Positions 1-64,000 of a stretch of 64,000 nt of DNA are shown piece by piece. The stretch lies in contig NZ_JAODBG010000011.1 of the NCBI RefSeq assembly GCF_025463825.1, positions 1 to 64,000 of the forward strand, given 5' to 3'. The notes beneath the pieces are model-generated. The model saw only the letters and a program-made list of their open reading frames with translations. It did not search any database and was not told where the DNA came from. The DNA comes from Cryobacterium sp. GTDB taxonomy: Bacteria; Actinomycetota; Actinomycetes; Actinomycetales; Microbacteriaceae. How positions within the stretch are numbered: position 1 is the first letter of the stretch; the number at the start of each line of letters is the position of its first letter. The position numbers were made by a program, and so were the translations under genes.

Positions 1-1
1 C

Positions 2-3000
2 GCGGCATCAACCCCGGCGGCCGCCACGATGGCGGCACCGGCCGCTCTCGCCGACTCACCCCGCACCGCCGCACCGGCCGTGCCGCCGTTCGCGGCCCCC
101 GGGTATCGCCCGCCGGCCACGGCGACGATTCCGCCGCCGTCCGTCCCGACCGCGCCATCGGTACCGACGAACCCGCCGGTCTCGACCGCTCCGCCCGCCT
201 CGATCACCCCGCCGCCCGCGCCAAAGGTCCCCGACGGGCCGGCACCGCACACGCGCTCCAGCGTGCAGGTCGTGCTGCTGATCGTGGGCGTCACACTCGT
301 GTCGGTGGCGGCGATCTTCTTCGTCACCGTCGCGTTCATCTATACCGGGCTCGCGTTCCGCGCCGGCGTGGTGGGCGTGCTCACGCTCGGGACCCTGGTG
401 ACGGCGGCGTTGCTGCGCCGCAAGGGCCTGGTCGCAACGGCCGAGGGCATCGGCGCGCTGGCAGTGGTGCTCGTGCTGCTGGACATCTGGGCCATGCGCC
501 GGCTCAACCTGTTCGGCCTGCAGGATGGCGACGGCCTGCTCTACTGGGGCGGCGCCCTGGCGGTGTGCACGGTACTCTTCCTCGGCTGGCAGGCCCTCTC
601 CTCGCTGCGGGTGGCCAGCGTGGCCGGCTTCGCCGCCGCCGCACCCGCGGTCGGGCTGCTCGCCGCCGGGATCGCCGCCGACGAGGTCCCGCTCACCCGG
701 CTGTTCCTGGCCGTCACGGGCACCGCCGCCGGCGCGCTGGTGCACCGGTTCACCCTCCCGGGCACGGCCGGCGCATGGCCGTCGCTGAACCGACGCGCCG
801 AACGCGGCGCCCTGCTCGCCCTCGCCGCCCTCGCCCTGCTCAGCTCGACCGGGCTGGCGGGCTTCGTCGAGCCCGGCACCGACTGGTCTCCCCTGGTCAG
901 CTTCGGCGTGATCGCCCTGGTGGCGGCGGCGCACGCCTTCACGGTGCTCGGCCGCGCCAGCCCGGATGCGTTCATGCGCGTCACCAGCCACCTCTTCGTC
1001 GGCCTCGCCGCCCTGACCGGGGTGCTCGGCGTCGCCGTGTGCACCTGGCGCAGCGGCGAGATCGCCCTGATGGTGTCGGTGCCGCTGCTGGTGGCCGCCG
1101 CGGTCGCCCTCGGCTTCGAACTGGCGTGGCGGCGCCTGGCCGCCGGCCCGGTGCGCCGGGCAGCGCTCACCGGAGCTCTCACCGCCCTTGCCCTGGCGGG
1201 TCTGGCCGGCGTCGCCGCCGTCTTCGCCGCCGCCATCCCGTTGCTGCGGGCCGTGCTGGCCCTCGACGAGAACCTGATCGCCCGCATCAGCAGCGACGGC
1301 ACCGCGGCGCTGGCCGCCTTGGCCGGCGTCGCCGTGCTGGGGACGGTGTTCTGGCGGGTCGGCGGCGTCCTCACGGCCCGCCGCCGACTGCTGGCCTGGT
1401 TCGGAGTGGTCGTGATCCTGCTGGCGGTCCCGTTCGCCCAGGGGCTCTGGCTGATCCTGCCGCTCTACCTGCTGCTGGGCGCCCTCGCCCTGGCCGCCCT
1501 GTTCCTGGCCCGTGGGTCACGGCCGGCGCCGGCGGAGTTCCGTCCGCACCTCATCACCCTTGTCGCCGCGGCCGAGACGCTCGGGTATGTCATCGGCTGG
1601 ACGAGCAGCACGAGTTGGTGGCTCGGCACCCTCTCCGCCGTGCTGGCCCTGGTCGTCGCCCGGTACCTGCTCGATCCCCAGACCCGGGCCAACGGCCGGG
1701 GCGCCCTGCTCTCCGGCGCCATCGTGCTCACCCTGATCGGCGTCGCCGCCGCCCCCGGCATGCTCACCCGCGCGGCACCGCCGAGCAACGCCGTTCTCCT
1801 GGTGCACATCGTGCTGGCCGTGGCCGTGACCACCGGGCTGCTGCAGCTGCTCGTCGCCCAGGGCCGGCTGCTCGCCCGGCTCAGCACGGGGGAACGCCGC
1901 TGGTCGTTCTGGACCCTCCTCGCCCCCACGCTCTACCTCCTCGCGGCGCCCACCGGGCGTCTCATCGAGGCCCTGCCCGCCGGCGAACGGGCCACCGTCG
2001 CGCTGCTCGCGCCGGTCCTCGGCATCCTGGCCACGGTCCTGGTGCTGACGGCGACCCTGCTCTGGACGCTGCTGCCCGCTGCCCGACTGCGGGTGGAGCG
2101 GCTCACCGCGGCGCTCCTGGTCGCCCCGGCGCTGCTCGCGCTGACCGTCAACCTCGTTCTCGTCACGGATGCGCCGGCCACCGTCACCGCGCTCACCCCG
2201 CCGACCGCCACCCTGCTCACCGTCGCGCTCGCCCTCGCCCTGCGGGGGACCGGGCGGGCGTCGCGCACCGGACTGGGCCTTGAGGTCGGCGCCGCCGCCG
2301 TGCTGGCCACGGCATTCCTGCCGCTGGACCGGGTCGGCCTGGGCTGGCTGGTGCTGCTGCTGACCGGCGTCGCCGTGCTGCTCACCGCCGTCGACGCCGA
2401 CGGCCTGTTCGCCTCCGGCTCCTGGCGGCGCCACCTGGGCTGGCTGTCCCTGGCGTTGGCCACGGCCGGACTCTGGTGGGGCCTGGGCAACAGCTCCAGC
2501 ACCCCCCTCGAGGCGTATGTGCTTCCCGTGGCCGGAACCGTGCTCGGCCTGGCCGCCCTGCTCTGGCGCTATGGCCGGGTCGACCGCGCCCTCACCGCCA
2601 GTCCGGGCGCCGCCTTGCTCACCCTGGCCGGTCTCAGCCTGGCCCTGCTCCCCCTGGCCGTGACCGGCCAGACCGGCTCGGCGCTGCGCCCGGTCCTCGT
2701 GGGTGTGGCGGCGGCCGTGCTGCTGCTCGGCGCCACCCTGGTGCGGTGGACGAGGCCGCGGTGGGCGTTCCTCGCCGCCGCCGGCCTGGCCGGCGCGGCC
2801 GGCCTGCTCGTCACCGGTGTCGCCCGCTCGATCCGCCTTCTCAGTTCCGCCGGGCCGACGGGACCGCTCCTGGAGGCCTGGCTGCTGCCGACCGCGGCCA
2901 TCCTGATTCTCGCAGCCGTGCTGCTCGTGCGACCGGGCCAGTCCGGCTCAGCGCCGATCCGGTACCGCGGCAGCCTGCCGTTGGTGCTGGTGGCCCTGGT

Positions 3001-5203
3001 CACCCTCACGGTGCTGGAAGCCGCCGCCTTCGATTCGACCCGGCTCGGCGCGGCTCGGGCCATCGGCCTCGTGCTGCTGCTCGGCGCCCTGCACGTGCTC
3101 ACCGTGTGCCGGCCGCGGGCGTCGTTCGGCGTCGTCACGGCGTGGACGAGTGCCGCGCTCGCCGGTGCCGCGGCCGGTGCCGCGCTGCTCGTGGCTGCGG
3201 TTGACCCGTCCGAGGTTGTGCTCGTGCCCCTCGGCCTGGCCCTGATGGCCGGACAGCTGCTGCAGAACCGACCGTGGTCCGCCGGGACGGGCCGGTCCGC
3301 CCCCGCCGCGCGCTACTGGATCGGTACCGGCCTCGCCCTTGCCCTGCTGCCCAGCGCCGCCGTCGGCGCCGGGCCGGTGGCGACCACCCTCGGCGCGACC
3401 GGCCTCACCGACGACGCGCTCCGCCAACTGCTCACCGTCCTGGTCGGCGGCGTGCTTGCCGTCGGCGGGGCCCTGCTGCTGAGCCGGCCACGCTGGAGCC
3501 TCGCCGCTTGGCCGAGCGTGCTGGTGGGCTCCGCGGCCATCCTCGTCACCGCGACCGGCCGTGTTCACAGCCTGCTGGCCGGCGGCTCGTCCGGGCCGGA
3601 CTGGCGCCTCGAGGCGTGGCTGGTGCCTGCGGCCGTGGTTCTCATCGGCACGGGCGGCCTGGTCATCCGGGTGTTCCCGGCCGCGCCCGTCCGCCCGACG
3701 GCGCCTGCCGCACCCACCCACGCACCCGCCGCTCCGGGGGATGCCGGCCTCGCCGCGCCCCGCGCCCTCGGCTACGGCCTCGTCGGGCTGGCCCTGCTGG
3801 GCATCCTCAGCGCAGAAACCACCGCACTGTCGTTCACGCCGTACGCCCAGGGCCGGGTCCTCGCGCTGGTCGGGCTCCTCGCCGTGCTGCACGTTCTCCT
3901 GCGCTGGTTCGATCAGAGCCGCGCCGGCAGCCTGCTCGCCTGGTTCACGATCGTGGCCGGCGTGCTCGCCCTGGTGGCAGGACTCGGGCGCGACCTGGTC
4001 GACCCGATCGAACTGGGCACGGTGCCACTGGGCCTCTCCCTGGTGGTCGGGCAGCTCATCGCCGCCCGGCTCCTGGGCCGGACGTCCACCGCCGCCCAGG
4101 CGATGCTGGCCCTCGGCCTGGCCGTTGCCGTGCTGCCCAGCGTCTTCGTGGGCGCCGAGGGCGCGGTGCTGCGACCGGTGCTCACCCTCGCGCTCGGCGG
4201 GGCCATCGGCATCCTCGGCGCGCTGTTGCCGACCCGCACCCGCTGGAGCATCGTGGGCTGGCCGGCCTGTGTCGTGGGCGTCCTGGCGGTGCTGGCCACC
4301 GCCGGCCTGCAGATCATGCCGCTCTACGGCCCGAACGGAACCACCGGCGAACTGGAGGCCTGGCTGATCCCGGCAGCGCTGCTCCTGGTCGCCACCGGGG
4401 CCGGCCTGGTCTGGACGACCCGGCTGGCAACATCCGTCGTCGGCGGCCTCCCGGGCTCGGGCCCGGCGGCACCCGTCGGCCCCGCCGCCGCGGGAGCGCC
4501 GGGACCCACCGCGACGGACCGCACCGTGTGGGGCGGGTACGGCCTTGCGATCGCCGCCCTCGTCGGAGTGGTGCTCGCCGAGGTGTCGGCACTGGACTAC
4601 GCGCCGCTGGCAATGATCCGGGTGTTGCTGGTGGTGTGGCTGTTCTCGGCACTGTACCTGGGCGTGTTCTGGGCCGACGAGAGCCGGCTCGGGCGCCTCG
4701 TTGCCTGGGTGGCTGTCGGCGGCGGCGCGGTCATGCTGGTCGCCGGGTGGACCCACCACGTTCCCGACCCGGTTGAGATCGTCAGCATTCCGCTGGCCCT
4801 CGCCCTGATCGCGAGCGGCCTGCTGCACCTGGACCGCACACCCCCCGCCCGCAGCTGGATCACCCTGGCCCCCGGCCTGCTGGTGCTGCTGCTGCCGTCG
4901 CTGCTGCTCGACTTCACCTACAGCCCGCTCTGGCGGGTCGTGGGCCTGGGCGTGCTCACGATCGCGGTGCTGGTCCTCGGCACGGTGCGCTGGCTGCAGG
5001 CGCCGTTCCTCATCGGAGCCACGGTGCTGCTGGCGCACGCGCTCGCCCAACTCTGGCCGTGGATCTCGCTGGCCTACGGTGCCGTGCCCTGGTGGCTGTG
5101 GCTGGGCATCGGCGGCGTCCTGTTGATCGTGCTGGCCGCCCGGTACGAGCAGCGAATCCAGAACCTCAAGTCGGTGGCCCTGAAGATCTCCACGCTCCGG
5201 TAG
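2..5203 (+). CDS. Giant polytopic membrane protein, SCO7613 C-terminal-domain type (5' end outside window)
   Basis: The frame is open to the left edge, so the first ATG at 29 is probably not the true start. The visible N-terminal ~80 residues are Pro/Ala-rich; the remaining ~1640 residues are almost continuous hydrophobic segments (dozens of predicted membrane helices). Internal modules recur: a DPxE-x-P-L-x-L-A-L segment appears near nt 3200, 4000 and 4770, and an LEAWL-x-P-A-A-like segment near 2870, 3606 and 4350 (a weaker copy near 2510), a period of about 245-265 residues. Actinobacterial proteins of this kind usually begin with a zinc-ribbon-like segment, which would lie upstream. Function is unknown. 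The gene is followed by the convergent SHOCT gene. Confidence 0.75.
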   Translation, partial: AASTPAAATMAAPAALADSPRTAAPAVPPFAAPGYRPPATATIPPPSVPTAPSVPTNPPVSTAPPASITPPPAPKVPDGPAPHTRSSVQVVLLIVGVTLVSVAAIFFVTVAFIYTGLAFRAGVVGVLTLGTLVTAALLRRKGLVATAEGIGALAVVLVLLDIWAMRRLNLFGLQDGDGLLYWGGALAVCTVLFLGWQALSSLRVASVAGFAAAAPAVGLLAAGIAADEVPLTRLFLAVTGTAAGALVHRFTLPGTAGAWPSLNRRAERGALLALAALALLSSTGLAGFVEPGTDWSPLVSFGVIALVAAAHAFTVLGRASPDAFMRVTSHLFVGLAALTGVLGVAVCTWRSGEIALMVSVPLLVAAAVALGFELAWRRLAAGPVRRAALTGALTALALAGLAGVAAVFAAAIPLLRAVLALDENLIARISSDGTAALAALAGVAVLGTVFWRVGGVLTARRRLLAWFGVVVILLAVPFAQGLWLILPLYLLLGALALAALFLARGSRPAPAEFRPHLITLVAAAETLGYVIGWTSSTSWWLGTLSAVLALVVARYLLDPQTRANGRGALLSGAIVLTLIGVAAAPGMLTRAAPPSNAVLLVHIVLAVAVTTGLLQLLVAQGRLLARLSTGERRWSFWTLLAPTLYLLAAPTGRLIEALPAGERATVALLAPVLGILATVLVLTATLLWTLLPAARLRVERLTAALLVAPALLALTVNLVLVTDAPATVTALTPPTATLLTVALALALRGTGRASRTGLGLEVGAAAVLATAFLPLDRVGLGWLVLLLTGVAVLLTAVDADGLFASGSWRRHLGWLSLALATAGLWWGLGNSSSTPLEAYVLPVAGTVLGLAALLWRYGRVDRALTASPGAALLTLAGLSLALLPLAVTGQTGSALRPVLVGVAAAVLLLGATLVRWTRPRWAFLAAAGLAGAAGLLVTGVARSIRLLSSAGPTGPLLEAWLLPTAAILILAAVLLVRPGQSGSAPIRYRGSLPLVLVALVTLTVLEAAAFDSTRLGAARAIGLVLLLGALHVLTVCRPRASFGVVTAWTSAALAGAAAGAALLVAAVDPSEVVLVPLGLALMAGQLLQNRPWSAGTGRSAPAARYWIGTGLALALLPSAAVGAGPVATTLGATGLTDDALRQLLTVLVGGVLAVGGALLLSRPRWSLAAWPSVLVGSAAILVTATGRVHSLLAGGSSGPDWRLEAWLVPAAVVLIGTGGLVIRVFPAAPVRPTAPAAPTHAPAAPGDAGLAAPRALGYGLVGLALLGILSAETTALSFTPYAQGRVLALVGLLAVLHVLLRWFDQSRAGSLLAWFTIVAGVLALVAGLGRDLVDPIELGTVPLGLSLVVGQLIAARLLGRTSTAAQAMLALGLAVAVLPSVFVGAEGAVLRPVLTLALGGAIGILGALLPTRTRWSIVGWPACVVGVLAVLATAGLQIMPLYGPNGTTGELEAWLIPAALLLVATGAGLVWTTRLATSVVGGLPGSGPAAPVGPAAAGAPGPTATDRTVWGGYGLAIAALVGVVLAEVSALDYAPLAMIRVLLVVWLFSALYLGVFWADESRLGRLVAWVAVGGGAVMLVAGWTHHVPDPVEIVSIPLALALIASGLLHLDRTPPARSWITLAPGLLVLLLPSLLLDFTYSPLWRVVGLGVLTIAVLVLGTVRWLQAPFLIGATVLLAHALAQLWPWISLAYGAVPWWLWLGIGGVLLIVLAARYEQRIQNLKSVALKISTLR

Positions 5204-5324
5204 CCGCTGTAGCCGCAGCGCAAGGGCGGATGATCTCTCTGGCGGGGTCGGCGTGTTCTGCCGCGGGACACGGCGGGTCACCAAGATCTTTGCCTGTCCG
5301 TGCCGGGTCGGGCAGCTCGGGTAG

Positions 5325-5561
5325 TCAGGGCTGTTCGCCGAGTTCGGCGACCTGCTCCCGGTACTGCTCGGTGCTGAGTTCGCCGCGGGCGTACCGGTCG
5401 TCGAGGATACGCCGTGCGGCGCTGCGGCGCGGCCCGACCGGGCTCGTCGAATCGTCGCGGAAGTACCGCACCGCCACCACGATGAGCGCCACCACCGCGA
5501 CCAGCGACAGCAGTCCGTACAGCCAGAGCCAGGCCGGGTTCGTTCCGTTTCCCCACATCAT
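5325..5561 (-). CDS. Short SHOCT-domain membrane protein
   Basis: A 78-residue protein with one membrane helix near residues 10-30 and a C-terminal SHOCT motif at about 48-72 (RRILDDRYARGELSTEQY, the short oligomerisation-type helix pair). The start is preceded by a good ribosome site (AGGAGAGGA). It is divergent from copB and shares its ~100-bp promoter region, which carries a CsoR-like dyad. A copper-linked role is therefore plausible but is inferred from position only. SHOCT proteins next to metal ATPases are common in actinobacteria. Confidence 0.75.
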   Translation of the reverse strand: MMWGNGTNPAWLWLYGLLSLVAVVALIVVAVRYFRDDSTSPVGPRRSAARRILDDRYARGELSTEQYREQVAELGEQP

Positions 5562-5626
5562 CGTCGGCGTCCTCTCCTGTTGGCTGACCGCGATCGGTCG
5601 GCACCCTCCACGCTAGTCGTACTTCC

Positions 5627-5661
5627 TTGTTAGATACCCCTAGGGGGTTTAGTCTGGGCGC
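5627..5661 (+). promoter_or_regulatory. copB promoter with CsoR-like copper operator in the spacer
   Basis: A -35 TTGTTA at 5627-5632, a 17-bp spacer and a -10 TAGTCT at 5650-5655 place transcription start at or next to the copB ATG (5662), so the mRNA is probably leaderless. The spacer contains the perfect dyad CCCCTAGGGG at 5637-5646, within TACCCCTAGGGGGTT. This resembles the TACCC...GGGTA operators of CsoR-family copper repressors. A bound repressor would sit between the two hexamers. No csoR gene is in the window. Confidence 0.7.
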
Positions 5662-7824
5662 ATGCATTCCTCCTCCGACCACCACTCCGACGCCCCCGAT
5701 GTGCTGAACCACCGGGCCATGGGGCATCCAGCGCCTGCGCCTGTCGGCAGCGGACCCGCCGGCGACATCGGCCACGGTCACACCGACCACACCGGCCACG
5801 GTGCGGGCCACGGTGCGGGCCACGGCGACCATGTGGCCCAGTTCCGCCGGCTGTTCTGGGTGATGCTGCTGCTGATGCTGCCGGTGCTCGGGTTCAGCGG
5901 CATGTTCGCCGCCCTGCTGGGCTACGACCTGCCCGACGCCCCCTGGGCGGCTTGGATCTCCCCGCTGCTCGGCACCGTCATGTTCGCCTGGGGCGGCCGC
6001 CCGTTCCTCACCGGCGCGGTGGGGGAACTGAGAAGCCGCACCCCCGGAATGATGCTGCTCATCGCCCTGGCCATCACCGTGGCGTTCCTCGCCTCCTGGG
6101 GCGCGAGCCTGGGTCTCCTGGGCATGGAGCTTGATTTCTGGTGGGAACTCGCGCTGCTGATCGTGATCATGCTGCTGGGCCACTGGATCGAGATGCGCTC
6201 GCTGGCGCAGTCGTCCTCCGCGCTGGACTCCCTCGCGGCGCTGCTTCCCGACACGGCCGAGCGGGTGGAGGCCGGCCGGGTCACCGTCGTGGCCCCCGCC
6301 GAGCTGCGCGTGGGTGACCTGGTGATCGTGCGGCCCGGCGGCCGCATTCCCGCCGACGGCCAGGTCACCGAGGGCACCGCCGACGTGGACGAGTCGATGA
6401 TCACCGGCGAATCCCGGCCGGTGCCGCGCGGCCCCGGCGCCCCGGTGGTGGCCGGCACCGTCGCCACCGACACCGCCCTGCGGATCCGGGTGGGCGCGGT
6501 CGGCGACGACACGGCGCTGGCGGGCATCCGCCGGCTCGTCGCCGAAGCGCAAGGCTCGTCGTCCCGGGCGCAGCGCCTCGCCGACCGGGCGGCCGGCTGG
6601 TTGTTCTGGTTCGCACTGGGTGTCGGTGTTCTCACCGCGATCGCCTGGACCCTGCTCGGCAGCCCGCAGGACGCTGTGGTGCGCACCATCACGGTGCTGG
6701 TGATCGCCTGCCCGCACGCGCTAGGGCTTGCGATCCCGCTCGTGGTGGCCATCATGACCGAACGCGCCGCCCGCGGCGGGGTGCTGGTGACCGACCGGCT
6801 CGCCCTGGAGACCATGCGCAGCATCGACACCGTGTTGTTCGACAAGACCGGCACCCTCACAAAGGGTGAACCCGTCGTGAGCCACGTGCTGGCCGTCGCC
6901 AGCCACACCGAGGCCGAAGTGCTCACCCTGGCCGCTGCGACCGAGGCCGACAGCGAACATCCGCTGGCGAAGGCGATCGTCGCCGCGACCCGCGCCCGCT
7001 CCCTCACCGTGCCCGCCGCCACCGGGTTCCAGGCGGCCACCGCCGTGGGCGTCACGGCGACCATTGACGGCCGGGAAACGGCCGTCGGCGGCCCCAGCCT
7101 GCTCACCCGGCACGCCGCGCGGCCGCTCGAGGCCACCGCGAGTTGGGCAGCGACGGGGGCCATCGTGCTGCATGTTCTGCAGGACGGTCGCGTAATCGGC
7201 GCGATCGGACTGGCCGACGAGGTGCGTCCGGAATCGCGGGAGGCCGTCGCCGCCCTGCGCACACTGGGCGTGGGAGTGGTGATGATCACCGGCGACGCCG
7301 AGGCCGTCGCCCGGTCGGTCGCGGCCGAGCTGGGCATCGATCGGGTCTTCGCGGGCGTGCACCCCGACCACAAGGCCGAGGCCGTGTCAGCGTTGCAGCG
7401 GGAGGGCCACCGGGTGGCGATGGTGGGCGACGGCGTCAACGACGCGCCGGCCCTGGCCCAGGCCGATGTGGGCATCGCGATCGGCGCCGGCACGGATGTG
7501 GCGATCGCCTCGGCCGGGGTGGTCCTGGCCAGCGACGACCCGCGCTCGGTGCTCTCGGTGATCGAGCTGTCCCGGGCGGGCTATCGCACGATGACGCAGA
7601 ACCTGTGGTGGGCCGCCGGCTACAACCTGCTCGCCGTGCCGCTGGCCGCCGGGGTGCTCGCCCCGGTCGGTTTTGTGCTGCCGATGGAGGTGGGCGCGCT
7701 GCTGATGTCGGCGTCGACGGTGGTCGTGGCGCTGAACGCGCAGCTGTTGCGCCGCCTGGACCTGCGCCCGGGCCCGAGCGCGGCCCGGGCGCTCGGCGGG
7801 CGGGTGACTACCGTGTCGGCATGA
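5662..7824 (+). CDS. copB: Copper-translocating P-type ATPase, CopB type
   Basis: 720 residues. The first ~60 are His-rich (repeated GHG units), a soluble metal-binding extension instead of CXXC domains. Membrane helices follow, then the actuator loop with TGES (~248-251), the ion-pathway motif CPH (~350-352), the phosphorylation motif DKTGTLT (~394-400), an HP motif (SEHPLAKA) and the hinge GDGVNDAPAL. CPH with a His-rich N-terminus is the mark of CopB (P1B-3) pumps, which export Cu (or Ag) from the cytoplasm. All catalytic motifs are intact and the length is normal. The upstream CsoR-like operator predicts copper induction. Confidence 0.93.
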   Translation: MHSSSDHHSDAPDVLNHRAMGHPAPAPVGSGPAGDIGHGHTDHTGHGAGHGAGHGDHVAQFRRLFWVMLLLMLPVLGFSGMFAALLGYDLPDAPWAAWISPLLGTVMFAWGGRPFLTGAVGELRSRTPGMMLLIALAITVAFLASWGASLGLLGMELDFWWELALLIVIMLLGHWIEMRSLAQSSSALDSLAALLPDTAERVEAGRVTVVAPAELRVGDLVIVRPGGRIPADGQVTEGTADVDESMITGESRPVPRGPGAPVVAGTVATDTALRIRVGAVGDDTALAGIRRLVAEAQGSSSRAQRLADRAAGWLFWFALGVGVLTAIAWTLLGSPQDAVVRTITVLVIACPHALGLAIPLVVAIMTERAARGGVLVTDRLALETMRSIDTVLFDKTGTLTKGEPVVSHVLAVASHTEAEVLTLAAATEADSEHPLAKAIVAATRARSLTVPAATGFQAATAVGVTATIDGRETAVGGPSLLTRHAARPLEATASWAATGAIVLHVLQDGRVIGAIGLADEVRPESREAVAALRTLGVGVVMITGDAEAVARSVAAELGIDRVFAGVHPDHKAEAVSALQREGHRVAMVGDGVNDAPALAQADVGIAIGAGTDVAIASAGVVLASDDPRSVLSVIELSRAGYRTMTQNLWWAAGYNLLAVPLAAGVLAPVGFVLPMEVGALLMSASTVVVALNAQLLRRLDLRPGPSAARALGGRVTTVSA

Positions 7825-7880
7825 GCATCCGGCTCGAACGCAGGGACGAGTGGGCCGGGCGCCCTGCCGGAAAATGACCC

Positions 7881-7911
7881 GTTGGTCAGCCAACACGACT
7901 AGCCTCCATGG
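7881..7911 (+). promoter_or_regulatory. Dyad and leaderless-type promoter before the GNAT gene
   Basis: GTTGG-TCAG-CCAAC forms a perfect 5-bp inverted repeat at 7881-7894. The -10-like hexamer TAGCCT at 7900-7905 ends six bases before the ATG at 7912, the same spacing seen at copB, so translation is probably leaderless. The dyad overlaps the expected -35 area and could be an operator, or a weak terminator for copB. Confidence 0.4.
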
Positions 7912-8490
7912 ATGGCCGACATGCGAACCTACGCCACCCCCCGCCCCGTTGAGCTCTACTGTCCCGGCGCCGACGACTGGGCCGGACTCCGCGATGTGCG
8001 ACTCCGCTCAATCGCGAACTTCCCGCTGGGCTTTTTCGAATCCTTCGCCGCCGCCCTCGCGCTGACCGAGGCGGACTGGCGCGCACGCGGAGCACGGAAC
8101 GCGGAACCCTCCAGCTACCAGGTCGTCGCTCGGGTGCCGGGCGAGCAGTGGGTCGGCACGATGGCCGCCTTCACGTCGGCCGGATCTCCCCAGCACGACG
8201 GCGGGGGATCCCTGGTCACCGACGGGCCGATTCAGGCCAACCTGGTCGGCGTCTGGACCGACCCCTCGTATCGCGGCCGGGCCGGGGTGGCCGCGCAGCT
8301 GCTCACCGCCGTGCGGGCCTGGGCGACCGGCGAGCAGCACCTCGACAAGCTGTACCTGCGCGTGCACGAGAGCAATCACCGCGCCATCCGCTTCTACGAG
8401 AAGAACGGCGCCGTGGCCACCGGCGAGTACCTCGACGACCCCCGCCGCGCCTCGGAGCGCCACCTCGAGATGGTCCTCGCCACGGCCTGA
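7912..8490 (+). CDS. GNAT-family N-acetyltransferase
   Basis: 192 residues with the GNAT fold: motif A near residues 104-128 (VGVWTDPSYRGRAGVAAQLL, the acetyl-CoA pyrophosphate loop in RGRAGVA) and motif B near 145-165 (YLRVHESNHRAIRFYEKNGA). It should transfer an acetyl group from acetyl-CoA to an amine; the substrate cannot be read. No Shine-Dalgarno is visible and a -10 hexamer lies six bases upstream, which supports this start. The next gene begins 1 bp after the stop. Confidence 0.85.
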   Translation: MADMRTYATPRPVELYCPGADDWAGLRDVRLRSIANFPLGFFESFAAALALTEADWRARGARNAEPSSYQVVARVPGEQWVGTMAAFTSAGSPQHDGGGSLVTDGPIQANLVGVWTDPSYRGRAGVAAQLLTAVRAWATGEQHLDKLYLRVHESNHRAIRFYEKNGAVATGEYLDDPRRASERHLEMVLATA

Positions 8491-8491
8491 G

Positions 8492-9193
8492 ATGGATCTG
8501 CTCCTCGAATTCTGGGTCCGCATCTCGGCGCGGAACGCCCCGCTGCCGGCCCTGGCCGGCTGGCTCACCCTCGCCGCCGCCGTGCTGCTGGTGCTCCTGC
8601 CACCGGCGTGGCGGCTGACCCGGCACGGCATCACTCTCGTGCACGAGGGCGGCCATGGGCTCGTCGCGGCGCTCGGCGGCCGGCGATTGCAGGGCATCCG
8701 GTTGCATTCGGACACCTCTGGCCTCACCGTGAGCCGTGGCAGACCCCGCGGTCCGGGCATGGTGGTCACCCTGCTCGCCGGCTACACCGCACCCGCCATG
8801 CTCGGGCTGGGGGCGGCGTGGATGCTCAGCGAGGGCCGCGCGACCGGCCTGCTCTGGGCGCTGCTCGCGGCGCTGGCGCTGCTGCTGGTGCAGATCCGCA
8901 ACTGGTTCGGGCTGTGGTCGGTGGCGGTGACCGGCGCGCTGGTATTCGGAGTGACCTGGTTCGGCTCTCCCATGGTGCAGAGCGTCTTCGCGCTGCTGGT
9001 CACCGCATTCCTGCTGCTGGGCGCGCTGCGCACCGTCGTGGAGCTGCAGCTCACCCGGTCGCGCCGCGGCGGCGCCGCGTCCGACGCCGACCAGCTGGCC
9101 CGGCTCAGCCACCTGCCGGGGTTGTTCTGGGTGGCCGTATTCTTCGCGGTGGCCGGTGCCTGCCTCGTGGGCGCGGCGCGACTGCTCGCCTAG
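8492..9193 (+). CDS. M50-like integral membrane metallopeptidase
   Basis: 233 residues with about five to six membrane segments. The zinc motif HEGGH sits at about residue 51-55 at the end of a helix (LVHEGGHGLVAALGG), as in actinobacterial M50B-like proteins. A second ligand Asp, as in classical site-2 proteases, is not obvious, so protease activity is inferred. It starts 1 bp after the GNAT gene and is likely co-transcribed and translationally coupled with it. Confidence 0.75.
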   Translation: MDLLLEFWVRISARNAPLPALAGWLTLAAAVLLVLLPPAWRLTRHGITLVHEGGHGLVAALGGRRLQGIRLHSDTSGLTVSRGRPRGPGMVVTLLAGYTAPAMLGLGAAWMLSEGRATGLLWALLAALALLLVQIRNWFGLWSVAVTGALVFGVTWFGSPMVQSVFALLVTAFLLLGALRTVVELQLTRSRRGGAASDADQLARLSHLPGLFWVAVFFAVAGACLVGAARLLA

Positions 9194-9196
9194 CCG

Positions 9197-9253
9197 CGAG
9201 TTGCCGAAAGAGGCCCCTTCGCGGCGTCGGAGAGGGCAGTTCGCGGCAACTCG
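9197..9253. terminator. Long-loop hairpin between convergent genes
   Basis: CGAGTTGCCG (9197-9206) and CGGCAACTCG (9244-9253) are perfect 10-bp complementary arms around a 37-base loop. It lies between the peptidase stop and the convergent VIT gene stop, so it may serve both directions. There is no U-tract. Confidence 0.5.
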
Positions 9254-9286
9254 GAAACCCCGGCGGGCGCGGCCAAGAGCTGACGG

Positions 9287-10057
9287 TCAGAAGACCGTGA
9301 CGCCGAGCAGCGTACCGACCAGCCAGGTCACGGCCAGCGCGGCCGCGCCGCCGAGCACCACGCGGATGGTCGCGCGGGCGATGCGGCTACCACCCAGGCT
9401 CGCGCCGAGGGCGCCGGTGGCGCCGAGGGCCACCAGCACGGCCAGGAAGGTGACCGGTACCCGGATCGTGTCCGGCGGCAGCAGGATCGCCAGCAGCGGC
9501 AGGATCGCGCCGAGCGTGAACGCCAGCGCCGAGGCCCCGGCGGCGTGCCACGGGTTGGCCACTTCCTCTTCGGCGATGTTGAGCTCGAGGGAAAGGTGGG
9601 CCCTGAGGGCATCCTTCTCGGTCAGTTCGATGGCCACCTGGCGCGCGGTGGCCGGTGCGAGCCCGCGCTCCTCGTAGAGGCCGGTGAGCACGTCGAGTTC
9701 GCCTGCGGGATCGTCGCGCAACTCGCGCTTCTGCTTCTCGATCATCGCGTGCTGGCTGTCGCTCTGGCTGCTGACCGAGACATATTCCCCGAGCGCCATG
9801 GAGATGGCGCCGCCGACGAGGCCGGCCGCTCCGGCCGCCACGATGGCGGGCGTGGAGCCGCCGGCGCCGGCGACACCGACCACGATCGCCGCGACGGAGA
9901 CGATGCCGTCGTTGGCCCCGAGCACGCCGGCGCGCAGCCAGTTGAGCCGGCTTGCCAGGCTGGTCGAGAGCGCGGTGGGGGTCGGAGCGACGGTGGTCGC
10001 CGCATCCGCCGAGCGGGTCGTCGCGGACCCGAAGAAGGGGGTCGAGAGGATGGCCAT
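9287..10057 (-). CDS. VIT1/CCC1-family Fe2+/Mn2+ transporter
   Basis: 256 residues. The family signature is clear: NWLRAGVLGANDGIVS in the first helix, then GGAISMALGEYVSVSSQSD, a charged cytoplasmic helical region (about residues 105-165), and three C-terminal helices. Family members move ferrous iron or manganese out of the cytosol, into vacuoles in yeast and plants and across the plasma membrane in bacteria. The ~35 residues before the conserved part are weakly conserved. A TACAGT hexamer ends six bases before the ATG, suggesting leaderless translation. Two iron-box-like sites lie upstream. Confidence 0.87.
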   Translation of the reverse strand: MAILSTPFFGSATTRSADAATTVAPTPTALSTSLASRLNWLRAGVLGANDGIVSVAAIVVGVAGAGGSTPAIVAAGAAGLVGGAISMALGEYVSVSSQSDSQHAMIEKQKRELRDDPAGELDVLTGLYEERGLAPATARQVAIELTEKDALRAHLSLELNIAEEEVANPWHAAGASALAFTLGAILPLLAILLPPDTIRVPVTFLAVLVALGATGALGASLGGSRIARATIRVVLGGAAALAVTWLVGTLLGVTVF

Positions 10058-10147
10058 AGAGTCACTGTAGGCACCTCTGCGCGGCCCCGCTAGCGTGGCG
10101 AGCCTAGCCTAATCTGCCTGGTCAGAGCATGGAAAGGCTAACCTAAT
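10058..10147 (-). promoter_or_regulatory. VIT promoter with two DtxR/IdeR-like iron boxes
   Basis: On the minus strand TTAGGTTAGCCT (10146-10135) matches the first 12 bases of the DtxR/IdeR consensus, and TTAGGCTAGGCT (10112-10101) is a second weaker copy 34 bp away, about three helical turns. The -10-like TACAGT is at 10069-10064, six bases before the ATG. Upstream iron boxes at an iron-export or storage gene would suit activation by metal-loaded DtxR rather than repression. Confidence 0.55.
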
Positions 10148-10190
10148 CGGCCCGCCGCAACGCCAGAATCGCGAGCGGGTCGAGGCGCGG

Positions 10191-11027
10191 TCAGCGTCGC
10201 CCGACGAAGGTGTCCATCGACGTGTAGACGCCGAACACCCGGCCGGCCACGGCATCCCAGGCCGCCAGCGGCAGCAGGCCGCGGAGCTTCTTCGAGAACC
10301 CCACGGTCCACGGCATCAGCAGCTGGGGCGAGCCGGCGAGCATGGCCCGCCAGACCCGGTTCACCACGTACTCCGGCGTCATCACCGGGGTGAACAGCGG
10401 CCCGCGGGCGCCGTCGAACATGCCCGTGGAAATGTAGCTGGGGGCGATCGTGCTCACCCGCACGTAGTCGAAGCCCTGTTGTTCCAGCTCGAGGCGTAAC
10501 GAATCGCTCCACGCGATCACGGCCGCTTTCGACGCCGCGTACACGCTCATCCGCGGGTTGGACAGCATCCCCGCGGCGGAGGCGATGTTGACGATGCGGG
10601 ACTCACGGTAGGGGTTGCGCATCATGGCGGGCAGGAACTCGCGGGTGATGTACATCGGTGCGAGCGCATTGATCTGCATGGTGGAGCGGGTGTCGTCGCC
10701 GTTGTCGTGCTCCCAGAAGAATGAGCCGCGGACGATGCCGGCGTTATTGATCACGATGTCGGGGTTACCCACCTCGGTGCGCACCCGCTGCGCGGTCTGC
10801 GCGATGGCGCCCAGGTCGGCGATGTCCACAACGTATGGGGCGATCTGCGTCACGCCGTTGGAGCGCTCGGTGAGGATCGCGGCGGTGTTGGAGAGGCTCG
10901 CGGCGTCGCGGTCCCAGAGGATCACGGCCGCCGCACCCTCGGCGACGGCGCGCTCGGCGTAGAGGCGGCCCATGCCCATGGCGGCGCCGGTGATCAGCAC
11001 GCGGGCTCCGGAAACGGTTCGAGTCAT
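10191..11027 (-). CDS. Short-chain dehydrogenase/reductase (SDR)
   Basis: 278 residues with a classical Rossmann fold: TGAAMGMG at about residues 13-20 (NAD(P) binding), NNAG near 93, a catalytic Ser in NIASAAG near 149 and YAASK near 160-164. The C-terminal ~70 residues are hydrophobic and may touch the membrane, as in retinol or long-chain-alcohol dehydrogenase-like SDRs. The substrate is unknown. The gene is divergent from the ABC importer across 277 bp in which I see no convincing regulatory element. Confidence 0.85.
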   Translation of the reverse strand: MTRTVSGARVLITGAAMGMGRLYAERAVAEGAAAVILWDRDAASLSNTAAILTERSNGVTQIAPYVVDIADLGAIAQTAQRVRTEVGNPDIVINNAGIVRGSFFWEHDNGDDTRSTMQINALAPMYITREFLPAMMRNPYRESRIVNIASAAGMLSNPRMSVYAASKAAVIAWSDSLRLELEQQGFDYVRVSTIAPSYISTGMFDGARGPLFTPVMTPEYVVNRVWRAMLAGSPQLLMPWTVGFSKKLRGLLPLAAWDAVAGRVFGVYTSMDTFVGRR

Positions 11028-11304
11028 AGGTCAATCATCGCAAGTCCCGGCCGGGAGTGGTCACGGCACACGGGTGGCGCCCGGGCACGCGTTACGCGCG
11101 GCGGCACCTGTACGTACCCGCGCCGGCAGGATCAGCTCGTGCCGCGACCGGGCGGATGCCGATACACCACCGCCGTCCGGGCCGCACCTGTCGGGCCCCG
11201 CCCGGCTCCTATTGCTACGTTACGTTTCATCGTGAGGTGCGTCCTCGTGGCCGGCTGGGTACCGTCGAGGAAAGTCATTCCCCGACTACCCGATCGGCAG
11301 CCCC

Positions 11305-12299
11305 ATGTCCGCCTCCCCCGCAACGCGCACCGTAGTCCGCCCGGCCACGGCAGCCGCTGATGCCGCCCGGACCGGGCGCGCCGGCGAACCCACGGGCACG
11401 GATGCGGCCTTCGCCGTGGAGTTCGCGGGCCTCGGCCGCACCTTCGCGGCCGCCCCCGGCCGCCGCCGGTCCCGCGCCACTGCTGCCGGCACCTCCCCCG
11501 CGACCGCGGGCATCGAGGCAGCGCGGCCGGTGCTGCGCGACGTGTCGATCACCGTGCATCCGGGCGAGGTCCTGGCCATCCTGGGCACCAGCGGCTGCGG
11601 CAAGTCCACCCTGCTGCGCATCGCCGGCGGGCTGGACTCCCCAGCGCCGGTTCGGTGCAGATCGACGGCTCCGCCGTCACCGACTTCGACACCCGTTGCG
11701 CCGTCGGCTTCCAGGAGCCACGACTCCTGCCGTGGCGCACCGTGGCCGACAACGTCGCCCTCGGCCTGCCGCGCGGCACCGCCAGGGACGCCGGCCGCGC
11801 CCGCGTCGCCGAACTGCTCGAGCTCGTTGGCCTGACCACTTTCGCCGAGCACCGGCCGTCCGCGATCTCGGGCGGAATGGCCCAGCGCGCCTCGCTCGCC
11901 CGGGCCCTGGCCCGCAAACCCGGCGTGCTGCTCCTCGACGAACCGTTCGGCGCCCTGGATGCCCTCACCCGGCTCAAGATGCAGGACTTGCTGCTCGACG
12001 TGCACGCCGCCGCGCCCACCACGGTGCTGCTCGTCACCCACGACGTCGACGAGGCGCTGCAACTGGCCGACCGGATCATCCTGCTCGGCCAGGAGCCGGC
12101 GGCCACCGCCGGCGGCGCCCGCCCGCCCGGCGCCACCATCGTGCAGGAGATCAGCGTGCCCGGCGCCCGCCCCCGCGACCGCGGCTCAGCGGAACTCGCC
12201 GAGCTGCGCGGGCGCCTGCTCGCAGGGCTCGGCATCGACCGGCACGGCGACGCGCGGGGCACCGCCACGGGCACCACCATCCCGCACTTCCCCTACTGA
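11305..12299 (+). CDS. ssuB: ABC importer ATPase, SsuB/TauB type (frameshifted)
   Basis: Two frames together encode one nitrate/sulfonate/taurine-type ATPase. Frame 1 (from 11305) gives a ~45-residue low-complexity extension and the Walker [10 protein letters not shown]. The second frame (from about 11640) gives the Q-loop, the signature SGGMAQR, Walker B VLLLDEPF and the switch His in VTHDVDEA. Adding one C to the C-run near 11640 restores [16 protein letters not shown], so this is a one-base deletion, either a sequencing error or an inactivating mutation. The binding protein and permease follow, making a complete ssuBAC-like set. Confidence 0.8.
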
Positions 12300-12427
12300 C
12301 GCATCCGCTCCGCCTCGCTCGCACAGCCCGACCGTGCGCCGGTTTCACCGCTTCATCGCAACACATCCACAGCATGGATACCCGCTCCACCACCCGCGCC
12401 CAGCCCGCATCCAACGAGAGACTCGCC

Positions 12428-13477
12428 ATGAAGAATCGTTTCACCGCCACCGCCCTGATCGCGTCGGCCGCGACCGCCGCCCTGCTGCTCACCGGCTGCG
12501 TCGCCGGCGAGAACCAGCCCGCAGCGGATGCCGCCGCCGACACCGACGACACCGCCGGCGTGGTCACCGAGGGCGGCACCCTCAACATCGATTTCGCCAC
12601 CTACAACCCGCTCAGCCTGGTGATCAAGGACCAGGGCTGGCTCGAGGAGGCCCTCGCCGACCAGGACATCACCGTCAACTGGGTGCAGTCCGCCGGTTCG
12701 AACAAGGCCAACGAGGCCCTGCGCGCCAACGCCATCGACGTGGGCTCGACCGCCGGCTCTGCCGCCCTGCTGGCGCGCTCGAACGGGTCGCCCATCCAGG
12801 TCATCGACATCTACTCCCAGCCGGAGTGGGCCGCTCTCGTCGTGCCGGAGGGCTCGGCGATCACCTCCGTCGAGGACCTCAAGGGCAAGCAGGTCGCCGC
12901 CACCAAGGGCACCGACCCGTACTTCTTCCTCCTGCAGTCCCTCGAGGAAGCCGGCCTCACCGAGAAGGACGTCACCGTGCAGAACCTGCAGCACGCCGAC
13001 GGCTGGGCCGCCCTGCAGAACGGATCCGTCGATGCCTGGGCGGGCCTGGACCCGATCATGGGCGGCGCCGAAGCAGCCGGTGCGGAACTCGTCTACCGCA
13101 ACGTCGACTTCAACAGCTACGGCTTCCTGAATGCCACCGAAACGTTCCTCACCGAGAAGCCCGACGTGGCCCAAACCGTCGTCGACGTGTACGAGCACGC
13201 CCGTGCCTGGGCGTTGGAGAACGAGGACGAGACCATCGAGATCCTCGCCGAGGTCGCCGCCCTCGACCCCGCGGTCGCCGCCACGGTGATCACCGAGCGT
13301 TCCAACCTCGACGTCGACAACGTCCCCGGTGACGCCCAGCTCGACGTGCTCACGACCATCGGCCCGGTATTCGTCGAGACCGGTGACGTGCTCGAGCAGG
13401 GCCAGGTCGACGACGCGCTCGACACCATCATCAACGACACCTTCGCCAAGAACGCCGACCCGACGATCGTCGAGTAG
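12428..13477 (+). CDS. ssuA: Sulfonate-type substrate-binding lipoprotein
   Basis: 349 residues. The signal peptide ends in a lipobox, LLTGC (Cys about residue 25), so the protein is anchored outside the membrane by a lipid. The rest is a periplasmic-binding-protein type II fold of the NMT1/SsuA kind (aliphatic sulfonate, taurine or nitrate binding): a first lobe with WVQSAGSNKANEALRANAIDVG and a second with GKQVAATKGTDPYFFL. The acid-rich segment after the lipobox is a linker. No sulfonate monooxygenase gene is nearby, so the ligand is uncertain. Confidence 0.83.
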   Translation: MKNRFTATALIASAATAALLLTGCVAGENQPAADAAADTDDTAGVVTEGGTLNIDFATYNPLSLVIKDQGWLEEALADQDITVNWVQSAGSNKANEALRANAIDVGSTAGSAALLARSNGSPIQVIDIYSQPEWAALVVPEGSAITSVEDLKGKQVAATKGTDPYFFLLQSLEEAGLTEKDVTVQNLQHADGWAALQNGSVDAWAGLDPIMGGAEAAGAELVYRNVDFNSYGFLNATETFLTEKPDVAQTVVDVYEHARAWALENEDETIEILAEVAALDPAVAATVITERSNLDVDNVPGDAQLDVLTTIGPVFVETGDVLEQGQVDDALDTIINDTFAKNADPTIVE

Positions 13478-13560
13478 CCCCCGCGGATGCCGGGGTGGTC
13501 GCCGTCGCACCGCCCCGGCCTCACATTTCTCCGCACCCGCCCCGCACGAAAGGACAGCCG

Positions 13561-14367
13561 ATGACCGAGACCCTCGCCCCGAGCACGGCGCCCGCCGTGC
13601 GCCGCCCGCTCACCTCGCGCCGCGGAGTCCGCGTCGCCGGCGGACTGCTGTTGCCCGCGCTGATCCTCCTGGCCTGGCAACTGAGCAGCAGCCTGGGCCT
13701 CGTGACCGTGTCCCAGCTGCCGCCGCCGGCATCCGTCTGGGTCGCCGCGGTCGACCTGTTCGAACGGGGCCAGCTCACCCTGTACGTCGCCATCTCCACC
13801 CAGCGGGTTCTGATCGGCTTCGCCATCGGTGCCGCCCTTGGACTGGCCACCGGCGCCCTCGTCGGGCTCTCCCGCGCCGCCGACATCTTCTTCGCGCCCA
13901 CCCTCGGCGCCATCCGCGCGGTGCCGTCGCTGGCCTGGGTGCCGCTGCTGATCATCTGGCTGAAGATCGGCGAAGAGTCCAAGATCACGCTCATCGCCAT
14001 CGGCGCGTTCTTCCCCGTCTACACGACCGTGGCCCAGGCGCTTCGGCACGTGGACCGGCAGCTGGTGGAGGCCGGCCGCGCCTTCGGCCTGCGCGGCGTG
14101 CGGCTCTTCGGCGCGGTGCAGCTGCCGGCCGTCATTCCGTCGGTCATTTCCGGGCTGCGTCTCGCGCTCGCCCAGGCCTGGCTGTTCCTGGTGGCGGCGG
14201 AATTGATCGCCGCCTCGATGGGCCTGGGCTTCTTGCTCTCGGATTCGGGCAACAACGGCCGGGTGGACCGCATCCTGCTGGCCATCATCCTGCTCGCACT
14301 GCTCGGCAAGTCCACCGATGCCATCCTGGGCGTCTTCGAAAAGTGGGCCATCAAGAAGTGGGCCTGA
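13561..14367 (+). CDS. ssuC: Sulfonate-type ABC permease
   Basis: 268 residues with about six membrane helices (BPD_transp_1 fold). The EAA loop that docks the ATPase is at about 163-185 (EAGRAFGLRG...QLPAVIPSVISGL). The start at 13561 follows a clear ribosome site (GAAAGGA), which is why longer in-frame starts were rejected. It is the third gene of the ssuBAC-like unit and shows no damage. Confidence 0.87.
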   Translation: MTETLAPSTAPAVRRPLTSRRGVRVAGGLLLPALILLAWQLSSSLGLVTVSQLPPPASVWVAAVDLFERGQLTLYVAISTQRVLIGFAIGAALGLATGALVGLSRAADIFFAPTLGAIRAVPSLAWVPLLIIWLKIGEESKITLIAIGAFFPVYTTVAQALRHVDRQLVEAGRAFGLRGVRLFGAVQLPAVIPSVISGLRLALAQAWLFLVAAELIAASMGLGFLLSDSGNNGRVDRILLAIILLALLGKSTDAILGVFEKWAIKKWA

Positions 14368-14390
14368 CCGCGAGCTGACGGCTCGGGTTG

Positions 14391-14428
14391 ATGCTCGCGG
14401 CACCTGAAAATGCTCGCGGCACGCGAAA
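14391..14428 (+). repeat. Two 19-bp direct repeats in the ssuC-acs gap
   Basis: ATGCTCGCGGCACCTGAAA (14391-14409) is followed directly by ATGCTCGCGGCACGCGAAA (14410-14428), differing at two positions. The 274-bp gap is unusually rich in A-runs for this genome. It also holds the hairpin listed at 14456-14479. Confidence 0.6.
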
Positions 14429-14455
14429 AAGCGCCGAATATCGCCTGCCGCCACG

Positions 14456-14479
14456 TTTTTCGCACGCCACGACGAAAAA
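14456..14479 (+). terminator. A/T-armed hairpin after the ABC importer operon
   Basis: TTTTTCG (14456-14462) pairs with CGAAAAA (14473-14479) across a 10-base loop. The position downstream of ssuC suits a terminator or an acs leader structure; the stem is weak. Confidence 0.3.
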
Positions 14480-14641
14480 GGGCGCGCGCAGGGCAGGGCG
14501 CACGGGCCGGGAGCAAATCCGCGGCTCCACCTGGCCGCGCAGGTTACGCCGCGTTTCGCTCTGCCCTGCAGCGGATGCGCCTGCTGCGTAGCGTGAAACG
14601 TGCCCGTCAGCCCCATCCCGAACCACACCCGGAGTGTGCCC

Positions 14642-16744
<2,103 letters not shown>

Positions 16745-16781
16745 CGACCCACGCCCGATTCCGACACAACTGTTGCCCGTG

Positions 16782-16819
16782 CGGACAATTGGTCCCGGCA
16801 TACCGGGCGCAAATGTCCG
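16782..16819. terminator. Nested bidirectional hairpin between acsA and a convergent gene
   Basis: An outer stem CGGACAATTG / CAAATGTCCG (16782-16791 with 16810-16819, one mismatch) encloses the perfect inner stem CCCGG-CATA-CCGGG (16794-16807). It sits between convergent stops and can terminate both transcripts; no U-tract follows. Confidence 0.6.
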
Positions 16820-16831
16820 ATTCGGGAACAG

Positions 16832-17686
16832 TCACGGGGGCGGCGGGGGCGCAGAGGCGCGGCGGCGGCGCTCGCAGGAGACGTAGAGGGTGACGTAGGC
16901 CACGAAGGACACGCACAGCCCCGCCACCACGGGAACGGCGCTCGGCCCGGTCAGGGCGTCCCGGCCCAGCAGCAGGGCCAGGAGGATGAAGACGAGGCTG
17001 AGGATCTGCGCCTGGAACAGCTGCCGGAACGCGCTCCACCGGGCGTCGCGGATCATCCACAGGTTGACCATGCCGGGCAGGGTGAGCACCGCGCCCACCA
17101 CCCGGGCGGTCAGCGGGGTGAGCTCCCACGCCCACCACGGGCCGAACTGCCCGGGGAAGAGGAACAGCGTCAGTCCCGCGGCAAGCGCCGCCAGCCCCAC
17201 GATCACCGACACCGCCCGCACCGCGCCGGGCAGCAGGTAGTCCCGTTCCTCCGGCCGGCCGTCATCCAGGCCCCGGTGCATCCCGAGCACCGCGGCCGAG
17301 ACGAACGGCGTTGTGGCGTACAGCGTCGCCCAGACGGCGAGGATGACCGTGCCGTGGTGGAACCGGTCCCAGTGCAGGAGGGTGGCCAGGCCCAGCAGCA
17401 CCGCGAACACCAGAACGGCATTGAACCCGCGATGCACCCGGTGCCACCGGGTCTCCCGTGCCACCCGGGCGAAGAACCAGATGCCGCCGATGTAGGCGCA
17501 GGCCAGGAACAGGGCGGTGAGCGGCGGCGCGATGGTCCAGGCGAACAGCACATCGGTGCGGGTGGGGAAGCCGTACAGCAGCACCACCGCCACCGCGAGG
17601 AACGGCAGCAACAGCACGCCGACCCAGCGGGCGAACCCGTGCAGCCTGTCGGAGCCCTGCCGGGGCACCGTCGCCGACCGGGTCAC
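16832..17686 (-). CDS. Unrecognised integral membrane protein coupled to a DUF4062-STAND gene
   Basis: 284 residues with about seven to eight hydrophobic helices separated by short polar loops; the C-terminal tail is basic then proline-rich (CERRRRASAPPPPP). I do not recognise the family. The GTG start overlaps the TGA stop of the DUF4062-STAND gene (GTGA), so the two are translationally coupled and probably act together. It could be a membrane anchor or effector for that protein, or only a housekeeping neighbour. Codon usage looks like the surroundings. Confidence 0.7.
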   Translation of the reverse strand: MTRSATVPRQGSDRLHGFARWVGVLLLPFLAVAVVLLYGFPTRTDVLFAWTIAPPLTALFLACAYIGGIWFFARVARETRWHRVHRGFNAVLVFAVLLGLATLLHWDRFHHGTVILAVWATLYATTPFVSAAVLGMHRGLDDGRPEERDYLLPGAVRAVSVIVGLAALAAGLTLFLFPGQFGPWWAWELTPLTARVVGAVLTLPGMVNLWMIRDARWSAFRQLFQAQILSLVFILLALLLGRDALTGPSAVPVVAGLCVSFVAYVTLYVSCERRRRASAPPPPP

Positions 17687-20331
17687 TCGGTGTCTCCGGA
17701 TGCGCTCAGCCCCTCACCGAACAGGTCCACGGCACCGCCCTTCACCGGCGGCAACGCGTATGCCACCGCGGCGCGCACCCCCAAGTGCCGGCCCTCCCCC
17801 ACACCCGTGGCGAATTGGGCCCCGAGCGGCCCGCCCTGCAACGGGCCGACCCAGGCGCGGTGGAACGAGATCGACGGGGCGTTGTGCAGGCCGCTCTGCT
17901 CCCGCACCGACTGCGACGCACCGAACAGGCGACCGGCCCGCAGCACGTCGCCGGCCTGCGCGGCGACGGCGGTCATCGCCTCCAGCCCGTACGCGACGCC
18001 CTCGTCGTGGCCCAGGTCCCGCGACAGCACCAGGGCATCCTCGAACTGCGCGGTGGCCGCCGGCACATCACCCAGGAGCAGGTGCGCCCAGCCGCAGTGG
18101 TGCAGTGCGATCGCGGCGCCGAGCTTGTCCTTCTGGCGCAGCGTCAGCGCCAGGCTCTCCTCGAACCGGTTGAGGGCACTCGTCAGCTTCTGCTGCAGGA
18201 CGGCCGCCAGCCCCAGCGACACGAGCGCCATCGCCTCCCCCCACCGGTCGTCGGCCCCCCGGAACAGGTGCACGCTGGTCTCCAGCACGGACTCGGCCTC
18301 CCCGGCGTCGCCGCGCTCCAGCGCGGCCAGGGCCACCGACACCAGCGTCAGCGCCTGCGCGCGCGGCAGGCCCTCCTGTGCGAACAGCTCGGCGCTCTCG
18401 GTGAGGGTCTGGGTGATCCCGTCCACCGGGTCCTGCCAGAACCGGATGGCGCCGGTGAAGTACAGCGCCCGGGCTCGCGCGGCCGGCGACAGCGGGGCAT
18501 CCGCCGCCAAGACTTCCTCCATCCAGCCGCGCACCTCGCCCAGGTGCCCGCCGATCCACCAGTACAGGTACAGCGACCAGGCGAACACCGTCGCACTCTC
18601 CCAGTCCCCCGTGTCGAGGTAGAACCGTTCCGCCGCACGCAGGTTCTCACGGTCGTCGACGAGCCTGGACATCCATTCGACCTGTTGTTCCCCGTCCAGC
18701 AGCCGGTCGGCGTTGGCGGCGACCCGCAGGTAGTGCGCGGCGTGCGCCCGGCGCAGGTCGTCGAGGGTGCCGGAAGCCTCCAGCTGCTCGAGCGCGTACT
18801 CGCGCACGGTCGCGAGCATCGTGAAGTAGGTCTGCCGGGGCCGTTCCTCCTGCCGCACCAGGCTGCTGTCCACGAGCACACCGAGCATGCTCAGCACGTC
18901 GGGGCCGTCGCCCGCGCAGATGCTCTCCACCGCTTCAAGGGTGAACCCGCCCACGAAAACTCCCAGCCGGGCGAGCAGCCGGTGTTCCTCGTCGCCGAGC
19001 AGCTGGGTGCTCCATTCGATGGTGCGGCGGAGGGTCTGTTGCCGGGCAGGCAGGTCGGTCATGCCGCCGGAGAGCAGCGGCAGGCGGCGATCCAGCCGGG
19101 CGAGCATCAGGTCGGGTGAGAGCAGCCGGATGCGCGCGGCCGCGAGCTCCAGCGCCAGCGGCACACCGTCGAGCGCGGCGCAGATCCGCACTACCGCCTC
19201 CACGTTCGCGGCGGTCAACTCGAAATCGGGCCGCACCGCCCGGGACCGCTCCACGAACAGGGTCACCGCCGGCGAGCGCCGCGCCGCGGTGAGAGGCACC
19301 GACCCGGGCCGGTCGTCGCCGTTGGTGTGCGGTTGGGCGAGCGGGCCGAGCTCGCAGTTGTGCTCACCGTTGACCCGTAGCAGTGCCCGGCTGGTGACGA
19401 GCACGTTCAGGCCGGGCAGGGCGGCCAGCAGCCGGGTCACCACGGAGCCGGCGGGCAGCACCTGCTCGAAGTTGTCCAGCACCAGCAGCACCCGGCGGTT
19501 GCGCAGGGCGATGACGAGCTTGTCCTCCACCGGGCCGTCGCCGGTGTTGCGCACCCCGAGGGTCTGCGCGATCGCGGTGGCCACGTTCGCCGGGTCCTGC
19601 ACCGGGGCGAGGTCCACGAAGTACACACCGTCCGGGTACTCCAGCGCCAGGTCCTCGCCCACATCGATCGCCAGCCGGGTCTTGCCCATCCCGCCGGGCC
19701 CGGTCACCGTCACCAGGCGCACGGCCTCCCGGGCCAGGGTGCGCTTGAGGCCGGCAACCTCCCTCGACCGCCCGATCAGCTCGGTGACCGGCGACGGAAA
19801 GGTGCTCAGCGCCTCGTCGGCCGGGGCCGCCGGGGCGGGCGCGGCGGCGGCGCTGGCGGCGAACCGCTCGGCCAGCAGGATGGCGAGGTCCGCTTCGAGC
19901 AGCCCGGTGAGCGCATCCGCGTCGGGGAAATACTTGAACGAGGCGGTGTCGTCGGTGCGGATTCGGTCGAGCAGTTCGGTCAACCGGGGTTCGCGCTCCC
20001 CCTCCGTCTCGCGGATGTAGATCAGTTTGGGCAGCGCCCCGGACAGGGTGAACTCGTCCTCCAACCCGGAGACGCTCTCGCCCGGCGCCACCCAGCCGTA
20101 CCGGTCGCCGTAGATGCCCACGAAGATGTTGCTCTGCTCCAGATAGGCCCGGTAGAGGTCCCGCGGCGGATGCGGCCGGGCGCCGAGCTCGAACATCACC
20201 GGGGCCAGGTGCAGCCGTTCCACCGCGGTCCGGGCGCTCTTGCGCTCAGCGGCCAGTTCCCTCAGCGTCGAGCTGATGAACACGCGCAGCTTCTGGTCGG
20301 GGGTGCGGATAGCCGATGACAGCCCGGTCAT
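17683..20331 (-). CDS. DUF4062 - STAND NTPase - TPR protein
   Basis: 882 residues. Residues ~14-100 form a DUF4062 domain (RVFISSTLRELAAER ... NIFVGIYGDRYGWV). A ~35-residue Ala/Pro linker leads to a STAND/NB-ARC-like ATPase: Walker A GPGGMGKT (~211-218), Walker B VLLVLDNFE (~281-289), an arm region with GVPLALELAAARI, then a winged-helix part. About residues 545-845 are helical TPR-like repeats. There is no DNA-binding C-terminus as in LuxR/AfsR-type regulators. STAND proteins are switches that oligomerise when the repeat region senses a ligand; DUF4062 would be the output or signalling module. Function is unproven. Confidence 0.8.
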   Translation of the reverse strand: MTGLSSAIRTPDQKLRVFISSTLRELAAERKSARTAVERLHLAPVMFELGARPHPPRDLYRAYLEQSNIFVGIYGDRYGWVAPGESVSGLEDEFTLSGALPKLIYIRETEGEREPRLTELLDRIRTDDTASFKYFPDADALTGLLEADLAILLAERFAASAAAAPAPAAPADEALSTFPSPVTELIGRSREVAGLKRTLAREAVRLVTVTGPGGMGKTRLAIDVGEDLALEYPDGVYFVDLAPVQDPANVATAIAQTLGVRNTGDGPVEDKLVIALRNRRVLLVLDNFEQVLPAGSVVTRLLAALPGLNVLVTSRALLRVNGEHNCELGPLAQPHTNGDDRPGSVPLTAARRSPAVTLFVERSRAVRPDFELTAANVEAVVRICAALDGVPLALELAAARIRLLSPDLMLARLDRRLPLLSGGMTDLPARQQTLRRTIEWSTQLLGDEEHRLLARLGVFVGGFTLEAVESICAGDGPDVLSMLGVLVDSSLVRQEERPRQTYFTMLATVREYALEQLEASGTLDDLRRAHAAHYLRVAANADRLLDGEQQVEWMSRLVDDRENLRAAERFYLDTGDWESATVFAWSLYLYWWIGGHLGEVRGWMEEVLAADAPLSPAARARALYFTGAIRFWQDPVDGITQTLTESAELFAQEGLPRAQALTLVSVALAALERGDAGEAESVLETSVHLFRGADDRWGEAMALVSLGLAAVLQQKLTSALNRFEESLALTLRQKDKLGAAIALHHCGWAHLLLGDVPAATAQFEDALVLSRDLGHDEGVAYGLEAMTAVAAQAGDVLRAGRLFGASQSVREQSGLHNAPSISFHRAWVGPLQGGPLGAQFATGVGEGRHLGVRAAVAYALPPVKGGAVDLFGEGLSASGDTE

Positions 20332-20442
20332 GGGGGCTCCTGCTCACGAAACGGTCAGGGATGAAGCGGCCGTCCGCGCGCGGGCGGCTGGGACTCTACG
20401 CCGAAAGTACCCGGATTCGCGCGCTCCCGCACCGTCCAACGT

Positions 20443-20507
20443 CTCGCGAAAGCGGTCCAGTGGCGGCTTCCGCCCCGGTGACGCAGCATCGTGACCGCTT
20501 TCGCGAG
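20443..20507 (-). terminator. 15-bp perfect inverted repeat with an inner hairpin
   Basis: CTCGCGAAAGCGGTC (20443-20457) and GACCGCTTTCGCGAG (20493-20507) are exact complements around a 35-base loop; the loop holds a second hairpin, GGCGG-CTT-CCGCC (20462-20474). It starts three bases past the hydrolase stop (minus strand), as expected of a terminator, but has no U-tract. The DUF4062 gene begins about 110 bp further on. Confidence 0.6.
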
Positions 20508-20509
20508 GT

Positions 20510-21241
20510 CTACGCCTGCTGGGCCGCGGCGGCGAGCACCTGCCGGTGCGTCTCGGGGTGGCTCAGGATCCGGAAGTGACCGCCGGTGTCGATGAGCACG
20601 TTCTCGGCGCCGGGCAGCACGCTGCCCTCCGGTATGTGCGGGTCGAAGCGGCCGAAGATCGACACGACCCGGTTGTTCAGGCGCAGGTCGGCGGCCAGCG
20701 CGGCCAGGTGCGGGTTACTGCCCGCGAAAGCGCGGAGGCTGGGAACCAGCAGGTACCGGGCGTACCGCGACCCGGAGAACGGGGTGCTGATGGCGATCAG
20801 CCGCCGCACCCGGCCATCGGGATCCAGCTGCGTCATCAGGTACTTGCCGATCAGGCCGCCCTTGCTGTGCGCGACGATCACCACGTCGCGCAAGTCCCTG
20901 TTCTCGAGGTAGTCCGCCACGATGGCGGCGGACTCCACCACCGGCCGCCGGTTGCGCTGCAGGAGGGTCACAACGTGCACGGGATGCCCGCGCTCGTGCA
21001 GCACGTCGATCACCGGCCGCATGAAGTGCCAGCTCTCGTAAATGCCCGGGATGATCAGCACCGGTGCCCGGTCGCCGGTCGCGAAATCGTCGGGGTGGGT
21101 GCGGGACATCGCGCCGCGGCCCTGGGCGCGTATCGCGTAGACGTAGTCGAGCACCCAGGAACCCAGGTCCCGCAGTCGGCTGCGGAACGAACGCCGCGCG
21201 GCTGGCCGGTCGGCGGGACGATCGCCCTGGCCTGCGCTCAC
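20510..21241 (-). CDS. Lipase-like alpha/beta hydrolase
   Basis: 243 residues. PVLIIPGIYESWHFMRPVIDVL is the first strand and oxyanion loop; the nucleophile elbow is AHSKGG (Ser near residue 114), an AHSxGG variant of GxSxG seen in some lipase/PGAP1-like hydrolases; ISTPFSGS follows, and a C-terminal His in GGHF completes the triad. Substrate unknown, probably an ester or lipid. The GTG start at 21241 overlaps the stop of the previous gene by four bases, which fixed the start although the frame stays open further upstream. Confidence 0.8.
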   Translation of the reverse strand: MSAGQGDRPADRPAARRSFRSRLRDLGSWVLDYVYAIRAQGRGAMSRTHPDDFATGDRAPVLIIPGIYESWHFMRPVIDVLHERGHPVHVVTLLQRNRRPVVESAAIVADYLENRDLRDVVIVAHSKGGLIGKYLMTQLDPDGRVRRLIAISTPFSGSRYARYLLVPSLRAFAGSNPHLAALAADLRLNNRVVSIFGRFDPHIPEGSVLPGAENVLIDTGGHFRILSHPETHRQVLAAAAQQA

Positions 21242-22059
21242 GGGCGGGCCGGTTTGCCCGGGGACGCCGCGCCCTTCGGGAACAGCCGGGCAGCGGGCGC
21301 CGCCGGGGCGGCCGCTATCAGCGCTGACACGCCGACGTGCTCCCGGATGCCTTCGGCCGTCGCCACGGTCGAGGTGAGCTGCACGAGGTGCCGGCCGGGC
21401 AACTCCAACAGCCGACCATCCCGGGGCCGAGCGGCCAGGTAGGCAGCCCAACCATGGCGGGAGACCGGGTCGCGCTCCCCCCGGATGACCAGGGTCGGGG
21501 CATCCACCTGCTTCAGCCGCAGGTCGGTGCGGTAGGCGAGCATCGGGCGCAGCGTGGCCAGGTACCAGCGTGGGCCGCAGCGGATGTAGTCGGTGAAGAC
21601 GGTCAGGTTGCCGCTGAGTGGCTCCTTGAGGGTGTCCCGCGCGAGGTCCAGCGCCTGGCGCAGGACGGTAGCCCTGGCCGGGTCGGTCACGGCCCCGATG
21701 AGAGCGAGGTGCGACACCAGCTCCGGGTACCGTGCGGCTGTCTCCACCACGAACTGCGCGCCCATCGAGTGCCCGACGAGCACAGCCGGCCGCGCGCTGA
21801 GCAGCGGGATCAGTTCGCCGAGGTAGTCCGCGTATTGCTCGATGCTGACGCCATCCGCCGGCTTCGGCGACCGCCCGAAGCCCGGCAGGTCCACCGAGTG
21901 CACGGTGCCGGACCGCGCCAGGTCCCGATGCAGCGAGGCGAGATACCGGTGTGACATGCCGATGCCGTGCACCAGCACGAAAACCGGTCCGATCGGATCC
22001 CCGACCGTGGACAGCACGTTCGCTGAAGCCCCGGTGCGGGTCAGCGCCACCTCACGCAT
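21238..22059 (-). CDS. Alpha/beta hydrolase
   Basis: 273 residues. Oxyanion motif VLVHGIGMSHRY (~28-39), nucleophile elbow GHSMG (~94-98), an acid in RGERDPVSR, and a C-terminal His in GRHLVQLTS. The fold resembles esterases, haloalkane dehalogenases and meta-cleavage hydrolases. The ribosome site GCAGGAGTAG overlaps the stop of the upstream lipid kinase. It lies between that gene and a second hydrolase, suggesting a small lipid-metabolism operon. Confidence 0.85.
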   Translation of the reverse strand: MREVALTRTGASANVLSTVGDPIGPVFVLVHGIGMSHRYLASLHRDLARSGTVHSVDLPGFGRSPKPADGVSIEQYADYLGELIPLLSARPAVLVGHSMGAQFVVETAARYPELVSHLALIGAVTDPARATVLRQALDLARDTLKEPLSGNLTVFTDYIRCGPRWYLATLRPMLAYRTDLRLKQVDAPTLVIRGERDPVSRHGWAAYLAARPRDGRLLELPGRHLVQLTSTVATAEGIREHVGVSALIAAAPAAPAARLFPKGAASPGKPARP

Positions 22060-22067
22060 GATTCGCG

Positions 22068-23120
22068 CTACTCCTGCGGAACCCGCACGCGCAGGCCGCC
22101 GGGCAGCACCCGGGCCTTGAACGCGGTCGCGGTGCCGAAGCCGTCGCCGTCGAGTTCGATCTCCTCGGGGCGGCTGAGTTTCGCCGTGATTTCGCGGCCC
22201 TTGACGTAGTTGAGGGCCTCGACCTCCTTGGTCATCATGCGCCGGCCCAGCGGGGTGCGGCGCAGCACGCCGTTCTCCCAGAACACCTTCACGATGATCT
22301 GCACCCAGTGCACGAAGCCCTCCGGGCGCAGCATCAGCATCTCGAACTGGCCATCGTCGATGACGGCCTCCGGCAGCAGCAGCACATTGGCGGTGAGGGT
22401 GCCGGTGTTGCCCACGATCACGGTGTGCGCACGCACCGACTTGGTGGGGCCGCCGTCGAGGCTGTACCGCAGGCGCAGCTGGTTGCGGTCCTTGAGGGCC
22501 GTGATGATCGCACCCACGTAGGCGAGCCAGCCGATCTTGGCCTTGAGTTCGTCGTTGGTGCTGGCGAGCATCTTGGCGTCCAGGCCGAGGCCTGCCATCA
22601 CCAGGAAGGCGTGCTTGCTGACGGTGTCGTCATCGTGCCGGATCTCGATCCGCCCGATGTCGACCGTGCGCTCGGTTCCGGTGAACGCGGTCGAGATCGA
22701 GTGCTCCAGGTTGTCCAGGCTGAGGTCGAGGTTGCGGGCCAGCAGGTTCCCGGTGCCCGACGGCAGCAGGGCGAGCGCCGCGTCGCTGCCGTGCACCACT
22801 TCGGCCACGGCGCGCACTGTGCCGTCGCCGCCCGCCGCGATCACCACGGTGGCGCCGGCGTCGATCGCGGCTTGCGCGACGCCCTGGCCCGGGTCTTCCT
22901 TCGAGGTCTCGAACCACAGCGTCTCGCCCCAGCCGGCCTCGGCCTCCGCGGTGGCCACCACGCGCTTGATGGCGTCGAGATCCACCTTGATCGGGTTGTA
23001 GACGACGGCCGCGATCCCGGCGGTGCCCGTGTCGGCTGCCGGCTGCGGAGTGGTTTCGGCGGCGGCATCCGTGGCGCCCGTGGTGGTGTCTTCGGTGGGT
23101 ACGTCGGTCGGTGTCGACAT
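22068..23120 (-). CDS. Diacylglycerol-kinase-like lipid kinase
   Basis: 350 residues. After a ~35-residue Thr/Ala-rich N-terminus comes the DAGK catalytic domain: VVYNPIKVDLD, then the nucleotide motif AAGGDGTVRAVAEVV and LLPSGTGNLLARNLDLS. The C-terminal domain has the usual VIDDGQFEMLML and RPEEIELDGDGF pieces. Such kinases phosphorylate diacylglycerol or related lipids in actinobacterial phospholipid and glycolipid metabolism. ATG 23120 was chosen because GAGGAGA precedes it. It is the first gene of a three-gene operon with two hydrolases. Confidence 0.88.
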   Translation of the reverse strand: MSTPTDVPTEDTTTGATDAAAETTPQPAADTGTAGIAAVVYNPIKVDLDAIKRVVATAEAEAGWGETLWFETSKEDPGQGVAQAAIDAGATVVIAAGGDGTVRAVAEVVHGSDAALALLPSGTGNLLARNLDLSLDNLEHSISTAFTGTERTVDIGRIEIRHDDDTVSKHAFLVMAGLGLDAKMLASTNDELKAKIGWLAYVGAIITALKDRNQLRLRYSLDGGPTKSVRAHTVIVGNTGTLTANVLLLPEAVIDDGQFEMLMLRPEGFVHWVQIIVKVFWENGVLRRTPLGRRMMTKEVEALNYVKGREITAKLSRPEEIELDGDGFGTATAFKARVLPGGLRVRVPQE

Positions 23121-23364
23121 GCGCGGTCTCCTCAGGCAGGCGAGCGGATGTTCCCGCTCGGGCAAATCCCGCTGCGTCCGGCAGCGTACGGGTGCAACCA
23201 CGCTACACGGATCAGCCGCCAGGGAACCGGACAGTTGTGCCGCGCCGCGCCGCGGGTTGCCGTTGGCGCGCGGTATTCACGGCCACGGCGGGTAGCCGGC
23301 AGGGTCGGAGCGGACATCGGGCCGCCCGGCGACCGGGCCGCGCAATCGCTGAGATGATTGTCGG

Positions 23365-23952
23365 GTGACTCCTGCCGCCCAGACCCCACCGCTGACGCCG
23401 ACCCGTTCCCGGCGGGCCTCCCGGTTGGCCTGGCCCGCCTTCGCCATCGCCCTCGTCGTGATCCTCGTCGACCAGGCATCCAAGTGGTGGGCCGTGGCCG
23501 AGCTCGATAACGGCAAGGTGATCCCGGTGATCGGCGACCTCATCCGCTTCGTGCTGGTCTACAACCCGGGCGCCGCGTTCTCCATCGGCGCGAACTTCAC
23601 CTGGATCTTCGCGGTGCTTGCCGCGGCCGCCGTGGTGTGGATCACCGTACTCACCTGGCGGGTGGAGTCCCGCGGCTGGATGATCGCGCTCGGCCTGCTG
23701 CTCGGCGGCGCCACCACGCACCTGGGCGACCGGCTCTTCCGCGAGCCCGGCTTCGCCCGCGGCCACGTGGTCGACTTCATCGGTTACGGCAACCTGTTCA
23801 TCGGCAACGTGGCCGACATCGCAATCTTCACCGGCGCCGTCATGCTCGCCGTGCTCACTGTGATGGGCGTGCACCTGCGGCCCGTTCCCCCGGAGGTTGC
23901 CGCCCATGAGGACGAGCGCGCGCCCGAGAAGAACGACGACACTCCCTCCTGA
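23365..23952 (+). CDS. lspA: Lipoprotein signal peptidase (signal peptidase II)
   Basis: 195 residues, four membrane helices. LspA removes signal peptides from prolipoproteins after lipid attachment at the lipobox Cys. The catalytic aspartates are present in HVVDFIGYG and in NVADIAI. In the conserved third-helix motif, usually GNLxDR, this protein has THLGDR, so the common Asn is replaced by His; this may be lineage-specific. The N-terminal ~20 residues are basic. The GTG start has GATGAT six bases upstream, compatible with leaderless translation. Confidence 0.88.
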   Translation: MTPAAQTPPLTPTRSRRASRLAWPAFAIALVVILVDQASKWWAVAELDNGKVIPVIGDLIRFVLVYNPGAAFSIGANFTWIFAVLAAAAVVWITVLTWRVESRGWMIALGLLLGGATTHLGDRLFREPGFARGHVVDFIGYGNLFIGNVADIAIFTGAVMLAVLTVMGVHLRPVPPEVAAHEDERAPEKNDDTPS

Positions 23953-24022
23953 AGCGGGGCTGCCGCCCGATGCTCGGTGGCACTGGTAGCTTCTGGAGAG
24001 GACCGGGATCGTTTTCGAAGGT

Positions 24023-24400
24023 GTGACGATGCTCGCCGACGACGTGGCGGGCATGGCGGCGTTCTACGAGCACGCCCTCGGTTTCGAGGTGGCGGTGCGG
24101 GAGGAAGACTACGTCGCCCTGAGCGGCACCGGGGTGCGGCTGGCCATTTTCCGCCGCTCCGGCATGAGCGCCCACACCCAGCACCATCCGTCGTACCGGG
24201 CGAAACGCCGCGGGCAGGCGGTGGAGCTGAATTTCGAGTGCGGCAGCCCCGACCAGGTGCGCGTGCGCTTCGCCGAGCTCGTCCGGCGTGGAGCCACAGT
24301 CGTCGCGCACCCCGCTGAGCGCGAGTGGGGCCACCTCACCGACTTCTTCGCCGACCCGGAGGGCAACATCCACTCGCTCTTCGCGGTCATCCCCGGCTGA
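24023..24400 (+). CDS. VOC (glyoxalase/bleomycin-resistance-like) protein
   Basis: 125 residues with one vicinal-oxygen-chelate module: MLADDVAGMAAFYEHALGFEV at the start and GHLTDFFADPEGNIHSLF at the end. Activity is unknown. The start is uncertain: GTG 24023 lacks a ribosome site, whereas an in-frame ATC at 24008, preceded by GGAGAGG (23995-24001), would give the more typical IVFEGVTML opening. It is the gene just before the F420-type oxidoreductase. Confidence 0.75.
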   Translation: MTMLADDVAGMAAFYEHALGFEVAVREEDYVALSGTGVRLAIFRRSGMSAHTQHHPSYRAKRRGQAVELNFECGSPDQVRVRFAELVRRGATVVAHPAEREWGHLTDFFADPEGNIHSLFAVIPG

Positions 24401-24407
24401 GCGCCCC

Positions 24408-24419
24408 TAGGCTGGGGCC
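24408..24419 (+). promoter_or_regulatory. Leaderless-type -10 element before the oxidoreductase
   Basis: TAGGCT at 24408-24413 ends six bases before the ATG at 24420, the same geometry as at copB, the GNAT gene, VIT and the TetR gene. Confidence 0.45.
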
Positions 24420-25412
24420 ATGCGATTCGGACTCTTCATTCCCCAGGGCTGGCGTCACGACCTCGTCGGCATCGACCCCGCCGAGCAGTGGGCTGGGATG
24501 AGCGGCCTCGCCGCGCACGCGGATGCCGGCGCCTGGGAATCGATCTGGGTGTACGACCACTTCCACACCGTTCCGGTGCCGAGCGAGGAAGCCACCCACG
24601 AAGCGTGGACCCTGATGAGCGCCTTCGCCGCCACCACCAGCCGGGTGCGGCTGGGCCAGATGTGCACCTGCATGAGCTATCGCAACCCGGCCTACCTGGC
24701 CAAGGTTGCGGCCACGATCGACATCATCTCCGGCGGCCGGGTCGAGATGGGCATCGGCGCCGGCTGGTACGAACACGAGTGGCGCGCCTACGGTTACGGT
24801 TTCCCGCGCGCCGGTGAGCGGCTGGCCCGCCTCGACGAGGGCGTGCAGATCATGCAGCAGGCCTGGACGACGGGATCCGCCACCCTGAACGGCGAGCACT
24901 ACCAGGTGGACGGCGCCATCGTGCGGCCGCTGCCGTTGCAGGAGGGCGGCATCCCGATCTGGATCGCCGGCGGCGGCGAGAAGGTGACGCTGCGGATCGC
25001 CGCGCAGTACGCGAACTACACCAACTTCGACGGCTCCCCGGAGGGCTTCAGCCACAAGAGCGATCTGCTGCGCGAGCACTGCGCCGCGGTCGGCACCGAC
25101 TTCGACGCCATCGTGCGCTCGGCCAACTACAACACCGTGATCGGCCGCGACGAGGCCGAGGTCGCCGAGCGCCTCGACGCCATCGAAGCCCGCGTGACGC
25201 CGTACCTCGGTGCGGACGAGGCCACCACATTCATGGCCGAGTACCGCAGCGGCCACGCGCAGGGCGTCGGCACCCCCGAGCAGGTCGTGGAGCGGCTGAA
25301 CGGCATGAAGGCGCGCGGCCTGGGCTACGCCATCCACTACTTCCCCGAGGCGGCGTACGACCGCTCCGGCCTGGAACTGTTCGAGCGCGAGGTTCTGCCG
25401 GCGCTGCTCTAG
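24420..25412 (+). CDS. LLM-class F420-dependent oxidoreductase
   Basis: 330 residues with the luciferase-like monooxygenase TIM barrel: FGLFIPQGW at the N-terminus, IWVYDHFHTVP, RVRLGQMCTCMSYRNPAYLAK, and GRVEMGIGAGWYEHEWRAYG, the typical coenzyme F420-binding region of actinobacterial members. The substrate is unknown. The gene is intact and of normal length. Presence of such enzymes supports an actinobacterial host that makes F420. Confidence 0.87.
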   Translation: MRFGLFIPQGWRHDLVGIDPAEQWAGMSGLAAHADAGAWESIWVYDHFHTVPVPSEEATHEAWTLMSAFAATTSRVRLGQMCTCMSYRNPAYLAKVAATIDIISGGRVEMGIGAGWYEHEWRAYGYGFPRAGERLARLDEGVQIMQQAWTTGSATLNGEHYQVDGAIVRPLPLQEGGIPIWIAGGGEKVTLRIAAQYANYTNFDGSPEGFSHKSDLLREHCAAVGTDFDAIVRSANYNTVIGRDEAEVAERLDAIEARVTPYLGADEATTFMAEYRSGHAQGVGTPEQVVERLNGMKARGLGYAIHYFPEAAYDRSGLELFEREVLPALL

Positions 25413-25516
25413 CCTCCCAACTCGTCTGCACCGGGGCACGTCGGGTTCGCCGGTGCGGCGGATGCGATAATCGAACAGGTCGCGGATGCCATGCCCTGCG
25501 GGTCCCGGCCGACAGT

Positions 25517-25536
25517 CCCGGGTGCACGAACCCGGG
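25517..25536 (+). promoter_or_regulatory. Hairpin in the methyltransferase leader
   Basis: CCCGGGT (25517-25523) and ACCCGGG (25530-25536) form a perfect 7-bp stem with a six-base loop, 40 bp before the GTG. An alternative pairing GGGTGC / GCACCC (25519-25524 with 25536-25541) is mutually exclusive. A -10-like GATAAT at 25465-25470 could start a ~100-base leader. No known riboswitch class recognised. Confidence 0.35.
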
Positions 25537-25576
25537 CACCCGAAATCACCCGTGTCGTGTCACGAGAGCGGACACC

Positions 25577-26689
25577 GTGTCAGAGATCACGTGGCACGTC
25601 GGCGAGACCGCGCACACCGCCCGCTGGCACTCCGAGGGTGGCTGGCCCGTGCCGCGCCGGGTCGTGGTCGTCGACGACACCCTCACCGCGGATGCCGCCT
25701 ACCGGCTGGCGAAGTCCGGCACCGGCATGCTCTGGGCGGGCGACTTCCACAACGCCCGGCAGCTGCTGAAGGCCATGGCCCGCCGGGTCGACCGGCACCG
25801 CCGCACCCCCGCAACCGACCTCAAGGCCGCGTTCGAGGCGCACCGCGCCGAGGCCCTCCGCCGCGCCCGCCTCCTCGGCCTGCTGCTCGTGCCCCTCGAC
25901 CCCGGCTACACCCTCACGCTGCGCCGCGCCCCCGACGTGCGGCAGGCCTGCACCGAGGCCTACGGTCCCATCGACCAACCGTCGGTCACGTCGCTCCGCG
26001 AACTGCTCGGCGTGATCGGCGCGCACGAGTGGCGCACCAACGGGGTGCCGATCCCCGCGCTGGGCGGCCGCATCCACCCGCACTACGGCGTCTTCTCGCC
26101 GGTGCGCGGCGAGTACCTTGACCTCGTCGCCACCGCCCCCCTGGCCGCGCCCGCCGTGGCATTCGACATCGGTACCGGCACCGGCGTGATCGCGGCCCTC
26201 CTCGCCCAGCGCGGCGTCGGTCGCGTGGTGGCCACCGATATGGAACCGCGCGCGCTGACCTGCGCCGCCGACAACCTGCAGCGCCTGGGCTTCGCCGGCC
26301 AGGTCCAGCTGGTCCAGGCCGACCTGTTCCCCGCCGGACGGGCCGACCTCGTGGTGTGCAACCCGCCGTGGTTGCCCGCGTCCGCCGCTGTCGGCACCGA
26401 CTTCGCCGTCTACGACCCTGAGAGCCGCATGCTGCGCGGCTTCCTGACCGGGCTGGCCGAGCACCTGAGCGCGGATGGCGAGGGCTGGCTGATCCTGTCC
26501 AACCTGGCCGAACTGCTCGGGCTCCGCTCCCGCGGGGAGCTGCTGGACCTCATCGACGACGCGGGCCTCACGGTGGTCGCACGCCTGGACATCCGCCCCA
26601 CCCACCGCAAGGTCGCCGACGCCACCGACCCGCTGCACGCGGCCCGCTCGGCCGAGGTCACCTCGCTCTGGCGGCTGCGCCGGGCCTGA
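25577..26689 (+). CDS. Class I SAM-dependent methyltransferase with NPPW motif
   Basis: 370 residues. The N-terminal ~165 residues are a separate helical and beta region. The Rossmann core carries the SAM loop FDIGTGTGVIAALLA (~194-208), ATDME (~219) and the catalytic VCNPPWLP (~256-263). NPPW/Y marks enzymes that methylate amide or exocyclic nitrogens (PrmC, RlmG, DNA N6 types). The N-terminal half recalls substrate-recognition domains of RlmG/PrmC-like enzymes, but the target here is not known. GTG start by position; no strong ribosome site. Confidence 0.8.
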   Translation: MSEITWHVGETAHTARWHSEGGWPVPRRVVVVDDTLTADAAYRLAKSGTGMLWAGDFHNARQLLKAMARRVDRHRRTPATDLKAAFEAHRAEALRRARLLGLLLVPLDPGYTLTLRRAPDVRQACTEAYGPIDQPSVTSLRELLGVIGAHEWRTNGVPIPALGGRIHPHYGVFSPVRGEYLDLVATAPLAAPAVAFDIGTGTGVIAALLAQRGVGRVVATDMEPRALTCAADNLQRLGFAGQVQLVQADLFPAGRADLVVCNPPWLPASAAVGTDFAVYDPESRMLRGFLTGLAEHLSADGEGWLILSNLAELLGLRSRGELLDLIDDAGLTVVARLDIRPTHRKVADATDPLHAARSAEVTSLWRLRRA

Positions 26690-26697
26690 TCCGCCGA

Positions 26698-26746
26698 GTC
26701 ACGAAGGGGGCGCGTCACGAAGGGGGGCGCGTCACGAAGGGGGCGC
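26698..26746 (+). repeat. Three tandem 16-17-bp repeats overlapping a gene end
   Basis: GTCACGAAGGGGGCGC occurs at 26698-26713, with one extra G at 26714-26730, and again at 26731-26746. The third copy contains the stop codon and last codons of the DUF1622 gene on the minus strand, so further copies simply add more TGA stops. Confidence 0.85.
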
Positions 26747-27106
26747 CGCGGCCTTGCCCGTGGTGCGCCAGCGCGCCCACGGCCAGACGCCGTCCATCTC
26801 CACCTCGAGGGAGAAACTCAGCAGCACCCGGATGATCACGATCGCGCCGAGGACCAGCACACTCTCCACCGTGGGTTCCACCACGATGGTGCGGATGATG
26901 TCGGCCACGATCAGTACCTCCAGGCCGAGCAGGATGGCCCGGCCGAGGTTCCGGCGCATCCGCTCGTAGGCCGAATCCCGGGTGGCCGGGTCGAGCGCCC
27001 GCGGAATGCCGCCGGCCAGGGCGGCCAGCCCGCCGAACACCATGATGGCCGCACCGACCACCTCGACCACCCGAACGGCCGCTTCGACCACTTCTTCGAA
27101 CGTCAT
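26732..27106 (-). CDS. DUF1622 membrane protein
   Basis: 124 residues with three membrane helices: VRVVEVVGAAIMVFGGLAAL, LGRAILLGLEVLIVADIIRT and ESVLVLGAIVIIRVLLSF. The family (DUF1622) is widespread and uncharacterised. The C-terminus lies inside a short tandem repeat. It is a single gene upstream of which, on the same strand, lies the CNNM gene pair, separated from it by a strong hairpin. Confidence 0.8.
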   Translation of the reverse strand: MTFEEVVEAAVRVVEVVGAAIMVFGGLAALAGGIPRALDPATRDSAYERMRRNLGRAILLGLEVLIVADIIRTIVVEPTVESVLVLGAIVIIRVLLSFSLEVEMDGVWPWARWRTTGKAAAPPS

Positions 27107-27164
27107 CTGACCCCGCTCCCGCTGCAGTCCTAGCGGAAAGGTTACTCCCAGCCTGAGAGCGCAC

Positions 27165-27239
27165 TAAAGGCGGAGAATCTGGGGACACGCCGCCTGAGCA
27201 GCCAGCCAGCACCGCGGGCCCGGAGATTCTCCGCCTTTA
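27165..27239 (-). terminator. 16-bp perfect inverted repeat after the CNNM genes
   Basis: TAAAGGCGGAGAATCT (27165-27180) and AGATTCTCCGCCTTTA (27224-27239) are exact complements separated by 43 bases. On the minus strand it follows the end of the CNNM-like pair and precedes the DUF1622 gene. The outer ends are A/T, so the RNA hairpin ends in UUUA or UAAA. Confidence 0.6.
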
Positions 27240-27264
27240 CATCACACCCCGTACGTCAGAAGGG

Positions 27265-28302
27265 TCAAGCGCTGGTCACGTCCTCCACCTCACCGACGAG
27301 CTCCTCGATGATGTCCTCGAGGAACAGCACCCCGGTGGCAACGCCGTGCGCGTCGAACGAGCACGCCACGTGTGAGCCGGTGCGGCGCATCGCCGCGAGG
27401 GCATCCTCGAGGTCGCTGTCGCGCAGCACCGTCGCGAGCTTCCGCACCCGCTTGACGGGCACCGGCTGCCCGAAGACCTCCGGTCCGGTGAGGTCCATGA
27501 CGTCCTTGAGGTGCAGGTAGCCGGCCGGCTCCCCGCCGGCGGTGAGGATGTACCGGGAGAACCCGTGCTCGGCCACGGCCCGCTGCAGGTCGGCCGGGGC
27601 GGCGTCCAGCGGCAGGGACACGATGCCCGCCAGCGGCACCTCCACGTCAAGGACCCGCTTGGTGGTGAACTCGAATGCCGCCGAGAGCGTGCCGGAGGCA
27701 TCCAGCAGCATGCCCTCCCGGGTGGACTGCCGCACGATGCCGGCGACCTCGTCGAGGGTGAACGCGCTGGTCGCCTCGTCCTTGGGTGTCACCCGGAACA
27801 GCCGCAGCACGCCGTTCGCCAGCCAGTTGAGGCTGACGATCACCGGCCTGAACACCCGTGCCACGAACACCAGCGGCGGTGCCAGGATCAGTGCCGCCCG
27901 GTCGGGCACCGAGAACGAGATGTTCTTGGGCACCATCTCGCCCAGCACCACGTGCAAGAAGGTCACGAGCGCCAGCGCCACCGCGAACGCGATGCCGCTG
28001 ATGGCGGCCGGCGACAGGTCGGTGAGCCCCAGCGGGATCTCGAGCAGGTGGTGGATGGCCGGCTCCGACACGTTGAGGATCACCAGCGAGCACACGGTGA
28101 TGCCCAGCTGCGACGTCGCCAGCATCAGGGTGGCGTGTTCCATGGCCCACAGGGTGGTCTTGGCGGCCTTGTTGCCCTGCGCGGCCAGCGGTTCGATCTG
28201 CGAGCGGCGGGCCGAGATCACGGCGAATTCGGCGCCGACGAAGAAGGCGTTCACGGCCAGCAGCACTCCGAGCCAGAGCAGCCCGGGCAGGTACTCACTC
28301 AT
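27265..28302 (-). CDS. CNNM/HlyC-like membrane protein with CBS pair (short form)
   Basis: 345 residues: a DUF21/CNNM membrane domain (~1-190, with LATSQLGITVCSLVILNV and VLGEMVPKNISFS), then a CBS pair (~205-345). It lacks the C-terminal CorC_HlyC domain found in its partner. The family is linked to Mg2+ or Co2+ transport and resistance. The ATG at 28302 overlaps the stop of the partner (ATGAGTGA), so the two are coupled and may form a heteromer. Confidence 0.85.
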   Translation of the reverse strand: MSEYLPGLLWLGVLLAVNAFFVGAEFAVISARRSQIEPLAAQGNKAAKTTLWAMEHATLMLATSQLGITVCSLVILNVSEPAIHHLLEIPLGLTDLSPAAISGIAFAVALALVTFLHVVLGEMVPKNISFSVPDRAALILAPPLVFVARVFRPVIVSLNWLANGVLRLFRVTPKDEATSAFTLDEVAGIVRQSTREGMLLDASGTLSAAFEFTTKRVLDVEVPLAGIVSLPLDAAPADLQRAVAEHGFSRYILTAGGEPAGYLHLKDVMDLTGPEVFGQPVPVKRVRKLATVLRDSDLEDALAAMRRTGSHVACSFDAHGVATGVLFLEDIIEELVGEVEDVTSA

Positions 28303-29644
28303 GGGTCGACCTCCCTTCCAGAACGGCGACAACCGGGTCGAGATCGGCCCCGGTCTCGGTGGGGGTGAGGCGGATGCGCGACACGCGCGCACCGTCCATC
28401 CGCTCGATCCGCAGGGTGCCGGCGGCGATGCCCACGGTGTCGCCCACCTCGGGGATGCGGTTGAGCCGGTCGGTCACGTAGCCGGCGACGGTCTCGTAGT
28501 CACCGTCGTCCGGCACGGTCACACCGGCCCGCTCGACAAGCTCGTCGGGGCGCAGGGATCCGTCGAACACGACGGACCGGCCGGTGCGCACGATGCCCGG
28601 CTTGGCCCGGTCGTGCTCGTCCTCGAGTTCGCCGACGAGTTCCTCCACGAGGTCCTCGAGCGTGACGATACCGGCCGTGCCGCCGTACTCATCGGAGACG
28701 ACGGCGATCTGCAGGCCCTCCTGGCGCAGGGTGCCCAGCAGCCGGTCCACGCCCATCGATTCGGGCACCCGCAGCGCGGGCAGCATCAGCTCGTCGGCGC
28801 GCACCAGGGCCCGGCGGCCGAGGGCCACGGCGAAGGCCTGCTTCACGTGCAGCACGCCAAGGATGTCGTCGGTGTCCCGGCCGATCACCGGGAACCGGGA
28901 GTACCCGTTGGCGCTGGCCAGGGCCACGATACCCTCGGCGGTGTCGTCGGCGTGCACCGACGCCATCTGCACGCGCGGGGTCATCACGTCGGCCGCCGAG
29001 TGGTCGGAGAAGCGCAGGGTGCGGTTCAACATCTCCGCGTGGTCGGCGTCCAGCAAACCCTCCAGCGCCGACCGGCGCACGAGGAAGCCGAGTTCCTCGG
29101 CGCTGCGGGCGCCGGAAAGCTCTTCCTTGGGCTCGATGCCGACCAGGCGGATGAGCGCGTTCGCGGTGTTGTTGAACAGCAGGATCACGGGCTTGAAGAT
29201 CATCGTGAACGCCGCCTGCATGGGCACGACGAACTTGGCGGTGGCCAGCGGCACGGCCAGCGCGAAGTTCTTGGGCACCAGTTCGCCGATCACCATGGAG
29301 AACAGGGTGGCCAGCGCGATGCCGATCACGGTGCCGAGCACCGACACGAGGCCGTCGGCCACGCCGAGGCCGAGCAGCGGCCCGCGCAACAGCGAACTGA
29401 TGGCCGGCTCGAAGGTGTACCCGGTGAGCAGGGTCGTCAGCGTGATGCCCAGCTGGGCGCTGGAGAGGTGCGTGGAGGTGATCCGCAGCGCCTTGATGGT
29501 GGGGCCGAGGCGTTTCTCGCCGCGATCCCGCCGTGCCTCGAGGTCATTCCGGTCGAGGGTGACGAGGGCGAACTCGGCGGCGACGAACACGCCGGTTCCG
29601 AAGGTGAGGATGAGCCCGAGGCCCACCATGACCCATTCGTTCAC
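28295..29644 (-). CDS. CNNM/HlyC-CorC-like membrane protein (long form)
   Basis: 449 residues: DUF21 domain (~1-195; [34 protein letters not shown]), CBS pair (~215-340; [35 protein letters not shown]) and a CorC_HlyC domain (~355-435; [21 protein letters not shown]). The layout matches bacterial Mg2+/Co2+ efflux-associated proteins once called hemolysins. It is the first gene of the pair; a TACAGAA-type dyad lies about 90 bp upstream in the shared promoter region. Confidence 0.88.
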
Positions 29645-29731
29645 GAGGTGGCTCCCTGCGCCCGGAAGCGTTCGGGGCGGGCAGGGAGCATGGGTTTATG
29701 CGTGGGAGGGTCATCCATAGTGGGACGAGCC

Positions 29732-29748
29732 TACAGAAGTTTTCTGTA
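29732..29748. promoter_or_regulatory. Perfect 17-bp palindromic operator candidate
   Basis: TACAGAA-GTT-TTCTGTA (29732-29748) is an exact dyad in the 254-bp divergent region between the CNNM pair and the sugar isomerase operon. It is A/T-rich in a G/C-rich setting. Size and symmetry suit a helix-turn-helix regulator; it does not match the actinobacterial LexA consensus. Confidence 0.45.
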
Positions 29749-29898
29749 CAAACGCACAGGCAGGCGGGCACCCGCGGGCCACCTCGCCGTGAAATGTGGG
29801 GACATCACGGCGACAAGGGCTTGTCTTTCAAAACCTTGCGACGTTAGGTTTGTCCCTGCAGATAAAACCTGCCCACCATCACTTCCAAAGGAGCAAGT

Positions 29899-30702
29899 AT
29901 GTCCAGCACACCCTCCGTCCAGCTCTACACCGTGAGGGATGCCGTCTCCGCCGACCTGCAGGGCGCCATCGCCCGCGTCGCCGAGATCGGATTCACCAAG
30001 GTCGAGCCCTACGCGTTCGTCGAGCGCGCCGACGAATTCGCCAAGGCCTTCGCCGCATCCGGTGTCACGGCGCCGTCCGGGCACGCGCCCGTCATCGACT
30101 CCGACGACCCTTCCCGTGCCTTCGACGCCGCAGCCACGCTCGGCATCGGCACCGTCATCGATCCGTTCATCCCGAGCGACCGTTGGCAGAGCATCGATGA
30201 CGCCGCCCGGATCGCGGACCGGGTGAATGAGCTCCAGGTCGCCGCGGCGGAGGTCGGGCTGCGGTTCGGCTACCACAACCACCAGTGGGAGTTCGCGAAC
30301 CAGGTCGACGGGCGCAGCATCTACGAGCTGTTCGTCGAGCGGCTCTCGCCCGACGTGGCCCTCGAGCTCGACACCTACTGGTCCACGGTCGGTGGCGCCG
30401 ACACCCCCGAACTGCTGCGCCGCCTCGGCGACCGCGTACAGTTCCTGCACGTCAAGGACGGCCCGGTCCGGGGCGACATCGCCACCGCGCTGCCCAGCAG
30501 CGAGAGCGCCCTGAAGGTGCCGGAGGCGCTCGCCACCGCCTTCACCAGCCAGCTGCCGGCCGGCAGCGGAGACGTCGGCGTCGCCGCGATCCTCGCGGCC
30601 GCACCGCACGCCCTGCGCGTGGTCGAGTTCGACGGTTACGCGGGGGATGTCTTCGAGGGCATCGCGGCCTCGTTCGCCTGGCTCGCGGAGAACGACAAGT
30701 GA
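29899..30702 (+). CDS. Sugar phosphate isomerase/epimerase (xylose-isomerase-like TIM barrel)
   Basis: 267 residues, AP_endonuc_2/IolE-like fold. Metal-ligand positions are visible: the Glu of KVEPYAF, His in SGHAPV, Glu/His in RFGYHNHQWEF, Asp in LELDTYW, HVKDG and the final Glu in VVEFDGY. Such enzymes isomerise or epimerise sugars and inositols. A strong ribosome site (AAAGGAG) precedes the ATG. The next gene, a Gfo/Idh dehydrogenase, overlaps by four bases, so the pair probably oxidises and rearranges one sugar. Confidence 0.85.
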   Translation: MSSTPSVQLYTVRDAVSADLQGAIARVAEIGFTKVEPYAFVERADEFAKAFAASGVTAPSGHAPVIDSDDPSRAFDAAATLGIGTVIDPFIPSDRWQSIDDAARIADRVNELQVAAAEVGLRFGYHNHQWEFANQVDGRSIYELFVERLSPDVALELDTYWSTVGGADTPELLRRLGDRVQFLHVKDGPVRGDIATALPSSESALKVPEALATAFTSQLPAGSGDVGVAAILAAAPHALRVVEFDGYAGDVFEGIAASFAWLAENDK

Positions 30703-31805
30703 CCCGCACCGGACGTGTCGGCGTCGGCGTCATCGGCGCCGGCGTGATCAGTGGCACCTACCTCGAGAACATGACCGCCTTCGCCGACCTCGACGTACTC
30801 TTCGTCGCGGACCTCGACCTCGAGCGCGCCCAGGCGCAGGCCAAGGCTTACGGGGTGCCCGGCCACGGCACCGTCGACGAGCTGCTGGCCAGGGACGACA
30901 TCGAGATCGTCGTGAATCTCACCATCCCCGCCGTGCACACGGAGGTGGGTGAGCGGATCATCGCCGCCGGCAAGCACGTCTGGAGCGAGAAGCCGCTTGC
31001 CCTGGACCACGAGTCCGGTGCGGCGCTGCTCACCTCGGCGAGCGCCGCTGGCCTCCGGGTCGCGTGCGCGCCGGACACCGTGCTGGGCGCGGGCATCCAG
31101 ACGGCCATGCGCGCCATCGCGCGCGGTGACATCGGCGAGCCGCTGACGGCGACCACGATGTTCCACGTGCCCGGCCCGGATGCCTGGCACCCGAACCCGG
31201 AGTTCCTCTTCGCGCTCGGCGCCGGACCGCTCTTCGACATGGGGCCGTACTACATCACCACCCTCGTGCACGCCTTCGGCGCGGCCAGCCGGGTCGGCGC
31301 GGTGTCGTCGAAATCCAGCGCCATCCGCACCATCGGCAGCGGCCCCCGCGTGGGCGTCGAGTTTCCGGTCGAGGTGCCCACCCACCACGCCGCGGTCATC
31401 GCGTTCGAGGGCGGAGCGTCCGCCCAGTCCACCTTCAGTTTCCAGAATGCGCTGCCGCGGATGGGCTTTGTGGAAATCAGCGGCACCGAGGGCACTCTCG
31501 TGCTGCCGGACCCGAACACCTTCGAGGGCGAGTCCACGCTCTGGCGGTTCGGTCAGGAGGAGCCGACCACGATTCCCGCGGTCGGGTCCACCTACGGCCG
31601 TGGTTCCGGGGTGCTCGACCTGGCCCGCTCGATCCGGGCCGGGGTTCCCGAGCGCGCCAGCGGCGCGGTCGCCGCCCACGTGCTCGACGTGCTGCTGGCG
31701 ATCTCGGACGCCGCCGAGAGTGGCACAACGGTGGACGTGGCCTCGAGCGTGGCCAAGCCCACCCCGCTCGCCGAAGACTGGGACCCCGCTACGGCGACCC
31801 TCTAG
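30699..31805 (+). CDS. Gfo/Idh/MocA-family oxidoreductase
   Basis: 368 residues from GTG 30699 (overlapping the isomerase stop as GTGA). Rossmann motif GVIGAGVISGTYL near residues 9-21, the EKPLAL signature (catalytic Lys) near 99-104, and a C-terminal alpha/beta domain with GPLFDMGPYYITTL, the His-replaced version of the GG-x-L-x-D-x-G-x-H motif. It oxidises a sugar or inositol hydroxyl with NAD(P). The frame is open upstream inside the isomerase, but that extension is a shadow. Confidence 0.87.
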   Translation: MTRTGRVGVGVIGAGVISGTYLENMTAFADLDVLFVADLDLERAQAQAKAYGVPGHGTVDELLARDDIEIVVNLTIPAVHTEVGERIIAAGKHVWSEKPLALDHESGAALLTSASAAGLRVACAPDTVLGAGIQTAMRAIARGDIGEPLTATTMFHVPGPDAWHPNPEFLFALGAGPLFDMGPYYITTLVHAFGAASRVGAVSSKSSAIRTIGSGPRVGVEFPVEVPTHHAAVIAFEGGASAQSTFSFQNALPRMGFVEISGTEGTLVLPDPNTFEGESTLWRFGQEEPTTIPAVGSTYGRGSGVLDLARSIRAGVPERASGAVAAHVLDVLLAISDAAESGTTVDVASSVAKPTPLAEDWDPATATL

Positions 31806-31818
31806 CGCAGGTTTCCGC

Positions 31819-32427
31819 TCAGGAGGGGGAACCGTTCGCCGTCGGCGGCCGGTTCCCCGCCCGGGCCAGCGCGATGACCGCTTCGACGTGCGCGCCCATG
31901 TCGCGGCTGTCATCGAACATCCACTGCAGCTGCATGCCGTCGCTGACCGCCATCAGGATCGACGCCAGCACCTCGGGGTCGACCGTCGCCTCGAGCCGGC
32001 CGGATGCCTGCATCCGACCCAGCCCCGCCGCCAGCGTGGCGCGCACGCTCTCGTAGCGCTCCCGGAAGTACTCGTGTGCCGGGTGCTCGGGGTCGGTCGC
32101 TGCGGCGGCGGACAGGTTGGAGAACATCTGTACCAGCCCGGGCACCTCGGCGTTGTGCCCGACCACGGCCGCGAGGGTGCCGGCGGGGTCGGGATCCGCC
32201 GGGCCCGGGGAGGCGTCCAGCTCGTCGCGCTTCCGCAGGATGGCGACCCAAAGGTCGTCCTTGGACTCGAAGTAGTGCAGCAGACCGGCCGGCGTGAGGC
32301 CCACCGCGTCGGCGATGTCCCGCACCGACGTCTGACGGAACCCCTGCCGGGCCACCAGCGCCAACGCCGTCTCGAGAATCTCAGCACGCTTCGCCACACC
32401 CTTCGGGTACCTGCCCAGCGTCGCCAT
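31819..32427 (-). CDS. TetR-family transcriptional regulator
   Basis: 202 residues. HTH at ~12-58 (RAEILETALALVARQGFRQ, SVRDIADAVGLTPAGLLHYFESKDDL), then a TetR_C-like ligand domain. A -10-like TAGCCT ends six bases before the ATG, so it is probably leaderless. It is divergent from the 2-hydroxyacid dehydrogenase gene 56 bp away and convergent with the isomerase-dehydrogenase unit; it is the likely regulator of one or both. Confidence 0.88.
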   Translation of the reverse strand: MATLGRYPKGVAKRAEILETALALVARQGFRQTSVRDIADAVGLTPAGLLHYFESKDDLWVAILRKRDELDASPGPADPDPAGTLAAVVGHNAEVPGLVQMFSNLSAAAATDPEHPAHEYFRERYESVRATLAAGLGRMQASGRLEATVDPEVLASILMAVSDGMQLQWMFDDSRDMGAHVEAVIALARAGNRPPTANGSPS

Positions 32428-32439
32428 GCTGTAAGGCTA
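32428..32439 (-). promoter_or_regulatory. Leaderless-type promoter of the TetR gene
   Basis: On the minus strand TAGCCT (32439-32434) is followed by six bases and the ATG at 32427. It overlaps the 56-bp region shared with the divergent dehydrogenase gene, so the regulator could control itself and its neighbour there. Confidence 0.45.
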
Positions 32440-32483
32440 GACCAGGAGCAGCTCCAGTCCCGTTCCCCAGAAAGGCCGTCCGC

Positions 32484-33569
32484 ATGACCGCCAGCAGCAC
32501 CCCAGCCAGCCCGTCGTCGTCCACGCTGAGGGTCGTCGTCGCGTCCCCGCTGTCCGAGGAGGACTGCCGACTGATCGAGCAGGCCGAACCGCGCATCGAG
32601 CTGGTGCGCGACCAGTCCCTGCTGCCGCCGATGCGGCATCCGGCCGACCACAACGGCGACCCGGCCTTCCAGCGCACACCGCATCAGCAGGCCGCGTTCG
32701 AGCGCCTGCTGGACTCCGCCGACGCGCTCTACGGGATTCCGGATGTCGACCCGGCCGCCCTGCGCCGCACGGTGGAGGCGAATCCGAAGCTGCGCTGGGT
32801 GCAGCTCATGGCCGCCGGCGGCGGCGCGCAGGTCAAGGCGGCCGGGCTCAGTGACCCGGACCTGGCCCGGGTGGCCTTCACCACCTCAGCCGGCGTGCAC
32901 GGCGGCCCCCTGGCCGAGTTCGCCCTGTTGGGCATCCTCGCCGGCGCCAAACAACTGCCCCGGCTGCAGGCCGACCAGCGCGCCCACGAATGGCCCGGCC
33001 GGCGGCCGCTCGGCCAGCTGCGCGGCCAGACCGTGCTCTTGGCGGGCCTGGGCGGCATCGGCCGCGAAATCGCCCGGCTCACCGCCGCCCTCGGCATGCA
33101 CGTGATCGGCACCCGCCGCCCGGGCAGCAGCACGACGGCCCCGTTCGTCGACGAGTACGTGTCCATCGACGACCTCGCCGGGGCCGCCGGCCGCGCCGAC
33201 GCGATCGTGATCTCGCTGCCCGGCACCACCGCCACCGACCGCCTCGTGGGCGCGGCCGTGTTCGAGGCGGCCCGGCCCGGCATCACGGTCGTCAACGTAG
33301 GCCGCGGCACCGTCATCGACGAGGATGCCCTCGTGGCCGCGCTCCAGAACGGCCAGGTCGGCTTCGCGGCGCTCGACGTGTTCGTCACCGAACCCCTGCC
33401 GGCCGCCAGTGAGCTCTGGGACCTGCCCAACGTGCTCGTGAGCCCGCACACCGCAGCCCTCGACCCGCGGGAGGAACGCCGCATCGCCGAGCTGTTCACC
33501 GACAACGCCACCCGCCTCCTGAACGGCACTCCGCTCCGCAACACTGTGAACACGGTCGAGTTCTACTGA
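32484..33569 (+). CDS. D-isomer-specific 2-hydroxyacid dehydrogenase
   Basis: 361 residues. The NAD-binding loop is GLGGIGREIARL (~189-200); catalytic Arg is in NVGRGTVID, Glu in VTEPLP, His in VSPHTAA. The family reduces 2-ketoacids or oxidises D-2-hydroxyacids (glyoxylate, phosphoglycerate or pyruvate type); which one is not evident. It lies next to sugar-oxidation genes and a divergent TetR regulator. A ribosome site near 32471 (AGAAAGG) precedes the ATG. Confidence 0.87.
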   Translation: MTASSTPASPSSSTLRVVVASPLSEEDCRLIEQAEPRIELVRDQSLLPPMRHPADHNGDPAFQRTPHQQAAFERLLDSADALYGIPDVDPAALRRTVEANPKLRWVQLMAAGGGAQVKAAGLSDPDLARVAFTTSAGVHGGPLAEFALLGILAGAKQLPRLQADQRAHEWPGRRPLGQLRGQTVLLAGLGGIGREIARLTAALGMHVIGTRRPGSSTTAPFVDEYVSIDDLAGAAGRADAIVISLPGTTATDRLVGAAVFEAARPGITVVNVGRGTVIDEDALVAALQNGQVGFAALDVFVTEPLPAASELWDLPNVLVSPHTAALDPREERRIAELFTDNATRLLNGTPLRNTVNTVEFY

Positions 33570-33639
33570 CCCACCGCCCTGCCGGAGTGCGGGCCCTCGG
33601 CGGTACCGGAGAATGGATGAAACAAATCGGGAGGTACGG

Positions 33640-34110
33640 ATGTCGCGGAAACGGCGTGCAGAGCAGATCCGGCTGATCGCCGAACACGTCCTGACCACGC
33701 CGATCCTGCTCGAAGGGGACGCCGCGGAGCTCCTGTGCGTGTTGCGGGAGGGGGCCCACACGGCGAACCTCCGATTGACGGACCACGCGTCCGCCGCCGA
33801 GCCGGCCCACATCGTCGTGCTCGCCGTCGAACGGGACGCCCGGCGCTCCTCGCTCGTGAAGGCGGCCACGATGCTGCGGGAGCTGGACGAGCAGGTCGCA
33901 CCGGACGCCGTACGGATCGTGGTGGTGCAGAGCGCCAGGTCCAAACTCGCGCCACCGAAGCTGCAACGCCTGGTCGCCTCCGAGGTGCTGTTCCAGGCGG
34001 CCCTGGCCCTCTCCAGCATCGTGCCGGACCTGAGGGAGCGCACCCTCCGGCAGCGGCTGGGGCTCACCACCCTGGACGCGGCGGGATTTCGCATTCTGCG
34101 GTTCGGCTGA
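33640..34110 (+). CDS. Small unrecognised protein
   Basis: 156 residues, soluble, with alternating beta and helical segments. I do not recognise a family. A central stretch (HIVVLAVERDARRSSLVKAA, then VRIVVVQSARSKLAPPK) looks like a compact alpha/beta fold. GGGAGGT four bases before the ATG at 33640 favours this start over the ATG at 33613. The following gene is the siderophore-interacting protein behind its own candidate iron box. Confidence 0.6.
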   Translation: MSRKRRAEQIRLIAEHVLTTPILLEGDAAELLCVLREGAHTANLRLTDHASAAEPAHIVVLAVERDARRSSLVKAATMLRELDEQVAPDAVRIVVVQSARSKLAPPKLQRLVASEVLFQAALALSSIVPDLRERTLRQRLGLTTLDAAGFRILRFG

Positions 34111-34130
34111 CACCGCCGCGTTGCAAAGGA

Positions 34131-34150
34131 AGGGTTACCTAACTTAGGGT
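34131..34150. promoter_or_regulatory. Candidate DtxR-type iron box before the siderophore-interacting gene
   Basis: AGGGTTACCTAACTTAGGGT at 34131-34150 holds the half-sites TTACCTAA and CTTAGG, an imperfect version of the DtxR/IdeR consensus with one base missing from the centre. TAACTT at 34140-34145 could be the -10 hexamer, so a bound regulator would block initiation. Confidence 0.45.
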
Positions 34151-34158
34151 GGGTCGAG

Positions 34159-34986
34159 ATGGCTACTCTCACTCCCGCGCCGGCCCGACCCGTCCGGCCG
34201 CAAATCACCCTTCAGGTCCTGCGCCGCGAACAGCTGAGCCCGCACCTGGTGCGGATCGTCCTCGGCGGCGAACAGTTCGACAGCTTCGTTCCGAACGACT
34301 CGACCGACAAGTATGTGAAGATCCACTTCGCCAAGCCGGAGCTCGGCCTCATCCCGCCCTTCGACCTCGCCGCGCTGCGTGAGACGCTGGCCCCGGAGGA
34401 CCTCCCGGTGACCCGCACCTACACGGTTCGACACGTCGACCCCGAAGCGCGCGCGCTGTCGATCGACTTCGTCGTGCACGGCACGGAGGGACTGGCCGGG
34501 CCCTGGGCGGATGCGGCCCAGCCGGGTGACTCGCTCGCGTTCTCCGGCCCCGGCGGCGGATACGCCCCCGACCCCGCCGCTGCGTGGCACCTGTTCGCCG
34601 GTGACCAGTCGGCCCTGCCCGCGATCGCCTCCGCCCTGGCCGCGTTGCCGGCCACCGCGACCGGGTTGGCGTTCATCCAGGTCGCCGACCCCGGCGAGAT
34701 CCTCGAACTCGCGGCTCCTGGCGCGGTCGCGGTGCAGTGGCTGTTCGGCACCGACCCGGAGCTGCTGGTGACCACGGTGGATGCCGCGACCTGGCTACCC
34801 GGCCGGCCGCAGATCTTCGCCCACGGCGAGCGGTCGGCGATGAAGGGCCTGCGCAATGTGTTCTCCGCCCGCGGCGTGCACAAGTCCGAACTCTCCCTGT
34901 CGGGTTACTGGGCGCTGGGCCGCACCGAGGACCGGTTCCAGGCCGAGAAGCGCGAGCCCGTCGGCGTGATCCTGCCCGTCGGCTAA
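34159..34986 (+). CDS. Siderophore-interacting protein (ferric-siderophore reductase, ViuB type)
   Basis: 275 residues. FAD-binding domain with the RTYTVRHVD motif (~93-101), then the SIP domain (LFAGDQSALPAIASALAALP, ~148-167) and the C-terminal LSGYWALGRTEDRFQ. Such flavoenzymes release iron from ferric siderophores in the cytoplasm by reduction with NAD(P)H. No siderophore transporter is adjacent. The candidate iron box upstream agrees with repression when iron is plentiful. Confidence 0.88.
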   Translation: MATLTPAPARPVRPQITLQVLRREQLSPHLVRIVLGGEQFDSFVPNDSTDKYVKIHFAKPELGLIPPFDLAALRETLAPEDLPVTRTYTVRHVDPEARALSIDFVVHGTEGLAGPWADAAQPGDSLAFSGPGGGYAPDPAAAWHLFAGDQSALPAIASALAALPATATGLAFIQVADPGEILELAAPGAVAVQWLFGTDPELLVTTVDAATWLPGRPQIFAHGERSAMKGLRNVFSARGVHKSELSLSGYWALGRTEDRFQAEKREPVGVILPVG

Positions 34987-35134
34987 CCGGCGGCTGCGGC
35001 TCTGCCGCCAGTCCGTCGACGGCCGGGCCGCCGAGCGACAGGACAGGGTGGGTCGCTCGCCGCAGGGCATCGGATTCTCCACAGTCCTGAATGGGGCCTA
35101 CCGGGTTGGCGGGTCTTCTGTCACTCTGGGCGCC

Positions 35135-35665
35135 ATGAGCATCCGGACCAGTGTGGTGGTGGGCGTCTATCCCGGCCAGGCCGACGGGGTGGTGCTGCAG
35201 GCCGCGGTCTTCGCCGCGCGTTTCGATGCCGAACTCGTCTGCGCCTGGGTGGATCCCGGCCGGCATCCTCGTGACGACCACGCATACTCCGTTGCCCCTG
35301 AGGGCGGCACGGGCATCGACCCGCTCAGCGATGCCCCGGTGATCTCGCCCGCGACCGCTCCCACGCCGCAGTTCAACCCCTACTTGGACGCCCACCTGGC
35401 CCGAATCCTGGGTGGCCACGACATCACCTGGAGCACTCGCCAGCTCAGCGGGGATCCGGCCAGGGCACTCGGGCAGCTCGCCGAGTCGCTCCGGGCCGCG
35501 ATGATCGTGGTGGGCACCAGGGACGGCACGGTGCGCGGCAACCTGCAGGAGTTCTTCGCCGGTTCGATCGCCATGAACCTGGCGCACCGGCAGAACCGGC
35601 CGGTGGTGGTGATTCCGCTGTCCCCGGTCTCGTTCGACGATGCGCCGCAGTGGGAGTCGGACTGA
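35135..35665 (+). CDS. Universal stress protein (UspA family)
   Basis: 176 residues, one Usp domain. The ATP-binding signature G-x2-G-x9-G-S is present at the end (VVGTRDGTVRGNLQEFFAGSIA, then PVVVIPL). A ~50-residue loop after the first strands is longer than in the minimal fold. Usually such proteins help survival under starvation or stress. The start at 35135 is the ATG that opens with SIRTSVVVGVYPG, just before the first strand. Phosphoglycerate mutase follows 53 bp downstream. Confidence 0.82.
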   Translation: MSIRTSVVVGVYPGQADGVVLQAAVFAARFDAELVCAWVDPGRHPRDDHAYSVAPEGGTGIDPLSDAPVISPATAPTPQFNPYLDAHLARILGGHDITWSTRQLSGDPARALGQLAESLRAAMIVVGTRDGTVRGNLQEFFAGSIAMNLAHRQNRPVVVIPLSPVSFDDAPQWESD

Positions 35666-35718
35666 GCGGTGTACCCTTTTCGTGGCCGGCACCGGCCGAC
35701 GAGACGGGCGGGTGAACG

Positions 35719-36456
35719 GTGACGAGCAGGTTGAGCGGGTCCCTCGTTCTGCTGCGCCACGGCCAGAGCACCGCGAACGCGGCCGGTCTCTTCACCGGCA
35801 TCCTCGACCCCGGCCTGTCCGTCTCCGGGGCCGCCGAGGCCGCCGCCGCCGCCGCCCTGCTCCGGGCCAACGACCTGGTGCCGGATGCCGTGCTCGTCTC
35901 CCCCCTGCAGCGCGCCAGCCAGACCGCGGCGATCGTCGCCGCGACGCTCGGCCTGCCCGCGAGCACGGTAGTCGTCGACTGGCGACTGAACGAACGCAAC
36001 TACGGCGCCCTGACCGGCCGGCACAAGGACGACGTGCGCGCCGAGGCCGGCGAGGCCCAGTTCCTGGCTTGGCGTCGGTCGGTCGACACGGCGCCGCCGG
36101 CGATGTCCGACCAGCTGTTCGCCGCCGTCGCCGACACCGCCCTGTTCCGCGGTTTGCCGGCCCGGGCGCTCACCCGTACCGAGTCCCTGCGCGATGTGAT
36201 GGGCCGGGTCGGCGAGTTCCATACCGACCGGGTGCTGCCGCTGCTCGCGGCCGGGCGAACGCTTCTGGTCGTGGCGCACGGCAACTCGCTGCGCGCCTAC
36301 TGCGCGGTGCTGGAGAATCTCGACGAGTCGGCAATCCACCGGCTCAACCTGCCCACCGGGCACCCGCTGGTCTACCAGGACGGCGACCGGCGCTACCTCG
36401 ACGCCCCGCGAGCCGAGGCCGCCGCGCTGGCGCTCACGCTGGACGGCGGCACCTGA
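35719..36456 (+). CDS. gpmA: 2,3-bisphosphoglycerate-dependent phosphoglycerate mutase
   Basis: 245 residues. Phosphohistidine motif LLRHGQSTAN (~12-21), LFTGILDPGLS, the ERNYGALTG motif (~92-100), AWRRSVDTAPP and the second His in VVAHGNSLRAY. These are GpmA motifs, so the enzyme should interconvert 3- and 2-phosphoglycerate. It is unlikely to be the only copy given its setting: it is coupled (TGATG) to two fluoride-channel genes. Enolase, the next glycolytic step, is the classical fluoride target, which may explain the grouping. Confidence 0.85.
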   Translation: MTSRLSGSLVLLRHGQSTANAAGLFTGILDPGLSVSGAAEAAAAAALLRANDLVPDAVLVSPLQRASQTAAIVAATLGLPASTVVVDWRLNERNYGALTGRHKDDVRAEAGEAQFLAWRRSVDTAPPAMSDQLFAAVADTALFRGLPARALTRTESLRDVMGRVGEFHTDRVLPLLAAGRTLLVVAHGNSLRAYCAVLENLDESAIHRLNLPTGHPLVYQDGDRRYLDAPRAEAAALALTLDGGT

Positions 36457-36893
36457 TGCGCCCCGTGCACCTGCGCTGGCGCGCCATCGCCCTTGTTTTC
36501 GCAGGCGGCACGGTGGGCACTGCACTGCGCGAGCTCCTGGCGATCTCGGTTCCGCCGGTGGCCGGGGTAGCGGTGGTGATCGTGGGCATCAACGTGGTGG
36601 GTGCGTTCCTGCTCGGCCTGCTGCTGGAAACTCTGACGAGCCGCGGCGCCGATGAGGGCCGGCGCCGGCAGCTGCGACTGCTGCTGGGCACCGGGGTGCT
36701 GGGCGGTTTCACCACGTACAGCGCCCTGGCCACCGACACCACCCTGCTCCTGGCCGATGACCGTCTCGGTGCGGCCCTGCTGTACGCGCTGGGCACCGTC
36801 GTCCTCGGTGCGTTCGCTTCCTGGGCGGGCATCGCCGCCGCCGCCGCGCTGCATCGCCGGCGCCGGGTCGACGGCACGGTGGTCGACTCGTGA
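36456..36893 (+). CDS. crcB: Fluoride ion channel CrcB/Fluc, first subunit
   Basis: 145 residues, four helices. Family signatures: GTALRELLAI (the G-x2-x-R motif), NVVGAFLLGLLLE and GTGVLGGFTTYSALATDT, with the central GGFTTYS containing the F/T pore residues and the Na+ site. Fluc channels export fluoride from the cytoplasm. Tandem crcB genes usually make a heterodimer, and the second copy follows directly. The start overlaps the gpmA stop. Confidence 0.92.
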   Translation: MRPVHLRWRAIALVFAGGTVGTALRELLAISVPPVAGVAVVIVGINVVGAFLLGLLLETLTSRGADEGRRRQLRLLLGTGVLGGFTTYSALATDTTLLLADDRLGAALLYALGTVVLGAFASWAGIAAAAALHRRRRVDGTVVDS

Positions 36894-37270
36894 CTCCGCT
36901 GCTCTTCCTGGTCGTCGCCCTGGCCGGCGGCCTCGGCGCGGCTGGGCGCCTGGTCCTGGACGGTCTGGTCAGAGCCCGGGTGCGCACGGCGTTGCCCGTC
37001 GGCACGTTGCTCATCAACGGGCTCGGCTCCCTGGTGCTCGGCCTGATCACCGGGCTCACCCTGGCCCTCTGGCTGCCGGAGGCCTGGCATCTCGTGCTCG
37101 GTGGCGGTGTGATGGGCGGCTTCACCACCTTCAGCACCGCCAGCTATGAGACCGTGCGGCTGGCCCGAGCCCGGCGCGCCGTGACCGCCCTGGCCAGCGG
37201 CCTAGGGATGCTCGTGCTGTCGGTGGGCTGCGCATTCCTCGGCCTCTGGCTGGGCCTCGCGGCCGACTAA
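36890..37270 (+). CDS. crcB: Fluoride ion channel CrcB/Fluc, second subunit
   Basis: 126 residues, four helices: GGLGAAGRLVLDGL, GTLLINGLGSLVLGLITGL and GGGVMGGFTTFSTASYET. All pore motifs are intact. The GTG start overlaps the stop of the first crcB (GTGA), so both subunits would be made together. I see no fluoride (crcB) riboswitch before this operon. A nested hairpin follows. Confidence 0.92.
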   Translation: MTPLLFLVVALAGGLGAAGRLVLDGLVRARVRTALPVGTLLINGLGSLVLGLITGLTLALWLPEAWHLVLGGGVMGGFTTFSTASYETVRLARARRAVTALASGLGMLVLSVGCAFLGLWLGLAAD

Positions 37271-37272
37271 CC

Positions 37273-37333
37273 GGAGATAGTGCGTTTTTTAGGACGCAAT
37301 CCCCGAAAACGTCCTTGTCATCTCACTATTTCC
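37273..37333. terminator. Nested hairpin between crcB and the convergent MarR gene
   Basis: Outer arms GGAGATAGTG (37273-37282) and CACTATTTCC (37324-37333) pair with one G-U; inner arms AGGACG (37291-37296) and CGTCCT (37310-37315) pair perfectly. A run of six T precedes the inner stem. It lies between convergent genes and probably serves both. Confidence 0.6.
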
Positions 37334-37373
37334 TTATCTGCGTGCGAGGGAAGGGCTGCCGGCCAGGGGGCGG

Positions 37374-37868
37374 TCAGATCGACTCGTTGTGCCGGGCCAC
37401 GGCCTCGGTCACCCAGGAGAGCTCGTCCACGAACCGGCCGAGCAGCCGGGCGAACTCGGTGCGGTCGGGCTCGGTCCACTTGCCCACCAGGGTGTCGTAC
37501 ACGCCCTGGGCGAGCTCCCGGTGCTTCGCAATCGCGGTGCGGCCCTCTTCTGTTGCCGTCACGAGCACGGCGCGGCGATCGATGGGATCCGGCCGGCGGA
37601 CCACCAGGCCCGACTTCTCCAGCCGGCGGATCTCGGTGGTCATCGTCGACTTGTCCACGGCCATCCAGCCGGCGAGCTTCGACATCCGCAGCGGACCGGC
37701 CACCACCACCCGTTCCAGCAGCCAGGAGTCGGTGCTCGACAGTGCGGCACCGCTGGAGTCGTGCAGCATCCGTCGGTTTTCGGCGCGGGTGGACCACCGC
37801 AGGATCGTCGACAGCGCCGATTCGAGTGCCTCACCCACCGGGGCATCGGGTTCGCGGCTCTGAACCAT
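37374..37868 (-). CDS. MarR-family transcriptional regulator
   Basis: 164 residues from ATG 37868. Winged helix at ~45-115: LSSTDSWLLERVVVAGPLRMSKLAGWMAVDKSTMTTEIRRLEKSGLV, then the wing RRPDPIDRRAVLVTAT. It is divergent from terC; a 20-bp dyad (37906-37925) lies between them. MarR proteins often control a divergent neighbour, so terC is the likely target. Confidence 0.88.
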   Translation of the reverse strand: MVQSREPDAPVGEALESALSTILRWSTRAENRRMLHDSSGAALSSTDSWLLERVVVAGPLRMSKLAGWMAVDKSTMTTEIRRLEKSGLVVRRPDPIDRRAVLVTATEEGRTAIAKHRELAQGVYDTLVGKWTEPDRTEFARLLGRFVDELSWVTEAVARHNESI

Positions 37869-37905
37869 AGCTGAATGTTGCCTGACTCTTTGGAACGTGG
37901 ACAAA

Positions 37906-37925
37906 TAGTTGGAGGAACCCAACTA
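37906..37925. promoter_or_regulatory. MarR-type operator candidate between marR-like gene and terC
   Basis: TAGTTGG-AGGAAC-CCAACTA (37906-37925) is a perfect 7+7 bp dyad, the size expected of MarR sites, 38 bp from the regulator start. A -10-like TAACAT for terC overlaps its right arm (37924-37929). Confidence 0.5.
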
Positions 37926-37935
37926 ACATAGTGGA

Positions 37936-37963
37936 GCCGCCTAACTTGTCTCAGACAGGCGGC
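37936..37963 (+). promoter_or_regulatory. Leader hairpin of terC
   Basis: GCCGCC (37936-37941) pairs with GGCGGC (37958-37963), with an inner TGTC-TCA-GACA stem (37947-37957). It is in the presumed 5' leader of terC. terC-family genes are often under the yybP-ykoY manganese riboswitch, but I cannot find that consensus here. Confidence 0.35.
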
Positions 37964-38017
37964 GAATGGCTGGGGCAACCCAACCTTCACACCACTACAC
38001 CCGGAGAACAACCACCC

Positions 38018-39199
38018 ATGGACATACCCGGATACGTCTGGCTCCTCACGATCCTCGGCATCCTCGCACTGCTTACCTTCGACTTCTTCTTCCACGTGCG
38101 CAAGGCGCACGAGCCGACGCTGCCCGAGGCTGCAAAGTGGTCTGCGATCTACGTCGGTATCGCGATCCTCTTCGGACTGGGCGTCCTGCTCTTCGGTGGC
38201 GGCACACTCGGCACCGAGTACTTCGCCGGGTACATCACCGAGAAGGCCTTGTCCGTCGACAATCTGTTCGTGTTCCTGATCATCATGGCAAGCTTCAAGG
38301 TGCCCCGCGCCGACCAGCAGAAGGTGCTGCTCTTCGGCATCGTCTTCGCACTGATCGCCCGCACCGGTTTCATCTTCCTCGGCGCGGCCCTGATCAACTC
38401 GTTCGCCTGGTTGTTCTACCTGTTCGGCGCGTTCCTCATCTACACGGCCATCAAGCTGCTCAAGCCAGAAGCCGAGAGCGACGAGGCCGACAACTTCATC
38501 ATCCGCCTCGCCAAGCGCCTCTTCCACACCACCGAGCGCTACGACGGCGACCGCCTGTTCACCATGGAGAACGGCAAGAAGGTCATGACCCCGATGCTCC
38601 TGGTCATGGTGGCCATCGGTGGAACCGACCTCCTGTTCGCGCTGGACTCCGTGCCCGCGATCTTCGGCCTCACCCAGAACGTCTACATCGTCTTCACCGC
38701 CACGGCGTTCTCGCTGATGGGCCTCCGTCAGCTGTACTTCCTCATCGACGGCCTGCTCGACCGCCTGATCTATCTCAGCTACGGCCTCGCCGCGATCCTG
38801 GGCTTCATCGGCATCAAGCTGGTGCTGCACGCGCTGCACGAGAACGCCCTGCCGTTCATCAACGGTGGCGAGCACGTGCCGGTCTTCGAGATCAGCACCG
38901 GCCTGTCCCTCGCCGTGATCATCGGCGTCCTCGCGGTCACCGTTGTCGCGTCGCTGGTCAGCCCGGCCGGCCGCGCCCACAGCGCAATCGCCCTCAGCCG
39001 CGGCTCCGCCAAGAAGTACCTCGCCGGCGAATTCAGTGGCAAGGGTGAAACCCGGGACGAGACCTATGCCCTCGTCGTCGCCCACGAGCGTGCCCTGGGC
39101 CTACTCACGCCCAAGCACCACGCCCGTGCCGCCGAGGATGAGGAACTGCAGGCCCTGCTCGCCGAGGCCCACGCAGCGCACAACAGCGTCACCAAGTAG
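38018..39199 (+). CDS. terC: TerC-family membrane protein
   Basis: 393 residues, about nine helices. Signatures: FDFFFHVRKAHEPTLPEA, GYITEKALSVDNLFVFLII (with the acid metal-binding residues E and D) and the matching GGTDLLFALDSVPAIFGLT. A ~60-residue cytoplasmic loop separates the two halves; the C-terminus is a ~70-residue soluble helix. TerC proteins are linked to tellurite resistance and Mn2+ export or metalation of secreted proteins. ATG 38018 has CCGGAGAA ahead of it. It stands just before the Ter operon but ends in a strong terminator. Confidence 0.9.
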   Translation: MDIPGYVWLLTILGILALLTFDFFFHVRKAHEPTLPEAAKWSAIYVGIAILFGLGVLLFGGGTLGTEYFAGYITEKALSVDNLFVFLIIMASFKVPRADQQKVLLFGIVFALIARTGFIFLGAALINSFAWLFYLFGAFLIYTAIKLLKPEAESDEADNFIIRLAKRLFHTTERYDGDRLFTMENGKKVMTPMLLVMVAIGGTDLLFALDSVPAIFGLTQNVYIVFTATAFSLMGLRQLYFLIDGLLDRLIYLSYGLAAILGFIGIKLVLHALHENALPFINGGEHVPVFEISTGLSLAVIIGVLAVTVVASLVSPAGRAHSAIALSRGSAKKYLAGEFSGKGETRDETYALVVAHERALGLLTPKHHARAAEDEELQALLAEAHAAHNSVTK

Positions 39200-39205
39200 C
39201 GGTTC

Positions 39206-39258
39206 GAGAAGCGGGCGGCGGATCGGGCGGAATTTCGCCCGGTCCCCGCCCGCTTCTC
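39206..39258 (+). terminator. Nested terminator-like hairpin after terC
   Basis: GAGAAGCGGGCGG (39206-39218) and CCGCCCGCTTCTC (39246-39258) are exact complements; the loop contains CGGGCG-GAATTT-CGCCCG (39224-39241). No U-tract follows beyond CTTTG. It should separate terC from the TerD operon. Confidence 0.7.
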
Positions 39259-39283
39259 TCGGCTTTGTCACCGGCGAGGCCTC

Positions 39284-39289
39284 TAGACT
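39284..39289 (+). promoter_or_regulatory. Possible -10 of the Ter operon
   Basis: TAGACT in the gap before terD; a TTGTCA at 39265-39270 is only 13 bp upstream, so the -35 is uncertain. Initiation here would leave a leader of about 110 bases before the ATG at 39407. Confidence 0.3.
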
Positions 39290-39406
39290 GGGCGCGCACT
39301 GGCGCTGGCCGTGCCAGGCGGCGAACCTCGTCCGCACGCACCAGGCCCCGCCCCACGAACCAACTGCATCAGCAGCTACCGAAAACGTCACACGAAGGAG
39401 TACACA

Positions 39407-39997
39407 ATGGGTTTGAGCTTGTCAAAGGGCCAGTCTCTCTCACTGACCAAGGCGGATGGCGGCAGCCTCTCGAAAGTCCGGATGGGCCTCGGCTGGGACA
39501 GCGCCGCCCCGGTCAAGCGCGGCCTGTTCAGTCGCGGCAAGGCCGCTGAGGTCGACCTGGACGCCTCGGCGATCTTCTTCGACGCCGCAGGGAAGGTCCT
39601 CGACACCGTCTGGTTCCAGCAGCTGAGCAGCAAGGACGGATCCACCCGGCACACCGGCGACAACCTCACCGGAGCCGGCGATGGCGACGACGAAACCATC
39701 CTCGTCGACCTCACCAAGGTTTCCCCCGCGGTCTCGCACATCGTCTTCGTCATCAGCAGCTACAGCCAGCAGACCTTCGACCTGGTAGAGAACGCGTTCA
39801 GCCGCCTCGTGGACGACTCCTCCGCCGGCACCCCTGAGGTCGCCCGATACCAGCTGACCGATAGCGGTCCGCACACCGCGATGATCATGTCGAAGGTCTC
39901 TCGCGACGGCGCCGGCTGGACCTTCAAGGCCGTCGGCGAGCGGGCCACCGGACGCTCGGCGATGGACTTGCTCACCGCAGCAGCGAAGGTAATCTGA
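39407..39997 (+). CDS. terD: TerD-family protein (first of three)
   Basis: 196 residues, one TerD beta-sandwich. It opens with SLSKGQSLSLTK, has LGWD near residue 30, the Ca2+-binding segments VDLDASAIFFD and TGDNLTGAGDGDDETI, and the closing AGWTFKAVGERATG. TerD proteins bind calcium and are thought to sit at the membrane with TerC or TelA. A strong ribosome site (GAAGGAG) precedes it. An insertion near residues 32-45 (KRGLFSRGK) is specific to this copy. Confidence 0.93.
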   Translation: MGLSLSKGQSLSLTKADGGSLSKVRMGLGWDSAAPVKRGLFSRGKAAEVDLDASAIFFDAAGKVLDTVWFQQLSSKDGSTRHTGDNLTGAGDGDDETILVDLTKVSPAVSHIVFVISSYSQQTFDLVENAFSRLVDDSSAGTPEVARYQLTDSGPHTAMIMSKVSRDGAGWTFKAVGERATGRSAMDLLTAAAKVI

Positions 39998-40049
39998 CCC
40001 GCACCACCAGCTCATCCACCCCGCAGTCACACACAAGGAGAGAATTCCC

Positions 40050-40628
40050 ATGGCAGGTCTGACACTCGCAAAAGGCAACAACCTCTCGCTGACCAAGGTC
40101 AGCCCCGGACTCACGGTCGCCACCGTCGGCCTCGGCTGGGACCCCCGCACGACTAGCGGTGAGGCGTTCGACCTGGATGCCTCCGCGCTGCTCATCGGCG
40201 ACAACGGCAAGGTGCGCTCCTCCGCCGACTTCATCTTCTACAACCAGCCGGCCGCTGCCGACAAGTCGGTCGTGCACCTCGGTGACAACCGTTCCGGCGC
40301 CGGCGAGGGCGATGACGAGCAGATCACCATCGACCTCAACCTGGTGGCCAGCGACGTGTCCCGCGTCGTGATCGTGGTTTCGATCGACAAGGCGGATGCA
40401 CGCCGCCAGAACTTCGGCCAGGTGCGCGGGGCGTACTGCCGCGTCGTCGACCAGGACAACAACGAGATCGTGCGCTTCGACCTGAGCGAGGACGCCGCCC
40501 CCGAGACCGCGATGCTTTTCGCGGAGGTCTACCGCAACGGCTCCGACTGGAAGTTCAAGGCCGTCGGCCAGGGCTACACCTCCGGACTTGCGGGCATCGC
40601 CACCGACTTCGGGATCTCGCTCGACTAA
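40050..40628 (+). CDS. terE: TerD-family protein (second of three)
   Basis: 192 residues. Canonical TerD/TerE/TerZ features: LTLAKGNNLSLTK, VGLGWDPR, FDLDASALLIGDNGKV, HLGDNRSGAGEGDDEQI (calcium site) and DWKFKAVGQGYTSGLAG. It is closer to TerE/TerD of enteric ter operons than the first copy. Ribosome site AAGGAGAG is present. The two TerD genes are 52 bp apart with a clear shared direction. Confidence 0.92.
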   Translation: MAGLTLAKGNNLSLTKVSPGLTVATVGLGWDPRTTSGEAFDLDASALLIGDNGKVRSSADFIFYNQPAAADKSVVHLGDNRSGAGEGDDEQITIDLNLVASDVSRVVIVVSIDKADARRQNFGQVRGAYCRVVDQDNNEIVRFDLSEDAAPETAMLFAEVYRNGSDWKFKAVGQGYTSGLAGIATDFGISLD

Positions 40629-40673
40629 CGTCCCCGCCACTCCCCGCCACTTCAAAAGCAGACAGGAAGACGC

Positions 40674-41876
40674 ATGAGCTCGCCCCTTTCTCCCCCGGAC
40701 GCCACCGAAACCGCCCTGGTCCTCAAAGCGCCGGATGCTCCGGACATCGTGGTGGCCGACGACGCTCCCGGCATGGTCCCGGTTCCCGCCGAGCGTCAAC
40801 AGGAGATTGCGCGTCAGGCTCGGGACTTCGTGGCGGATGTGTCGGCCCTCGACCCGAGGACGCCGGAGTTCACCACCAAGATCGAGGGAATTTCGGCCCT
40901 CGCCAGCACCGAGATGGTGCAGTCCAGTGGGTACTCCAGCCGGATGCTGGAGCGCTCCAGCTCCTCGGTCGCCGGCGCCAAGCGCAGTGGCAACAGTGCC
41001 CAGGTCACCGTGGCGAACACCCTCGGCGACCTGCGGACAACGGTCGAGGACCTCACTCCGAACCAGGCCGACCTCGGCGTGGGCCGCAAGATCCTGGGCT
41101 TCATCCCCGGCGGGAACAAGCTGGCGAAGTACTTCCAGAAGTACGAGTCCGCACAGACCCAGCTCGACGCCATCATCAAGTCGCTGATGAGCGGTCAGGA
41201 CGAACTCCTCAAGGACAACGCGTCCCTCGCCGGCGAGAAGGTGCAGCTATGGGAGACCATGCAGGCCCTGAGCGAGTACGCCGTCTTCGCGAAGGCCCTG
41301 GACAACGCCACCGTCGAGAAGATCGACGCGTCCCGCGCGGCCGGCCGCATCGACGAGGCGCAGAAGCTCGAAGCCGACGTGCTCTTCCCGATCCGCCAGC
41401 GCCACCAGGACATCCTCACCCAGCTCGCCGTGTCCGTGCAGGGCTACCTGGCGATGGACCTGATCCGCAAGAACAACCTCGAGCTGATCAAGGGGGTCGA
41501 CCGGGCTCGCACCACCACCATCGCGGCGTTGCGCACGGCCGTCATCGTGGCGCAGGCCCTGGCCAACCAGAAGATGGTGCTCGACCAGATCGACGCGATC
41601 AACACCACAACCAACAACATGATTCTCAAGACCAGTGAGATGCTCAAGGATCAGACCGTGCGCATTCACGAGCAGGCGTCGAGTTCCGGCGTCAGCGTCG
41701 AGACGCTGCAGAAGGCCTTTGACAACGTCTTCGAGACCATGGACGCCATCGACACCTTCCGGGTCACCGCGGCCAAGAACATGGAGGGCACTGTCACGGC
41801 GCTAGAAACCGGGTTGCAGAAGGCCAGACCCTACCTGGAGCGCAGCAAGCAGGGAGACCAGCGCGAACTGCGCTAG
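40674..41876 (+). CDS. telA: Toxic anion resistance protein, TelA family
   Basis: 400 residues, mostly alpha-helical and coiled-coil-like. The TelA domain spans ~65-385: SSVAGAKRSGNSAQVTVANTL, LGFIPGGNKLAKYFQKYESAQ, LDAIIKSLMSGQDELLKDNA, and a C-terminal helix with LANQKMVLDQIDAINTTTNN. TelA/KlaA proteins go with tellurite and other toxic-oxyanion resistance and with TerD proteins in Ter systems; biochemical role unknown. It follows terE by 45 bp and precedes an unrecognised helical protein. Confidence 0.9.
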   Translation: MSSPLSPPDATETALVLKAPDAPDIVVADDAPGMVPVPAERQQEIARQARDFVADVSALDPRTPEFTTKIEGISALASTEMVQSSGYSSRMLERSSSSVAGAKRSGNSAQVTVANTLGDLRTTVEDLTPNQADLGVGRKILGFIPGGNKLAKYFQKYESAQTQLDAIIKSLMSGQDELLKDNASLAGEKVQLWETMQALSEYAVFAKALDNATVEKIDASRAAGRIDEAQKLEADVLFPIRQRHQDILTQLAVSVQGYLAMDLIRKNNLELIKGVDRARTTTIAALRTAVIVAQALANQKMVLDQIDAINTTTNNMILKTSEMLKDQTVRIHEQASSSGVSVETLQKAFDNVFETMDAIDTFRVTAAKNMEGTVTALETGLQKARPYLERSKQGDQRELR

Positions 41877-41909
41877 ACACACAGGCAGGCAACGGGGAGG
41901 GTGACGCAG

Positions 41910-42419
41910 ATGGCATTCGGCAAGTTCGTGGATTCTTTCTTCAAGGGTCAGGCCGACTTGAGCCCGGTGAACGTCGAGCCGCGCAGGGCGGTGGAGACCG
42001 AAGACGAGGCAACCCTCGGCGCTCTCAACCAGATGCGCTCCGCGGTGCGCAGTGCCGGAGGCGAGCTACCCACGCTGCTCGCCTCCCGGCTCGCGCAGAT
42101 CGACGACCATCTGCGCCAGGTGATCGAGATGATGGCCGCGCAGAATGCCTCCACCGAACAACGGGTGCTGCTGGATGCGATGATCCGCGACTACCTGCCC
42201 ACGCCCCTGCGCGCCTACCTGGCTCTACCCGAGCGCGAGCGCACCGACGACTCCGCCGCCACCCTGCAGTTCTCCACCCAACTCGGCATCCTCGAAGAGA
42301 CGATCAGCGACTTGCTCAACCAGATCCGCATCGGCGCCATCGCTGAACTGTCCACGCACGGCCGTTTTCTCGCCGACAAGTTCGCCGCGCCCAGCCTCAC
42401 CCTGGACGGCCCGGCGTGA
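41910..42419 (+). CDS. Unrecognised helical protein of the Ter operon
   Basis: 169 residues from ATG 41910, nine bases after GGGGAGG (an in-frame GTG at 41901 abuts it and is too close). Nearly all helical: RLAQIDDHLRQVIEMMAAQN and LQFSTQLGILEETISDLLNQ look like packed helices, similar in style to small proteins found beside TelA. No catalytic motif is visible. The last codons overlap the next TerD start (GTGA), so coupling with the TerD partner is strong. It may bridge TelA and TerD. Confidence 0.7.
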   Translation: MAFGKFVDSFFKGQADLSPVNVEPRRAVETEDEATLGALNQMRSAVRSAGGELPTLLASRLAQIDDHLRQVIEMMAAQNASTEQRVLLDAMIRDYLPTPLRAYLALPERERTDDSAATLQFSTQLGILEETISDLLNQIRIGAIAELSTHGRFLADKFAAPSLTLDGPA

Positions 42420-42967
42420 GCTCGATGATCGCGGGGGCCAACGCCGCCCTCACCGCGGAGAACCCCGGCCTCACCGAGCTTCTGGTCGGCTTCGGCTGGG
42501 AGAGCATCTCCAGCCGCGGACCGCAGGCTGAGCTGGTGCCCCTAGCGATCATGTGCGACGCCCACGGCATGTCACTCTCCAACGACCACCTGGTCTTCTT
42601 CAACCAGATCGTCAGTCAGGACGGCTCCGTCGCGTTCGCAGGCGACGGCGACACCGAGCAGATCGACGTCGACCTGTCCCGGGTTCCCGCCCAGGTCTCG
42701 AAAATCGTGTTCGTGGTCTATGTGGACCCCGACGTCCGCGGCGCCGGCAACTTCTCGGCCGTGCGCTCCGCGTATGTGCGGGTCGCCACCCGGGACAACC
42801 GCGAACTGGTGCGCTTCAACCTGCCGGACGGCGAGGCCCGCGACGTGGACGTACTCATGTTCGGTGAGCTCTACCGCCACCGCGACGATTGGAAGTTCCG
42901 CGCCCTCGGTCAGGGCTACTCGACCGGGCTGCGCGGTGTCGCGGCCGACTTCGGAATCGACCTCTGA
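42416..42967 (+). CDS. TerD-family protein (third of three)
   Basis: 183 residues. TerD fold with changed calcium motifs: LVGFGWES near 23-30, the loop AFAGDGDTEQIDVDLSRVP instead of the usual GDN-x-TG-x-GDGDDE, and DDWKFRALGQGYSTGLRG at the end. Part of the usual first Asp cluster (DLDAS) is replaced by ELVPLAIMCD, so calcium affinity may be reduced. GTG start, four-base overlap with the previous gene. Confidence 0.88.
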   Translation: MSSMIAGANAALTAENPGLTELLVGFGWESISSRGPQAELVPLAIMCDAHGMSLSNDHLVFFNQIVSQDGSVAFAGDGDTEQIDVDLSRVPAQVSKIVFVVYVDPDVRGAGNFSAVRSAYVRVATRDNRELVRFNLPDGEARDVDVLMFGELYRHRDDWKFRALGQGYSTGLRGVAADFGIDL

Positions 42968-42970
42968 CCC

Positions 42971-43798
42971 GTGGTACTGAACCGTTCCGGCGTCCGCAGC
43001 GACGTCGGGTATCTGCGCCGGCGCGTAAAGCCCCGGCCCGCGGCCACGCCGGACCCGGCCGCCACGGCTCACGAACCTGAGCCCCGCCGGGCACCGCTCG
43101 CCGGCTTGTCGGTCGGTGCGGTGCCGACCGGTGCTTCGCCATCAGCGGGGTTGTCGCTGGGTCGCCCGCCGGCCGGCCCCGCGGCATCCGCCGGGTTGTC
43201 GCCGGGTCGCGCGCCGGGCGGCCCCACGGCATCCGCCCGTCCCGCTCCGGGCGTCGCGCCCACGCCGGTGCCCCCGAACCTGCTCCCGTTCCCCGCCCCC
43301 ACCATCGACGAGGTCAGCCAGCTCGGCGACACCGACCCGGTCCTGCGGCTCAACTCGCGCCAGTCAGCCGTGGGCAACCTCATCGTCAGCGGCGCCGACC
43401 TGGCCGTGTGGGAGGACGACTCGCGGGTGACCGGTTCGGCCACGGCAGCCGGTGACACTGCCGGCACCCCCGTGCGCACCTCCGGCAACCGGCCGCTGGT
43501 GGGTTTCGACGCGGCGGATGCGCTCGTCTCGTTGCGGCACGTGCGGCACCTGCGCCGCGCGTTGTTCGTCGGCAGGGGACCGACCCCGCTCGGCGTGCAG
43601 CTGTTCACGGGGTCAGCGGTCACCGTCGCGCCGGGTGACGGCAGCCGGATGTTCATCCTCTGTTTATCGAGGATCGGTAACGTGCTCGAATTGCGGGCCG
43701 AACCGGTGGACAAAAACGCTCCGGACGCCGCGATTCTGACCCAGTTCGGCTTCACCCTTACGCCATACGTCGCCCCTCGAGAGTCCCGGAGTCGATAA
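42971..43798 (+). CDS. Unrecognised Ter-operon protein with 15-residue N-terminal repeats
   Basis: 275 residues. Residues ~44-100 are Pro/Ala/Gly-rich repeats of 15 residues: LAGLSVGAVPTGASP, SAGLSLGRPPAGPAA, SAGLSPGRAPGGPTA and a degraded SARPAPGVAPTP. The C-terminal ~165 residues are a beta-rich domain (SQLGDTDPVLRLNSRQSAVG, ... LRRALFVGRGPTPLGVQLFT) of unknown family; a distant TerD-like sandwich is possible but unproven. GTG start three bases after the TerD stop. The basic N-terminus and flexible linker suggest an adaptor between TerD proteins and the enzymes downstream. Confidence 0.65.
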   Translation: MVLNRSGVRSDVGYLRRRVKPRPAATPDPAATAHEPEPRRAPLAGLSVGAVPTGASPSAGLSLGRPPAGPAASAGLSPGRAPGGPTASARPAPGVAPTPVPPNLLPFPAPTIDEVSQLGDTDPVLRLNSRQSAVGNLIVSGADLAVWEDDSRVTGSATAAGDTAGTPVRTSGNRPLVGFDAADALVSLRHVRHLRRALFVGRGPTPLGVQLFTGSAVTVAPGDGSRMFILCLSRIGNVLELRAEPVDKNAPDAAILTQFGFTLTPYVAPRESRSR

Positions 43799-43804
43799 CC
43801 ACCC

Positions 43805-44995
43805 ATGCGTCACTTCGCCTTCCTCGACGATTTCCAAGCCGATCAGCTTTTCCACCGGCGGCCACAGGAGGTGACTGTGGACTCCGCCGCGCCGCTGCTC
43901 GCGGCGGCCCTCGGCGCCACGCTGTATTGCCCGGGCGATCGGCCGCGCATTGCCGAGGCCGTAGTCAAGCAGGCCGCCCGCGGGTGCGTCAGCATGGTGC
44001 TGTGCCTCGAGGACTCGATCGCCGACAGCGCGGTGGACGGTGCCGAAATCAACGTCGCCGAGGCGATCGTCACCCTGCATCGCCTGTCGCTCGACGAACC
44101 GGACACCGCCCTGCCGCTGCTCTTCGTACGGGTGCGCACACCCGAGCAGATGCTGCGGGTGGCCGAGTCCTGCGGGGCCGGCCTCGATCTGTTGAGCGGT
44201 TTTGTGGTTCCCAAGTTCGAGAACGCGAACGGCTACGCCGAGGCGTTCTTCGTCGTCCTGCGCCAGATCCAGCGGCTGAGCGGTGCCGACGGGTTAGCCG
44301 GCGGCAAACGCCTGCGCTTGATGCCGATCCTCGAGTCACCGAATATGATCCACAGCGAAACCCGCAACTCGGCGCTCTCGTCCATCCGCGAGATCTTGCA
44401 CGAGAACCGCGACGACGTGCTGGCCGCCCGGATCGGCGCCACCGACCTCTCCAGCGCATTCGGCCTGCGCCGCTCCCGTGACCTCACGGTGTACGACGTG
44501 CAGGTGGTCGCGTCGGTGATCTCCGACATCGTGAACGTTCTGGGCCGATCCGACGACAACTTCGTGATCACCGGCACGGTCTGGGAGCACTACGAGACCG
44601 AGCGCATCCTGCGCCCGCAACTGCGGATGACCCCATTCGTGGAGGCCAACGAGCGGGAGCTCCGGCATCGGCTGCTGCTCGGCGGCCTGGACGGCCTGAT
44701 CCGGGAGATCTCCCTCGACCAGGCCAACGGGTTGCTCGGCAAGACCGTGATCCACCCCACCCACGTGCCCGTCGTGCACGCCATGTCCGTCGTCAGCCAC
44801 GAGGAGTTCCTCGACGCCTCGGTGATACTCAGCGACGTGACCGGCGGGGCCAGCGCCTCCCCGTACGGCAACAAGATGAACGAAGCCAAGCCGCACTCCA
44901 CCTGGGCCCACCGCACCATGCTGCGCGCCCAGGCCTTCGGTGTCGCATCCGAGTCCACCACCTTCGTGGACCTCCTCGAAGCGAGCATGCGGTGA
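43805..44995 (+). CDS. HpcH/CitE-like C-C bond lyase of Ter systems
   Basis: 396 residues. TIM barrel related to citrate lyase beta and HpcH aldolases: GATLYCPGDRPRIAEAVVK, the Mg-binding acid in LCLEDSIADSAVDGAE, VVPKFENANGYAE, LMPILESPNMI and RIGATDLSSAFGLRR, with KTVIHPTHVPVVHA near the end. It is the C-C lyase of the Ter-associated biosynthetic module described from comparative genomics (TerD-linked TIM barrel). It would split or join a carbon-carbon bond in the proposed nucleoside-like metabolite. The following gene overlaps by four bases. Confidence 0.85.
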   Translation: MRHFAFLDDFQADQLFHRRPQEVTVDSAAPLLAAALGATLYCPGDRPRIAEAVVKQAARGCVSMVLCLEDSIADSAVDGAEINVAEAIVTLHRLSLDEPDTALPLLFVRVRTPEQMLRVAESCGAGLDLLSGFVVPKFENANGYAEAFFVVLRQIQRLSGADGLAGGKRLRLMPILESPNMIHSETRNSALSSIREILHENRDDVLAARIGATDLSSAFGLRRSRDLTVYDVQVVASVISDIVNVLGRSDDNFVITGTVWEHYETERILRPQLRMTPFVEANERELRHRLLLGGLDGLIREISLDQANGLLGKTVIHPTHVPVVHAMSVVSHEEFLDASVILSDVTGGASASPYGNKMNEAKPHSTWAHRTMLRAQAFGVASESTTFVDLLEASMR

Positions 44996-46482
44996 CCCTG
45001 ACCACCCCGTTCTGGCCGACGGGTTCGGTCCGCGACGCCCTCGACATCCACGTGCGCACGGATGACGCGCGCAGCATCCTCGACGTAGACGCCCTGGTGG
45101 GCATCGCGCTCCGCCACAACCCCAAGCGCGCCCACCTGCTGGTGTCCACCGTGCTCGCCAAGCACGTGCCCACGGTGCCCGGAATCGCCCTGGCGGCTGG
45201 AGAGCTGCTCGGATTGCTCGTCTCCGACGCCCTCGGCGCCGACGGCGGCACTGGCGCCGGCACCGCGCAGCGGGCGCGCGAGTTCGGTGGCCGTCTCGGC
45301 GCCCTGGTCACCCTCCTCGCCGAGGGGGCCGGGCCACGCACCCCCGCGGCCACCGACCGGGCCCGCCTCGACCTCACGGACCTCCGCCGCGAGATCCGCG
45401 CCGCCACCACGGCACACCCGGACGTGGTGGCCCTCGGCTATGCCGAAACCGCGACCGGGCTCGGCCAGCTCGTCGCCGACGCCCTCCACGCCTACTACCT
45501 GCACTCCACCCGGCACGCGCCCGCCGGAGCGACGTCGTTCGCCGGGTTCGCCGAAGAGCATTCACACGCCACCGACCACGCACTGCTGCCGACCGACCCG
45601 GAGTGGCTGTGCGCCGGCGGCACCGCGATCCTGGTGGACGACGAACTCAGCACCGGCACCACCGTGATCAACACCGTCACGGCCTTGCACGCCCTCCGCC
45701 CGCAACGGCACTGGGTGATCGCCTCGCTCATCGACCTCCGGTCCGCGGCCGACCTGGCCCGGTTCGACGACCTGGCCGGACGTCTCGACACGCGGATTGA
45801 CGTGGTTTGCCTGGCCGCCGGCTCCATCGCGCTGCCCCCCGACGTTCTCACGCGCGCCGGCCGGCTGATCGATTCGATGTCCGCCGCCGAGCCGGCAGCC
45901 GACGGCACCGAGCCTCTGGGCGGCGCCGTGCACCTGCTCGATTGCACCGATCTGCCCCCGGTGCGGAGCGCTCGTTTCGGCACCACCGAACCTGTCTCCA
46001 CCGCGCTGGCCGCCACGATCGCCCGGCGGGTGGCCACGACGCTGCCGGCCGTCGATTCGACCCGGCCAACCAGCACACCCGACCGTGGCGTCCTGGTACT
46101 CGGCTCAGAAGAATTCATCGCCCTGCCGATGTTCATCGCCGACGAGCTCGCCAGTGCAGCCGCGTCGCGGACCGTCAGGTTCTCCACCAGCACCCGGTCG
46201 CCGATCGCCACTCTGGACCGACCCGACTACCCCATCCATAGCGCCATCCGGTTCCAGAGCCACGACACGACCTCGGACGGGGTCGGCGTGCGCTTCGCCT
46301 ACAACCTCACCACCGCCCACCAACGTTTCGGCGCCGTGGTGTTCCTGCCGGAACCGGGCACCGATCCTGCCACGCTCGACGGCGCCGACGGCGTGATCGA
46401 CGCCATCCGCCAGGTGAGCGACAACGTCGTGGTCGTGCTGTTGACAGCGTCGACCCTGACCGAAGGGACCCCCACCCCATGA
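44992..46482 (+). CDS. Ter-associated phosphoribosyltransferase with TRSP domain
   Basis: 496 residues. The N-terminal phosphoribosyltransferase domain (~20-290) has the conserved NPKRAHLLVSTVLAKHVP segment and the PRPP loop AILVDDELSTGTTVINT (~220-236). The C-terminal domain (~355-490) carries the name-giving TRSP in FSTSTRSPIATLDRPDYPI. This PRTase+TRSP pairing is known from Ter systems, where it is predicted to attach a ribosyl phosphate to a base-like acceptor. GTG start overlapping the lyase stop. Confidence 0.85.
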   Translation: MTLTTPFWPTGSVRDALDIHVRTDDARSILDVDALVGIALRHNPKRAHLLVSTVLAKHVPTVPGIALAAGELLGLLVSDALGADGGTGAGTAQRAREFGGRLGALVTLLAEGAGPRTPAATDRARLDLTDLRREIRAATTAHPDVVALGYAETATGLGQLVADALHAYYLHSTRHAPAGATSFAGFAEEHSHATDHALLPTDPEWLCAGGTAILVDDELSTGTTVINTVTALHALRPQRHWVIASLIDLRSAADLARFDDLAGRLDTRIDVVCLAAGSIALPPDVLTRAGRLIDSMSAAEPAADGTEPLGGAVHLLDCTDLPPVRSARFGTTEPVSTALAATIARRVATTLPAVDSTRPTSTPDRGVLVLGSEEFIALPMFIADELASAAASRTVRFSTSTRSPIATLDRPDYPIHSAIRFQSHDTTSDGVGVRFAYNLTTAHQRFGAVVFLPEPGTDPATLDGADGVIDAIRQVSDNVVVVLLTASTLTEGTPTP

Positions 46483-47663
46483 CGATCCTTCCCCCGGCGG
46501 CCGTGCTGCCCACTCCGCTCAGCGGCCCCGCCTTCGGTTCCTACGCCGCGGACGACGTGCGCTGGTTGCTCAAGGACCTTGAGGGCGTCGCACTCGAGGC
46601 GCCCGCAGAAGAACGGGAATACCTGATCCAGACCGGCGAAGCGAACTACGCCGAGTCGCTGCCCATCGAATACCTGCCGTCGCCGGAGTACGAGGCGCTG
46701 TACCGGGAGGCCCTGGACCGCTCCGGTCGCCGGCTCGCCGAGGCCGTGGGGGTCGTCACCGACCTTGCCCTCGCCGCGCGCGACAACCGCCCGGTGTTCG
46801 TCTCCCTGGCCAGAGCCGGCACGCCGATCGGCATCCTGATGCGACGCTGGGCACTGCAGGAGCGCGGCATCGACGTGCCGCACTACACGATGAGCATCGT
46901 GCGCGGTGTCGGGCTCGACCAGACCGCCCTGCGCTACCTCGCCGCCCACCACGACCCGGCGCAGATCATCTTCGTCGACGGCTGGACCGGCAAAGGGGCC
47001 ATCGCCCGCGAACTCTCCGCGGCCATCGCCCTGTTCGGCGAGACCGACGGCATCTTCTTCCCGAACGACCTCGCGGTGCTCGCCGACCCCGGCCACTGTG
47101 TCACCATCCACGGCACCCGCGAGGACTATCTGATCCCCTCCGCCTGCCTGAACTCCACCGTCTCCGGGCTCGTGTCGCGCACCGTTTTCAACACCGAGCT
47201 GATCGGGCCGGACGACTTCCACGGCGCGAAGTTCTACGCCGACCTCGCCCCGAACGACGTCTCCGGGGCGTTCCTCGACACCGTCTGCGGATACTTCCCC
47301 GACATCCATGACGACGTGTCCGCCGGCGTCGCCGTGGCGAACGCCGAGGACCGCACGCCGTCCTGGATCGGCTGGCAGGCCGTGGAACGCATCAGCGCCG
47401 AGCAGGGCATCAACAACGTGAACCTGGTGAAGCCCGGCGTCGGTGAGACCACCCGGGTGCTGCTGCGGCGCATCCCCTGGAAGGTGCTGGTGCGGGCGGA
47501 TGCCGTGGCCGACATCGCCCACGTGCTGCTGTTAGCCGAGCAACGCGGCGTCGCGATCGAGGCCGTCCCCGACCTGCCGTATAGCTGCGTCGGACTCATC
47601 CGCCCCGGTGGCAGCAGCCCGGCTCCCGCCCCGGCCCCGACCCCGACCGAAGGTGCCTTGTGA
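46479..47663 (+). CDS. Ter-associated phosphoribosyltransferase with PELOTA domain (StiP-like)
   Basis: 394 residues. The first ~300 form a second PRTase-like domain with PRPP-loop IIFVDGWTGKGAIARELSAAI (~163-183) and VSLARAGTPIGILMRRW. Residues ~305-375 match the PELOTA RNA-binding-like module (VRADAVADIAHVLLLAEQRG, VPDLPYSCVGLIRP). The family is often labelled cysteine protease StiP, but the PRPP motif favours transferase chemistry. A Pro/Ala tail closes it. ATGA overlap with the previous gene. Confidence 0.83.
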   Translation: MTILPPAAVLPTPLSGPAFGSYAADDVRWLLKDLEGVALEAPAEEREYLIQTGEANYAESLPIEYLPSPEYEALYREALDRSGRRLAEAVGVVTDLALAARDNRPVFVSLARAGTPIGILMRRWALQERGIDVPHYTMSIVRGVGLDQTALRYLAAHHDPAQIIFVDGWTGKGAIARELSAAIALFGETDGIFFPNDLAVLADPGHCVTIHGTREDYLIPSACLNSTVSGLVSRTVFNTELIGPDDFHGAKFYADLAPNDVSGAFLDTVCGYFPDIHDDVSAGVAVANAEDRTPSWIGWQAVERISAEQGINNVNLVKPGVGETTRVLLRRIPWKVLVRADAVADIAHVLLLAEQRGVAIEAVPDLPYSCVGLIRPGGSSPAPAPAPTPTEGAL

Positions 47664-48544
47664 ACGCCTCCCATCTCGTCGCCTGCGACCTGGACCGCAC
47701 CCTGATCTACTCGTCGCGGGCGTTCTGGCTCGAGACCGACGACGCCGATGCTCCCTCGATCGTGGTCTCCGAGGTCTACCAGGGGGTGCCGCTCTCGTAC
47801 ATGACCCGGACCGCCGAGCGGCTCCTGGTCGACCTCGCCGGCACGGCCACCTTCGTGCCCGTCACCACCCGCACCGTCGCCCAGTACAGTCGCGTGCAGC
47901 TGCCCGGACCTGTGCCGCGTTACGCCATCACCACCAACGGCGGCACGATCCTCACCGACGGTGAACCGGATGCCGACTGGTCCCGTGCCTTGCAGTCCCG
48001 GCTGAACACCGACGCCGCCCCGCTGGCCGAGGTGCGGGCCCTGCTGGACGATCCGGCCGCCACCGACTGGATCCTGCGGGTGCACACCGCCGAAGACCTC
48101 TTCACCTACGCGATCATCGACCGCGACGCGATGCCCGCGACCTGGATCGACGGCCTGCACGCCCAGTGCCTGGCGCTCGGCTGGACCGTCTCGGTGCAGG
48201 GCCGCAAGCTCTACTGCGTGCCGGCAGCCGTAAACAAGAGCGCGGCCGTCGCCGAGGTGCGCCGCCGGCTCGGCGCACCCACCGTGCTGGCCGCCGGCGA
48301 CTCGCTTCTCGACCAGCGGATGCTCGAGGAGGCGCACTTCGCCTACCGGCCGGCGCACGGCGAACTGCACGAGGCCGCCTTCCAGAGCCACAACCTCGTC
48401 GTCACCAGCGCGCGCGGAATCCTGGCCGGCGAGGAGCTGCTGCGCTCCATCACCGCCCAGATCCTCAGCGGTTCGCCCGTGTCCGGCGCGTCGGCCAAGG
48501 TCGGCTCGGCCCCGCTCGCCGCTCGCTCACCCGTCGGCCGGTGA
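47660..48544 (+). CDS. HAD-superfamily hydrolase of the Ter module
   Basis: 294 residues. HAD motif I DLDRTL (residues ~10-15, nucleophile Asp), motif II Thr in VTTRT, motif III Lys in AVNKSAAVAEV and motif IV GDSLLDQRM. The insert between II and III is a C2-type cap as in sugar-phosphate phosphatases. It is the predicted phosphatase that finishes the metabolite made by the lyase and the two PRTases. GTG start, four-base overlap. The last ~25 residues are Ser/Ala-rich. The LysR gene stop is only six bases away. Confidence 0.87.
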   Translation: MNASHLVACDLDRTLIYSSRAFWLETDDADAPSIVVSEVYQGVPLSYMTRTAERLLVDLAGTATFVPVTTRTVAQYSRVQLPGPVPRYAITTNGGTILTDGEPDADWSRALQSRLNTDAAPLAEVRALLDDPAATDWILRVHTAEDLFTYAIIDRDAMPATWIDGLHAQCLALGWTVSVQGRKLYCVPAAVNKSAAVAEVRRRLGAPTVLAAGDSLLDQRMLEEAHFAYRPAHGELHEAAFQSHNLVVTSARGILAGEELLRSITAQILSGSPVSGASAKVGSAPLAARSPVGR

Positions 48545-48550
48545 CGTCGG

Positions 48551-49447
48551 TCAGGCGGGCGAACGTTGCTCCCGCGCGGCCCGCGCAAGCGCCCGCAGCA
48601 ACGCGTTCGCGGCGGGCGAGCCCAGGCCGGCGTCGCGTTGCGCGGTGAAGATGGTGCGCCGCGGCTGCCCGGGCAGGTCGATGAGCCGGCACGAGGTGTC
48701 GCGGCCGGTCCAGACCAGGTCGGGCATCAGCCCGACGGCGTTGCCCGATTCGATCAGCCGGATCTGTGATTGCAGGTCGGCCGCCTCGTACCGCACGTCG
48801 GGTTCGAATCCGGCCGAGCGGCAGGCCTGCTCGGCGAAGTGCCGGGAGGCGCTTCCGCGTGGTTCCATCACCCACGCCCGTCCGCGCATGTCGGTGAGCG
48901 CGGTGCCCGCCGTCCCTGCCGGCACCGCGAGGCGGATGGCGTCGGTGGTCAGGTCGCGCCGCTCGAGGCCCGGTAGCCACGCCGCGGAGTGCGCCGGGTA
49001 CTGCTCGGCGATGACCATGTCGAAGTCCCTGGCCCAGGTCTCGTGCAGCGCCTCTTCCGGTTCCTTCTGCACCATCTCGACCCGCACGTCCGGGTATTCC
49101 GCGGACATGGTCCCCAGCGCCGACGGCATCAGCGCCAGCGCGGCCGACTGGAACACGGCCACTCGTACCTTCCCGCGGACGCTGGTGTGCGCGGCCTGCA
49201 GTTCCGCTTCCGCACGCTCGAGGATGTTCGAGAGCTCTTCGGCGGCGGCCACGAGGATCTCCGCCTGCGGGGTCAGTTGCACCCGGCGACCGGATTTTCG
49301 CAGCAGAACAGTGCCGGTCTCCTTCTCCAGCAGAGTCAGCTGCTGCGATACCGCCGACGGGCTGTAGACCAGCGCCTCGGCGACGGCGGCCATGGTGCCG
49401 CGGATCGAGAGCTCACGCAGCAGCATCAGGCGGTGCACATCTAACAC
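48551..49447 (-). CDS. LysR-family regulator divergent to putA
   Basis: 298 residues from GTG 49447. HTH at ~3-62 (LLRELSIRGTMAAVAEALVYSPSAVSQQLTLLEKE), then a LysR substrate domain with VRVEMVQKEPEEAL and GNAVGLMPDLVW. The ribosome site AAGGGTGGA supports the GTG over the TTG at 49462. It faces putA across 138 bp, the normal place for a LysR activator, so control of proline use is likely. Confidence 0.87.
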   Translation of the reverse strand: MLDVHRLMLLRELSIRGTMAAVAEALVYSPSAVSQQLTLLEKETGTVLLRKSGRRVQLTPQAEILVAAAEELSNILERAEAELQAAHTSVRGKVRVAVFQSAALALMPSALGTMSAEYPDVRVEMVQKEPEEALHETWARDFDMVIAEQYPAHSAAWLPGLERRDLTTDAIRLAVPAGTAGTALTDMRGRAWVMEPRGSASRHFAEQACRSAGFEPDVRYEAADLQSQIRLIESGNAVGLMPDLVWTGRDTSCRLIDLPGQPRRTIFTAQRDAGLGSPAANALLRALARAAREQRSPA

Positions 49448-49585
49448 GGGTCCACCCTTCAATCAGCACAGCTTATGGATAACGGTAAGAAACGATCGCT
49501 TTTCTTGACGCTTCTTTCTCCGAATACTAGGGGATAGGCCCGCAGGCTTCTCCTCGGCCTCCTTCCTCCCCCGCGAAAGGTCGCC

Positions 49586-52500
49586 ATGACCCTCCTCTCA
49601 GCCGCCCCGGGCGCGAGCACCCCGACCTCCCCGTCCGCCGATTCCGTCGACGCCACCCTGAGCGCCGAAGCCATCGCGCTGGTGCGCCGGTGGCTGCGCG
49701 AGGCCTCGTCGTATCCGGTGGATGCCTCCGGCGCGCAGTTGGCCGGGGTGCTCAAGGACCCGAAGGGACTCGACTTCACCGTCGGCTTCGTCGATGGTGT
49801 CGTGCGGCCGGAGGACGTGAAGGTGGCGGCAGCGAAGCTCAAGGCGATCGCGCCCCAGGTGCCGGGCTTCCTGCCTGCCGCGCTGCGCGGCGCCGTCAGG
49901 CTCGGCGGCACCATGGCCCCCATCCTGCCCGGGGTGGTGGTTCAACCTGCTCGGCGAAGCCGTGCTCGGCCGGGGCGAGGCCGGCCGCCGGCTCGAGGGC
50001 ACGCACAAGCTGCTCGCCCGCGGCGACGTCGACTACGTGTCGATCAAGGTCTCGTCCACCGTCGCCCCGCACAACCCCTGGGCCTTCGACCAGGCCGTCG
50101 ACGACGTCGTGGCGGAGCTGGCCCCGCTCTTCACCCGCGCCGCCGCCGCCCCGACCGCCAAGTTCGTCAACCTCGACATGGAGGAATTCACGGACCTCGA
50201 CCTCACCATCGCGGTCTTCACCCGCATCCTCGACCGGCCCGAATTCCTGCACCTCGAGGCCGGCATCGTGCTGCAGGCCTACCTGCCGGACGCCCTGGCG
50301 GCCATGATCCGGCTGCAGGAATGGAGTGCAGCCCGGCGCGCCCGCGGTGGTGCCGCCATCAAGGTGCGCCTGGTCAAGGGTGCGAACCTGCCCATGGAGC
50401 AGGTGGAAGCCTCGGTGCACGGCTGGCCGCTGGCCACCTGCACCTCCAAGGTGGACACCGACACCAACTACAAGCGGGTCATCGACTACGCGCTGCAGCC
50501 CGAGCGCATCCGCAATGTGCGAGTGGGCGTCGCCGGCCACAACCTCTTCGATGTCGCCTACTCCTGGCTGCTCGCCGGCCGCCGCGGCGTGCGCGCCGGC
50601 ATCGAATACGAGATGCTGCTGGGCACGGCCCAGGGCCAGGCCGAGGCGGTGCGCCGCGAGGTCGGTTCGCTGCTGCTCTACACACCGGTGGTGTCCCCCA
50701 CCGAGTTCGACGTGGCCATCGCGTACCTGATCCGGCGTCTGGAAGAGGGCGCCTCCAGCGACAACTTCATGTCGGCGGTGTTCGAGCTCGACCAGAACGA
50801 AGACCTCTTCGCCCGCGAGCAGGAGCGGTTCCTCGCCTCCGTCGCCGGCCTGGACGGCCTCGTGCCGCCAACGCACAAGGTCGCCGACCGGTACGCCGCC
50901 GTCCCCGGCCGGTCGCGGGCGCGTTCCAGAACACCCCGGACACCGACCCGTCCGTCGCCGCGAACCGGGACTGGGCCCGAGCCATCCTGGACCGGGTGCC
51001 GAGCTCTGGGCTCGGCCTCGCCAGCGTTGCCGCCGCGCAGGTCGGCGACCCGGCCGAGTTGGACCGTGTCGTGGCCGCCGCGGCCGCGGCCGGCGCCGCG
51101 TGGGGCCTGCTGCCGGGCGCCGAGCGCGCACGGGTGCTGCACCGCGTGGGCGACGAAATCGAACTGCGCCGCGCCGAGTTCCTCGAGGTGATGGCCGCCG
51201 AAGCCGGCAAGGCCATCGACCAGGGCGACCCGGAGGTCTCCGAGGCCGTCGACTTCGCGCACTACTACGCCGAACTCGCCGCCGAACTCGACAGTGTGGA
51301 CGGCGCCCGGTTCACGCCGGCCGCCGTCACCCTGATCACCCCACCGTGGAACTTCCCCGTCGCCATTCCCGCCGGCGGGGCGATCGCCGCCCTCGCCGCG
51401 GGGTCCGCCGCGATCCTGAAGCCGGCCGCCCTCACCGCCCGGTGCGGTGCGATCGTCGCCGAGGCGATGTGGGCGGCCGGCGTGCCCTCTGACCTGCTGC
51501 GGTTGATCCAGGTGAGCGAACGGAACCTCGGCGCGCAGCTGGTCGCACACCCGCAGGTGGACCGGGTGATCCTCACCGGGGCCTACGAGACCGCGGAGCT
51601 GTTCCGGTCCTTCCGCGCCGATCTGCCCCTGCTCGCCGAGACCAGCGGCAAGAACGCCATCATCGTGACCCCATCGGCGGACCTCGACCTCGCCGTCAAG
51701 GATGTGGTCTCCTCCGCGTTCGGGCACGCCGGTCAGAAGTGCTCCGCGGCATCCCTGGTGGTCTTGGTGGGCTCGGTCGCCGAATCGGCCCGGTTCCGCA
51801 CCCAGCTGCTGGACGCGGTGTCCTCCCTCACCGTCGGCTATCCGGAAGACTCCGCGACCCAGATGGGACCGATCATCGAACCGGCCGCCGGCAAGCTGCT
51901 CGCCGGCCTCAGCACGCTGGGCGCCGGGGAACGCTGGCTGCTCCAGCCCCGCCAGCTCGACGATACCGGCCGGTCCTGGACCCCGGGCGTTCGCGACGGC
52001 GTCTCGCGCGGCTCCGAGTGCCACCGGATCGAGTATTTCGGCCCGATCCTGGGCATCATGACCGCCGCCACCCTCACGGAGGCCATCGCCCTCGTCAACG
52101 ACGTCGACTACGGGCTCACCTCCGGGCTGCACGCCCTCGACCCGCGCGAGATCGGCCAGTGGCTGGGCAGCATCCAGGCGGGCAACCTCTACGTGAACCG
52201 CGGCATCACCGGCGCCATCGTGCGCCGCCAGCCCTTCGGCGGCTGGAAGGAGTCCGCCGTCGGCCCCGGCGCCAAGGCCGGCGGCCCGGACTACCTGACC
52301 GGCCTCGGCTCCTGGACCCCGGCTCCGGCCGGGACCGGGGTGGCCGTGACCGACGCCCGAGTGGCTGGTCTTGTGGCGGCCGCCCGCGCCGAGTTGCCTG
52401 CCGCGGAGGCCGACAGCCTTGATCGCGCGACCCGCAGCGACGCGGCGGCCTGGGCCACCCGCTTCGGTGTGGCCGACGACGTCTCGCAGCTGACCGCCGA

Positions 52501-52939
52501 GCGGAATGTCTTCCGCTATCTCCCGTTCGACAAGCCGGTCCTGGTGCGCCTCGCCCCGGGCGGTGCCCTCGGTGCGCTCGCCCGCACCGTCGCCGCGGCC
52601 GCGCTCACCGGCACGCGCATCACCGTCTCGAGCGGCACCGCCCTGCCCGCTCAGCTGGCAGCCGCCATCGGCGCGATCGCCGGCGAGGTCGTGGTGGACG
52701 ACGAGGCGGCCTGGAACCGACGGGTGGCCGGCTACGGTGCCGGCCGGGTGCGTCTGCTCGGCGCCGGCGCGGCCTCCGTCGCGGCGGCCAGCGGGGCCCG
52801 ACCGGACCTGGCGGTCTACGCCAACCCGGCCACCGAGTCCGGTCGCATCGACCTGCTGCCCTTCCTTCGGGAGCAGGCCGTCTCCATCACAGCGCACCGG
52901 TTCGGCACGGCCAACCACCTCACCGACGCCCTCATCTGA
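49586..52939 (+). CDS. putA: Bifunctional proline dehydrogenase / glutamate-semialdehyde dehydrogenase (disrupted)
   Basis: Three segments belong together. 49586-~49933: N-terminal PutA region. ~49934-~50920, one frame over: the FAD proline dehydrogenase barrel (NLLGEAVLGRGEA, YVSIKVSS, LDMEEF, RLVKGAN, LGTAQGQAEAVR). ~50920-52939, back in the first frame: the aldehyde dehydrogenase with TPPWNFP, the nucleophile Cys in GHAGQKCSAASL and PFGGWKESAVG. The second break is a missing C near 50920. The first joins MAPILPG directly to WWFNLLGEAVLG; homologues have several dozen residues between, so a 3n+2 deletion is likely. As read, no intact PutA can be made. Confidence 0.8.
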   Translation: MTLLSAAPGASTPTSPSADSVDATLSAEAIALVRRWLREASSYPVDASGAQLAGVLKDPKGLDFTVGFVDGVVRPEDVKVAAAKLKAIAPQVPGFLPAALRGAVRLGGTMAPILPGVVVQPARRSRARPGRGRPPARGHAQAARPRRRRLRVDQGLVHRRPAQPLGLRPGRRRRRGGAGPALHPRRRRPDRQVRQPRHGGIHGPRPHHRGLHPHPRPARIPAPRGRHRAAGLPAGRPGGHDPAAGMECSPARPRWCRHQGAPGQGCEPAHGAGGSLGARLAAGHLHLQGGHRHQLQAGHRLRAAARAHPQCASGRRRPQPLRCRLLLAARRPPRRARRHRIRDAAGHGPGPGRGGAPRGRFAAALHTGGVPHRVRRGHRVPDPASGRGRLQRQLHVGGVRARPERRPLRPRAGAVPRLRRRPGRPRAANAQGRRPVRRRPRPVAGAFQNTPDTDPSVAANRDWARAILDRVPSSGLGLASVAAAQVGDPAELDRVVAAAAAAGAAWGLLPGAERARVLHRVGDEIELRRAEFLEVMAAEAGKAIDQGDPEVSEAVDFAHYYAELAAELDSVDGARFTPAAVTLITPPWNFPVAIPAGGAIAALAAGSAAILKPAALTARCGAIVAEAMWAAGVPSDLLRLIQVSERNLGAQLVAHPQVDRVILTGAYETAELFRSFRADLPLLAETSGKNAIIVTPSADLDLAVKDVVSSAFGHAGQKCSAASLVVLVGSVAESARFRTQLLDAVSSLTVGYPEDSATQMGPIIEPAAGKLLAGLSTLGAGERWLLQPRQLDDTGRSWTPGVRDGVSRGSECHRIEYFGPILGIMTAATLTEAIALVNDVDYGLTSGLHALDPREIGQWLGSIQAGNLYVNRGITGAIVRRQPFGGWKESAVGPGAKAGGPDYLTGLGSWTPAPAGTGVAVTDARVAGLVAAARAELPAAEADSLDRATRSDAAAWATRFGVADDVSQLTAERNVFRYLPFDKPVLVRLAPGGALGALARTVAAAALTGTRITVSSGTALPAQLAAAIGAIAGEVVVDDEAAWNRRVAGYGAGRVRLLGAGAASVAAASGARPDLAVYANPATESGRIDLLPFLREQAVSITAHRFGTANHLTDALI

Positions 52940-53097
52940 GCGGCGGGACCGGGGGTCTCGCCGTTAGGCGACTCACGGCCCGAGGGCATCGGCGGCGACC
53001 AGGTCAATCAGCAGGTCGACAATTGGGCCCCTTCGGGCGGAACGTCCGGCGGGCAGCCGCGATGCGCTCGCGACCGCCCTGCAGTGCAACTCGCTGT

Positions 53098-53796
53098 CTA
53101 CTGCACCGACTTCCGCTCGTAGAGCGCCATCGACCAGACGTATCCGATGACCGTGATGACGACGCACCAGCCGACGGCGAGCACCGCGTTCCAGCCGAGC
53201 GGAGTGCCGAGCAGCAGTCCGCGGAGGGTCTCGACGACCGGGGTGAACGGCTGGTAGTCCGCGAACCATTGCAGGCCTGCCGGCATCGACTCCGTGGGCA
53301 CGAAGCCGCTGCCGAGGAACGGCAGCAGCACCAGCAGCAGCAGCAGCAGATTGCTGGCGGTTTCCACCGACTTCGCCTGCATCCCCATGCCCACGGCGAG
53401 CCAGGTGATCGCGAACGCGATGAGTGCGATCAGGCCGGCAGCGGCCAGCCATTGGAGCGGGCTCGCGGTGGGGCGGAAGCCGATCAGAACGCCGACGCCG
53501 AGCACGAGCGCGACGGCGAGAATGGCCTGGATGGTGTTGCCGAGCACGTGCCCCGCCAGCACCGCGGCACGGGAGATCGCCATCGTGCGGAACCGCGCGG
53601 TGATCCCCTCGGTCATGTCCATCGACACCGTCGTGGCGGTGCCGCCGCCGGTGCCCGCGATGGTGAACACGGACAGGCCGGGGTAGCTCACCATGTGCAG
53701 CAGGTTGCGGCGCAGCATCGTGTTGGCGTCGGCGATCACGTGCGTTTGGCGTCTTGCACCCTGCGTCGTGGGGCGCTGGGCGGTGATGGTGGTCAT
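53098..53796 (-). CDS. DrrB-like ABC-2 permease, internally deleted
   Basis: 232 residues against a usual ~260-285. The N-terminal MLRRNLLHMVSYPGLSVF jumps to FTIAGTGGGTATTVSMDMTEG, skipping the first two membrane helices and loop that homologues have between these motifs (~45 residues). The rest is normal: MTEGITARFRTMAISR, GFRPTASPLQW, PFLGSGFVPTESMPAGLQWFADYQPFTP. The deletion keeps the frame. It overlaps the ATPase gene by four bases. Transport is unlikely without the missing helices; an assembly artefact is possible. Confidence 0.75.
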   Translation of the reverse strand: MTTITAQRPTTQGARRQTHVIADANTMLRRNLLHMVSYPGLSVFTIAGTGGGTATTVSMDMTEGITARFRTMAISRAAVLAGHVLGNTIQAILAVALVLGVGVLIGFRPTASPLQWLAAAGLIALIAFAITWLAVGMGMQAKSVETASNLLLLLLVLLPFLGSGFVPTESMPAGLQWFADYQPFTPVVETLRGLLLGTPLGWNAVLAVGWCVVITVIGYVWSMALYERKSVQ

Positions 53797-54755
53797 GATT
53801 CGGGTCCTTTCGTATCGGTGGGTCCGGGGCCCTCCTGCGTGCCGGTGAGGGCGAAGAACACGTCATCGAGGTCGGGGGTGTGGATGCTGAGGTCGTCGAC
53901 GTCGAGCTGGGCCGTATCGAGGCGGTCCAGAACGCTGCGCAGGGCGTGCACCCCGCCGTCGCTGGGCACGGTCAGTGCGAGCCCGGCGTCGTCGCGGGTG
54001 GCCCCGTCCAGGACCCGGGCGGCGGAGTCGAGGGCAGCGGCGTGAGCGAACCGGAGCCGGATGTGCCCGCCGGGCACGAGCCTCTTGAGCCCGTCCGGGG
54101 TGCCGTCGGCGACGATGCGGCCTTGGTCGAGCACCGCGATGTGGTCCGCGAGCTCGTCCGCCTCCTCCAGGTGCTGCGTGGTGAGCAGCACGGTGGTGCC
54201 CTCCGCGACGAGGTCGCGCACGATGCCCCACGAGGCGCGCCGGCTGCGCGGATCCAGCCCGGTGGTGGGCTCGTCGAGGAAGATCACGCTCGGGGTGGCG
54301 ACGAGGGTCATCGCAAGATCCAGGCGCCGCCGCATCCCACCGGAGTAGGTGGCCAGGGGCTTCCGGGCGGCCCCGACGAGGTCGAACTGCTCGAGCAGCT
54401 CGGCCACCCGGGTCTTCGACCGTTTCTCACCGAGGTGGCGCAGCCGCGCCATCAGCATCAGGTTCTCTTCGCCGGTGAGGAGGCCGTCGACGGCCGAGAA
54501 CTGGCCGGTGAGGCCGATCGCGGCGCGCACGCCGTCGGGATCGCGCCCGACGTCACAGCCGGCGACGGTCATGGTGCCGGCGTCCGGCCGCACGAGGGTG
54601 GACAGGATGTGCACGGTCGTGGTCTTGCCGGCGCCGTTCGGGCCGAGCAGCGCGGTGACGGTGCCGGCGCGCACGGTGAGGTCAACGTCGTCGAGCACGA
54701 TCTTGTCGCCGTAGGACTTCCGCAGCCCGCGGACGGCAATCGATGTGGTGGTCAT
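53793..54755 (-). CDS. DrrA-type ABC exporter ATPase
   Basis: 320 residues. Walker A GPNGAGKTTT (~39-48), Q-loop LTGQFSAVD, signature YSGGMRRRLDLAMTL, Walker B VIFLDEPTTGLDPRSR and the DrrA C-terminal extension with DDLSIHTPDLDDVFFALTG. Family members export daunorubicin-like drugs or lipids with a DrrB permease. It is intact and sits in an operon with the damaged permease downstream and a DUF4097 gene upstream. Confidence 0.9.
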   Translation of the reverse strand: MTTTSIAVRGLRKSYGDKIVLDDVDLTVRAGTVTALLGPNGAGKTTTVHILSTLVRPDAGTMTVAGCDVGRDPDGVRAAIGLTGQFSAVDGLLTGEENLMLMARLRHLGEKRSKTRVAELLEQFDLVGAARKPLATYSGGMRRRLDLAMTLVATPSVIFLDEPTTGLDPRSRRASWGIVRDLVAEGTTVLLTTQHLEEADELADHIAVLDQGRIVADGTPDGLKRLVPGGHIRLRFAHAAALDSAARVLDGATRDDAGLALTVPSDGGVHALRSVLDRLDTAQLDVDDLSIHTPDLDDVFFALTGTQEGPGPTDTKGPES

Positions 54756-54786
54756 AGGAATCGGTTCCTTTCACTTGAGTCACACG

Positions 54787-55182
54787 TCATTGCGCGCGAC
54801 GGATGTTGATGTCACCGAACTGGGTGCGCGCACGCACAGCGACGGTCTGCTCGGTCGGGTCGGGCGCGGTATCGCCGGCGAGCTCGTTGCGCAGGCGCCC
54901 GTTCTTGGACGCCAGGTCGAGCCAGGCGGGAACACCGGGTCGCACGCCGATCGCAATCTGGCCGAAGCCGCTCTCGACCTGCACCGACCCGCTCGAGACC
55001 TCGCCCAACTGAATGCTGCCGTACGCGGTCTTCGCCGAGACGGCGGCGAACGCCCGTGCGATTTCGAGGTCGCCGTAAGACAGCTTCGCGTCGAGGTCGC
55101 CGCCGGACTCGCCGATCTGGATGTTGCCGTGGGACGCCTTGAGAATGGCATCACCGGTGACCGTGCCGATCTCGCTCGTCAT
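54787..55182 (-). pseudogene. Truncated DUF4097 beta-strand-repeat protein
   Basis: 131 codons from ATG 55182 retain only the C-terminal half of a DUF4097 protein: repeated short strands such as GDAILKASHGNIQIGESGGDL, LSYGDLEIARAF, TAYGSIQLGEVSSGSVQVESG, GFGQIAIGV, AWLDLASKNGRLRNEL. Homologues beside DrrAB operons are about 200-280 residues, with an N-terminal half that is missing here. The truncation point falls inside the start of the oppositely oriented aldolase-like gene, so the divergent promoter region between the two appears to have been lost. Confidence 0.65.
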
Positions 55183-56151
55183 CGACGCGGCGCGGCTCGA
55201 GCGCAACATCGCCAGGATGGCCGCCTTCGCCGCCGCGGCCGGGCTGGCGCTGCGATCGCACGTGAAAACGCACAAGTCGGTCGAGATCGCGCGCCGGCAG
55301 GCCGCCGCCGGCGCCAGCGGCATCACGGTCGCCACGATCTCCGAGGCCGAAACCTTCGCGGCGGCCGGCTTCACCGACATTTTCATCGCCTACCCGCTCT
55401 GGCTCGACGCCGACAAGACCGCCCGGCTGCGACGCTTGCTCGAAGCCATCCCGGTCGGGGCGGGTCCGCTGCTCATCGGCGTCGACTCCATCGCCGGTGC
55501 TGAACGGGCCGCGCACGCCGCCGCCGGTCTGCTCGACCGGCTGGCGGTGCTCGTCGAGGTGGACTCCGGCCACCAGCGCAGCGGCGTGGCCGCAACCCAG
55601 GCGGGGCCGGTCGCCGCCGCCGCGCGGCAGCGGCCGATGAGGCGCGCGAACTCTCCGCCGCGCTGCTCTCCCTGGCCGGCTTCGGCGTGACGGCACGCAT
55701 CGTCAGCGGGGGCTCCACCCCCTCCGCCGAGTTCGCCGACGCCACGGTGCTCACCGAGCTTCGCCCCGGCGTCTACGTGTTCCGGGACGCGCAACAGTGG
55801 GAGCTCGGCATGTCGTCGCCCGACGATATCGCCCTCGCCGTGCACACCACCGTGGTGTCCCGGCACGGCGGCCGCCTCATCGCGGATGCGGGCAGCAAGG
55901 TCCTCGGCGCCGATCGAGGATCGTACTCAACGGGTTTCGGACGCCTGCTCGACCACCCCGAAGCGCGGGTCACCGCACTGTCGGAGCACCACGCAACCAT
56001 CACCGGGGTCGACCTGCCCGCCGGCAGTCAGGTTCGAGTCGTGCCGAACCACGTCTGCACCGCCGTGAACCTCGCCAACGAATACGTGGTGGTGCGCGAC
56101 GGTGTCGTCGTGGGGCGCTGGCCCATCGACGCCCGCGGCGCCAACACCTAG
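55157..56151 (+). CDS. D-threonine-aldolase-like PLP enzyme (alanine racemase N-terminal fold, frameshifted)
   Basis: From GTG 55157 the first frame gives LVIDAARLERNIARMAAF and the PLP-Lys motif RSHVKTHKSVEIARRQ, then ATISEAETFAAAGFTDIFIAYPLW. A one-base deletion in a G-run near 55625 moves the rest (VTARIVSGGSTPS ... SEHHATITGVDLPAGSQVRVVPNHVC) to another frame; restoring one G gives ARAAADEARELSAALLSLAGFGV. The C-terminal SEHHA...PNHVC carries the metal-binding His/Cys of D-threonine aldolase/D-serine dehydratase-type enzymes. The N-terminus collides head-on with the DUF4097 remnant. Confidence 0.7.
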
Positions 56152-56172
56152 CAGCAAGGGAAGACAGGCGTT

Positions 56173-57818
56173 ATGGATGTTCAACTCCTCCTCGTGATGA
56201 CCGGCGCGCTGGTCATCGCCGCCTTCGCCCACCTCCGCGGGCTGCAGGCCGGCATCGTGACCGTCACCCTGGCGGCGGCCATCTCGTTCATCCCCGGCCT
56301 GCCGCAACTGCAACTCGAGCCCGAGCTGATCCTCGGAGTCGTGGTCCGCCGCTGCTCTACTCCGCCACCCTCAACTTCTCGTTCTTCGCCTTCGTCAAGA
56401 ACCTGCGCAGCATCCTCGGCCTCGGCGTGGGCCTGGTGGTCTTCACCACCGCGGTGGTGGGCCTGCTCACCTCGTGACTCTCCCCCGACCTCTGACTGGC
56501 CGGCGCGCTCGTGCTCGCCGCAGTGGTCTCACCGCCGGACTCGGTCACCACCGTCAGCCATGGGCGCGAGATCGGCCTGCCACGGCGCACGATCTCCATC
56601 CTCACCGGTGAAAGCCTCGTCAACGACGCGGCGGCGCTCACCCTGTTCGCCGTGGCGGTGGCCGCCGTGACCGGCGACCGCGAGTTCATCGAAAACCCGT
56701 TCCTGCTCTTCGGCTGGGAGGCCCTGATCGGCCTGATCCTCGGTGTGGTCATCGGCCGGGTCGTCATCAGCGTGCGCGCCAAGGTGGGCAACCCCACCAT
56801 CGAGAGCGGGCTCAACCTGCTGGTCCCGTTCCTGGCATACTTCGCCGCCGAGCAGCTCCACGCCTCGGCATCATCGCCGTCGTCGCGGCCGGCTTCACCG
56901 TGAGCATGTCGCACTTCCGCACCCGGTCCAGCGGCACGCCCTCCACGGCCTACCGGACCCGGCTGCAGGAGGCGGCGCTCTGGCCCGTCGTCGACCTCAT
57001 CCTCGAGGCATTCGTCTTCGCGTACATGGGCTTGCAGTTCCGGTTCGTGCTGGAGGACCTCGCGGACTCGAGCACCCCCACCTGTCCATCCTCGGGCTGG
57101 GCCTGCTCGTGCTGCTCACGGTCATTCTCTGCCGGTTCGCCTGGGTGTACTTCAGCTATGGGCCCGCCCAGCTCGCCCTGCTGACCTACGCCAAGCGGAT
57201 GGCGCGCACCCTCGACCCGATGGCCCGCCGGCGGGAGCGACGACGGGACGGACCGGACCGGACCAGGCACAGCCGACCCGGGAGGCCGGAGAGCGCGGGC
57301 GGACGCGGCGGCGGGCAGGGCGGTCGCCCCTGTCCGCGCGGCAGGCAGGGCGGGCGAGACGGCAGCCACATCACCGTGCTCACGCCGCCGGAGAATCTGC
57401 TCGTCTCCTGGACCGGCATGCGCGGCATCATCACCCTCGCCGCGGCCGGCGGCATCCCGCTCACCATCGCCTCAGGGGCGCCGTTTCCCGGCCGCACCAA
57501 CATCCTAACCGTGGCGTTCATCGTGGCGGTCGGCACACTGTTGCTGCAGGGCTCCACCCTGCCGTGGCTGGCGAAGCAACTGAACATCGACACCACCGCC
57601 GAAGACATCGAGATCGAGGAGGGCCGGGCCGCGGCCCGCGCTGGGGCCGACGCCGCGGTGGCCGGCCGAGACGACAGTACCAGCGGTGCGTTCTTCGACC
57701 TCCAACGGGCCGCCCTCACCGACGCCGTACTGGCGCGACAATCACCCCGGGCAGCGCCGGTGACGTGCGCGCGGAGATCGACGCCCTGCAGGCGGGGGTG
57801 ACGCCGCTGCTCGACTAG
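56173..57818 (+). pseudogene. Na+/H+ antiporter (CPA1/NhaP type), multiply broken
   Basis: Pieces of one CPA1 antiporter appear in successive frames: MDVQLLLVMTGALVIAAFAH and PGLPQLQLEPELILGVVV; LLYSATLNFSFFAFVKNL; VLAAVVSPPDSVTTVSHGRE with LTGESLVNDAAALTLFA (the ND ion motif); HFRTRSSGTPSTAYRTRLQE; LLVSWTGMRGIITLAAAGGI; a C-terminal AGDVRAEIDALQAG. Breaks: one-base losses near 56340, 56870, 57075 and 57740, and two in-frame TGA codons at about 56476-56496. The indels could be sequencing errors; the stops fit real decay better. Confidence 0.75.
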
Positions 57819-57886
57819 CGGATCGCATCCGCGCGGGGCAGGCGCTATGGTCAAGGCGAAACAGGGCACCGACCGAGGAGGCCGCC

Positions 57887-58324
57887 ATGACCGTCGGATT
57901 GACCATCACCCGCACCATCGCGGCTCCGCCCGAGCGGGTATTCGAAGCCTGGACTCGGCCGGCGGATTTCGCCGCGTGGTTCGGCGACGGCGTCCGGGTC
58001 CCCGTCGAGACGGTGGTGATGGACGTTCGGGTGGGCGGCGACTGGACCGCGGTCATGCACCCGCCCGACGGCAGCACGATCAACTGGCACGGTCGATACA
58101 CCGAGGTGGACCCGCCGCATCGCCTGGCCTTCACAATGAACGACGACCCCGGCCAGGACAGCACGGAACCCGTCATTGTCACGTTCGCGCCGGCCGCCGC
58201 CGGCACCGAGATGCGGCTCACCCAGCCCCGCGATGGTCTCACCGACGCCCAACTGGCCCGCACCCTGCTGGGCTACAACGCGTTCTTCGACGCCATGGAG
58301 ATCCTGGTGGCCGGCCGCGACTGA
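57887..58324 (+). CDS. SRPBCC (AHSA1/START-like) protein
   Basis: 145 residues. The AHSA1 family opening is clear: ITRTIAAPPERVFEAWTRPADFAAWFGD, followed by VMDVRVGGDWTAVM, NWHGRYTEVDPPHRLAFT and the long C-terminal helix QLARTLLGYNAFFDAMEILVAG. It folds as a helix-grip with an internal hydrophobic pocket. No partner ArsR regulator is adjacent. Ribosome site GAGGAGG precedes the ATG. Confidence 0.87.
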   Translation: MTVGLTITRTIAAPPERVFEAWTRPADFAAWFGDGVRVPVETVVMDVRVGGDWTAVMHPPDGSTINWHGRYTEVDPPHRLAFTMNDDPGQDSTEPVIVTFAPAAAGTEMRLTQPRDGLTDAQLARTLLGYNAFFDAMEILVAGRD

Positions 58325-58348
58325 CGGGCACGGGTGGCATTCAGCGAG

Positions 58349-58455
58349 CTACGCCAGCTCAGCCTGGGTGGGGCCGGGAAGATGCGTCAGCCGCGACACC
58401 ACCATGGTGGCGGAGAGCAGCGCGAAGGCCGTCGTCGCGGTGAGTACGCCTAGTA
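58349..58455 (-). pseudogene. Possible C-terminal fragment of a membrane protein
   Basis: Directly beyond the prfC stop, another minus-strand frame reads LLGVLTATTAFALLSATMVV then SRLTHLPGPTQAELA and a stop. It looks like a last membrane helix and tail with no gene in front of it. It could be a remnant or chance. Confidence 0.25.
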
Positions 58456-60087
58456 GCGAACCTCGTCGACCGGGCCGCCGCCGGCGAGGTCCTCGAGCAG
58501 CAGTTCGGGGTGGTCGCGCACGGTGTTGCGCAGGCGCCACGGGGTGCTGAACAGGGCCAGCAGGGTGCCGTCGCTGCGGCGGAGCACCTCCACCTGGCGA
58601 TCGTGGCCGAGGATCAGCGCGCTTTCCTTGTCGGTGCGGCGGGCCAGCTGATAGGGCAGAACGTCGCTGCGGATGGCCGCGCCGAAGTCGTGCGACATCC
58701 GCTCTTCGACCACCTCGAACTGCATCGGGCCGACCGCGCCGAGCACCGGGGCCTGGTCGCCGCGGAGGTCCGAGCGCATCACCTGGATGACGCCCTCGTG
58801 GTCGAGCTGGTCGATGCCGCGGCGGAACTGCTTGTGCTTGCTGGTGTCGGCGGGGCGCACGGCGCGGAAGTGCGCGGGAGCGAACATCGGCAGCGGTGGG
58901 AAGGTGACCGACGGGCTGCCCTCGTGGATCGAGTCGCCCACCCGCAGCGCGGACGCGTTGACCAGTCCGACGATGTCGCCGGGCCAGGCTTCCTCGGCCA
59001 CTTCGCGGTCCTTGCCGAACAGCTGCTGGGCATACTTGGTGGCGAACGGCCGGCCGGTGGCGGAGTGGGTGACCACCATGCCGCGGCGGAACTGGCCGGA
59101 GCACACCCGAACGAAGGCGACGTAGTCGCGGTGCGAGGAGTTCATGCCGGACTGCACCTTGAAGACGAAGCCGGAGAACGGGCTGGTGACGGGGCGGTGG
59201 CCGCCCTCGGCGTCCAGGCGCGCCTCGGCGGGCGGCGCGAAGTCCACCAGGGTGTCGAGGATGTGCTGCACGCCGAAGTTGAGCACGGCGGCGGAGAACA
59301 GCACCGGCGTGGTGATCCCGTCGAGGAACAGCTCCTCGTCGTGGTTCTGGCCTTCCTCGTCGAGGAGTTCGGACTCCTCAGCGGCGGCGACCCAGGCGTC
59401 GCCCTCGGCGGCGGCGGCCTCGCCAGCGGTGGTGCGCTCGGAGTCGGCGCGGGTGGCGCCGCCGGCGGTGCGGTTGAACCGGATGAAGTCGCTGCTGTCC
59501 CGCTCGATCACACCGCGGAAGTCGCCCGCGATGCCCACCGGCCAGGTGAGAGGGGTGGGGATCAGGCCCGTGCGGGTGCGGATCTCGTCCATCAGGTCGA
59601 GCGCGGCGGAGCCGGGGCGGTCCCACTTGTTGATCACGGTGATGACGGGCAGGCCGCGCTGCTTGCAGACCTCGAAGAGCTTCATGGTCTGCACCTCGAG
59701 GCCCTTGCTGGCGTCCACGAGCATGACGGCGGCATCCACCGCGGAGAGCACCCGGAAGGTGTCCTCGGAGAAGTCCGCGTGGCCGGGGGTGTCGACGAGG
59801 TTGATCACGCTGTCGCGGTATTCGAACTGGATGGCGGCGGACGTGATCGAGATACCGCGCTCCTGTTCCATGGTCATCCAGTCGGAGACGGTGCCGCGCC
59901 GGCCGGCCTTGCCGTGCGTGGCGCCGGCGGTGGTGATGGCGTGGGCGTGCAGCAGCAGCGCCTCGGTCAGCGTGGACTTGCCGGCGTCGGGGTGGGAGAT
60001 GACGGCGAAGGTGCGCCGGCGCAATGCCTGAGCTTCGACCTCTTTCGGAGACACTTCGGTGCCCGGGGTCACGGTTGCTTCAGCCAC
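58450..60087 (-). CDS. prfC: Peptide chain release factor 3
   Basis: 545 residues. GTPase motifs: SHPDAGKST (G1), QERGISITSAA (G2), VDTPGHADFSE (G3), INKWDRPG (G4). Then the RF3 domains, with QFRRGIDQLDHEGVIQVMRS and GAVGPMQFEVVEERMSHDFG. RF3 recycles RF1 and RF2 from the ribosome after termination. A ~35-residue acidic insertion near 215-255 (TAGEAAAAEGDAWVAAAEES) is seen in actinobacterial RF3. GTG start with AGGAAA upstream. Divergent from the ROK gene. Confidence 0.92.
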   Translation of the reverse strand: MAEATVTPGTEVSPKEVEAQALRRRTFAVISHPDAGKSTLTEALLLHAHAITTAGATHGKAGRRGTVSDWMTMEQERGISITSAAIQFEYRDSVINLVDTPGHADFSEDTFRVLSAVDAAVMLVDASKGLEVQTMKLFEVCKQRGLPVITVINKWDRPGSAALDLMDEIRTRTGLIPTPLTWPVGIAGDFRGVIERDSSDFIRFNRTAGGATRADSERTTAGEAAAAEGDAWVAAAEESELLDEEGQNHDEELFLDGITTPVLFSAAVLNFGVQHILDTLVDFAPPAEARLDAEGGHRPVTSPFSGFVFKVQSGMNSSHRDYVAFVRVCSGQFRRGMVVTHSATGRPFATKYAQQLFGKDREVAEEAWPGDIVGLVNASALRVGDSIHEGSPSVTFPPLPMFAPAHFRAVRPADTSKHKQFRRGIDQLDHEGVIQVMRSDLRGDQAPVLGAVGPMQFEVVEERMSHDFGAAIRSDVLPYQLARRTDKESALILGHDRQVEVLRRSDGTLLALFSTPWRLRNTVRDHPELLLEDLAGGGPVDEVRY

Positions 60088-60196
60088 TTGCTAGGTTTCC
60101 TGCTTCTTTTCGTCTGTCCAGTGCACTCACGCGCACGCGTCCTTCAAACCTAACCTGCGCGGCTGCCTAACGACTCCGCGCCAATTGTTACCATCC

Positions 60197-60226
60197 TTTA
60201 CAAACGTGCCCGGCAGATGGGATAAT
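60197..60226 (+). promoter_or_regulatory. Promoter of the ROK kinase gene
   Basis: -35 TTTACA (60197-60202), 18-bp spacer, extended -10 TGG-GATAAT (60218-60226). Transcription would start near 60233 and leave a ~84-base leader; GAGGAG lies before the ATG at 60317. This is one of the best sigma-A-like promoters in the window. Confidence 0.6.
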
Positions 60227-60316
60227 CTCCCCACAGGCAGTTGACGATCAGCACGCATTCACTCATGGCCGGTTTCTTGCCCCGCCACACTCGCCTACCG
60301 CTGAGGAGCCCCTGCC

Positions 60317-61270
60317 ATGACCCTGACGTCGGTGGTCGACCAGGCGCTTCCGCTGGGCATCGGCCCAGCCGTGATCGCGGTCGACGTGGGCGGCACCGAT
60401 ACCAAGGCCGCGCTGTTCGACGAATCCGGCCGGATGCTGGGCCTCAGCCGCACTCCGACGCCTCACGATGGCGCGGGCACGGCCCTCGCGGTGGTCGGCA
60501 GGGTGCAGGAGCTCACGCTGCAGTTCGCCGCCGACTTTCCTCAGGTGCGCCCCCGCGCGGTGGGCCTGATCGCTCCGGGCGTGGTCGACGACGACGCGGG
60601 CATCGGCATCCTGTCGGCGAACCTGCACTGGTCGAACGTGCCGTTCAAGCAACTCACCGAAGACCTGGTACACCTGCCCACCACCTTCTCGCACGACGTG
60701 CGGGCCGCCGGGGAGGCCGAGTTCCGGCTCGGCGCCGCCCGACCGTACCAGAACGTGATGGTGCTGGTCATCGGCACCGGCATCGCCGGTTCACTGTTCA
60801 TCAACGGCCACGCCCACACCGGTGCCGGTTACGCCGGCGCGATCGGCCACTCCATCGTCGACCCGGCCGGCCCCGTGTGCGGCTGTGGCTCGCGCGGCTG
60901 CCTGGAGAGCATCGCCTCGGCCGGTGCGCTCGTGCGGCGCTACACCGAACTCACCGGCATCCGCCCAAGCGGGGCGCGTGAGGTGCTGGCCCTCGCCCAA
61001 GCCGGTGATGCCGCCGCGACGGCGATCTGGAGTGGCGCCCTCGACGCGCTCGCCCTCAGCCTCGCCCAGCTCGCCGCGGTCCTCGCCCCCGAGGCCGTCG
61101 TGATCGGCGGCGGCCTGGCCCAGTCCGGCGACCGCCTGTCCGTTCCCTTGCGCGAGCGGGTGAGCGCGCTGCTGAGCTTCCACCGCCGACCGGTGATTCT
61201 GCCGGCCTCGATCGGCGAGAACGCCGGCCTGCTCGGCGGCGCCCTGCGCGCCCGCGACCTGGTTTCTTGA
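60317..61270 (+). CDS. ROK-family sugar kinase
   Basis: 317 residues. ATP phosphate motif VDVGGTDTKAALFD (~22-35), catalytic Asp in HDVRAAGEAE (~125-134), GTGIAGSLFING, and the ROK zinc site GHSIVDPAGPVCGCGSRGC followed by LES. There is no N-terminal HTH, so it is a kinase rather than a repressor, probably for glucose, N-acetylglucosamine or N-acetylmannosamine. The convergent neighbour is nagZ with sugar ABC permeases, so GlcNAc is the best guess. Confidence 0.88.
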   Translation: MTLTSVVDQALPLGIGPAVIAVDVGGTDTKAALFDESGRMLGLSRTPTPHDGAGTALAVVGRVQELTLQFAADFPQVRPRAVGLIAPGVVDDDAGIGILSANLHWSNVPFKQLTEDLVHLPTTFSHDVRAAGEAEFRLGAARPYQNVMVLVIGTGIAGSLFINGHAHTGAGYAGAIGHSIVDPAGPVCGCGSRGCLESIASAGALVRRYTELTGIRPSGAREVLALAQAGDAAATAIWSGALDALALSLAQLAAVLAPEAVVIGGGLAQSGDRLSVPLRERVSALLSFHRRPVILPASIGENAGLLGGALRARDLVS

Positions 61271-61279
61271 CGGGCGGAG

Positions 61280-62757
61280 TCAGGCCGGGGCGTGCGGCGG
61301 GAACGCCAGCAGCTCGAGCAGCGCCCGCCCGGCCAGCCGGGAGGCACCGAAGGTGGCGATATCGGCGTAGGCGAGGTCGTCCGACGGCCAGCCCATGTCC
61401 ACCACCAGAACATCCCGACGCTCGGCGCGCAGCGCGTCGACCAGATCGCGAATGAACGGATGCCGGTGGTTGTCCTTGCCGATCACCAGGACGGGGGCCG
61501 CGGCGGGGAGCACCAGCTCGGCGGTGTCGTCACTCCCCCGGCCGATCACGTGCTGGACGCGCCACGCCGCCGCGAGGTCGGAACCCGGGTGGGCAGCCAC
61601 CTCGGCGAACGGGCCCCAGGGGGCACCGCCGACGGCGATGTTCGACACGGTGTCCAGGCGCACCACCGCGTAGGTCGTCGGGACCGCGGCGAGCCAGGCC
61701 CTGGCTCGGTCGTTGATCACGAAGGAGGCCGAAATGCGCGCAGTGTCGAAGCTCGGCTCGGAATCGCCCTGCGCCGATTGGGGCGGCGGAGCGGGCAGCG
61801 ACGTGGCTTGGCTCGCGGCCAGGGTGCCGGCCGCCACGGCGGCGAGCACGGCGGCCTCGATCCGGTCGAGCTGCTCTGCCGTGTTCTCGGTGCCGATGCA
61901 CAGCAGATCGCACCCGGCGGCGAGCGCCGCCGCGGCCGCCCCGGGGATGCCGAGGATTCCGCTCGCGCCTGCCATGTCCAGGGCGTCGCTGACGATCACT
62001 CCGTCAAAGCCCAGCTCGGTGCGGAGCAGCCCGCCGAGCACGGCGGCGGAGAGGGCAGCAGGATGTGCGAGGTCATCACGGCCTTGGCGCCGGCGGCGAT
62101 CGCCGCGCGGAAGGGCACCAACTCGCGCTCGCGCAGGGTCGCCAGCGCAACATCCACCACGGGCATGGCCAGGTGGGAATCGAGGGCGGTGTCACCGTGG
62201 CCGGGGAAGTGCTTGGGGCAGGCCGCGATGCCGGTGGACTGCAGGCCGCGCACCCAGGCGGCGGAGTGCAGGCCCACCCGGACGGGGTCGGTGCCGAAGC
62301 TGCGCACGCCGATCACCGGGTTGTCGGGATTGGAGTTGACGTCGGTGTCGGGGGCGAAGGTGAGCGTGCAGCCGGCCGTGCGCAGCTCCCAGCCGACCTG
62401 CCGGCCGACCTCTTCGGTGTAGTCGACGTCGTCGATGCGGCCGAGGATGGCGTTGCCGGGATAGGGCGAGCCGGTGGAGAAGTAGAGCCGGGTGACGTCG
62501 CCGCCCTCTTCGTCGATCGCGATGACCGCGTGCGGCTTGGCGGCGAGGATGGCGTCCGTCAGCCGCCGCAGCTGGGCGAGTGAGGCGATGTTCTGCCCGA
62601 ACAGGCACACCGCGCCGAGGCCGTTCTGCAGCCGCTCCGCCAGCCAGCCCGGCAGCTCGGTGCCGACGAGGCCCGGCATGAGGGTGGCGCGGATGTTCCG
62701 GCGCAGCGCGGCCTCCGCCGTCACGACGCTCCCGGCCCCGACCTCGGTCCCGGTCAT
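61280..62757 (-). CDS. nagZ: Beta-N-acetylhexosaminidase, glycoside hydrolase family 3 (frameshifted)
   Basis: The first frame (62757 to ~62050) has MPGLVGTELPGWL, VIAIDEEGGDVTRL and the NagZ signature KHFPGHGDTALDSH, whose His-Asp is the general acid pair. A one-base deletion in a C-run near 62050 moves the rest (GFDGVIVSDALDMAG, with the nucleophile Asp in SDALDM) to the next frame; one C restores SHILLPLSAAVLGGLL. NagZ removes GlcNAc from muropeptides or chitooligosaccharides. ATGA overlap with the permease gene makes it part of the sugar-uptake operon. Confidence 0.82.
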
Positions 62758-63615
62758 CCCTTGACCGCCCCGCTGACCAGTCCGCTGGTCATCCGGCCCT
62801 GCACGAAGAGGAAGAAGATGATCACCGGAATGGCCACCAGGGTGGATGCCGCCATCACCTGGCCCCAGTCGGTGGCCCGGCTGGCGCTGGCCTGGATGAA
62901 CCCGCGCAACCACAGCGGCAGGGTCTGGCTGGAGTTGTCCTGCAGCAGCACCAGCGCCACCGTGAACTCGTTCCACGCCTGCAGGAACGCGTACACCCCG
63001 GAGGCGACGAGTCCGGCGGCCAGCAGCGGGAAGGTGATGCGCATGAACGCCTGGGTGCGGCTCAGGCCGTCGATCATGGCCGCCTCCTCGAGATCGGCCG
63101 GCACGCCGGCGACGAAACCGCGCAGCATCCAGATCGTGAACGGCACGACGGCGGCGATGAAGAGACCCTCCGCGGGCAGCATCTGGATCAGCAGCACGGC
63201 CAGCACGAACGCGTTGCGGCCGCGGAACCGGAACCGGCTGATCGCCAGGGCGCCGAAAAAGGCGAAGAACAGGCAGAACACCACGGTGATCACGGCGATG
63301 GCCGTGCTCATGCCCAGGGCGGGCAGGAAGGTGCCGCCGGAGAACACCGCGACGAAGTTGTCCAGCGAGCCGCCGAACGGCAGCCAGGTGGGGGTGGTGC
63401 TCTGCAGCACCACGTTGGGCAGCAGCGAGGAGTTGAGCATCCAGTACACCGGGAACGCCCAGATCGACGCGACCACGATGCCGACGATGCCGAGCACGAT
63501 CCGGCCGGGGCGGATGCGGCGGCGGCCGCTGGGAGCGCCCGGGCGGCGGGCCGGCGGCTCGGCGGGCAGCGGCCGGGAGGGGGCCGGCGCCGGTGGAGTC
63601 CACGGTCGAGGTCAT
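62754..63615 (-). CDS. Sugar ABC transporter permease, second subunit (frameshifted near its start)
   Basis: From GTG 63497 the frame gives 247 residues of a MalG-like permease with six helices and EAA motif EEAAMIDGLSRTQAFMRITFPLLAAG. The likely true start is ATG 63615, which overlaps the previous stop (ATGA); a missing base in a G/C run near 63576 separates it, and adding it gives STGAGPLPRPLPAEPPARRP. It forms a carbohydrate importer with the next gene and, from the neighbourhood, probably carries chitobiose or GlcNAc compounds. Confidence 0.83.
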
Positions 63616-64000
63616 GAGTCGTCCTCCTTGAGCATGCTGCGCACGTAGAACCAGCTCAGCGCCACGGTGAGCACGAGCACGAAGATCGACACGGCACTGG
63701 CCATGGCGAAGTCGCTCGAGCCGACACCGAGTTGATAGATATAGGTACCGAGCAGGTTGGTCTCCGAGGCGATCGACCCGGCATCCTGCAACAGCCGGAT
63801 CTGGGTGAACACTCGCAGGTCCCAGATCACCTGCAGCAACAGGATGATCGCGAGCACCGGCCGGATGATCGGCACGATGATGAACCGCAGCCGCTGCCAG
63901 AGCCGGGCACCGTCGAGTTGGGCGGCCTCGAGCACCTCGGTGGAGACCTGGGTGAGGCCGGCATAGATGGAGAACGCCACGAACGGCACGCTCATCCACA
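63612..64000 (-). CDS. Sugar ABC transporter permease, first subunit (5' part outside window)
   Basis: The visible 129 residues are the C-terminal half of a MalF-type permease: EAA loop EVLEAAQLDGARLWQRLRFIIVPIIRPV, then RLLQDAGSIASETNLLGTYIYQLG and the last helix. The frame runs past the right edge. A binding-protein gene is expected further out. The stop overlaps the next permease start by four bases. Confidence 0.87.
   Translation of the reverse strand, partial: WMSVPFVAFSIYAGLTQVSTEVLEAAQLDGARLWQRLRFIIVPIIRPVLAIILLLQVIWDLRVFTQIRLLQDAGSIASETNLLGTYIYQLGVGSSDFAMASAVSIFVLVLTVALSWFYVRSMLKEDDS

Follow-up and report, generated by a model that had tools for sequence, protein, structure and literature searches.

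Judged from its sequence, a block of 12 genes and 11.3 kb in the actinomycete Cryobacterium sp. is a Ter stress system together with its predicted metabolite-making module, a kind of system that is already known; useful additions to it are how this block is laid out, a fourth TerD-like protein that had gone unrecognised, and a relative in which the corresponding site is empty. The window, that is, the whole stretch of 64,000 nucleotides that was analysed, carries in this block genes for a MarR-family regulator and a TerC-family membrane protein, followed by ten genes (39407-48544) that can be divided into a front half (TerD1, TerD2, TelA, u5, TerD3 and u7) and a back half (C-C bond lyase or CCL, phosphoribosyltransferase or PRT, StiP and a HAD enzyme). 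The analysis itself shows which genes are present, how their products are predicted to fold, that catalytic motifs are intact, that the genes are inherited together and that an empty site exists. The proposal as a whole, an accessory Ter block in which a TerD/TelA front half would be joined to a nucleoside-making back half, has in our judgement an even chance of being right. The initial annotation had filed the ten genes as a Ter system with a predicted nucleoside-like module, and this filing holds, since the families match and co-occur across genera; neither a failure of the families to match nor a scattering of the genes, either of which had been named as grounds against it, was found.

Extent and accessory nature of the block

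All ten open reading frames listed for the run lie on the + strand, as had been claimed, with intergenic gaps, in gene order, of 52, 45, 24, -4, +3, +6, -4, -4 and -4 bases, so that the four-base overlaps described for most junctions from 42.4 kb on are present at four of six. In the relative G022, the flanking genes crcB and LysR are direct neighbours, 13 unaligned bases apart, and MarR, TerC and the ten genes are all missing; the 12-gene unit is thus an accessory block. TerD is absent altogether from 38 of 41 genomes of the genus. A second arrangement is seen in genome G015, where the front half is divergent from PRT-StiP-HAD. Genome G453 and locus L046 gave identical alignments to the window, are on contigs of equal length and were counted as one genome, not as two witnesses.

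Regulator, TerC and the region before TerD1

The MarR-family gene (37374-37868, - strand; Pfam MarR 5.3e-12) is divergent from TerC and adjoins it in loci L046-L049 as well, at 64-85% identity. Its reading frame is open to 37922, and the start was placed at 37868 because the palindrome TAGTTGG-N6-CCAACTA (37906-37925), a putative MarR operator, then stays uncovered. The palindrome is kept in all five aligned loci, with one arm base changed in L049, and is the sole exact copy in the draft genome, where two other places match with two mismatches (14 for the reversed-pattern control). TerC (38018-39199, + strand; Pfam TerC 7.8e-51), overlooked in the initial annotation, lies just upstream of the ten genes; its frame is open from 37931, and its start probably corresponds to a conserved ATG at 38018. 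A 93% orthologue occurs in one of 40 other genomes of the genus, the operon-bearing G453, all other matches being at or below 70%. No Rfam match was obtained for a Mn riboswitch before TerC.

Between TerC and TerD1 lies a terminator-like hairpin of 24 pairs without a U-tract (39206-39258, + strand; -55.1 kcal/mol, z -6.3, computed on 39198-39275), with which the sub-threshold Rfam 'miRNA' matches at 39.2 kb coincide. On visual inspection, L046-L048 have at this position a GC-rich inverted repeat that differs from it, and L049 has none. Since the hairpin separates the two genes, TerC may be a transcription unit separate from the TerD1 operon. A conserved non-coding block upstream of TerD1 (39278-39307, + strand; alignment of five loci) is a possible promoter; as a repeated operator it did not rise above chance. 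A consensus promoter and terminator scan was uninformative.

The TerD/TelA front half

Three + strand genes of the front half match Pfam TerD, with E values of 2.8e-46, 5.3e-76 and 6.8e-48. TerD1 (39407-39997, part of a frame open from 39311) and TerD2 (40050-40628) both present the motifs DLDAS and GDN..GAG.GDDE, while TerD3 (42416-42967) has lost its acidic motifs, with ELVPL in place of DLDAS and the acidic loop deleted, as in all eight aligned TerD3 rows. TelA (40674-41876, + strand; Pfam TelA 1.3e-85) precedes u5 (41901-42419, + strand), a protein of 172 residues whose best Pfam match over 12 aligned members reaches only E 0.027, its weak scattered hits being taken as chance. u5 and TelA are found together, in the same 11 loci (11/11) among the best 80 of 326 StiP loci.

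The initial annotation had left two proteins unassigned. This stands for u5, which has no family match, and not for u7 (42971-43798, + strand), which consists of a Pro/Ala-rich N-terminal part and a predicted TerD-like fold at its end (about residues 114-265; AF2 pLDDT about 90 there, whole-model pTM 0.55). VIA Z scores for this fold are 11.7 with 9a6r_B, which we take to belong to the TerD family, 9.6 with 3ibz and 7.3 with 2kxt, both titled TerD, the next being 4.3; no TerD-titled row is among the 50 best rows of Foldseek. Pfam gives no match to u7, and hhalign gives non-significant probabilities of 0.2% with TerD and 9% with the C-terminal part of TerA. According to the model, the C-terminal domain of u7 is a TerD-like fold missed by Pfam, the sequence being silent and the fold carrying the assignment.

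Conservation of gene order

Gene order was compared in the best 80 of 326 confirmed StiP matches, a set that leans to close relatives. CCL-PRT-StiP-HAD is kept in the same order and strand in 72 of these 80 loci; the other eight, all beginning at a contig end or close to one, are cut by the contig start, a locus being classed as cut if no more than 4 kb preceded its first hit. This constancy places the ten-gene arrangement above chance. The six front-half genes, in the order found here, also precede the back half in 11 of the best 80 of 326 loci (three Cryobacterium, one Subtercola and seven of the Arthrobacter group, these seven each carrying an additional copy of TerD or a piece of one).

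These counts also bear on an alternative that we regard as unlikely, namely plain metal or metalloid tolerance by TerC, TerD and TelA, with the enzymes serving detoxification or travelling as passengers. Such a division would suit G015, where the two halves are on opposite strands, and, according to an excerpt of PMC8115787, K. pneumoniae terZ-F, with no biosynthetic genes, was enough to make E. coli MG1655 tellurite-resistant. However, the constant order of the back half is unlike that of passengers, and it is the front half that varies, with TelA, u5 and u7 confined to the 11 loci and DUF475 plus TerD-family proteins in one scanned Streptomyces locus.

Lyase, phosphoribosyltransferase and phosphatase

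The families named in the initial annotation are found by Pfam far above the cut-off in seven genes, and only weakly in the HAD gene. The CitE-like C-C bond lyase (43805-44995, + strand; Pfam C-C_Bond_Lyase 5.6e-109) has E69, D70, R109, R111, E177 and D214 identical in 75/75 aligned rows. The next protein (44992-46482, + strand) joins PRTase_2 (2.7e-57) to TRSP (1.1e-23) and carries a PRPP-type loop, VDDELSTG; VDDE.STG was recovered in 73 of 76 PRT reads, the three misses being loci cut by the contig start. For the HAD-IIB phosphatase (47660-48544, + strand), the assignment comes from a weak family match (NCBIfam HAD-IIB E 1.8e-5, below its cut-off; Pfam best E 0.054) and from D10, D12, T69, K193, D214 and D218, identical in 83/83 aligned rows, window included. 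Motif patterns that were too narrow (CCL 5/73, HAD 38/80, one PRT pattern 6/76) were replaced by aligned columns or a shorter loop. Searched against PDB sequences, StiP, CCL and PRT each gave no match.

G015 has PRT, StiP and HAD with no C-C lyase nearby, its sole match to the family (8e-8, 32.7 bits, which passes the cut-off of the family) being 2.4 Mb away; the window lyase, compared with the G015 stretch that was retrieved and that stops some 200 bases beyond HAD, reached E 0.10 at best. The lyase step may therefore be dispensable or done by another enzyme. Generic above-cut-off C-C lyase matches also occur in many relatives without the operon.

StiP-PELOTA: phosphoribosyltransferase or protease

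The protein encoded at 46479-47663 (+ strand) combines StiP (Pfam 8.3e-100) with PELOTA_1 (1.8e-34). Its modelled core (mean pLDDT of the model 66.7) is paired by Foldseek with the PyrR/HGPRT structures 4p83, 3h83 and 1ufr at probability 1.00 and E 2.5e-3 to 1e-2; a PLP-dependent lyase takes the top row (E 9.5e-4, probability 0.63, rmsd 20.8), and the list contains several other PLP enzymes. With VIA, phosphoribosyltransferases fill most of the 50 rows at Z 8.0-9.5 (rmsd 2.8-6.3); models that match nothing clearly often reach a best Z of 7-8, and a capsule-synthesis multienzyme (Z 9.5) heads the list. The PRPP loop of phosphoribosyltransferases usually has two acidic residues; the StiP loop, DGWTGKGAI in 81/81, has DG there and thus one.

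The names given to this family in Pfam and in the NCBI plasmid annotation instead imply a cysteine protease, and the back half would then serve stress-induced protein processing and not a nucleoside pathway. C207 (84/85 aligned rows) and D203 and H248 (85/85) would suit this role, and the model leaves room for it, as residues 221-260, with H248, fall below pLDDT 50. We nevertheless hold it to be improbable: the modelled core fits type I phosphoribosyltransferases, S109, R112, G114, D167, T170, G171, K172 and G173 are invariant in 85/85 rows, one row has Ser at position 207 and three rows have lost C223 (82/85 kept), the papers listed in a literature search (12 of 181, all unrelated) gave no source for the StiP name, and a protease leaves the neighbouring canonical PRTase, lyase and phosphatase unexplained. 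On the model, StiP fits phosphoribosyltransferases better than the protease name.

A further reading, which appears equally improbable to us, is that PELOTA brings the PRTase-like domain to RNA, for base exchange, repair or tagging under stress, with no free nucleoside being made. The fusion of PELOTA_1 to StiP, with KPGVGETTRVLLRR kept in 80/81, speaks for it, and the Ter prediction is summarised in an excerpt of PMC12054061 as including RNA-dependent regulation; on the other side, no RNA partner was seen in the window, with 0 Rfam matches at gathering scores, and the HAD enzyme and C-C lyase suit small-molecule chemistry better.

ATP-grasp, TerB and TerY

The initial annotation rightly found no ATP-grasp, TerB or TerY gene: among the 12 block proteins scanned there is no ATP-grasp and no VWA (TerY) match, and TerB has no match in the whole genome. 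The only ATPgrasp_Ter match in the genome is below the cut-off (23.4 bits) and sits in the same 1487-residue frame as two CPSase_L_D2 ATP-grasp matches, which argues against a hidden Ter-family ATP-grasp elsewhere; the model itself is unspecific, with matches in 13 of 14 control genomes. StiP is strongly matched in 16 of the 396 genomes sampled from the phylum, and none of the listed ATPgrasp_Ter matches above the cut-off lies near it. Strong ATPgrasp_Ter genes occur in seven genomes of one genus, probably Streptomyces; they were considered as a split-off part of the module and rejected, being either on a different contig from StiP or megabases away from it. Of five other frames scanned around one of them (L146), one matched an oxidoreductase and four matched nothing. 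A Klebsiella ATP-grasp query, of low sensitivity, had no match in the best 80 of 326 loci. Because no listed ATP-grasp is near StiP across the sampled phylum, the missing gene is, on these sequences, not a local reduction; with TerC next door besides, the term 'reduced version' was misleading.

Proposed mechanism and significance

In the nucleoside-making proposal, each reaction and the signalling itself being inferred, a MarR repressor with its palindromic operator would sense chemical stress, and TerC, by analogy with TerC proteins elsewhere, would move or deliver divalent metal at the membrane. TerD1 and TerD2 (of the calcium-binding type), TerD3, u7, TelA and u5 would come together at the membrane in one assembly, with calcium-responsive TerD subunits beside calcium-blind ones, TerD3 and u7 being without acidic motifs. 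The C-C lyase may prepare or trim a small precursor, which the canonical PRTase would join to ribose-5-phosphate from PRPP; StiP, with its RNA-binding-type PELOTA domain, would carry out a second ribosyl step, and the HAD enzyme would take off a phosphate. The result would be a nucleoside-like compound, made without any ATP-grasp ligation step encoded alongside. This compound could signal to, or serve, the front half, so that TerD/TelA and the enzymes may act as one signalling or resistance device. Far less probable is a transferable, self-contained stress switch: the four TerD-fold proteins, two that bind calcium and two blind to it, would make up a mixed assembly gated by TelA/u5, and the PRTase-PELOTA protein would attach to RNA the ribosyl compound that the operon makes; if true, metal or envelope stress would be turned into an RNA mark, by means of a compound simpler than the enterobacterial one, made without ATP-grasp ligation.

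The product of the Ter biosynthetic module was reportedly first predicted by Anantharaman et al. in 2012. In excerpts of later papers (PMC7824862, PMC8115787, PMC12054061), the Ter enzymes are predicted to make a nucleoside-like metabolite, and this product is still only a prediction from the 2012 analysis. The 38 of 41 genomes without TerD, the empty site and the lack of a linked ATP-grasp would make presence/absence metabolomics and enzyme reconstitution easier here, and a fourth TerD-fold protein plus a TelA companion family change the parts list of the TelA-type Ter system.

Comparison with known systems

PADLOC, which was used to look for known anti-phage families, gave 0 matches for the ten proteins. 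The B. subtilis yceCDEFGH operon presumably unites TerD proteins, TerC (YceF) and TelA, as here, and to our knowledge is without the CCL-PRT-StiP-HAD set. YceF is the TerC protein MeeF, and B. subtilis TerC proteins act in the metalation of exported enzymes, according to an excerpt of PMC10550928; K. pneumoniae terC is reported, in part of PMC12054061, to have a share in resistance to Te, Zn, Mn and phage. Jumbo-phage Ter operons, likened to the Cryobacterium block by description and not by sequence, are phage-borne and contain TerD, TerC, TerF and TelA, with PRTases and HAD enzymes in one phage (excerpt of PMC7824862).

Streptomyces and Tsukamurella Ter clusters share CCL-PRT-StiP-HAD in the same order, with no ATP-grasp annotated in the incomplete gene table of the Tsukamurella stretch, whereas, in place of TelA, u5 and u7, their front half contains the TerC-like DUF475 together with other proteins, either of the TerD family or unassigned. 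The ter locus of K. pneumoniae plasmid NZ_CP098140.1 likewise has PRTase, HAD, StiP and C-C lyase near terC and TerD-family genes, its four enzymes being 29-34% identical to those described here. However, that cluster starts with an ATP-grasp and has TerA, TerB, VWA/TerY-C, a kinase and PP2C, whereas the 12 proteins of the Cryobacterium block match no ATP-grasp, TerB, VWA, kinase or PP2C, and the block presents TelA, u5 and u7 instead, in a different gene order.

Gene content and conservation

The ten genes that the initial annotation placed on a single strand at 39407-48544 were found there, and Pfam searches returned the claimed families, namely TerD (three times), TelA, C-C_Bond_Lyase, PRTase_2 with TRSP (PRT) and StiP with PELOTA_1, each well over its cut-off. 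The last gene, described as a HAD phosphatase, matches HAD-IIB with a weak family score and keeps its catalytic residues intact in 83/83 aligned rows, and the four-base overlaps claimed for most junctions from 42.4 kb on are seen in four of six. The assembly is a 3.5-Mb draft in 147 contigs (96% complete) of Cryobacterium, a genus of the Microbacteriaceae, and the closest named relatives of its StiP protein among the matches listed are also Cryobacterium (86-88% identity). Comparison with relatives bears out the enzyme module: the order and strand of the lyase, PRT, StiP and HAD genes are kept in 72 of the 80 loci compared (best 80 of 326), the remaining eight being interrupted by a contig start. 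Lyase residues E69, D70, R109, R111, E177 and D214 are invariant (75/75 rows), and the PRT loop VDDE.STG is present in 73 of 76, the misses again being loci cut by a contig start (best 80 of 326).

Extent and distribution of the block

The ten genes are present as given, but the unit is larger, with TerC (37931-39199, Pfam 7.8e-51) and, upstream of it, a divergent MarR gene recognized by Pfam search, all jointly missing in G022, a genome of the same genus. There, 35703-37261 of the window maps to 5617-7191 and 48557-49941 to 7205-8586 in one stretch, so that crcB adjoins the LysR gene with neither MarR nor TerC nor any of the ten operon genes in between; TerD has no match anywhere in this genome. 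The order crcB-MarR-TerC-operon is conserved in three Cryobacterium loci (L046, L047 and L048), of which only L047 retains the downstream LysR and PutA genes within the DNA compared. A TerC orthologue at 93% occurs in one of 40 other same-genus genomes, the remaining TerC matches lying at or below 70%; this carrier, which also has all three TerD genes, appears to be the genome of L046. TerD is present in 3/41 same-genus genomes, the window's included. The C-C lyase cut-off is low and passed by 39 of 60 genomes through generic relatives, and strong matches (E ~1e-108) are confined to the window's genome and G050 among these 60, which include the window's own, the next best being 1.2e-12. The G+C content is 0.648 at 38-42 kb versus 0.68-0.76 elsewhere in the window. 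The block is accessory and patchily distributed.

The right flank of the operon is itself variable: 48454-56158 (~7.7 kb; LysR, PutA and more) gives way to unaligned DNA of ~2.3 kb in L046 and ~3.4 kb in L048. The downstream PutA-like gene (49586-52939) is read in more than one frame, and 116 bases present in G022 and L047 are absent from the window at 49941/49942; either the gene is broken or the assembly is at fault.

Putative regulation

The palindrome TAGTTGG-N6-CCAACTA (37906-37925) is conserved across five aligned loci, with a single arm base differing in Subtercola, and is the sole exact copy in the draft genome. It is a putative operator for MarR at the promoter of TerC. A very stable 24-pair hairpin (39206-39258, z -6.3) without a U-tract lies between TerC and TerD1 and suggests that the TerC transcript may end there, apart from that of TerD1 onward. 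Judged by eye, L046-L048 carry GC-rich inverted repeats of different sequence at this position, the Subtercola locus L049 lacks the hairpin, and a conserved block lies between hairpin and TerD1 in the aligned loci.

TerD proteins and the unassigned genes

TerD1 and TerD2 retain both acidic motifs, DLDAS and GDN..GAG.GDDE, which we take to be the calcium sites of TerD; both are lost in TerD3, as in seven other aligned TerD3 rows. The two proteins called unassignable, u5 (41901-42419) and u7 (42971-43798), gave nothing useful by Pfam search, but the model of u7 carries a TerD-like fold, its N-terminal part being low-complexity and its C-terminal domain confident. Its top structure matches are 9a6r_B (Z 11.7, rmsd 3.1, 138 aligned), whose SCP2 is presumably a TerD-family protein, and the TerD proteins of S. 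coelicolor (3ibz; Z 9.6, rmsd 3.1, 124 aligned) and K. pneumoniae (2kxt; Z 7.3, rmsd 3.8), the next structure falling to 4.3. Foldseek alone placed no TerD in its best 50 rows and nothing at E <= 0.001, and sequence profiles gave no connection to TerD, so that the assignment of this domain as probably TerD-like depends on the fold. Both u5 and u7 co-occur with TelA in the identical 11 of 80 loci (best 80 of 326), and G015, another genome of the genus, has divergent copies (31% and 36%, respectively).

StiP

For the StiP gene (46479-47663), Pfam's protease label and the model's PRTase-like fold are in conflict. The name cysteine protease, used by Pfam and in plasmid annotation, has no source in the literature among the matches listed; a candidate cysteine, C207, is present in 84/85 rows and H248 in 85/85. 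Against a protease, the modelled core (pLDDT ~83 over 71-220, mean 66.7) fits PyrR and HGPRT, which make up most of 50 VIA rows (Z 8.0-9.5), and eight loop residues are identical in 85/85 rows. Although Foldseek ranks a PLP-dependent lyase first, at low probability and with a huge rmsd, and VIA a capsule-synthesis multienzyme, a PRTase-like StiP appears the better reading and a protease the less likely one.

ATP-grasp and the second arrangement

Strong StiP matches occur in 16 of 396 sampled genomes of the phylum, the window's counted; three further genomes have partial matches (E 7e-27 to 2e-30) and one falls below the cut-off. ATPgrasp_Ter, a model that cross-matches other ATP-grasp enzymes and is positive in 360/396 genomes, reaches E < 1e-32 in seven of the 16, each time on another contig or megabases from StiP among the matches listed, weaker ones near StiP being possible. 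These distant genes lie in G081 (locus L146), G184, G217, G238, G249, G302 and G390. In G408 the listed matches (4e-10 and 6e-9) lie on contigs other than that of StiP, in G163 there is no ATPgrasp_Ter match, and the other seven, including the window's genome, have a best E of at least 4.7e-6. Within the limits of the sample and the matches listed, the ATP-grasp gene is not part of the Ter cluster across the phylum at large. Within the same limits, the description of the locus as a reduced version is misleading, as no ATPgrasp_Ter match was listed beside StiP in the 16 genomes.

G015 (99% complete) goes a further step beyond the absence of ATP-grasp from the cluster. Its locus L166 (G015:C1:3172000-3191000) carries DUF475, TerD1, TerD2, a TerD fragment, TelA, u5, TerD3 and u7 on one strand and PRT, StiP and HAD on the opposite one, with no C-C lyase beside the latter; the genome's single, weak match to the lyase family is 2.4 Mb distant.

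Function and comparison with known Ter systems

The comparative-genomics prediction invoked by the initial annotation is indeed described in the available text of PMC7824862, PMC8115787 and PMC12054061, according to which PRTases and HAD enzymes produce a nucleoside-like signal, possibly sensed by TerB/TerD, with TerC and TelA at the membrane. For TerC, experiments are reported: in K. pneumoniae it has effects involving Te, Zn, Mn and phage (PMC12054061), and in B. subtilis it acts in the metalation of enzymes that are exported (PMC10550928). The available text of these four papers describes no experiment addressing what the biosynthetic module makes. The chances are even that the block is a Ter stress system in which the back-half enzymes would make a nucleoside-like compound acting with the front half, and it suits testing of the old Ter biosynthesis prediction. 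Compared with known systems, it is a real, conserved, accessory Ter system of an already known kind and not a new class, with a TelA-type actinobacterial layout that includes a predicted TerD-fold member overlooked by sequence models.
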